A stretch of 35,065 bases of DNA from NCBI GenBank assembly GCA_013299105.1, contig JAAFJY010000005.1:151938-187002 (forward strand), written 5' to 3'. The translations under genes and the position numbers were made by a program. A model generated the notes under the pieces. The model had not been told where the DNA came from. It did not search any database and saw only the letters and a program-made list of their open reading frames with translations. Origin of the DNA: Chitinophagales bacterium (lineage in GTDB: Bacteria; Bacteroidota; Bacteroidia; Chitinophagales; Saprospiraceae). Shown here in pieces: positions 1 through 35,065 of this stretch. How positions within the stretch are numbered: the stretch's first letter is position 1; the number at the start of each line of letters is the position of its first letter.

Positions 1-2172
1 CCGTGCTGCCATTCACCACCAGGGCAGTATTGGCACTGTTCAGTGCAGCTGTCACCGTCTGGGTGTTGCCTTCTGGATCAAAGTCGTTCAGCAGGATATT
101 CCCCGTTTGTACTACGCCCCGTGGGCCCGAGTTCGCGTCGTCGTTCGCAACGGTCACGTTGCCCAGGTTCGGGATCACCGTGATCGTCAGCACCGCGTTG
201 TCCATCAAACCACCTGGATCGCTGATTGTGTACCGTACGGGTACCTCGCCCAGGAAGGTCGGAAGTGGATCGAAGGTGTACGTGCCATTCGTATTCAAGG
301 TGATCGTACCAGCTGGTACCGTAGCGCCCAAGGTATTTGTGCCAGAAATTGGCGTCGGAGTACCCACCGTCAGCGGATCGTCGACCATCCCGTCGTTGTC
401 CGTGTCCGCCAGTGCGGAAGTCACCGTGATTGGATCACCATCAGGATCGCTGTCGTTTGGCAGCACATTGCCACCCACCGTTAAATCTTGCTCTGTGGTG
501 TTGGTATCGTCGTTCGCTACCGGAGGCTCGTTTACCCCAGGTACTGAAGTGGGTATCACTTCGATCGCCACCGTCGCGCGGTCAGTTGCAGGACTTGCGT
601 TGTTGTCCGTAACTGTGTACGCAAACGGTACCGTGCCCTGGTAATTCAGGGCAGGCGTGTAGGTGTACGTGCCGTTAGCGTTCAACGTCACGGTACCCGC
701 TATCACGACCATGTTGGCATTGTTGGTGCCATAGATGGTGGTGCTCGTACCCAGTGGCAGGTTTTCGTCCACTAAACCATCGCCGTCAGTATCCGCCAGC
801 GCAGAAGTCACCGTTTGGGTGTCGCCTTGTGGGTCGTTGTCGTTCGTCAGCACATTACCGCTCACGGGTACGTTGACCGGAGTTTGGTTGATGTCGTTCT
901 GAGCAAAGGTATTGTTGATCGGCAGCGTCGTCAGGTACAGCGTCGCAACGTCCGTTGCAATTGGGCTACCATTGTCCGTTACCGTATATCTCACGATCTC
1001 CGTTCCGATGAAGTTCGGTGCAGGAGTGTAGGTATACGCCCCATTGGCCGCCAGTACCAGCGTACCACCACTTGGCAGTGGGTTCGCCGTGCTGCCATTC
1101 ACCACCAGGGCGGTGTTCGCGCTGTTCAGCGCAGCCGTTACCGTTTGGGTGTTGCCTTCTGGATCAAAGTCATTCGTCAGGATGTTACCCGTTTGAACCT
1201 GGCCTCGTGGACCCGAGTTCGCATCGTCGTTGGCGTACGTTGCATTGCCGAAGTTTTCGGTGATCGTGATGGTCAGCCTTGCGTCATCCATCAGGCCACC
1301 TGGGTCGCTGATCGTGTACCGTACGGGTACCTCGCCTGTAAATGTTGGCTGTGGATCGAAGGTGTAGGTTCCGTTGGAGTTCAAGGTGATTTCTCCAGCC
1401 AATACCAAATTACCACCCACGTTTGTACCAAAGACAAAAGTGGGCACTCCGACGGGCAAATTGTTGTCTACCTGACCATCGCCATTTGTATCCGCCAGCG
1501 CGCTAGTTAATGTGATGACGTCGCCATCGGGGTCGCTGTCGTTGGGGAATACACTGCCGCTCACGTTGACGTCTTTCTCCGTCGTATTCGTATCGTCATT
1601 GGCTATCGGTGGCTCGTTTACACCATTTACCGATGCTGGTGCCACTTCGATGCTTACGGTTGCGGCATCGGTGGCAGCAGGAGTATTGCTGTCTGTAATG
1701 GTGTATGCGAATGGTACGTTACCAGTGAAGTTCAGCGCAGGGGTGTAGGTGTAGATGCCGTTGGCGTTCAACAGTACCGTACCCGCTACCACTATCACGT
1801 TCATGTTGTTGGTGCCATACACCGTCGTGGCTACGCCCAAAGGCAGGTTGTCATTTACTATGCCGTCAATGCCTGTGGCGGCCAGCGCGCTGGTCACCGT
1901 TTGGGTGTCACCCTGCGGATCGTTGTCGTTGGTCAACACGTTGCCGTTGACTGGCACATTGATCGGCGTTTGGTTGATGTCGTTTTGCGCGTTGGTAGAG
2001 TTGATCGTAATGGTCAGGAGGCCCTGATCACAGAGTGCGATAGGGTTACAGACTTGGTAATCAATCATAACAACCCCAATAAAGTTGGTAGCCGGTGTAA
2101 AGACAAAGTTGCCATTCTCGCTGGGGTCCCAATCAATCACCCCTATCGATGGATCAAGCGTGGTGATCGGTT
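1..2172 (-). repeat. 1086-bp (362-aa) super-repeat of three cadherin-like domains
   Basis: Within the adhesin the cadherin-like domains recur as an ordered A-B-C triplet. Landmarks recur exactly 1086 bp apart: the tggttgatgt tract of domain A at 885 and 1971, and the tgggtgttgcc tract of domain C at 60 and 1146. Domain A carries QNDINQTP, B carries EPPxANDDTNTTE, and C carries ANDDANSGPRG. One copy lies mostly in 1-1086 and the other in about 1087-2172; outer limits are approximate because the array continues past the left edge. The copies differ by many substitutions, so the unit duplicated some time ago. Confidence 0.8.
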
Positions 2173-5100
2173 CTATATTCAAGGTACTCGTTGCATATAC
2201 CGGGTCGGTGTCGTTGGGTCTGACCATTCCCGAAACAGGCGTATTCACCAAAGTCTTGTACTGGTCATCCACAGCCACTGGTGGCAAGCAAGAAGGCGCA
2301 AGTAGTGTAACCGAACCCGTTGCTGTACAAGCGCCAGCCGTCACGGTCACACTAAAGAGCCCACTATTGAGGTTAGATATATTGTCGGTTGTAGCGCCAT
2401 TGCTCCACAGGTAAGTGTAAGGCATCAGACCTCCAGTAGCTGCGGCAAATGCCTGGCCGTTTGTGGCTAGACAGTTGCGGTCGAAACCAGTTACAACTAC
2501 CGAAAGTGGAACGAGTGTAAACGAACCCGTAGCCGTACAGCCGCGTGCGTCGGTAACCGTTACGTTATAGGTACCCGCTGCCAGGTTTGTTCTGGGGTTG
2601 GTACCCGTTCCGGTACCCGACCAATTGTAAGTAAATGGCCCGGTGCCGCCAGTGATGTTCAGGGTGATCGATCCGTTCGATTGGGCCGCGCAATTGGGCA
2701 CCACCGAACTGGTAAATGCCAGCACATCAGGCTGGGTGATGGTGAAACTTTGGGTAGTTGTACAGAGGTTAAAATCCGTCACAGTGACCGTATAACTACC
2801 GGGCGCAAAGTTGCTCACATCCTCGGTATTGGCCCCATTGGACCAGGCGAAAGTGTAAGGGCTGGTGCCACCAGCGACGCTCAAGTTCACCATGCCGTTG
2901 GCAGCACCATTACAGGTGACATTGTTGACCACTCCGGTGGCCGACAGGGCGGCTGGTTGGGTGACGGTAAATGATTGTACTCTCGTACACAAGAGTGCAT
3001 CGGTAATGGTCACATTGTAGGTGCCAGCACTGAGGCCCGTACGCGGGTTGCTGCCCGTACCCGTACCCGACCAGGCGAAAGTATAAGGTCCGCTGCCGCC
3101 GTTGACGTTCAGGGCTATCGAAGCGTTGTTGCCACCGTTGCAGCTTACATTGGTGATGCTGCTGGTAGCGGCGATTTGAGTATTTTGGTTGACGCTCACG
3201 GGTAGGATGGCCGTACAACTGTTGCCATCTGTCACCGTAACGGTATAGTTCCCAGCGGCGAGGCCAGTACGCGGGTTCGTGCCCGCCCCAGTGCCCGACC
3301 AGGCGAAGGTATAGGTGGGTGTACCACCATTGACGACAAGGCTAACGCTGCCCGTGGAGGCACCGAAGCAGTTGACGTTGGTTACCGTTGGCGTAACGGT
3401 CAGGGGTGCAGCCGGTTGGCCGACCATGATGTTGCCAGATACAGCAGTACAGCCTTGGACATCGGTCACCGTCAGGGTATAGGTACCGGCAGTCAGCCCA
3501 GTTGGGTCTTCCCCGGTAGCACCGTTGCTCCACAAATAAGTGTAAGGCGTGGTGCCCCCCGCGATGGTGGCATTGATGCTGCCGTCGGCGGCACCAAAAC
3601 AGTTGACGTCATCTGGTATTGCCGAAGAAACGGCCAGTAGTGCGGGTTGGCCGATCATGATGCCCGTGAGCGGGAAGGTACAGCCTTTGGCGTCCGTAAC
3701 GGTTACATTGTACGAACCGGCTATACGGCCAGCAATGTCCTTAGTAGTAGCGGTAAAGCCGCCAGGGCCAGTCCAGGCATACGTGTAAGCTTCAGTACCA
3801 CCTGCGACCGTCAGAATCACCTGGCCGTTCGATCCGCCGAAACAAGTTACATTGTTTACCGCAGGGGTCGCGCTGAGCGCAGCGGCCGGTTGGGTGATGT
3901 TAACAGTGGCAGTTCCCGTACAGTTGTTAACGTCGGTGACGGTAACCGAATAAAGGCCAAAGCCCAAACTTGGCAAATCCTGCATATTGCCGCCAAAAGG
4001 ATTGCCATTTTTGGACCAACTATAAGAGTACGCGCCAGTACCACCAGCCACAATGAGGTTGATGCTGCCGGTTGTGCCGCCAAAACAGTTCACATCCACT
4101 TTGGTAAAGTCGGTTGTGATGGCGTCTGGCTGGGTAATCGCTACCATAAGTGAAGCCACGCAGCCGCTGCCGTCGGTGACGGTCACCCCGTAATTGCCGA
4201 CTGCCAGGCCGCTAAGGTCTTCCATCATTGATCCATTGGACCACTGGATGGCTCGTGGGAGCGTACCGCCAGTAATGGTCAAGTTGATGCTGCCGTTGCT
4301 GCCACCGAAGCAGGATACATCGGTGTTCGTTTCCAAGAGGGCCGGCCCCGGTGTATCGCTGATGCTGGTGCCCAATGTTGCGGTACATCCAGTAGCATCC
4401 GTAACGGTTACCTGATAGGTTCCGGAAGGTACATTGCTCAAGTCTTGCGTGGTCGCACCATTGCTCCAGGCATAGGTGAATGTGGGCGTGCCGCTGTTGA
4501 CCGTCAAATTCACCACGCCATTGCTCTGCCCGCAGGTGGCATTGTTGGTATTGACTACGCTGAGCTGTGGCGCTGCACTTACCGTGACAACAACCGTACC
4601 CGTGGCCGAACAACCAGCAGTGTTGGTTACCGTAACCATGTACGTACCATTGTGCGTAGCAGCGTTCGCGTTGGTGATGATCGGGTTGGCGCTGGCAGAA
4701 ACAAACCCGTTAGGGCCAGACCAACTGTAGGTGCCGCCACCGGAGGCAAACAACTGGATATCGCCGCCAGCACAGGCTGGATTAGCCATAGCGTTGGGGG
4801 TGGGGGGTGCAACGATGTTTACATCCTGGCAGGTTTGGGCGGAGGTGCCGCACACATTATTGGCTACCACACAAACCTGGCCAGTGCCAGGGGTAGCGCC
4901 ATTCCAGTTGACAGTAATAGAAGGGGTACCCTGACCGGAGGTGATGATGGCACCCATGGGTACAGTCCAGGTGTAGGAGCTGTTGTCGGGGTGGGGTACT
5001 ACCGAAAATACGCTATTGGGGGCATTTTGACACACAGTGACCGGGCCGCAGTTCAGCGGGGCTACCAGGGTGAGGGTGCTCGAAGCCACGGTACAGCCGT

Positions 5101-8100
5101 TGGCGTCGGTGACCGTTACGCTGTAGTTGCCTGCAGATAAGCCGGAGCGGTCTTCTACGTTATTGGCGCCTGGTATATCCGCCCAGTCGTAGGTGTAGGG
5201 GGCCGTACCGCCACTTACACTCAGGGTAATGCCGCCGAAGGCAAAACAGGCTGGTTGGGTAAGGGTGGGGGTTACGGAAAGGCTGGCACAGCTAACCATC
5301 AGCGAAGCGCTCCGCACCTCTCGGATACAACTATTGTTACTGTGGGTCACCACCACATAATACACATTGCCAAACAAACCGGTGCTGTTGCTGATATTGA
5401 GGGTGGCCGTGGTTACACCACTGTACACCCCGGTATTGGTTAAAGCCGTACCGCCGCTATTGGGATTACCCAAGTACCACTGGAAAACCCTTTGTGCATT
5501 GGCATTGCCGGAAGTGCCGTACACGGGCACCCGAGCATTGGTGGGGCCCGACCAGGAGGTATTGTCGCTGGCAGTGGTGGCAATGCTAAAGGATGCCGCA
5601 GCGCCAGGTAGTACCGTTTGATTGCTTGGTGCGGTATTTACAATTAACTGAGTCGCCACTCGGCTACCTCCAATGGTTTGTCCTGATGGTGCTGCCACCA
5701 GAGGAATACCATTGGCATTTACGCCACCGGTTAATCTACCGTTTCCATCTATATTGGATGCCGTGAAGCTGCCGCCGCCTTCGATGGCATCGGCACAGCC
5801 GTCGTTGTCGCTGTCGTTGTCCAGCGAATTTATGAGTCCATCTCCATCGGTATCAACAGTCACCGCAGGAGCACAAAGTGAAAAATCCGACAGAGCAGCT
5901 GAAGCGGTAGCCCAAGCCTGCGTATTTCCATCACTGGCATTTCTATCGCCCATAACCCAAACAAAGCGGATTTCATCAATGAACGAACTGATAGAAAATT
6001 TCACGGTATGATTAGGGTCAGAATTGGTAGCATTACCCGTTTCAATAAGCCCTCTGGCAGTGTTACCGTTAAATATCTCCACATTAGCTCCAATATTAGA
6101 AAAGTTTGCAGCGGTAACCGGCACGCTTACACCATTCAAATACGTCTCAATGGTTAACCTTTCATCGTTTTCTGCATCGTTTCTCCATTCTATATCGTAA
6201 ATGTCAAAAGACAAGTTGTTAATAGGAGTGCTGAAGTTTAGTGTAGAGGTAGCACCGTCATTAACTGCATCTGGATTTACATGAACTGCGATAAACTGGC
6301 CTAAGAAGTTGCCACTTGTTCCAACCGTTCCATTGGTGGACCCTAAAGTTGAGTTGGGAAGCGCCACAGTGTTGAAGCTTTGTATCGACGTGTTACCACC
6401 ACTAATATTGATAGGGTAGGTAAGTATACCAGAACCATCAGCAACAGCACTCCAGTCCAATAATTGGGTCGTGCAGGTGGTAGCACCCTCATTCGTATCC
6501 AATATCCCGTCATTGTCATCATCCAAATCGACGCTATTGATGACAGTGTCGCCGTCAAAATCGTCATTAGGCCCGGTGCCACCCGCTACTGGAATGACAG
6601 TGAAGGAGCGGGTGGCTGTGCATCCTGTGGCTGTACTTGTAAAGGTGAGGGTAACAGTCCCCCCAATCACGCCAGTAACGACACCACCATTGGTGACGGT
6701 GGCTATGGCGTTGTTGCTGCTAGACCAGGTGCCACCGGTAGCAGGAGTAACGTTCGCGGTGCTACCTACGTTGACAGAAGTGGCGCCACCAAGCGACGGT
6801 CCCGCATTAACAGTTACGGTGACACTGTTGAAACAGCCAGTGGAAGTATTGGTGAAAGTCAGGGTGGCTGAACCGGTTGCAACACCAGTAACCACGCCGC
6901 CATTGGTAATGGTGGCAATGCCGTTGTCACTGCTAGACCAGGTACCGCCCGATGTGGGGGTGAGGTTGGCAGTAGCCCCCCCCACACAGATACTGAGATT
7001 GGTTGGGACTGTGGTACTCAGGATACTAAAGGGTACTGCTTGTTTGCCGATCGAAGGCCCTTGGTATGAAACGCTTAATTCAGCGCCACCGCTGGCTTCG
7101 AAAAATAAGACCCGGAAGGGATACCAGCCAGCGGCTAGTGTAATATTTCCTTGTTGCTCGACAGATCCATGAAGACCATCATTATTGACCACCAAGGTGT
7201 TATTAACGAAGAGTTTTGAGCCATCATCAGAAGTAGTGAAAAAGGTATAGGTGCCTGCTGCATCGATACGGATGAAGCCGGTGTAACGAATGGAGTAATC
7301 GTCGCCATCACCTGGATCGACGGTGTTCTGCAAATTGTCAACATTGAAGCTGGTTACGGTACCCGTACCCAAAGCACCTGATGTAGGAATGTTGTCAACT
7401 GTAAATCCGGATGGAGAGCTATCGTAGAATTCATAATTGAGCGAATTACTGCCCGAACTACCCGCGCCACCGATCACCACACTGTTGACGGTGAAATTCC
7501 GGGTGGATTGGCATCCCGTAGAGGTTTCCGTGAAGGTGAGCGTCACCGAACCTCCGCTGACCCCAGTGACCACACCGCCGTTGGTGACGCTGGCCACTGC
7601 GTTGTTGCTACTGCTCCAGGTACCGCCTGAGGAGGGGGTAACGTTGGCTGTGCTGCCCACGCAGACAGCGGTAGCGCCGCCGAGGGTGAGGTTACACGTG
7701 GTGTAAGTAACGACAAGCCTTGGACGGTTGCCAGCATTGCTGTTTTCTGAGGAAGCCCATTCTTTTTCCTTATCAGAACCGCCTTCTGATGCAAACTTGA
7801 CCAGCACCCCATTGTTGGCAAGCGAGCCGTTTTTCCAATCTACGACCGTGCTCGTTATACCCCAATTGTAGGTGCCATTGCCTGCTACATTTACTGAGGT
7901 GAGCGCAGCACCAAAATCCCCGCCTGCGGTGCCCCATGGCGTGCCGGTGGTTCTGTTGTTATAGGTTACATTCCCCGATGCACCCCCTCCACTACAGCCA
8001 CCAGATCCTTCGGTCCAGGCAGATGTAATCGCGTGTACGCTATGGGAGAACGATTCATTATTGCCGGCGGTTTTCACCATCCTTAGTTCTGCATTGCTGA

Positions 8101-8392
8101 TCACTATGTTGGCAGGCAAACTCGACAAGTCGAACCGAAGCAATATTCTCTGATTTTTATCTCTGTTCGAATAATTTTTGTCGCAGCCTCCATAATTCCC
8201 ATTTGGGTAATCGGTCCAAATCTCCGCATCCGCTTCGGCTACTATTTCCACTGTTGTCTGCCCATTGAGTTGGTTTACGGCTCCGAAAAAAGAAAAGAGC
8301 GCCGCCGCTACAAAGACCATCGCAAGCTTGGATGATATCCTTGCAAAAGCGCGGAAATGGGAAGATGTCGAAGTATGGTAAAAGTTTTTCAT
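1..8392 (-). CDS. Giant multidomain adhesin with SprB and cadherin-like repeats (3' end outside window)
   Basis: At least 2797 residues from an ATG at 8392; no stop is reached before the left edge. I checked the reading frame at about 6550, 5100, 3230, 1910 and 4 and it is the same throughout. Domains in order: signal peptide (about 1-45, hydrophobic AMVFVAAALFSFFGA); DNRLRE/CBM96-like (about 46-232); BIG2 Ig-like; PA14 (about 314-449, ending in a TSDDGSKLFVN-type stretch); two more BIG2; Ca-binding runs such as DDDNDGILDTNEG (about 607-634 and 847-874); eleven SprB-like repeats with two Ig/PKD-like domains (about 1030-1970); then tandem cadherin-like domains starting with ANDD-type motifs. 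Known families: PA14 and CBM96 bind carbohydrate; SprB repeats occur in gliding and cell-surface adhesins. I infer a secreted, probably T9SS-exported, surface or matrix protein. Its C-terminal sorting signal lies outside the window. It starts 32 bp after the preceding gene, so the two are probably co-transcribed. Confidence 0.93.
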   Translation of the reverse strand, partial: MKNFYHTSTSSHFRAFARISSKLAMVFVAAALFSFFGAVNQLNGQTTVEIVAEADAEIWTDYPNGNYGGCDKNYSNRDKNQRILLRFDLSSLPANIVISNAELRMVKTAGNNESFSHSVHAITSAWTEGSGGCSGGGASGNVTYNNRTTGTPWGTAGGDFGAALTSVNVAGNGTYNWGITSTVVDWKNGSLANNGVLVKFASEGGSDKEKEWASSENSNAGNRPRLVVTYTTCNLTLGGATAVCVGSTANVTPSSGGTWSSSNNAVASVTNGGVVTGVSGGSVTLTFTETSTGCQSTRNFTVNSVVIGGAGSSGSNSLNYEFYDSSPSGFTVDNIPTSGALGTGTVTSFNVDNLQNTVDPGDGDDYSIRYTGFIRIDAAGTYTFFTTSDDGSKLFVNNTLVVNNDGLHGSVEQQGNITLAAGWYPFRVLFFEASGGAELSVSYQGPSIGKQAVPFSILSTTVPTNLSICVGGATANLTPTSGGTWSSSDNGIATITNGGVVTGVATGSATLTFTNTSTGCFNSVTVTVNAGPSLGGATSVNVGSTANVTPATGGTWSSSNNAIATVTNGGVVTGVIGGTVTLTFTSTATGCTATRSFTVIPVAGGTGPNDDFDGDTVINSVDLDDDNDGILDTNEGATTCTTQLLDWSAVADGSGILTYPINISGGNTSIQSFNTVALPNSTLGSTNGTVGTSGNFLGQFIAVHVNPDAVNDGATSTLNFSTPINNLSFDIYDIEWRNDAENDERLTIETYLNGVSVPVTAANFSNIGANVEIFNGNTARGLIETGNATNSDPNHTVKFSISSFIDEIRFVWVMGDRNASDGNTQAWATASAALSDFSLCAPAVTVDTDGDGLINSLDNDSDNDGCADAIEGGGSFTASNIDGNGRLTGGVNANGIPLVAAPSGQTIGGSRVATQLIVNTAPSNQTVLPGAAASFSIATTASDNTSWSGPTNARVPVYGTSGNANAQRVFQWYLGNPNSGGTALTNTGVYSGVTTATLNISNSTGLFGNVYYVVVTHSNNSCIREVRSASLMVSCASLSVTPTLTQPACFAFGGITLSVSGGTAPYTYDWADIPGANNVEDRSGLSAGNYSVTVTDANGCTVASSTLTLVAPLNCGPVTVCQNAPNSVFSVVPHPDNSSYTWTVPMGAIITSGQGTPSITVNWNGATPGTGQVCVVANNVCGTSAQTCQDVNIVAPPTPNAMANPACAGGDIQLFASGGGTYSWSGPNGFVSASANPIITNANAATHNGTYMVTVTNTAGCSATGTVVVTVSAAPQLSVVNTNNATCGQSNGVVNLTVNSGTPTFTYAWSNGATTQDLSNVPSGTYQVTVTDATGCTATLGTSISDTPGPALLETNTDVSCFGGSNGSINLTITGGTLPRAIQWSNGSMMEDLSGLAVGNYGVTVTDGSGCVASLMVAITQPDAITTDFTKVDVNCFGGTTGSINLIVAGGTGAYSYSWSKNGNPFGGNMQDLPSLGFGLYSVTVTDVNNCTGTATVNITQPAAALSATPAVNNVTCFGGSNGQVILTVAGGTEAYTYAWTGPGGFTATTKDIAGRIAGSYNVTVTDAKGCTFPLTGIMIGQPALLAVSSAIPDDVNCFGAADGSINATIAGGTTPYTYLWSNGATGEDPTGLTAGTYTLTVTDVQGCTAVSGNIMVGQPAAPLTVTPTVTNVNCFGASTGSVSLVVNGGTPTYTFAWSGTGAGTNPRTGLAAGNYTVTVTDGNSCTAILPVSVNQNTQIAATSSITNVSCNGGNNASIALNVNGGSGPYTFAWSGTGTGSNPRTGLSAGTYNVTITDALLCTRVQSFTVTQPAALSATGVVNNVTCNGAANGMVNLSVAGGTSPYTFAWSNGANTEDVSNFAPGSYTVTVTDFNLCTTTQSFTITQPDVLAFTSSVVPNCAAQSNGSITLNITGGTGPFTYNWSGTGTGTNPRTNLAAGTYNVTVTDARGCTATGSFTLVPLSVVVTGFDRNCLATNGQAFAAATGGLMPYTYLWSNGATTDNISNLNSGLFSVTVTAGACTATGSVTLLAPSCLPPVAVDDQYKTLVNTPVSGMVRPNDTDPVYATSTLNIEPITTLDPSIGVIDWDPSENGNFVFTPATNFIGVVMIDYQVCNPIALCDQGLLTITINSTNAQNDINQTPINVPVNGNVLTNDNDPQGDTQTVTSALAATGIDGIVNDNLPLGVATTVYGTNNMNVIVVAGTVLLNANGIYTYTPALNFTGNVPFAYTITDSNTPAATDAATVSIEVAPASVNGVNEPPIANDDTNTTEKDVNVSGSVFPNDSDPDGDVITLTSALADTNGDGQVDNNLPVGVPTFVFGTNVGGNLVLAGEITLNSNGTYTFDPQPTFTGEVPVRYTISDPGGLMDDARLTITITENFGNATYANDDANSGPRGQVQTGNILTNDFDPEGNTQTVTAALNSANTALVVNGSTANPLPSGGTLVLAANGAYTYTPAPNFIGTEIVRYTVTDNGSPIATDVATLYLTTLPINNTFAQNDINQTPVNVPVSGNVLTNDNDPQGDTQTVTSALADTDGDGLVDENLPLGTSTTIYGTNNANMVVIAGTVTLNANGTYTYTPALNYQGTVPFAYTVTDNNASPATDRATVAIEVIPTSVPGVNEPPVANDDTNTTEQDLTVGGNVLPNDSDPDGDPITVTSALADTDNDGMVDDPLTVGTPTPISGTNTLGATVPAGTITLNTNGTYTFDPLPTFLGEVPVRYTISDPGGLMDNAVLTITVIPNLGNVTVANDDANSGPRGVVQTGNILLNDFDPEGNTQTVTAALNSANTALVVNGST

Positions 8393-8424
8393 TGTCGTCT
8401 CTTTTTTGGTGTAGTCCGGATGGA

Positions 8425-10776
8425 TTAATTTTTGATGATTCCACCCGGTTGCACCGGACTGGGGTTGAGGTTGGTGAGGGTTACGGAGGTCGTGGCGGTA
8501 CAGCCATTGGCATCGGTGACGATCACAGTATAGGTACCGGCGGTGAGGCCTGTGCGGTCTTGCGGCTCGGTGGGCGGCGGCGTCAGATCGGCCCAGTTGT
8601 AGGTATAGGGGCCCGTGCCTCCTGTCACAGTAATGTCAATAGCCCCGTTGCTGTTGACCGGCGGGTTGGCCCCCGGTGGGCAGGTAGGATCAGTTTTTGA
8701 ACTGGTAAGGACGAGTGGGGCCGGCTGCGTGATGGTCTCCGTAAGGGTGGCTGTACAGCCATTGAGGTCGGTGACGGTCACGGTATAGGTACCCGCAGGC
8801 CGGTTACTGAGGTTTTGGGTACCGGCAGTAAATCCGCCGGGGCCAGTCCAACTGTAGGCGTAGCCCGGTGTACCACCTGAGGCAGTAATGTTAATGGTAC
8901 CATTGGCACCGCCATTGCAACTGACGTTGGTTTTACTATTCAATGCCACAGATACCGTCACAGCAGGAGCAGTGATGGTGGCTGATGCCGATGCGGCACA
9001 TCCCCGACTGTCGGTAACGGTTACATTATAGGTGCCAGCGGGTCGGTTGACGAGGTTTTGACTGGTAGCGGTGAATCCGCTGGGCCCGGTCCAACTGTAG
9101 GTATAACCTGGTGTGCCGCCATTGACGCTGAGGTTGACCGCGCCAGTTTGACCGACGCAAGCGATAGTAGTAGGTGTAGCCGTAGCGGTAAGGACATTCG
9201 GTTGGTTGACCAATGTGCTAAACGTAGTGGAACAGCCAGCTGGCGAAGTCACCGTTACATTATAGGTACCTGCCGACAGGCCAGTGATGCTGGTGCCAGT
9301 GCCCGAGCCCGTACCCGCAGGGCTTACCCGCGACCAGTTGTAGGAGTAGGGCGCCGAGCCGCCGGAGATGCTCATGTTGATGGCGCCGTTGGTGCCGCCG
9401 TTGCAGGCAACCGCAGTCACCGTAGGTGTAACGCTCAGTACGCAGCCTACTGTTACTTGTTTGGAGTCAAAGGTGACCCGGCCGCAAGCATCGGTCAGGC
9501 GTACCGAGATGATACAAGACGTTACGTTGGCGGGTGGGGTATACGATACGTTGGCGGAGTTTGCATTGGGCGAGAAGTTGCCGCCGCAGGAGGAACTCCA
9601 CTGGGTGGTATAGGTGCCGCCCGAAGGGTTGACGCTATAACTGAGTGGTGTAGCCACACCGCCGGGGATAGTAGCGGGTATGTTGACCGTTACCGCCACC
9701 GACTTTTGCAGCACCGACATGTAGGAGAAATTGAGCATCGCCCTGATGAGTGCTACGCGGTTGGGGCCGGAGGTAATGTTTTTGTTGTAGTCGTGGCCAC
9801 CGGACATCATGACGAAGCCCCGATTGGTGTTGCCAAAGGCCGGGCCATATGCCATTGCCGATTGCTCCTGGCCGGTGATGTAGATCAATTTTTTGGTGGA
9901 TCCACGCCAGGATCCCGTATAGGAACGGTTGGCACCGTTCGCCTGGTTTTGTTGGTGGGCGGTATTGCCCATGAACTGCATGGGCGGATCGGCATTAAAA
10001 TCGTAAGAAACGGAGGGATTGCCCCAGGAGCCGCCGATTCCAGTCAAACCGGAGTTTGATAAGAAATTGGCGACGGTGTTTTCCATTACGCTACCCGACT
10101 TGCAGCCTACCCAAATGTAGCCCCGGTGCACATCGTTCCAGTTGGCAAGGTTGGCAGAGCTGATGTTGTCATCGTGGGGTATTAAATAAATGTCGTCGCA
10201 GACGCCCAGCGCACTGGCCGCTTTCACCGTATAAGCGCCGGAAGGAATACCCGCCGCCTGGATGTAGGGGATGACAATTTCAGGTTTGTCCGGGTTGATG
10301 GCCCAGCGTGGCGCAGATTTAATCGTACCGTACACAGGTACAGTGATGGCTGAAACGGAGGTGTTCCCAACTACGCCCTGGCCTTGCCAGGAGGAAATGA
10401 CCCCGTTGACGGTACCAGTACGAAACTCGGCCGGGATGATGAAGGTACCGCCCCTGTAATCTGTGCCATTGTGGGAAAAATCGACCCCATCGCGGCCTTT
10501 GCTCGGGTTGATCACCCATTTGATGGGCACCTGGTAATTGAGGAGCAGGTCGTAGAGCATCCCGTAGGCCTTGAGGCCGTTGCCATCGTTTTGCGGGGTA
10601 ATGCCCATGTTGACGATAAAAGAACCAGTGGAGATGGTTTCGTTGGTTTGGGCGGAAGCCGCCAGGGAAATACCACCACCAATCAATAGGCACAGGAAGA
10701 GTCTGGCCAAATGGACTTTGAAGGGGTGGTGTTTTGCCAATGGCAAAAGACGGGACTGACTTACGGTCGTCTTCAT
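8425..10776 (-). CDS. Secreted SprB-repeat protein with unassigned N-terminal domain
   Basis: 783 aa from the ATG at 10776. An ATG further upstream (10815) is open, but the 10776 start puts a typical signal peptide at 1-43 (ARLFLCLLIGGGISLAASAQ). Residues about 50-355 form one globular region (motifs VPIKWVINPSKGRDGVDF, YLIPHDD, MMSGGHDYN) that I cannot assign to a named family. An Ig-like segment follows (about 360-440), then four SprB repeats, each with a CNGG-type start and a GTYxVTVTD-type end. The protein stops just after the last repeat (PSPVQPGGIIKN), with no T9SS type A sorting domain visible. It is the first gene of a two-gene unit with the giant adhesin downstream, whose SprB repeats resemble its own; the two may work together at the cell surface. 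SprB-repeat content is certain, function is not. Confidence 0.9.
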   Translation of the reverse strand: MKTTVSQSRLLPLAKHHPFKVHLARLFLCLLIGGGISLAASAQTNETISTGSFIVNMGITPQNDGNGLKAYGMLYDLLLNYQVPIKWVINPSKGRDGVDFSHNGTDYRGGTFIIPAEFRTGTVNGVISSWQGQGVVGNTSVSAITVPVYGTIKSAPRWAINPDKPEIVIPYIQAAGIPSGAYTVKAASALGVCDDIYLIPHDDNISSANLANWNDVHRGYIWVGCKSGSVMENTVANFLSNSGLTGIGGSWGNPSVSYDFNADPPMQFMGNTAHQQNQANGANRSYTGSWRGSTKKLIYITGQEQSAMAYGPAFGNTNRGFVMMSGGHDYNKNITSGPNRVALIRAMLNFSYMSVLQKSVAVTVNIPATIPGGVATPLSYSVNPSGGTYTTQWSSSCGGNFSPNANSANVSYTPPANVTSCIISVRLTDACGRVTFDSKQVTVGCVLSVTPTVTAVACNGGTNGAINMSISGGSAPYSYNWSRVSPAGTGSGTGTSITGLSAGTYNVTVTSPAGCSTTFSTLVNQPNVLTATATPTTIACVGQTGAVNLSVNGGTPGYTYSWTGPSGFTATSQNLVNRPAGTYNVTVTDSRGCAASASATITAPAVTVSVALNSKTNVSCNGGANGTINITASGGTPGYAYSWTGPGGFTAGTQNLSNRPAGTYTVTVTDLNGCTATLTETITQPAPLVLTSSKTDPTCPPGANPPVNSNGAIDITVTGGTGPYTYNWADLTPPPTEPQDRTGLTAGTYTVIVTDANGCTATTSVTLTNLNPSPVQPGGIIKN

Positions 10777-11298
10777 TGTAATAGAGATTTGATTTGTTGG
10801 GCCAAAGGCCTCCACTGGTTTCTTACACTAAATCGAGCACCATTAAGCACGCAGTTGATTGTTTATCAAGGTCGTATATAGAATAGAAAAAAACAAGGGA
10901 ATTACGTACATTTACAGTTTTTGGTATGCGCCTATGATGGTGCTGCTAAATTCAATGCTTCAAATGTCTTGACTCTACCGCAAATGCTTGGATGAAGACC
11001 AGACGAAACGGGCAAATCAGGAATAAGAGTGACTTAATTCGGGTCCAATCAAAATGAATCAGCATTCAGCGGCTTATATTAAGTATGCAAAAATCATTAT
11101 TTTTGAATTTATGTTGTTATACTAAATAAAACATGTTTCATCTCTAAAAAGCCCCATACACAAATTTAATTCTATGCGTTTATACTCAAAAATACTATGT
11201 TTGTATCTGAAAAACTTATGTTTATCAATTAAACGCCTATCAGCTCTTTCTATTCCTTTATAAGATAGGTTCAAAAAAGATTACAATCAAAGCAAGCC
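10777..11298. other. Divergent intergenic region between surface-protein unit and kinase array
   Basis: About 520 bp of AT-rich DNA with no credible ORF. It must hold the promoters of both the leftward surface-protein genes and the rightward kinase genes. No RNA gene or strong terminator is visible. Confidence 0.7.
11196..11203 (+). promoter_or_regulatory. Candidate Bacteroidota -7 element for the kinase array
   Basis: TATGTTTG fits the Bacteroidota sigma-factor -7 consensus TAnnTTTG and lies about 95 bp upstream of the first kinase start. No convincing TTG -33 element is seen at the usual spacing, so this is weak. Confidence 0.25.
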
Positions 11299-13440
11299 AT
11301 GAAGAACCTAGGCTCAAGCTATGCATCATTGCTGCATTGGCCCCTTAAACACTACTACCTTGGATTGTTGCTGATCCTTGCGCTGCCGCTCTTTGGCCTC
11401 GCCAAATATCCTACCTTCCACACTGGCCTCTTGCGCCAAACCTGGTACAGTAAGGACAAAAAAGTGGCGTTCACCCAGCGGATGGAAGCAGGCCTGAATT
11501 TATTATACTGGTATTCCCGCTCAACTCGGCAGGATTCTTTGTTCATCATTGCCCAGGAAATGTTGGCCGCTGGGAAACAACACAAAGATTCCGAATGGAT
11601 CGCGGAGGCTTTATATTGGATCGCCAGGTATCATTTGCATCAGGGAGACATTCAGGGTTGTATTCGGGCTACCCATGAGGCATTGCTTCAGCCAGGGTTA
11701 AAAGATTCTAAAGAAAATTATTGGTATTATGAGAATTTAGGCGATGCATATACCAATTTGGACCAATTGGACAGCGCAGCATATTATTATAAAAAGGCCC
11801 TGGTTGATGGCCAAAAAAATGGGTTGATTTACGAAAGCCTGGCCTACATTTATCAATTACAAGGAAAATACCTGGATGCGATAGATGTGTATACCAAAGT
11901 GCTCAATGAATCAAGTTTGATACACCAGTTTCATGCTAACCTAGCAATAGGGCGCATTTTTAAAACCCTGGGCTTGCACACTGAAGCCAAAGCCAATTAT
12001 CAGCAGGCCGATGTTATTTCAAAAAAAATTAACACAATAGATATACGCTTAAGAAATTATGCAGCCCAATTGGAGGTCTCTAAAAACTTGGCGGAAGCGG
12101 AACAACTCATTCAAAAAGGCTTAGCCCTCCGTGATTCTTTTGAGTCAAGCCGCCATGTACTAAGCCTGTTTTTATCAACTGGTGCCCTCTATCTCGATTC
12201 TCTCCAACTCGACCGGGCTACTGATTTTTACCAACGCGCGCTTGCACTGGCCATAAAAATCAAGGAAACTGTTTTAAAAAATGAGGCGCTGCTTGCCCTG
12301 GCAAAAATCCATCAACTGCAGGGCTTTACCCAACAATCGATGCAAATCTGCCAAGACATCAAAGCTGCACTGGAAAAAAACCATGCCCCCCGCCAGTTGG
12401 TAACCTTGTACGAAGTACTCAGTAAAAACTACGAAGCGCTCCAAAAACCTGCCCAAGCCTTGTTTTACCTGCGGCAAAAAGAAGTCCAGGAGGCCCTCCT
12501 CAACGATGAAGAAAACCTCAAAGCTGCCCTAAATACCTATATCCGGCGCAAAAGTGAAGGGGAACGCAGGGCCCTCAAACTGGCCAAAACCAATGCCGAA
12601 AAACTGGCGTTAGCTACCCAGGCCAAGGCCCAACTCAATTATAGTATTCTGGGATTGATCAGTTTGGGGCTAGTAGGAGCAGTTGGGGCTTATTACTACT
12701 TCTATCGCCAGAAAAAAAGTACGGCTGAGCACCTTGCTGTACTGAATGAGTCTCTAGAGCTGGAAAAACTAAAACTGACGAAGACCAATTCGAAACTCCG
12801 CCGCTTCAGTGGGATTGTTTCGCACGACATCCTGTCGAACCTCGACCTGATCTTGTCTGCGGGCAACGTGCTGGTGGGCACCCGGCCCAACGCTGAGAAC
12901 CTGAATAAATACTACGCGCTGACCCAAAATACCGGCCGCCAACTCAAGGACTATTGCATTGGTTTATTGGCAGAAGCCAACGCTGGTGCAGATCCCGCAG
13001 TGGCCGAAATAGGGGATCCCAATACCGTGTTGAGTAGGGTTATGGAACGCTTTGGCCCGGCATTACAAGCAAAAGGCTTTGTGGTAGAGAAAGGTGAATT
13101 GATCAGTAATCGCCTGCCCTTGTCGGTGGTAGAACAAGTGCTACAAAACCTGGTCAGCAACACCCTGCGTTACATGGGTCAAACGTCGAATCCCCTTTTA
13201 CAGATTGGTTCGGGTATTGATGCCACTGGCCATTCCTATTGGTACGTCACAGACAATGGCCCCGGCCAGGCAGAAGTAATCAATCGCGCCATTGCGGGCC
13301 AAGTCATACATTCTAGCAAAGGCCAGGGCAAGGGTTTGTATTTGTTGCAGAACACCTTACAAGACTATGGCTGGGACTTAAAGGCGGAAACGGTACAAGG
13401 AAGAGGAATTCGGATGGTGATGCGGAGCATTGGTATTTGA
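11299..13440 (+). CDS. TPR sensor histidine kinase, paralogue 1
   Basis: 713 aa. Hydrophobic N-terminal signal or anchor (about 17-35), a TPR-rich sensing region (about 90-400, repeated A..YY.KAL motifs), a transmembrane helix (about 449-469) followed by YFYRQKK, a coiled coil, a HisKA-like helix with the presumed phospho-acceptor His509 in SHDILSNLD, and a HATPase with N-box (EQVLQNLVSNTLRY), G1 box DNGPG (Asp652) and glycine-rich GQGKGLYLL. The TPR part would be periplasmic and the kinase cytoplasmic (inference from topology). It is the first of four tandem paralogues, with no response regulator in the array itself; LytTR regulators lie about 7 kb downstream and are plausible partners. From 12532 onward it is identical in DNA to paralogue 2. 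Confidence 0.93.
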   Translation: MKNLGSSYASLLHWPLKHYYLGLLLILALPLFGLAKYPTFHTGLLRQTWYSKDKKVAFTQRMEAGLNLLYWYSRSTRQDSLFIIAQEMLAAGKQHKDSEWIAEALYWIARYHLHQGDIQGCIRATHEALLQPGLKDSKENYWYYENLGDAYTNLDQLDSAAYYYKKALVDGQKNGLIYESLAYIYQLQGKYLDAIDVYTKVLNESSLIHQFHANLAIGRIFKTLGLHTEAKANYQQADVISKKINTIDIRLRNYAAQLEVSKNLAEAEQLIQKGLALRDSFESSRHVLSLFLSTGALYLDSLQLDRATDFYQRALALAIKIKETVLKNEALLALAKIHQLQGFTQQSMQICQDIKAALEKNHAPRQLVTLYEVLSKNYEALQKPAQALFYLRQKEVQEALLNDEENLKAALNTYIRRKSEGERRALKLAKTNAEKLALATQAKAQLNYSILGLISLGLVGAVGAYYYFYRQKKSTAEHLAVLNESLELEKLKLTKTNSKLRRFSGIVSHDILSNLDLILSAGNVLVGTRPNAENLNKYYALTQNTGRQLKDYCIGLLAEANAGADPAVAEIGDPNTVLSRVMERFGPALQAKGFVVEKGELISNRLPLSVVEQVLQNLVSNTLRYMGQTSNPLLQIGSGIDATGHSYWYVTDNGPGQAEVINRAIAGQVIHSSKGQGKGLYLLQNTLQDYGWDLKAETVQGRGIRMVMRSIGI

Positions 13441-13580
13441 GCTAAAATAAAGTAAACGTAAAAACTTAGCCGATAAGTTTTTACAAAAAAAACTAAAATT
13501 GAAGCAGTTCATGAAGAACCTAAGCTCAAGTTTTGCCTCATTGTGGCAGTGGCCCACTAAAGCCCACTACCTTGGATTGT
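12532..13580 (+). repeat. 1049-bp exact direct repeat, copy 1
   Basis: Identical by eye to 14765-15813 at an offset of 2233 bp. It covers the end of kinase 1 (transmembrane helix, HisKA, HATPase), the 70-bp spacer and the first 70 bp of kinase 2. Similarity breaks sharply at both ends: synonymous differences lie just before 12532 and a g/t difference at 13581. Confidence 0.93.
13433..13451 (+). repeat. Short gene-end repeat overlapping the kinase 1 stop codon
   Basis: The sequence GTATTTGAGCTAAAATAAA contains the TGA stop of kinase 1. It recurs at the end of kinase 2 (15666-15684) and, outside any ORF, at 20168 and 24654. Confidence 0.75.
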
Positions 13581-15673
13581 GGCTGATCCTTGCGCTGCCG
13601 CTCTTTGGCGTCGCGCAAGATCCTAGCCTCCACACTGGCCTCTTGCGTCAAACCTGGTATAGCAAGGACAAAAAAGTGACGTACACCCAGCGGATGGAAG
13701 CGGGCTTGGATTTATTATACTGGTATACGACCTCCACTCGGCAGGATTCTTTACACATCATTGCCCAGGAAATGCTGGTTGATGCGAAAAAACACAAAGA
13801 TCCCGAATGGACCGCGGAGGCTTTGTATTGGATTGCCAGGTATCATTTGCATCGGGGAGAAATACAGGGTTGCATCCGGGCTACCCATGAGGCATTGCTA
13901 CAGCCAGGGCTAAAAGAGTCTAAGTACATTTGTTGGTATTATGCAAATTTAGGCAATGCATATTCCAATTTGGACCAATTGGACAGCGCAGAATATTATT
14001 ATAAAAGAGCCCTTGCAGGCGGCCAAAAACATGGGCAAAATATCGAAGAGATCGGCAACCTTTACGAAAACCTGGCGTACGTTTATGAATTACAAGGAAA
14101 ATACCTGGATGCGATAGATGTATACACCAAGATGCTCAATGCAACAAGTTTGAAGCAACAGTTCTATGCCAACCTAGCAATAGGGGAACTTTTTAAAACC
14201 CTGGGCTTACACGTTGAGGTCAAAGTCAATTTCGAGCAAGCCAATGTTATTGCCAAAAAAACTACCAATATAGTGATCCGCTTAAACAATTACTCAGCTC
14301 AGTTAGCGGTCAGTAAAAACTTGGTGGAAGCGGAACGATTCATTCAAAAAGGCTTAGCCCTCAGGGACTCTTTTGATTCAAATTACGAAGTATTAACCTT
14401 ATTTTTGTCAGCTGGCGACCTATATTTGGATTCCCTCCAACTTGACCGTGCTACTGATTTTTACCAGCGCGCGCTTGCACTGGCCACAAAAATCAAGGAC
14501 ATTGGTTTGAAAAACGATGCGCTGCTTGCCCTGGCAAAAATCCATCAACTGCAGGGCCGTACCCAACAATCGATACAAATCTGCCAGGACATCAAAGCCC
14601 CATTGGAAAAAAACCGCTCCTCACGTTCCTTGGCAACCTTGTATGAAATACTCAGTAAGAACTACGAAGCGCTCCAACAACCCGTACAAGCCTTGTTTTA
14701 CCTGCGGCAAAAAGAAGCCCAGGAGGCTATTCTCAATGATGAAGAAAACATCAAAGCGGCGCTGAATACCTATATCCGGCGCAAAAGTGAAGGGGAACGC
14801 AGGGCCCTCAAACTGGCCAAAACCAATGCCGAAAAACTGGCGTTAGCTACCCAGGCCAAGGCCCAACTCAATTATAGTATTCTGGGATTGATCAGTTTGG
14901 GGCTAGTAGGAGCAGTTGGGGCTTATTACTACTTCTATCGCCAGAAAAAAAGTACGGCTGAGCACCTTGCTGTACTGAATGAGTCTCTAGAGCTGGAAAA
15001 ACTAAAACTGACGAAGACCAATTCGAAACTCCGCCGCTTCAGTGGGATTGTTTCGCACGACATCCTGTCGAACCTCGACCTGATCTTGTCTGCGGGCAAC
15101 GTGCTGGTGGGCACCCGGCCCAACGCTGAGAACCTGAATAAATACTACGCGCTGACCCAAAATACCGGCCGCCAACTCAAGGACTATTGCATTGGTTTAT
15201 TGGCAGAAGCCAACGCTGGTGCAGATCCCGCAGTGGCCGAAATAGGGGATCCCAATACCGTGTTGAGTAGGGTTATGGAACGCTTTGGCCCGGCATTACA
15301 AGCAAAAGGCTTTGTGGTAGAGAAAGGTGAATTGATCAGTAATCGCCTGCCCTTGTCGGTGGTAGAACAAGTGCTACAAAACCTGGTCAGCAACACCCTG
15401 CGTTACATGGGTCAAACGTCGAATCCCCTTTTACAGATTGGTTCGGGTATTGATGCCACTGGCCATTCCTATTGGTACGTCACAGACAATGGCCCCGGCC
15501 AGGCAGAAGTAATCAATCGCGCCATTGCGGGCCAAGTCATACATTCTAGCAAAGGCCAGGGCAAGGGTTTGTATTTGTTGCAGAACACCTTACAAGACTA
15601 TGGCTGGGACTTAAAGGCGGAAACGGTACAAGGAAGAGGAATTCGGATGGTGATGCGGAGCATTGGTATTTGA
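13511..15673 (+). CDS. TPR sensor histidine kinase, paralogue 2
   Basis: 720 aa from the ATG at 13511. A TTG at 13499 is also in frame, but the ATG aligns with the start of paralogue 1 (MKNL..S.ASL). Same layout: N-terminal hydrophobic segment ending ALPLFGVAQ, TPR region (about 95-405), transmembrane helix (about 456-476), His516 in SHDILSNLD, HATPase with Asp659 in DNGPG. The C-terminal half (from NTYIRRKSEG) is identical to paralogue 1, while the TPR half carries many substitutions and a few extra residues (KHGQNIEEIGN). It follows paralogue 1 by 70 bp, consistent with one operon. I infer different input and the same downstream partner. Confidence 0.93.
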   Translation: MKNLSSSFASLWQWPTKAHYLGLWLILALPLFGVAQDPSLHTGLLRQTWYSKDKKVTYTQRMEAGLDLLYWYTTSTRQDSLHIIAQEMLVDAKKHKDPEWTAEALYWIARYHLHRGEIQGCIRATHEALLQPGLKESKYICWYYANLGNAYSNLDQLDSAEYYYKRALAGGQKHGQNIEEIGNLYENLAYVYELQGKYLDAIDVYTKMLNATSLKQQFYANLAIGELFKTLGLHVEVKVNFEQANVIAKKTTNIVIRLNNYSAQLAVSKNLVEAERFIQKGLALRDSFDSNYEVLTLFLSAGDLYLDSLQLDRATDFYQRALALATKIKDIGLKNDALLALAKIHQLQGRTQQSIQICQDIKAPLEKNRSSRSLATLYEILSKNYEALQQPVQALFYLRQKEAQEAILNDEENIKAALNTYIRRKSEGERRALKLAKTNAEKLALATQAKAQLNYSILGLISLGLVGAVGAYYYFYRQKKSTAEHLAVLNESLELEKLKLTKTNSKLRRFSGIVSHDILSNLDLILSAGNVLVGTRPNAENLNKYYALTQNTGRQLKDYCIGLLAEANAGADPAVAEIGDPNTVLSRVMERFGPALQAKGFVVEKGELISNRLPLSVVEQVLQNLVSNTLRYMGQTSNPLLQIGSGIDATGHSYWYVTDNGPGQAEVINRAIAGQVIHSSKGQGKGLYLLQNTLQDYGWDLKAETVQGRGIRMVMRSIGI

Positions 15674-15813
15674 GCTAAAATAAAGTAAACGTAAAAACTT
15701 AGCCGATAAGTTTTTACAAAAAAAACTAAAATTGAAGCAGTTCATGAAGAACCTAAGCTCAAGTTTTGCCTCATTGTGGCAGTGGCCCACTAAAGCCCAC
15801 TACCTTGGATTGT
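14765..15813 (+). repeat. 1049-bp exact direct repeat, copy 2
   Basis: Second copy of 12532-13580. It spans the catalytic half of kinase 2, the 70-bp spacer and the first 70 bp of kinase 3. The two opposite-strand shadow ORFs inside it also translate identically in both copies, which confirms identity at DNA level. Confidence 0.93.
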
Positions 15814-17912
15814 TGCTGATCCTTGCGCTGCCGCACTTTGGCCTCGCCCAAGATGCTGCCTCTCCCTCGCTTGGCCGCTTGCGTCAAACCTGGTACAGTA
15901 AAGACAAAAAAGTAACTTACACACAGCGGATGGAAGTGGGCTTGGGATTATTATACCGGTATATAAACTCCACTCGGCAGGATTCTTTGCTCATCATTGC
16001 CCAGGAAATGCTGGCCGATGGAAAACAACACAAAGATCCCTTATGGACCGCAGAGGGTTTGTATTGGATCGCCAGGTATCAGTTGAAACAGGGAGACATT
16101 CAGAGTGCCATCCAGACTACCCAAGAGGCATTGCTACTGCCAGGGTTAAAAGATTGTGGAGATACTTATTGGTATTATACGAATCTAGGGATAGCATATA
16201 TCTCTTTGAACCAATTGGACAGCGCAGAATATTATTATAAGAAGGCCCTGGCGAGTGCCCAAAAACATGGTCTAAAGATCAAAGATTTGTTCACCATTTG
16301 CGACAACCTGGCCTACGTTTATCAACTTCAAGGAAAATACCTGGATGCGATAGGTTTATACACCATTCAGCTCAATACCGCAGATTTGGAGTTCCAGTTT
16401 TATGCTAACCTAGCGATAGCGGGCATTTTTAAAACCCTGGGCTTGCACGCTGAAGCCAAAGCCAATTATCAGCAAGCCGATTTTATTGCCCTAAAAATCA
16501 ATAGACCAGATGTCTACTTAAGAATTTATGCAGCCCAATTGAAGGTCAGTGAAAACTTGGCGGAGGCCGACCAACTCATTCAAAAAGGCTTAGCCCTCCG
16601 TGACTCTTTTGAGTCAAATCGCACTACACTGACCCTGTTTTTATCAGCTGGTGCGCTCTACCTGGATTCACTCCAACTCGACGACGCTACTGATTTTTAC
16701 CAACAAGCGCTTGCCCTGTCCATAAAAATCAAGGAAACTGTTTTAAAAAATGATGCGCTGCTTGGCCTGGCAAAAATCCATCAACTGCAGGGCCACACCC
16801 AACAGTCGATGCAAATCTGCCAAGACATCAAAGCCCCACTGGAAAAAAATCGATCCCCTCGTCACTTGGCAACCTTGTGTGAAATACTCAGTGAGAACTA
16901 TGAAGCGCTCCAACAACCTGCCCAAGCCTTGTTTTACCTGCGGCAAAAAGAAGCCCAGGAGGCCATCCTCAACGATGAAGAAAACATCAAAACAGCCCTA
17001 AATACCTACATCCGGCGCAAAAGTGAGGGGGAACGCAGGGCCCTCAAACTGGCCAAAACCAATGCCGAAAAACTGGCGGTAGCTACCCAGGCCAAGGCCC
17101 AACTCAATTACAGTATTTTAGGATTGATCAGTTTGGGGCTATTGGGGGCAGTTGGGGCTTATTCCTATTTCTATCGCCAGAAAAAAAGTACAGCTGAGCA
17201 CCTTGCTGCACTGAACCAGTCACTAGAGCTGGAAAAACTAAAGCTGATGAAGGCCAACGCCAAGCTCCGCCGCTTTAGTGATATTGTTTCGCACGACATC
17301 CTGTCTAACCTTGACCTGATCTTGTCCACTGGCAACATATTGGTTGGTGCCCGGCCCAACCCGAAAAGCCTGAACCAATATTATACGATGACCCAAACAA
17401 CTAGTCGTCAGCTCAAAGACTATTGCCTGGGACTGCTGGCGGATACCCGTTCGGCGCAAAAAGAGGACTTGGAGGCAGAAGAATGGGCTGATCCCATGCC
17501 AGTATTGCACCGGGTACTGGCGCGTTTTGGACCTGAACTCCGGGCAGTTGGAATGAAGGTTGATTTACAGGAACTCAGCCCCGCACCCCTTCCTGCGGTG
17601 TTGATGGAGCAGATTTTTCAGAATCTGGTCTCCAATGCGCTGCGTCATGGTGCCACGGCACAGCAAGCGCGGCTCGTAATTCGGGACGATAAAGACCAGC
17701 AAGGCCAAGTTCGCTGGATCATTGAAGACAATGGCCAGGGGATCACCCCGGAACGGCGCGAAACGATCTTTAACGCCATGCAGGAGCGATCCGGCTCGGG
17801 GCAACAAGTAGGACTCTCGCTGTTGCGCGCAGCTTTGCGCGAACAGGGAGCTGATATTCGGGTAGAGGCTGCTGCGGAGAGTGGGGCCCGTTGGATTGTG
17901 GCGATGCCGTAG
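15744..17912 (+). CDS. TPR sensor histidine kinase, paralogue 3 (different ATPase domain)
   Basis: 722 aa from the ATG at 15744 (an in-frame TTG lies 12 bp upstream, as in paralogue 2). N-terminus, TPR region, transmembrane helix and HisKA region with His517 in SHDILSNLD follow paralogues 1 and 2. After about 17440 the linker and HATPase differ clearly: the linker carries RSAQKEDLEAEE, the N-box region is MEQIFQNLVSNALRHG, the G1 box is EDNGQG and the glycine-rich lid is GSGQQVGLSLL. The motifs needed for ATP binding are present, so it is probably active. Its HisKA-adjacent segment (NQYYTMTQT.SRQLKDYCLG) matches paralogue 4 better than 1 or 2, a sign of segment exchange within the array. Confidence 0.92.
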   Translation: MKNLSSSFASLWQWPTKAHYLGLLLILALPHFGLAQDAASPSLGRLRQTWYSKDKKVTYTQRMEVGLGLLYRYINSTRQDSLLIIAQEMLADGKQHKDPLWTAEGLYWIARYQLKQGDIQSAIQTTQEALLLPGLKDCGDTYWYYTNLGIAYISLNQLDSAEYYYKKALASAQKHGLKIKDLFTICDNLAYVYQLQGKYLDAIGLYTIQLNTADLEFQFYANLAIAGIFKTLGLHAEAKANYQQADFIALKINRPDVYLRIYAAQLKVSENLAEADQLIQKGLALRDSFESNRTTLTLFLSAGALYLDSLQLDDATDFYQQALALSIKIKETVLKNDALLGLAKIHQLQGHTQQSMQICQDIKAPLEKNRSPRHLATLCEILSENYEALQQPAQALFYLRQKEAQEAILNDEENIKTALNTYIRRKSEGERRALKLAKTNAEKLAVATQAKAQLNYSILGLISLGLLGAVGAYSYFYRQKKSTAEHLAALNQSLELEKLKLMKANAKLRRFSDIVSHDILSNLDLILSTGNILVGARPNPKSLNQYYTMTQTTSRQLKDYCLGLLADTRSAQKEDLEAEEWADPMPVLHRVLARFGPELRAVGMKVDLQELSPAPLPAVLMEQIFQNLVSNALRHGATAQQARLVIRDDKDQQGQVRWIIEDNGQGITPERRETIFNAMQERSGSGQQVGLSLLRAALREQGADIRVEAAAESGARWIVAMP

Positions 17913-18003
17913 GGGATAAATTACAAAAATCGTCAATTGTCAAATCATCAACTCGCCCCAAGTCTGACGAACTTTTTCCCGTGTTCAAACTAACACTGTA
18001 GCC

Positions 18004-20142
18004 ATGAGTAATTGGACCAAACGACATATACAGCTATCCATTGTGTGCTTAATACTGCCCATTGCCTTCATGGTGGCGCAAAGCACCAATACCGACAGCC
18101 TTCGCAAGGTATGGCACCAACAAGGTGCCACTTTTTCCGATGCCCAGCGCCTGGAGGCAGGTTATAGTCTGATGAACTATTATAGCAAGCAGAACTACGA
18201 CTCTTTACGGTATTTTTCCGATCAAATAGAGGCTTATGGCAGGCGGAACAAGAATAAAAAATGGACGATGTATGGTTTATTTGGTAAAGCACAATTTTTT
18301 ATTCTTGAAGGTAAATTAGATTCGGCACTGCGTTGCTACTATCGGGCGCTAAAGTATAAGGATAACGAAGATGATGAGTTGATTGTAGGCATTTATAGCC
18401 ATCTAGGTAGGCAATACTACGACCTAAACCAAGAGGACAGTGCAGTTTACTACTTTACCAAAGCCATCAAGCTGGCCGACAAATATCAGCACTACACTCA
18501 TGCTGGCACGTTATTTGGTTCTTTCGGACAATACTACTATGAGCACGGCGATTACCTGAAAGCGCTCCATATGTGGAAGAGAGGTTTCAAGCACGGTAAA
18601 CCAACTCAAAAGATTGCCCGGCTCGTGAATATTGGCATGCTGCTACAAGAAATAGGATTGACGGAAGATGCCCGTATCCACTTGCAAGAGGCGCTTCGAC
18701 TGGCCAAAAACTTTGACGAAGCCCCCTCCATACAAGTCAATGTGTACAGTAATTTGCTCAAAATAGCACCCAATTGGCGTACTTTTGAACGCGAACTTAA
18801 AAAAGGCACTTTGCTGTGCGACTCATTTGGGTTGAACTATCCCAAACAACGACTCTTTGAATCAGCCGCAAAAGCATATCTCGACACCAAACAATTGCCC
18901 CAAGCTGAATATTACCTTGATCAATTGTTTAGCATGCCCTGGGTCGTAAAAACCAACCGAGGAATTGGGGCCTGGGTATTGTTGGCGCGCTTGAAACATC
19001 AAAAACACCGTTACCAGCAATCCATACAAACGTGCAATGCTATTTTTGCAAGAATTGGGGAAGCACAGTTTGTGAAAGAACGCGCAGTGGTATACAAGCT
19101 ATTGTACCAGAATTATTTGTCATTGAATAACACAGACAGTGCATTGGTGTATCTTCAGAAAAGTGTGGAGTTGGAAACGCAACTCAACGAGAAGGGGCTG
19201 ATTCGAGCGACCATTGGTGCTTATTTGAAAGAAAAAGGGAAACTAGAACAAACTGCATTGCGGCAAAGCAAAGAAATCGCAGAGCTGAAGTTGCAATCCG
19301 CACTTTCCCGCTCCCGGATGAGTAACTTGATATTTGGCTTGGTCTGCGCTTTACTATGCGCGATCGCGCTATCTACGCTTCATTTTTTTCGCCAAAAATA
19401 CCTAGTAGCGAATCGGTTAATGAGCATCAATTCCACAATGGAACAAGAACAGCAAAAACTCAAGGCGGCTAACACCAAACTCCTCCGCTTCAGTAGGGTG
19501 GTTTCACACGACATCCTGTCCAATCTGGACTTGGTCCTGTCAACAGGTAATGTACTCTTGGGCCACAAGCCCAATCCCAACTCCTTGAACCAATATTACA
19601 CGATGACCCAAACGATCAGCCGGCAGCTCAAAGACTATTGCTTGGGCTTACTGGCAGATGCAAACTCCGATCCGGGCCTGGGCGTGGCTGAAATTGCTGA
19701 CCCCAATACCGTGCTGAGCAAGGTATTGGAGCGCTTTCGCCCAGGATTACAAGCCCAAGGATTTGCGGTAGAGAAAGGTGAATTGCCCAGTAGTCGTCTA
19801 CCTTTGTCGGTCGTAGAACAAGTATTACAAAACCTCGTGAGCAACGCCCTGCGTTACATTGGTCAAACGTCAAATCCTCTTCTACAGATTGGTTCGGGTA
19901 TTGATACCACCGGCCATTTGTGTTGGTATGTCGCTGACAATGGCCCTGGGCAGGCGGAAGTGATCAATCGCGCCATTGCAGGCCAAGTCCTGCATTCTGA
20001 CAAAGGCCAAGGCAAAGGTTTGTATTTGTTGCAAAACACCTTACAAGACTATGGCTGTGGGTTAAGAGCCGAAGCGGTAGAAGGAGGAGGAATACGAATG
20101 GTGGTGTGGATGGTGATGCGGAACATTGAAGAGGAGCAATAA
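18004..20142 (+). CDS. TPR sensor histidine kinase, paralogue 4 (divergent sensor half)
   Basis: 712 aa, 91 bp after paralogue 3. It has an N-terminal hydrophobic segment (about 10-25), a TPR region with little identity to the other three (DSALRCYYRALKYKD, DSAVYYFTKAIKLAD), a transmembrane helix at about 440-460, His502 in SHDILSNLD, and a HATPase with Asp645 in DNGPG and GQGKGLYLL. The ATPase half closely resembles paralogues 1 and 2 while the segment after the phospho-acceptor resembles paralogue 3. The C-terminus adds VVWMVMRNIEEEQ. It is the last gene of the presumed operon; no clear intrinsic terminator follows. Confidence 0.92.
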   Translation: MSNWTKRHIQLSIVCLILPIAFMVAQSTNTDSLRKVWHQQGATFSDAQRLEAGYSLMNYYSKQNYDSLRYFSDQIEAYGRRNKNKKWTMYGLFGKAQFFILEGKLDSALRCYYRALKYKDNEDDELIVGIYSHLGRQYYDLNQEDSAVYYFTKAIKLADKYQHYTHAGTLFGSFGQYYYEHGDYLKALHMWKRGFKHGKPTQKIARLVNIGMLLQEIGLTEDARIHLQEALRLAKNFDEAPSIQVNVYSNLLKIAPNWRTFERELKKGTLLCDSFGLNYPKQRLFESAAKAYLDTKQLPQAEYYLDQLFSMPWVVKTNRGIGAWVLLARLKHQKHRYQQSIQTCNAIFARIGEAQFVKERAVVYKLLYQNYLSLNNTDSALVYLQKSVELETQLNEKGLIRATIGAYLKEKGKLEQTALRQSKEIAELKLQSALSRSRMSNLIFGLVCALLCAIALSTLHFFRQKYLVANRLMSINSTMEQEQQKLKAANTKLLRFSRVVSHDILSNLDLVLSTGNVLLGHKPNPNSLNQYYTMTQTISRQLKDYCLGLLADANSDPGLGVAEIADPNTVLSKVLERFRPGLQAQGFAVEKGELPSSRLPLSVVEQVLQNLVSNALRYIGQTSNPLLQIGSGIDTTGHLCWYVADNGPGQAEVINRAIAGQVLHSDKGQGKGLYLLQNTLQDYGCGLRAEAVEGGGIRMVVWMVMRNIEEEQ

Positions 20143-20167
20143 AAAATTGTTCACAAAAACTTTATAA

Positions 20168-20204
20168 GTATTTGAGCTAAAATAAACTGGACGTATTTGC
20201 TTTT
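20168..20204 (+). repeat. Dispersed gene-end repeat, extended copy
   Basis: Thirty-seven bases beginning GTATTTGAGCTAAAATAAA and continuing into TGGACGTATTTGC. A near-identical copy lies at 24654-24689. The first 19 bases also overlap the stop codons of kinases 1 and 2. Here it lies 25 bp past the kinase 4 stop. Confidence 0.75.
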
Positions 20205-20445
20205 GAAGTTTAGCAAAAAAAGAACACAAATCCTTTCATCCAGTTGTTTTTATTTTTTCACTAAGAGCATGTTTAAAATTTTTTGTTTGCTATAAAACGG
20301 CCCAATTTCGCCTACTCTTCGTTAGAAAAATGCTCATTATGCGCTGCATAACTCCGCTTTTCCTGCCTTGATTAGTCAAAATTTGACTCGTTTTCTGCCT
20401 AAACCTCCAATATTTAAACACGCTCTAAACCCAAATCCGTCCACC

Positions 20446-20496
20446 TTGTTTTTTTACGCTCCCTTATTTTTTTACGCTCCTAAGAGTAAAAAAATA
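20446..20496. repeat. Two adjacent copies of the TTATTTTTTTACGCTCCC motif, one forming a hairpin
   Basis: Copy A (20446-20463) has one mismatch (TTG for TTA). Copy B (20464-20480) matches 17 bases. Copy B also forms an inverted repeat: TATTTTTTTAC at 20465-20475 pairs perfectly with GTAAAAAAATA at 20486-20496 across a 10-base loop. Further copies occur at 22790 and, inverted, at 25921. Confidence 0.75.
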
Positions 20497-20656
20497 TTTA
20501 GTACTGCGAACTTTTTACTACATTTACAGGTAGTTTTTGCAACACTCTAGCCGAGTGGTTTTAAGAAAAAAAGTAAGCGATTTTTTGGGCCTAAATGGAA
20601 ATCGGCTAGACACTCTCTTTTTTATAAATGAAATCTCTAATCTACACTAGAACACA

Positions 20657-21430
20657 ATGAACTTGAATAGCGACCTAAGAGTACTAGTGGTGGAAGACCA
20701 CCCTGGTTTCGCCCATTTGCTCCGACTGATGTTAGAAGAACTAGGTATAGTGCACATCGAAATTGCCAAAATCTACGATGAAGCCTTGTCTCTCTTTCAT
20801 AAACTAACCCCGAATATTGCCTTGGTCGATATTGAGTTAGGCGACGCTGAAAAGAACGGGATAATGCTGGTAGAAAAGATTCGCGAAACAGCACCATACT
20901 TGCCCGTTATTTATCTCTCAGCCAATTATACTGAAGATTATTACCTGCGCTGCCGCCATACCCGGCCCAGCAGTTTTATGAATAAAGAAATCTCCAGGCT
21001 CAAATTGCATCAAGCCATCGAATTGGCGATCCTCCAACTTCAATCAGTTGAAAATACGATTACCCCTTTGCTGGTTCCAGCCCTGCCTCCAGTGCATCCA
21101 CCTGTGATTAACGATACCCACTTTTTTTTCAAAGTAGGCAATCTGTATAAAAACATTGTAATAAAGGACATTGGGTTTTTCTACGCCAATGGGAAAATGA
21201 CTTTTGCCAAAGTGGATAAGCGGAATTTTCCCACTAATGTGCAGTTAAAGACCCTGGAGGATGAATTGTTCCCCAAATTTCTGCGCATTCACAAGACCTA
21301 TCTCGTCAATGTGGACCAGATTGAGTCCATCAACACCCGCGACGACAAGGTCGAGGTAATGGGAGAAAGTTTACCAATTGGTTATAGTTATCGCCAATCT
21401 TTTCTGGAACAGTTAAAGCTATTGAAGTAA
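20657..21430 (+). CDS. LytTR-family response regulator 1
   Basis: 257 aa. Residues about 5-125 are a CheY-like receiver: acidic pair Glu13-Asp14, phospho-acceptor Asp58 (ALVDIEL), Ser88 and Lys110, all in expected places. A linker of about 25 residues follows, then a LytTR DNA-binding domain (about 150-257) with the typical FLRIHKTYLVNVDQIESI core. LytTR domains bind direct repeats upstream of promoters and usually activate transcription. No kinase is adjacent, so the TPR kinases ending 515 bp upstream are the natural partners (inference). The DNA-binding half is nearly the same as in the regulator at 23512. Confidence 0.93.
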   Translation: MNLNSDLRVLVVEDHPGFAHLLRLMLEELGIVHIEIAKIYDEALSLFHKLTPNIALVDIELGDAEKNGIMLVEKIRETAPYLPVIYLSANYTEDYYLRCRHTRPSSFMNKEISRLKLHQAIELAILQLQSVENTITPLLVPALPPVHPPVINDTHFFFKVGNLYKNIVIKDIGFFYANGKMTFAKVDKRNFPTNVQLKTLEDELFPKFLRIHKTYLVNVDQIESINTRDDKVEVMGESLPIGYSYRQSFLEQLKLLK

Positions 21431-21685
21431 CAAGCGCTGGAGTTTTAGTAGTCTAAGAGTAAAAGCTTACCCTGCTCACATTTCGGCCCAAAAAGGTCAC
21501 TTTCCGCCGCCCCCTCTTCACCATTTTTTTGCGCTGATGCTGGGCATCGACTCCAAGAAATGGGCTTGATGGGACTAAAATTGTCTTCTTTCTCGTTTCT
21601 AAACCGTTGGGCTAAGTTTTTACCTTTTTTTCACCAACCCCCTAAAAACTTTGGAGAACGCGGTCAGAACAATCAAGCGAGGTGA

Positions 21686-21808
21686 TTTTTTACTGAGCCA
21701 CATTTTTTGTCTAAATTAGAATTGGCAGAATTGCAGCATTACTTGCGTGGTGTTGATCAAAACAAGAATTTCAAAGAATTAGAGAATTGGTCCACTTCGC
21801 GGTCATAA
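21686..21808 (+). pseudogene. Possible decayed gene fragment
   Basis: A 40-codon open stretch with no ATG, between stops, reading LSKLELAELQHYLRGVDQ then NKNFKELENWSTSRS. The residue mix looks protein-like, unlike neighbouring frames. It may be the C-terminus of a lost gene or chance; no family recognised. Confidence 0.2.
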
Positions 21809-21998
21809 AGGGTGCGGCTGCAATCTGATGCAAAAAGTCAAACTTTTTCACAGCTACTTGATCAGAGCTTAAATGGACCTTGCGCAAATCCCGATTTTGC
21901 GAAAGGGCGCTTTAATGCGCGACGGATCAGAAGCCACCACTGTTTGAGCGACGTAGGAGCGAATTTGCTGGATTCCCGTTGCTCCTTGGAGCTAACGT

Positions 21999-22058
21999 TT
22001 CAAGCAAAATTGTAGGATTTGATCACAGCCCTTGACTTTTTTGTTTCTTTTTTTGAAA
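21999..22058 (-). repeat. 60-bp inverted repeat, left arm
   Basis: Matches the reverse complement of 25991-26050 at about 53 of 60 positions by eye (core GGATTTGATCACAGCCCTT). Read leftward it ends in the peptide KKETKKSRAVIKSYNFA followed by a stop. The right arm, read rightward, gives KKETRKLRAVIKSCDFA plus a stop. The pair may be the tail of a repeated coding sequence such as an old transposase, though no transposase is recognisable. Confidence 0.7.
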
Positions 22059-22202
22059 GCAATTCCCGCTCAGGAACATATTTTGCTGACAAATAAGGCC
22101 TTGTGAACAAAGGGCGAAAATTTGGACAGCAAAAGACAGTACTAAAAGCGAGTATTGAGGTCTCAAAGAGGCTGTGCCAAGTTGAAAATAGAGCTGAACG
22201 CT

Positions 22203-22408
22203 GGTACAAATCTCCAGACTTGTACCATTATTTACTTGTCTCTGACGTGAAGATTTTCAGTAAGTTCTCAATCCTTAAATATCCGTTTACGCGTTACAAA
22301 CGCGTGGAAGATGGTTCCGGTCAGAGACCGTGAACCAGCGTCAATTGAGCGTTGTGCTGGTGTCGGGTCTCCTGACCGACACCGGGTTTCTGCACGTTTC
22401 CAACGTGC
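22203..22408. repeat. Cluster of six consecutive inverted repeats
   Basis: Stems: GGTACAA/TTGTACC (22203-22226); ACGCGTT/AACGCGT, loop aca (22289-22305); GGTTCCGGTC/GACCGTGAACC with one bulge, loop aga (22313-22336); ACCAGC/GCTGGT (22334-22361); GGTGTCGG/CCGACACC (22359-22383); GCACGTT/AACGTGC, loop tcc (22392-22408). Five of them lie within 120 bp, and loops share GTCTCCTGAC- or GTTNNNAAC-like cores. The block is GC-rich inside AT-rich DNA. It resembles REP-type palindromic intergenic repeats; any RNA role is unproven. Confidence 0.75.
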
Positions 22409-22789
22409 TTTCGAGAACTCACTTTGGTAAGCAATACAAGAAAATGGCACATATAAAAACGGGTTGAGAACTTACGATTTTAATGACTAAAAATCTGATT
22501 ATCAAATATTTGAAAGGAATAAATCTCGCCTCCGTATGGGTCAGAGACGCAGACATAAACGTAAGAGTCTGGAGACATGTACGAGCGCGCTCCCTTTGAT
22601 TTTGGAGGCAAAATCAAAGTTTTCAGCTTTAGAAAGTACAAAATCACAGGATTGTAGCCAAAACGGGAATTGCTGTTTATTGTCAAGAAAAAAGGCTTTA
22701 CTTTGAAAACCAACCCATTAGACTTGAGTGTGCTTTTTTCATTCAAAAGTACATCAAACCGGAGCCGCGCCCACCCAAACTAGGTTAAC

Positions 22790-22807
22790 TTATTTTTTTA
22801 CGCTCCC
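22790..22807 (+). repeat. TTATTTTTTTACGCTCCC motif, third copy
   Basis: Exact match of 18 bases to the reverse complement of 25921-25938, so the two copies face each other across 3.1 kb containing the second LytTR gene and the LuxR-type gene. Confidence 0.75.
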
Positions 22808-23511
22808 CTATCTGGATGCAGGGTTTTCTCACAAAAAACACCCCTAGGGTTAACAATGTCATAATGAGACAATGAAAAGGAAAGCCAGTAGCTAAATTCG
22901 GTTTGGCATTCAATGAGTTGCGTACCTTTTCACGCTCTGCGTGAGCTGCGCCATATCAATTCCAAGTTTTATGAGAAAGCCCTTTATCTGGATCTGAGTG
23001 TGGAGAAACCCCATTTTCAATTCGGCTCAAAGCCCTCAAGCCCACACTTACCCACTCATCCTTGCGGATTTTCAGCATCATGTTGACCGTGAGTTTGACC
23101 GTTATAAACTCAAAATCGGTACTACCAATTTTTACAACTTATTCTTTTGCCATCCCTTATCACACTCTTTGTCAAAGAGCCAAAATGTCCGCTGTTCTGC
23201 CTCAATAATCTAGTGTACATAAAGCCTATTGCTTTGAGTCCTAACGCTTTTATCCTTGCTGACACCCCGTTCATTCTCATTTTGGCGAGTTCAGCCTTAT
23301 CGCAAATCTTTCCTATCCAAGTGAAATTAACTTGCAGTGCCAATAAATGATAAGGGACAAACAAAAAATAAAAGCCCCAAATTCATGGCGTTTTAACATC
23401 ACCCTGGTTTCCTCTCTTCAATGTTTAAACAACAGATAGGATTTGGGTGAATCCGAAAACACGCGTCTTGGGTATGCTATTATTTAAAAACGCCCTAATT
23501 GTAGTACACTC

Positions 23512-24288
23512 ATGCTTTTGAAAGGACAAATCAAAGTACTAATTGTCGAAGATCAGGAGAACTTTGCCAAAATGATTCAACTGATGCTGGAAGAGCTCAA
23601 GTTGAAACAAATCTACAAGGCGCATACTATGGATCAGGCTTGGGCGCTCTTCGAAAGGGAGCGCCCAGATTTATGCCTGATTGATATTGAACTGAGCAAA
23701 AACCAGCAAGAGGGTATCATCCTTGCTGAGCAGATCCGGGAAGTGGCTCCTACATTACCAATCATTTTCCTTACCGTACACTACAATGAAGACATGTACG
23801 AACGCTGTAAGCACATCTTACCGAGTATTTTCATGAATAAGGAATTGTCGCGGCTTAATTTATACCAAGCGATTGATCTGGCACTGTTGAATACCCCATC
23901 GACCTCCTCTCCTAACTTCAAACTTGAAGAACAGCACCCGGTAGAAGAAAACCGTAGGCCTTGGATAAACAATCAACATTTTTTTTTCAAGGTTGGAGAC
24001 GTCTATAAGCGTATTGCCATTAAGGAGATTGCCTTCTTTTTTGCTAAGGGAAAAATGACTTTTGCGCGGGTAAATAAGCGGAATTTCCCCACCAATGTGC
24101 AGTTAAAAACCTTAGAGGATGAATTGTTTCCCAAATTTTTGCGCATTCACAAGACCTATCTCGTAAATGTGGACCAGATTGAATCCATCAATACCCGCGA
24201 AGATAAGATCGAGGTAATGGAGGAAAATTTACCGATTGGCTATGGTTATCGCCATTCTTTTTTGGAGCAGTTAAAGCTATTGAAGTAA
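23512..24288 (+). CDS. LytTR-family response regulator 2
   Basis: 258 aa, paralogue of the regulator at 20657. The receiver has Glu13-Asp14, Asp58 (CLIDIEL), Thr88 and Lys110, so it should be phosphorylatable. The LytTR domain (about 150-258) is almost the same as in paralogue 1: the run from RNFPTNVQL through VNVDQIESINTR is unchanged, with about 88% DNA identity there by eye, while the receiver and linker have diverged much more. The downstream DNA also looks related to that after paralogue 1 (aacaatcaagcg and tttttgtctaa tracts). I infer a gene duplication giving two inputs to one set of promoters. It lies between inverted repeats. Confidence 0.93.
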   Translation: MLLKGQIKVLIVEDQENFAKMIQLMLEELKLKQIYKAHTMDQAWALFERERPDLCLIDIELSKNQQEGIILAEQIREVAPTLPIIFLTVHYNEDMYERCKHILPSIFMNKELSRLNLYQAIDLALLNTPSTSSPNFKLEEQHPVEENRRPWINNQHFFFKVGDVYKRIAIKEIAFFFAKGKMTFARVNKRNFPTNVQLKTLEDELFPKFLRIHKTYLVNVDQIESINTREDKIEVMEENLPIGYGYRHSFLEQLKLLK

Positions 24289-24502
24289 CCCGCGCGGAGT
24301 ATTCTGAAAACTTCGGAGAAAAGCTGCCTCAACAATCAAGCGCGACTTTTTGTCTAACACCATAATTGTCGCGTTCTTTAAGTTCCTATAATTATCTTCC
24401 CTACTAATTGGCAGAAGTGAATAGGCATAAAGGATTGACATGCTGAACGCTTCAATTCAAAAACTCACTCTCGACGGTTTTGCGAACTTATAACGGTTCA
24501 AA

Positions 24503-24637
24503 AATAAACCTTACCAATTTTTTACTTGCCAGTTGTCAACATCATGGTCAACGTCATGCTGGAAATCCGTGTCATCCGTGTTCCAAAATTGGCCTCGCGC
24601 AGCGAGGCAACAAAGTTGCATTTTGGTAAGGTTTATT
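24503..24637. repeat. MITE-like nested inverted repeat
   Basis: AATAAACCTTACCAA at 24503-24517 is exactly inverted at 24623-24637. Inside lies a second perfect hairpin, GCCTCGC/GCGAGGC with loop gca (24592-24608). Total length is 135 bp with no ORF, which fits a miniature inverted-repeat element or a structured intergenic element. No clear target-site duplication was identified. Confidence 0.6.
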
Positions 24638-24653
24638 CGTGGCTTGTCACTTA

Positions 24654-24689
24654 GTATTTGAGCTAAAATAAAATGGACATATTTGCTTT
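24654..24689 (+). repeat. Dispersed gene-end repeat, isolated copy
   Basis: Begins GTATTTGAGCTAAAATAAA and continues TGGACATATTTGCTTT, matching 20168-20204 with only a few differences, but with no kinase gene upstream. Either a mobile short repeat or the remnant of a lost kinase copy. Confidence 0.7.
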
Positions 24690-24981
24690 GGGATTAAGCC
24701 AGCAATTTCCCATGTAGCCTCAGCCTCGGCTAGTTTCCGGATCATCTTAAAGCGAAACTGACTGAACAGGAACATCAATGTACAGCATTTCCTGGTTTTC
24801 AGATCAGCATCGGAATGACATCTTAAATTGTGTAACACTGGACTTCAGTCCGGGGATAAAGCCCGCCCCTGAATCTCAGACGAAATCTATCCAGAGATTG
24901 AGAAAAAACGTAAACACTTTCGAGTTCTTTTAAGGCTACTTTCAAACAAGTCACTTGTTCCCTTCATTTAATAAGAAGCCC

Positions 24982-25626
24982 TCAGACAGGTTTCCTACAA
25001 ATTTTTCTCCAAGCCAAAACCGCATCAACCTTATTGTCGACTTTTAATTTAGAATAAATATTTTTTATATGATACTTTACTCCATTGGTGCTTATTCCTA
25101 TTTTTTCAGAGATTTTCTCATACGTCAAGCCTTCACACAATAAATTAAGTATATTTATTTCATAGCTAGAAAAATCCATGGTATTGATGCTCCCCGGATG
25201 GAAGTAATCCACCAGTTTGCGTGTCATTACAGGCGATATTGCAACTCCACCTTTGACTGTTTGTTGGATATATTGTGGTAGTTGACTACTTGGGAAGCCC
25301 CTTAATAAATAGCCGCTAGCTCCTGACAGTAATGCTTCGATCAACACAGCTTGGTCATCAGAATCTGCTATAACGATGATTTCAGCTTTTGGAAAACAAG
25401 CATTCAGCGCATTTAATTTGACTTGCCTCTTTTGATCAGACCCACTCTCACCATACACAATGATTTGGGGCGGCTTTATCCTAGAAGCCATATTCAGCAA
25501 TTCGTCCGCTTTGGAAACGGAGACCTGACAATCTAAGTTGGGCTGCATTTTTAGTGCTGCTTGGAAAGAACGATTGAGGCTGATGTCAGGTTCTATCAAA
25601 GCAATCCTAGTCAATAATGTTTTCAT
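24982..25626 (-). CDS. LuxR/NarL-type regulator with degenerate receiver
   Basis: 214 aa. The C-terminal 65 residues are a GerE/LuxR helix-turn-helix (SSYEINILNLLCEGLTYEKI, ISTNGVKYHIKNIYSKL). The N-terminal 120 residues keep the CheY fold pattern (IALIEPD at strand 1, GASGYLLRG near the end), but the expected phospho-acceptor position in strand 3 (IIVYGE) is Gly59, the Thr/Ser position in strand 4 is Ala87, and the conserved Lys is Arg109. It is therefore probably a phosphorylation-independent, pseudo-receiver regulator. It is convergent with the LytTR gene, with no partner kinase adjacent; the target is unknown. Confidence 0.88.
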   Translation of the reverse strand: MKTLLTRIALIEPDISLNRSFQAALKMQPNLDCQVSVSKADELLNMASRIKPPQIIVYGESGSDQKRQVKLNALNACFPKAEIIVIADSDDQAVLIEALLSGASGYLLRGFPSSQLPQYIQQTVKGGVAISPVMTRKLVDYFHPGSINTMDFSSYEINILNLLCEGLTYEKISEKIGISTNGVKYHIKNIYSKLKVDNKVDAVLAWRKICRKPV

Positions 25627-25920
25627 TCTGATTTAATTAGCCTTCTTAATGATGGGAAAATAGATTACCGAGGGAGTTCGCAATTCGTTTTTGGGAAATG
25701 GAATGGGAAGGTTAAGGAAGGTTTTGACATTGATGATTGTAATTTTTTCAGGGGCTCCAAGTAGACAGCATTTTCTTTACAAATATATCGCATACCCAAG
25801 TCTATCTTTACTGAAGCATGATAATCAAGTGTATTTCCGAATAAACACTGCCATGTTAAGGATGAAACAACTTAAGCAGTTCCTTTACCCGGTTATTTTT
25901 GCCCACTTGAATATAAGTTA

Positions 25921-25938
25921 GGGAGCGTAAAAAAATAA
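25921..25938 (-). repeat. TTATTTTTTTACGCTCCC motif, fourth copy (inverted)
   Basis: GGGAGCGTAAAAAAATAA is the exact reverse complement of 22790-22807. It lies 52 bp inside the right arm of the 60-bp inverted repeat. Confidence 0.75.
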
Positions 25939-25990
25939 AAGCAGGTTTTTACTTCATTTTTTTATTTTTTATTTATGCGAAACGTCAGCT

Positions 25991-26050
25991 TGACAAAAAA
26001 AGAAACAAGAAAATTAAGGGCTGTGATCAAATCCTGCGATTTTGCTTGAA
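25991..26050 (+). repeat. 60-bp inverted repeat, right arm
   Basis: Reverse-complement partner of 21999-22058. A 24-codon frame from an ATG at 25975 ends within it (KKETRKLRAVIKSCDFA, stop at 26047-26049). The arms point outward, away from the 4-kb segment they enclose. Confidence 0.7.
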
Positions 26051-26147
26051 GCCCATTTGCCCCCCGGACAGCATCCTCAAAAGCTCGAATTTACATCGGA
26101 GTGAAGCCACAGCGCTCTATCTTGAACAAAATACTCATGTTAATTTT

Positions 26148-26172
26148 AAAAAAAAACCCCACAAAAGTGGGG
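26148..26172 (-). terminator. Strong intrinsic terminator for leftward transcription
   Basis: Perfect 6-bp stem CCCCAC/GTGGGG with loop AAAA at 26157-26172. Read leftward it is followed by nine T residues (26148-26156). The only leftward frame just upstream is the short tail at 26217-26282, so it may terminate a decayed gene or a small RNA. Confidence 0.65.
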
Positions 26173-26216
26173 CACTAACAAATCATATTAACAAAAAGTA
26201 TTGTAATCAATTATGG

Positions 26217-26282
26217 TCAATTCGTTTTCAAAAACTGTAGTACCTGTTCCCATTCTACTTTGCTGTCATTGAAATCAATCAT
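26217..26282 (-). pseudogene. Possible 3' tail of a lost gene or small ORF
   Basis: A leftward frame from an ATG at 26282 encodes MIDFNDSKVEWEQVLQFLKT plus Asn and a stop, 44 bp before a strong terminator. The frame stays open upstream to a stop at about 26367 inside a hairpin, but that part is Cys-rich and does not look coding. The peptide looks like a protein C-terminus. Low confidence. Confidence 0.25.
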
Positions 26283-26832
26283 GAAGCCACCTAAACAAAA
26301 ATACTTGAAAGGGCAAATACAAATGGAATGAGTGATACAAGTACTACTTTTTTGAAAAGACCCAGATCATTTTGATCTGGGCAAATGAGAAAGTTAAGAA
26401 TTTTCCGTTTGGCTTTTTGCAAATTTGGGGCAGATACTCTCTAAACAAGAGTACTCATTATAGTGGGGCGTGCGGACCTTTGTGATGTAACTTCGAAGTT
26501 CTTAGTACACCCACAAAGCTTAGATGATCAAAACGGGTTTTGGGAATAGTCCAGGAAACTGTTTTGAAAAAGCTGTATGTTATAGTCCGAAATTTAATCG
26601 GCACCTTACCGAGTCTCTACCAAAAACAGTTTGTAAACCTGAATGGATATCTACAACAATCAAGTATTCACTGTGATTATTATTGACAGATCAAAAGTAC
26701 AATCCATAAACCTAATGTTCTTTTTATCGTTTCATAATTTACTACACCATTGAGTAGTGATTGCCTTTTTTTTAAGCTCTTGGAGGTAATCTGACTTCTC
26801 TTGACCTTATTTGACACCAGTTTACAAGCCCC

Positions 26833-26876
26833 AAAAACACCACCGGGCCACCCTCCTTGCGAAAAGTGACCCGGTG
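26833..26876 (-). terminator. Intrinsic terminator of the second giant gene
   Basis: Inverted repeat CACCGGGCCAC (26841-26851) and GTGACCCGGTG (26866-26876), 11 bp with one G-T pair, followed in the leftward direction by a run of five T (26833-26837). It starts about 42 bp past the stop codon of the gene ending at 26918. Confidence 0.65.
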
Positions 26877-26917
26877 AGGCCTAGCTTTTATCAGCTATTC
26901 TAATGGTTGATCTAAAT

Positions 26918-29900
26918 TCACTTCGTCAACACCACCATTTTCTTAATAGCAGTAAAATCTTCTGTTTCCAGCGTGTAATACAAGACTCCACTTGCTTTCA
27001 ACTCCTGCTTCGTCAACCTCACCTGGTTCACACCCTTGGCATAATCACCCTGGGTGCGGAAGATCAAAGCTCCCTTCACATCGCGGATGGTCAAAGTGGC
27101 ACTTGCTGCCTTGGGCAGGTAGAAGCCAATCAACGTCTCCTCCGCAAAGGGGTTGGGTTGGTTTTGTTCCAGGCGAGCCTGGTCATTTGAGATGCCTTTG
27201 TTATAAGACAGCTTCAGGTCCATGACTTCGTTACCTGTAACGTCACCCAAACCATAAGCTTCCTGTGCAGTCAAACGGCTGGTAATGTTCAACACTTCAC
27301 TCAGCGCATGGTCTTTCGTAGCGCGCAGCTTCAGCGTAAACAAACCTTCTGTACTGGCTACTTCCGAGCCGGAACCTCCTGAGGAGGTATTCCAGCTTGC
27401 AGTAATCATACCTTGCTTAGCAAACACACCCAGGTTCTCAGCCTTGAGTATACCATAGTCAATGCCCACGATCTCGGCATTTTCTACTCCCAGCGTGAAC
27501 TGGAAGCCCTGGACTTTTTGCAAATCCTTCGCTTTGATCAACACGTCGTAGATCTGACCTGCCTTCATTTCCTGCTCATCTGTTTGGAGGATAAAGTCCT
27601 TACCAGAGCGCACTTCGCTGCTCGTCACACCGGGGATCGTCGCGGCATTGCCGTTCACATCGCCCATTTTGATGGCGATGAAGTCTGCTTGTACCTTGCC
27701 TTCCAAGTCGTTCACGTTCACGATGGCTGGAATTTCGTTCCTCCAAGGATTGCGTTCGTCTTCAAACTTGTGCTTGGCATCCACAAACTTCCAGCTTGGG
27801 CTTGACTTGAAGCTTTCGTCGATGTTCAGGATCAACTTACGGATTTGGATCAAGTCGAGCGTCGTGATTGTTTTAGAACCATTCACATCCGCTGCAATCA
27901 TCCGGTAAGGGTTGCTCAATACCTGGATACCCAAAATGTGCTTCTGGATCAGGATCAAGTCGAAGGTAGATACCCCATTGCGGTGTTCTTTGTCCAACTG
28001 TGGCGTAATTGTAAAGTCACCTCCTTTCAGCAGGCTATTGAAGCCGTACAAACCACTATTTGGTGTCGTACCCTTGTCTTGCTTGTCACCACTGATCGCT
28101 ACTTCTACGCTAGCCACTGGCTTGGCGTCGTCGGTAGCAATCAAACCGTTGATCTCGCCTTCATTCGTTGTTCCTGTTCCACCACTTGGGCATACCTTGC
28201 GGTTGTCTTGGATTTCGATGAAGGTTACACAGAAGTCGTGGTTGCCCTTTTCATCCCATGCGTGGATTTCTACGTTGATCACCTTGCCCTTGTCGGCACA
28301 AGTGAAGGTCAAGCCCGTTTGGTCGTCCTTCACTGGCTGGCCTACCCGGTTGATCGAGTACTTGGTCACCAGCTTCAAGCCTGCCTGGGTTTCTGGTCCC
28401 TGGCCGTTGCAATCGTAGATCTTCGAGGCAATGAAGTCATTGGCCCATACTGCCATCATGCCACCACCGTTGCCATCAGGTTGTACAACCGGCATCAACT
28501 CAGTTGACAAGCCATTGATACAGATCGGAGCGGGAGCCTTGCAGTCGCGTACCAGGAATGGGATCCTGGTTGGACGGGTCAGGTTGCCACACTCGTCTCT
28601 CACCACCACGATCAGGTCATGCAGACCCTCTGGTAGATTGGTGACAGATACTGCCATCTTGCCTTTGCCATCATCCTCGAATGAGAAGATGAAGTCGCGG
28701 CTGTTGGACATGATGTAGGGCCCGGTCAGGGTCTGGAAGGGGGCCACCATCACCTGGGTTCTTTCTAGTTCTAACCTATCAGTACAGTTATCGGTAGCGG
28801 TGAACGGAATCTTCACATTGGCTACACAAGTCGTTGGGTTCGTACAGAACGTATCGCGCTTGAAGCTGATTACCGGTGCCACATCGTCGTACACCTTGAT
28901 GATCTGTGTGTACATGAACGAGTGGAAGTATTCACCATTCAAGTTACAGCTTGGTGGCGTGATCTGCTCATCGTTCTGAGCCGTAACATTTGGTATTGGG
29001 GTTACCCTTCCATCAGCCAAGTTGCCTTCCTTCGGTGTGCGGTTGCGCGACAGGTAGAATTCCTCGTCTCCGTCGCGGTCTTCGTCACGTACCAAGAGCC
29101 ATACTGGCAAAGTGCCGTTTTCGGTCCACTTGCGGTCCACGATGTACACATTGCCTGCGGCCATTGGGTCGCCACACTTGTCTTCGTAGGCACACCAGTT
29201 GATCACGGTATAAGTACGGAAGATTTTGTAGCACTCATTGTTAGATGCTTCGTAACGCTTGTCGGTGATGTTAACCGCCAGGATGTCGCAGAAGCGCTCG
29301 TCCGTGATCAGGGTGTCGATCACTGGAGTTTTGCAGTCGCGGCGGTCCACATCCACTGGGAAGCGGATGTCGTATTCGTGTATCGGGCGGATCGTGATGA
29401 TCTGCTTGCATTCGGTCGTCAAGTTGCCTTTGGCAGTCTTTTTGGTGATCGTCCAGATGCGTTCGATCGTGCCATAACCACACTTCAACTTCTTCACCAC
29501 TGCATAGCTAGTATCCAGCACCCCGCAGTCATTGCCGGAAGTGATGCGTACATCACCAAAGGCCAAGGCTGATTGGGTTTTGCTGTCGATTGTACCCAGG
29601 TTCTTGTTGTCGCAGTCGATCGTGATGTCCTCTGGTGCCAGGCACTGAGGCGCAATCTTGTCTTCCAGGCTGATGGTCATCCAGCAGAAGTTGCGGTTGT
29701 TACTCCAGTCTTCACCCCACAGCTCAATCGTTACCTCTGCGGATACATCGCAGCAGAAGAACTCAATGGCATCTGCCAGCGGAGTCATCCATTTGCCATT
29801 CACCAGCTCAAAGCCGTCTTTGTCGTCCAACTCGCCGTCGCCATTCAGGTCGTAACCCTTGGCAATCAGGTCATTTTTGCAATCGGCATTGTAGCTGCGG

Positions 29901-32900
29901 CGCACCTTGATCCACTTCAGTTCACAGTTGTCAAAGCTGCCCTCGTCAATGTCTTTCGCTGTTACTCTTGCGTAGCCGTTCAAGTAACCTGCTGCGTTGG
30001 ACAGGCTCACCGTCAACTTGTCATCGCACTTCATCACGGGTGCAATCTTGTCCACCACGTCGAACTCAAACGAGTCGCGCTTGGCGTTGTAGCAGCCATC
30101 GAAGGCGTCGATGATGATCCGGTGACGACCTACGGGCAGGCCACTCATTACACCGTTCATCACGGGGTAAGTGACTTCCTCCCATACGTTCTGGGCGATG
30201 ATGATGCCCTTCACGATCCGGTCGCGCGTCTTAACTCGAATGGATACATTGGCCAGCGTACAGTTGTCGCTGATGTCAATGCCCATTTCCGTCTTCAGGC
30301 GGGCAGCCGTCGTGGGAATTGATGCTGTGCAGTTCATTGGGCCAGTAGATACCGTAATTGGCGTCTTGGCCGTAATCGTTGGTGCTTTGAAGTCGCCAAT
30401 CTTGATCAGTACATGCAGCGTATCAATGATGCCACCTTTGCACCAGTCGAAAATGTAAATCTCCCGGTCGATCTTCACCCCTTTGCCTTCGCACACTGGG
30501 AACTCGGTGTCTTTGATCTGTACCGAGTAGTTGCATTCAACTTCGTCCAGGTACAAAATGCGCTCCAGTTTTGGGTCCGTCAAGTTGTGGAAGGTTGAGG
30601 CGAGGCGAGGCATCCAGTCTTCTTTCTTGATCAAAGACTTGTCAGCCGTACAAGCTTGGTATTCCACCACTTGGTCGTACTTCCCGCTTGGGTTTGGATT
30701 CTTCCACGCAAAGTCGCTGACTTTTGGACGGTACAGGTTAATCACTTGTACCGTGTCTTTGGTCATGCCATTGCACTGGGAAATACCCGTCCAGGTCCGG
30801 AAGATGCGACCCCACAGGCCGTTCTTGCTGATTGAATCACAGCCATAAGTCACCAGGCGGTCTACCCACTTCACGCTCACGGCGCAGTTGCAGGCTTCAA
30901 ACTTAGCAAAACCCAAGTTGCGTACTTCATCAGCCACCGTGCGGCCAAAGCTCAGGATCGTATGACCAGGCGTGTTGTCCGCCAAACTTTGTGGGAAACT
31001 GGCGCGGGTATTTGTCCGACCAACCGTCTTGGGGTTGTTCAGCACGAAGTTCGCGTCGAAGCAGTACACATTTTGTGGTCCCAGTTCACCTTCTACAAAG
31101 GCAGGCCGCTGCTTGTCTTCAACCTTGATCCAGCCCCAGCAGAACGCGTCAGGACATCCCTTGCGCTTGATCATGTAGCGGATGTTCTTGCCAGCTTCGG
31201 CTTGGGTAATGATGTTATCGGGCAGGGCCTTGCCGTCTGCTCCTTCTACATACAATTCCCAACCGGCAATCGTTGGATAATCGCGGGTACCGGATAGTAC
31301 TGTTCTTGGGTCGAGCTTGTGTTCACAGTTCGCATCCAAGCCCACAATCACCCATTCGATGCAAGCAATCGGCGCACACAAGCGGTAGCCTGCGTCCAGC
31401 GTCGTATCTCGGTCTGGCGTCAATCCTCCAAACAGGAAGGCAGTCGGATTCGTAGTCATCGCCGCACTTGGGTTCCAAGGATTGATGTCCGAGTCAACTC
31501 CATCGTTTGAACCTACATTTGGTTCGGTCGCTGAGTACAACTGGCCATTGGTAGCGGTACCTACGTTGAAGATCACGTGGTAGATCCCAGGAACCAAGCT
31601 GTCCAGTACATACAAGCCGTTCGCATCCGTCAATACTGGCTTCATCGGGTTGCCATAGGCATCCGTCACCACCGCTGTCGTATCGCCTGTTACTGGGTCA
31701 ACCCTTACGATTTTAACCGTTACATTGGCAATCCCTGGTTCGCCGGGGTCTTGCAAGCCGTTGCCGTTCTTGTCATCCCAGACAAAGTTGCCTACGCTTA
31801 CTGGTTTGTACAAACCAAAGTCAACCGTAGTATTTCTAGTCGTTGCAGTATTGTTATCAACAACATTGTTTCCCGCAGCTCCTGTGGATCCAGCTGATAA
31901 TGTTACGATGCCACTGGTCACAATCTGACCTATACGAGTACCATCATCATTATCAGTATTGTCGTCCGGATCAGCCGCAGGTTCATTTGGGCCTACTCCC
32001 TGACCTGCCGTACCGGAAGAGGACGCAAAGCCTGTTGGCAGATCAATCTCTACCCGGTAGTCACCGTCAGGCAAGCCCTGGAACAGGTAAGTACCCGTGT
32101 TGGTCACTATACCACCTACTGCGTCATCTGGAGTACCCAGTACGCCATCAGGTCCTACTGGCACCTCGTTGCCTGCACCATCGTACAAGCGTACCGTTAC
32201 GGGTACTGCCGCAAGTGCTGCTTCCGAACCATCTTTGACGCCATTGTTGTTGGCGTCCACAAAGATTTCGTTGCCCAAGCTGTTGTGGTAGAAACCAAAG
32301 TCCAGGGTCTCATTCGTCAGGTTGTCTGGCAGCGGGTTGGGTATCGTACTTGGCGTTGGATCAGGTTCACCAGTTGGTTCAAATGGGAACAAGGTGATTG
32401 GCTTGCTCACCACCGCACCTACAAAAGCTCCGGTTCCTGCTACCCCATTGTCGTCGTTGTCCGTATTGTTGTCTGGGTCGCTTTGGTTGGCGTCCGTGCC
32501 ATCAATATTTGAGCCACTTGACTTGTAGGCATACAGCGGATCACTTGGATCGTCGAAGTTTTCCTTCGGCAGCACCACAAAGTAATCACCGGGCACAAGC
32601 AAGGTAAACAGATAGTAACCGCCATCCTGCGTTACAAAAGTATCTACTGGCAATCCAGTCGCTACACTGTACAGAATTACCGTTACACCATTTACACCTA
32701 GTTCTCCAGCATCCCGTACGCCATCGTTGTCTGTATCCAACCAGATGCGGTTGCCCAGGCTCAAGCCACGGCTGATGCCGAAATCAACGGTGTTGTCGAA
32801 CGTACCTTCGCTTGGCGTATCGTTATTGAGTTGTAAGCCACCGGCTGGTTCATCACTATATACCAATGCAATCGGACCCGAACTGATGCCGCCACTTGGG

Positions 32901-35065
32901 CCAACGATGAAGTCATTGTCTCCATTGTCGTCATTGTTGTTACCGTCATCACCACCGCTGCCTTGGCTGCCAAAGGCTGATTCGTACAAGCCACCAGGGC
33001 CAAATACGCTGCCTGCATTCCAGTTGCTTGCGGATACCACTACTTTATACGTGCCTGGAGGTAGGCTATCGAATTGGTAGGCTCCGTTCGCATCCGTTAC
33101 GATTGAATCAACCAAACTGCCAAACAGGTCTTTGGCGGGTACATACGCATTCGTCGCCGGATCAAGTACCAAGAGCTTCATTGTCACCCCGGCAATGCCT
33201 GGTTCCGTGATGTTGCGAGCTTGAATGCCATCTGCATTCAGGTCATACCAGACTGTATCGCCGATCGATACTGGACCGATCAAGCCGAAGTCGATCGTCA
33301 GGTCGCCATCCGTTTCATTGGCATTGTCTTGACCATCGTTCGGATAGGTCTCACTCTCCGTTGACTCATCGTTGCCCGATAACTCAATCACGGGGCTGAG
33401 GATCGGAGTGCTCGGACCGCTTGCCTGGCTGCCGTTGTCGTCGTCTTCTTCGCCATTGTCTGCCGTATCCGTTCTTACATCATCCGTGGAGGTCGATGGG
33501 AATTCTGCCGTTGGGTACAAACGTACCTGATACTTGCCCGGAGGCAGGCTGTCAAATTCATATTCGCCGTTCGGACCTGTAGTTACTGAGGCAATGGAGG
33601 TCTCAGGTGTACCATCGCCGTCCAAATCTGCCAGCAATTCCAGCGTCACGCCTTCGATACCTGGCTCGGTCGAAGGATCGTGCTTGCCATCGTTGTTCGC
33701 ATCCAGGAACACCGTGGAGCCTAGTGATAAGGTAGGAATGAAGCCGAAATCTATCGTCATGTCGCCATTCGTCTCATTCGCCGCTGGAGCGTTGTCCTGC
33801 GTTCCGCCCTGTCCTGTTTCCGCCGCCGCTCCTGGCTCGGTACCTGGCGTCAGCGCAATCAACGCACTCTCCGTAGTTCCACCTGGAGTACCTTGGATGC
33901 CATTGTCGTCTTGATCCGTTTGGTTATCGCTGCCATTGAACGTTGAAGAATTCGATGCTTCATCAGGCATGGTTGGAATCTGTACTTTGTAGTTGCCGCG
34001 TGGCAAAGTATCAAAGAGATAATTCCCGTTTGCGTCTGTTACCGTCGTGTCAACTGCTAAAAAGTTACCTGGAGTAGTCTCCGTCAGCAAAATCACCGTT
34101 ACCCCAGCAATGCCTCTTTCCAGGAAATCCAGGGTGGGTGTACCGCCATCTTGTACCCCATTGTTATTTGCGTCATAAAACACCGTCGAACCAATCGACA
34201 TGTTCGGGATCAGACCAAAGTCCACCGTCATGTCCCCATCGTTGTCTGGCTGGCCTGCTACGCCGTCCTGCGCGCCACCTGGGTTAGACTCGGCTGCGCC
34301 TGTTGGCTCGCCATTGTCGCTCAAGGCAATCGTGCCCGACAAAATCGGCGTATTGCTGCCACTCTGGATGCCATTCTCCAACTCATCGTTCTGGGTGTCG
34401 CCCGTCTCGGTTGGGGTTGAAGAATCTGGTGCATCCGCTGGCATCGTGCTGATGCCTACCTTATAGTTGCCTGGTGGCAAACTGTCAAATTCATACGTGC
34501 CATCCGCCGCACTTACGGTGGTGCTCACTGGCACGAAAGTGCCCGGCGTGGTCTCTCGGTACAAGGTCAGGGTCACACTCGCGATGCCTTTTTCAAGCGC
34601 ATCTTCCAGGTCTTGGTCTCCGTCGTTGTCCACATCGTAGAACACCACTGAACCAATCGACAAGGTCGGGATGAAGCCGAAGTCAACGGTCATATCGCCG
34701 TTCGTCTCATTGGCCGCTGGAACGTTGTCCTGCGCTCCGCCCTGGCCTGTTTCCGCTGCCGCTCCTGGCTCTGCTCCTGGTGTCAGGTTGATCACCGCAC
34801 TTTCCGTCGCTCCACCTGGTGTGCCTTGGATGCCATTGTCATCGCTGTCCGTTTGGTTGTCCGTGCCATTGAACGTTGAAGAGTTCGGGCCACTGCTTGG
34901 CGCAGTTGGAATCGTCACTTTATAGTTGCCCTGCGGCAAGCTGTCAAAGACATAATTACCGTTCGCATCCGTTACCGTCGTGTCTACCGCTACAAAAGTA
35001 CCTGGGGTCGTTTCGGTTACCAGCACCAGCGTTACGCCAGCGATACCCGTTTCCAGTGGACCCGC
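26918..35065 (-). CDS. Giant secreted SdrD-B repeat protein with T9SS sorting domain (5' end outside window)
   Basis: At least 2715 residues, with the stop at 26918-26920. The frame stays open to the right edge, and the nearest in-frame GTG (35026) lies inside a repeat, so the true start is beyond the window. N to C: eight SdrD-B-like repeats (35065 to about 31385; IGS.VFYD.N.DG ... FDSLPPGNYKV ... VDFG); a long Cys-rich region of HYR-like beta-sandwich domains (to about 28190); a CnaB-like segment; dockerin-like Ca-binding segments (DVNGSKTITTLDLIQI, about 27890); a cohesin-like segment (about 27615-27200); and a T9SS type A C-terminal domain (QNQPNPFAEET ... TAIKKMVVLTK). The last domain directs export through T9SS and surface attachment. 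Many D-rich loops suggest Ca-stabilised rods. I infer a cell-surface or sheath/matrix protein. A terminator follows the stop. Confidence 0.93.
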   Translation of the reverse strand, partial: AGPLETGIAGVTLVLVTETTPGTFVAVDTTVTDANGNYVFDSLPQGNYKVTIPTAPSSGPNSSTFNGTDNQTDSDDNGIQGTPGGATESAVINLTPGAEPGAAAETGQGGAQDNVPAANETNGDMTVDFGFIPTLSIGSVVFYDVDNDGDQDLEDALEKGIASVTLTLYRETTPGTFVPVSTTVSAADGTYEFDSLPPGNYKVGISTMPADAPDSSTPTETGDTQNDELENGIQSGSNTPILSGTIALSDNGEPTGAAESNPGGAQDGVAGQPDNDGDMTVDFGLIPNMSIGSTVFYDANNNGVQDGGTPTLDFLERGIAGVTVILLTETTPGNFLAVDTTVTDANGNYLFDTLPRGNYKVQIPTMPDEASNSSTFNGSDNQTDQDDNGIQGTPGGTTESALIALTPGTEPGAAAETGQGGTQDNAPAANETNGDMTIDFGFIPTLSLGSTVFLDANNDGKHDPSTEPGIEGVTLELLADLDGDGTPETSIASVTTGPNGEYEFDSLPPGKYQVRLYPTAEFPSTSTDDVRTDTADNGEEDDDNGSQASGPSTPILSPVIELSGNDESTESETYPNDGQDNANETDGDLTIDFGLIGPVSIGDTVWYDLNADGIQARNITEPGIAGVTMKLLVLDPATNAYVPAKDLFGSLVDSIVTDANGAYQFDSLPPGTYKVVVSASNWNAGSVFGPGGLYESAFGSQGSGGDDGNNNDDNGDNDFIVGPSGGISSGPIALVYSDEPAGGLQLNNDTPSEGTFDNTVDFGISRGLSLGNRIWLDTDNDGVRDAGELGVNGVTVILYSVATGLPVDTFVTQDGGYYLFTLLVPGDYFVVLPKENFDDPSDPLYAYKSSGSNIDGTDANQSDPDNNTDNDDNGVAGTGAFVGAVVSKPITLFPFEPTGEPDPTPSTIPNPLPDNLTNETLDFGFYHNSLGNEIFVDANNNGVKDGSEAALAAVPVTVRLYDGAGNEVPVGPDGVLGTPDDAVGGIVTNTGTYLFQGLPDGDYRVEIDLPTGFASSSGTAGQGVGPNEPAADPDDNTDNDDGTRIGQIVTSGIVTLSAGSTGAAGNNVVDNNTATTRNTTVDFGLYKPVSVGNFVWDDKNGNGLQDPGEPGIANVTVKIVRVDPVTGDTTAVVTDAYGNPMKPVLTDANGLYVLDSLVPGIYHVIFNVGTATNGQLYSATEPNVGSNDGVDSDINPWNPSAAMTTNPTAFLFGGLTPDRDTTLDAGYRLCAPIACIEWVIVGLDANCEHKLDPRTVLSGTRDYPTIAGWELYVEGADGKALPDNIITQAEAGKNIRYMIKRKGCPDAFCWGWIKVEDKQRPAFVEGELGPQNVYCFDANFVLNNPKTVGRTNTRASFPQSLADNTPGHTILSFGRTVADEVRNLGFAKFEACNCAVSVKWVDRLVTYGCDSISKNGLWGRIFRTWTGISQCNGMTKDTVQVINLYRPKVSDFAWKNPNPSGKYDQVVEYQACTADKSLIKKEDWMPRLASTFHNLTDPKLERILYLDEVECNYSVQIKDTEFPVCEGKGVKIDREIYIFDWCKGGIIDTLHVLIKIGDFKAPTITAKTPITVSTGPMNCTASIPTTAARLKTEMGIDISDNCTLANVSIRVKTRDRIVKGIIIAQNVWEEVTYPVMNGVMSGLPVGRHRIIIDAFDGCYNAKRDSFEFDVVDKIAPVMKCDDKLTVSLSNAAGYLNGYARVTAKDIDEGSFDNCELKWIKVRRSYNADCKNDLIAKGYDLNGDGELDDKDGFELVNGKWMTPLADAIEFFCCDVSAEVTIELWGEDWSNNRNFCWMTISLEDKIAPQCLAPEDITIDCDNKNLGTIDSKTQSALAFGDVRITSGNDCGVLDTSYAVVKKLKCGYGTIERIWTITKKTAKGNLTTECKQIITIRPIHEYDIRFPVDVDRRDCKTPVIDTLITDERFCDILAVNITDKRYEASNNECYKIFRTYTVINWCAYEDKCGDPMAAGNVYIVDRKWTENGTLPVWLLVRDEDRDGDEEFYLSRNRTPKEGNLADGRVTPIPNVTAQNDEQITPPSCNLNGEYFHSFMYTQIIKVYDDVAPVISFKRDTFCTNPTTCVANVKIPFTATDNCTDRLELERTQVMVAPFQTLTGPYIMSNSRDFIFSFEDDGKGKMAVSVTNLPEGLHDLIVVVRDECGNLTRPTRIPFLVRDCKAPAPICINGLSTELMPVVQPDGNGGGMMAVWANDFIASKIYDCNGQGPETQAGLKLVTKYSINRVGQPVKDDQTGLTFTCADKGKVINVEIHAWDEKGNHDFCVTFIEIQDNRKVCPSGGTGTTNEGEINGLIATDDAKPVASVEVAISGDKQDKGTTPNSGLYGFNSLLKGGDFTITPQLDKEHRNGVSTFDLILIQKHILGIQVLSNPYRMIAADVNGSKTITTLDLIQIRKLILNIDESFKSSPSWKFVDAKHKFEDERNPWRNEIPAIVNVNDLEGKVQADFIAIKMGDVNGNAATIPGVTSSEVRSGKDFILQTDEQEMKAGQIYDVLIKAKDLQKVQGFQFTLGVENAEIVGIDYGILKAENLGVFAKQGMITASWNTSSGGSGSEVASTEGLFTLKLRATKDHALSEVLNITSRLTAQEAYGLGDVTGNEVMDLKLSYNKGISNDQARLEQNQPNPFAEETLIGFYLPKAASATLTIRDVKGALIFRTQGDYAKGVNQVRLTKQELKASGVLYYTLETEDFTAIKKMVVLTK
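33738..35065 (-). repeat. 933-bp (311-aa) super-repeat of paired SdrD-B domains
   Basis: Two alternating SdrD-B types recur as a pair. The atgaagccga landmark (GFIP segment) lies at 33738 and 34671, exactly 933 bp apart, and flanking residues (ETGQGG.QDN.PAANETNGDMT.DFGFIPTLS) are almost the same. The array continues past the right edge, so outer limits are approximate. Confidence 0.75.

Follow-up and report, generated by a model that had tools for sequence, protein, structure and literature searches.

Conflicting histories of the two halves of tandem TPR histidine kinases and downstream LytTR regulators in a Chitinophagales genome

In a Chitinophagales bacterium, an array of four kinases, K1 to K4, lies in one direction and is followed by two receiver-LytTR regulators, RR1 and RR2. 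Likelihood tests reject a common history for the sensor and catalytic halves of the kinases. From sequence comparison, the array was probably grown by older duplication and then reshaped by recurrent gene conversion of its output ends, with the TPR sensors diverging. The window, i.e., the whole 35,065-nucleotide stretch of DNA analysed, is part of contig C45 (310,903 bp) in a draft genome of 7.67 Mb in 77 contigs. All coordinates below are on its forward strand.

K1 (11299-13440) encodes 713 aa and K2 (13511-15673) encodes 720 aa from the ATG at 13511, in an ORF open from the TTG at 13499. Both matched the Pfam models TPR_12 (5.4e-13 and 8.6e-14, respectively) and HATPase_c (1.5e-6 and 1.3e-6). 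K3 (15744-17912; HATPase_c, 1.2e-16) and K4 (18004-20142) complete the array; tblastn at E 0.01 gave no match to kinase remnants in the window outside 11200-20200. In all four proteins TPR is N-terminal to HATPase_c, with TPR models and HATPase_c above the curated cut-offs, as in TPR-sensor histidine kinases. Read by eye, the architecture is an N-terminal hydrophobic segment, a TPR sensor, a membrane helix and a kinase, and kinase function is predicted from that architecture. At E 0.001 no DHp model matched any of the four; the stretch V-SHDILSNLDL, a candidate H-box, is invariant in all of them and lies ahead of the ATPase, where the structure model has low confidence. The model of K2 (mean pLDDT 66.6) is useful for the TPR part only, with pLDDT there mostly 70-94 and the remainder poor.

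A preliminary description of this DNA had reported an exact 1049-bp match between 12532-13580 and 14765-15813 and had placed the catalytic half of one kinase, the spacer and the start of the next in each copy; both statements hold. In the given sequence the two segments are an exact direct repeat with an offset of 2233, maximal at both ends, the nearest mismatches being at 12531 and 13581. The repeat is the longest exact direct repeat in the window, the next longest found with seeds of 25 bases being 51 bp. Copy 1 runs from residue 412 of K1 through codon 23 of K2: the K1 connector helix, TM, DHp, ATPase and stop come first, followed by a 70-bp spacer and codons 1-23 of K2. Copy 2 spans the corresponding stretch of the next pair, from the K2 connector helix across the spacer between K2 and K3 to codon 23 of K3. 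The repeat start (K1 residue 412, K2 residue 419) is directly past the last modelled TPR helix, within a long helix that spans K2 residues 410-475 in the structure model, with confidence below 70 beyond about residue 430. When the best 40 of 317 candidates in the same genome were scored, two of the 25 repeat matches were full length, and these were the two window copies.

In the ungapped flank 11835-12531 (697 positions), K1 and K2 differ at 16.9%, and at that rate the chance of zero differences in 1049 bp is about 10^-84. The reported divergence of the TPR halves was likewise borne out, with dS values of 0.37 for K1-K2 (84.9% DNA identity) and 0.40 for K2-K3. Across the coil/TM/DHp and ATPase segments, 0 of approximately 208 silent sites (about 100 and 108, respectively) differ between K1 and K2. 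The other 1184 bp of the 2233-bp unit (13581-14764) are 84.4% identical to K1 (982/1163) and 80.8% identical to K3 (957/1184), with synonymous differences among the changes.

The kinases of sister genomes, G3a, G3b, G4n and G4c, were included in comparisons of the halves. In the TPR part, K1, K2, K3, G3a and G4n are mutually 73.2-84.9% identical, and K4 and G3b are 42-50% identical to these five (K4-K1, 43.5%). In the ATPase part, K1 equals K2, K4 is 81.2% identical to both, and G3a, G3b and G4c are 67.1-67.7% identical to K1. Thus K4 carries a diverged TPR part and a K1/K2-type ATPase; by blastn within the window, K4 19477-20110 is in common with K1 12793-13426 and K2 15026-15659 at 80.0% over 635 aligned positions. 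For K1-K4, synonymous sites are saturated in the TPR part and dS is 0.61 in the ATPase part. K1 and G3a, a TPR-type pair, show the reverse, with dS values of 0.65 in the TPR part and 2.43 in the ATPase part. G3a and G3b are 47.1% identical in the TPR part and 81.0% in the ATPase part.

With the catalytic data, three of five topologies, those grouping by TPR type, were rejected (delta lnL 80-82, AU at most 9.3e-5), and the two grouping K1, K2 and K4 were not; with the TPR data, grouping by genome was the most strongly rejected of four topologies (delta lnL 41.8, AU 1.7e-4), the likelihood differences of 80-82 and 41.8 being the safer statement since very small AU values are numerically unstable. 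The TPR data also weakly rejected a topology with K4 and G3b as sisters (AU 0.043). In free trees the clade of K1, K2 and K4 had an SH-aLRT of 100 and UFBoot values of 95 and 98. The TPR parts of K1, K2 and K3 formed one clade within their own genome (SH-aLRT 99.5, UFBoot 94), which supports an older tandem duplication of these three genes. The TPR parts were not wholly spared, partition sites among K1-K3 being mildly clustered (147 of 10000 shuffles were equally clustered). In the window genome, paralogs are closer to each other than to orthologs over a portion of the gene, synonymous sites included, as in concerted evolution. Because G3a, G3b and G4c are not one clade in the free catalytic trees (branch UFBoot 47-86), we claim within-genome homogenisation firmly for the window genome alone; for the sister genomes it is suggested.

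K3 is a mosaic by sliding identity, with a K1/K2-type TPR and membrane part, a late DHp stretch closest to K4, and an ATPase of another type. Within the TPR part, 25-codon windows give 77-93% identity to K1; over alignment columns 430 to 538, 18-codon windows give 81-98%. At columns 562-568 K3 is nearest to K4 (78-87%) vs 67-72% to K1, and at 574 K4 and G3a tie. The ATPase end of K3 (17430-17912, the start being approximate) has 89.5% DNA identity to a partial kinase on contig C706 of the sister genome G001, and 44-50% identity to the seven other ATPase parts compared; this ATPase type exists, then, in a second genome. The G001 contig ends at the very start of the ATPase part, so that it gives no independent confirmation of the K3 join. 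The retention of a different ATPase domain by K3 counts against the conversion account. The earlier suggestion that sensors are swapped onto catalytic domains is supported, as history, in K3 and K4.

The two regulators, RR1 (20657-21430; Response_reg 1.3e-17, LytTR 2.8e-14) and RR2 (23512-24288; Response_reg 7.1e-18, LytTR 6.3e-14), both have receiver and LytTR domains and are classed as LytTR response regulators. Their receivers share 56% identity and their LytTR parts 84%; in the sister genomes RR1-RR2 identity in the LytTR part is 69% (G003), 69% (G004) and 74% (G001). The 3' tract of RR1, in its LytTR half (21191-21443), is 87.4% identical to RR2 24048-24300. With the receiver data, both topologies joining RR1 and RR2 of the window genome were rejected (delta lnL 102-104), and with data from the end of the LytTR half both orthology topologies were rejected (delta lnL 55-82). 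The tests on the two ends conflict strongly, and one shared history of the receiver and DNA-binding halves is rejected. Since RR2 carries the RR1-like end, RR1 is the likely donor and RR2 24048-24300 the putative recipient tract, as identity and the topology tests suggest.

We searched 60 genomes, one per species and the window genome included, and at E 1e-30 found matches in four, namely the window genome and three of the four others of the same genus. The fourth, G002 (4 contigs), had no match at that threshold and just two weak ones, with E values from 1e-9 to 1e-10, in the catalytic part of K3. G003 has a tandem pair of kinases and two regulators. G001 carries a complete kinase on one contig and the partial kinase at the end of another; a search for a further copy at its broken contig ends matched the query contig alone (17/17 candidates scored). 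In G004 a single kinase is split across two contigs that overlap exactly by 119 bp at their ends, and the same search, with the best 40 of 53 candidates scored, matched just those two known ends. The 119-bp overlap fits a graph break at a repeat and is no proof of a second copy.

The K1-K2 spacer contains a hairpin with an 11-bp stem (13458-13484), 26 bases ahead of the K2 ATG; its sequence recurs unchanged in the K2-K3 spacer (15691-15717). A 91-base fold of 13430-13520 had a z of -2.7, and 3 of 200 shuffles were as stable; that the hairpin is a terminator or attenuator is a guess. A MITE-like dispersed intergenic element of about 130-135 bp with imperfect inverted ends starts at about 20168 and about 24654, and its left ends are also found in the spacers at 13436 and 15669; the K1 and K2 stop codons are inside the element (17 sites were compared, several of them truncated). 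The window genome has 202 occurrences of the element's 15-base core (99 in forward and 103 in reverse orientation, against 0 for a reversed control); G003 and G004 have one each, and G001, G002, G005 and G007 none. Nearby genes code for large repeat proteins of the SprB, cadherin-like and SdrD_B kinds, and one of these proteins has a type IX sorting tail that scores under the curated cut-off; upstream of the locus lie an SdrD_B gene in G003 and SprB and sorting-tail genes in G004. Control of such repeat-protein genes by RR1 and RR2 would be a guess. An SdrD_B-repeat gene of the window (26918-35065) has two overlapping exact tracts, 27061-28531 (1471 bp) and 28008-29470 (1463 bp), which match C45 199047-200517 and 133681-135143, respectively, with identity outside fading within distances of a few hundred bases up to about 1 kb. 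These tracts may be due to either conversion or assembly.

The exact identity of the kinase repeat might come from a short-read assembly graph in which two similar copies were collapsed to one consensus and the loop was walked twice, or the copy number guessed. Two 10-N gaps bound the window exactly (at 1 and 35065), each flanked by an exact 127-bp duplication, as SPAdes with k=127 would leave; we presume that assembler and setting from its usual habits. The 1049-bp tract exceeds what usual short-insert pairs bridge, and the same contig has three other exact direct repeats of more than 1 kb (1471, 1463 and 1048 bp). Collapsing of bulges has been described for metaSPAdes (PMC8021871). Because assemblers of this kind can lose sparse differences when copies are merged, the identity of the tract may be overstated and its copy number is unproven. 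However, the left flank stayed separate at 16.9% difference, and a tract equally diverged is unlikely to collapse in full. The assembly also ran through the 1.47-kb repeats, which lie 20 and 46 kb apart, suggesting long-range data or else the same fault. A search for 16S rRNA, meant to tell the type of assembly, was positive in 0/5 genomes, the 4-contig G002 included, and in just 9/14 controls. Collapse cannot make the K4 and RR1/RR2 tracts at 80-87% identity, and the K4 and regulator results are independent of the assembly caveat. The artefact that the preliminary description had allowed for stays credible for the exact identity and copy number, given the k=127-like gap duplications, and fails for the K4 and regulator tracts; as an account of the locus we consider it unlikely.

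That description had also offered gene conversion or unequal crossing-over with a 2233-bp unit. Of these, conversion is well supported, by the same modular mosaicism in K4, K3 and RR1/RR2. A single fresh 2233-bp duplication is disfavoured because the whole unit would then be identical, and only 1049 of 2233 bp are, the remainder being at 81-84%. A recent duplication of this unit followed by replacement of the K2 TPR segment, by import or conversion from elsewhere, would yield the same sequence, and K1-K3 are, by their TPR parts, tandem duplicates within the lineage of this genome. This order nevertheless requires two events instead of one, and the K2 TPR part groups with that of K1 (SH-aLRT 99.5, UFBoot 98), so that the donor would be a close relative now absent from the array; from K4, moreover, it is clear that catalytic ends pass from gene to gene. 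We hold this order to be quite improbable. An explanation free of recombination, with strong purifying selection on the catalytic domains and fast sensors, might draw on the K1-G3a dN values, which at 0.263 in the TPR part are slightly above those in the ATPase (0.236) and coil/TM/DHp (0.194) parts. But the silent-site identity of K1 and K2 against a dS of 0.37 in the TPR part speaks against selection on protein alone, the spacer is identical as well, and the half-gene trees conflict, leaving this explanation next to no probability.

By the favoured account, conversion after an older tandem duplication, the output end (membrane helix, DHp and ATPase) would have been copied between neighbouring kinases while the TPR ends went on diverging. 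The 1049-bp identity would be the latest tract and the youngest of several partial homogenisations, one that also took in the spacer and the signal peptide of the next gene; the same process would have acted on the DNA-binding ends of the LytTR regulators downstream. The genes are mosaics, their halves have conflicting histories and the tract has zero synonymous change; homologous recombination between neighbours would be the simplest conversion process. Several sensors may thereby stay coupled to a single phosphotransfer surface and a single DNA target; the receivers' 56% identity does not fit simply with a single shared phosphotransfer partner. More tentatively, the locus could be a self-tuning hub, in which conversion holds the outputs of the two layers, the catalytic domain of the kinases and the DNA-binding domain of the regulators, in common while sensors duplicate, diverge and re-attach, recruiting new inputs to one response. 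In such a hub the identical 1049-bp copies should also allow measurable gain or loss of the K2 sensor. Two-component pathways are usually described as evolving by duplication, then insulation of the kinase-regulator interface. Here the sensors diversify while the paralogs seem to be held together at their catalytic and DNA-binding ends, which would make the locus a natural example of many inputs feeding common outputs.

Among the matches listed in a literature search on conversion in histidine kinases and receptors, no title or abstract start mentions converted kinase catalytic ends, and the available part of PMC8895600 makes no mention of conversion. In Salmonella, conversion between tufA and tufB was measured over the 1185-bp gene, and there too tracts pass between two copies, modelled via RecA strand invasion; unlike the kinases, the tuf copies are near-identical (12 differences) and the process involves the whole gene and is not modular (PMC5485169). 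Recurrent conversion towards the 3' end of a two-component regulator gene is described for Ehrlichia ruminantium ntrX, but with an inverted partial duplicate as the source, an inactivating event and no sensor/output split (PMC9937504). Long-lasting concerted evolution of 26 prokaryotic genes, with paralogs closer than orthologs as here, was attributed to recurrent gene conversion, in a study whose main text, as far as available, lacks the terms "histidine kinase" and "two-component" (PMC6053082). In myxobacterial two-component systems sensor and output domains swap partners, as in our array; direct shuffling is called rare there and loss then gain is preferred, whereas the kinase array supports exchange between neighbouring genes (PMC4603909). 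Comparable too are the Campylobacter jejuni receptor paralogs Tlp2, Tlp3 and Tlp4, with identical signalling domains, sensory regions of about 30% identity, and a signalling-domain tree that largely mirrors the genome tree while the sensory tree has another topology (PMC9769880). These are chemoreceptors, and "gene conversion" occurs once in the portion of that paper available, meaning loss to a pseudogene (PMC9769880). In sum, modular concerted evolution of the array is well supported and similar in kind to the identical signalling domains of those chemoreceptor paralogs (PMC9769880), but in the kinase locus the downstream regulators share the pattern, and its presence in regulators as well as histidine kinases is more unusual.
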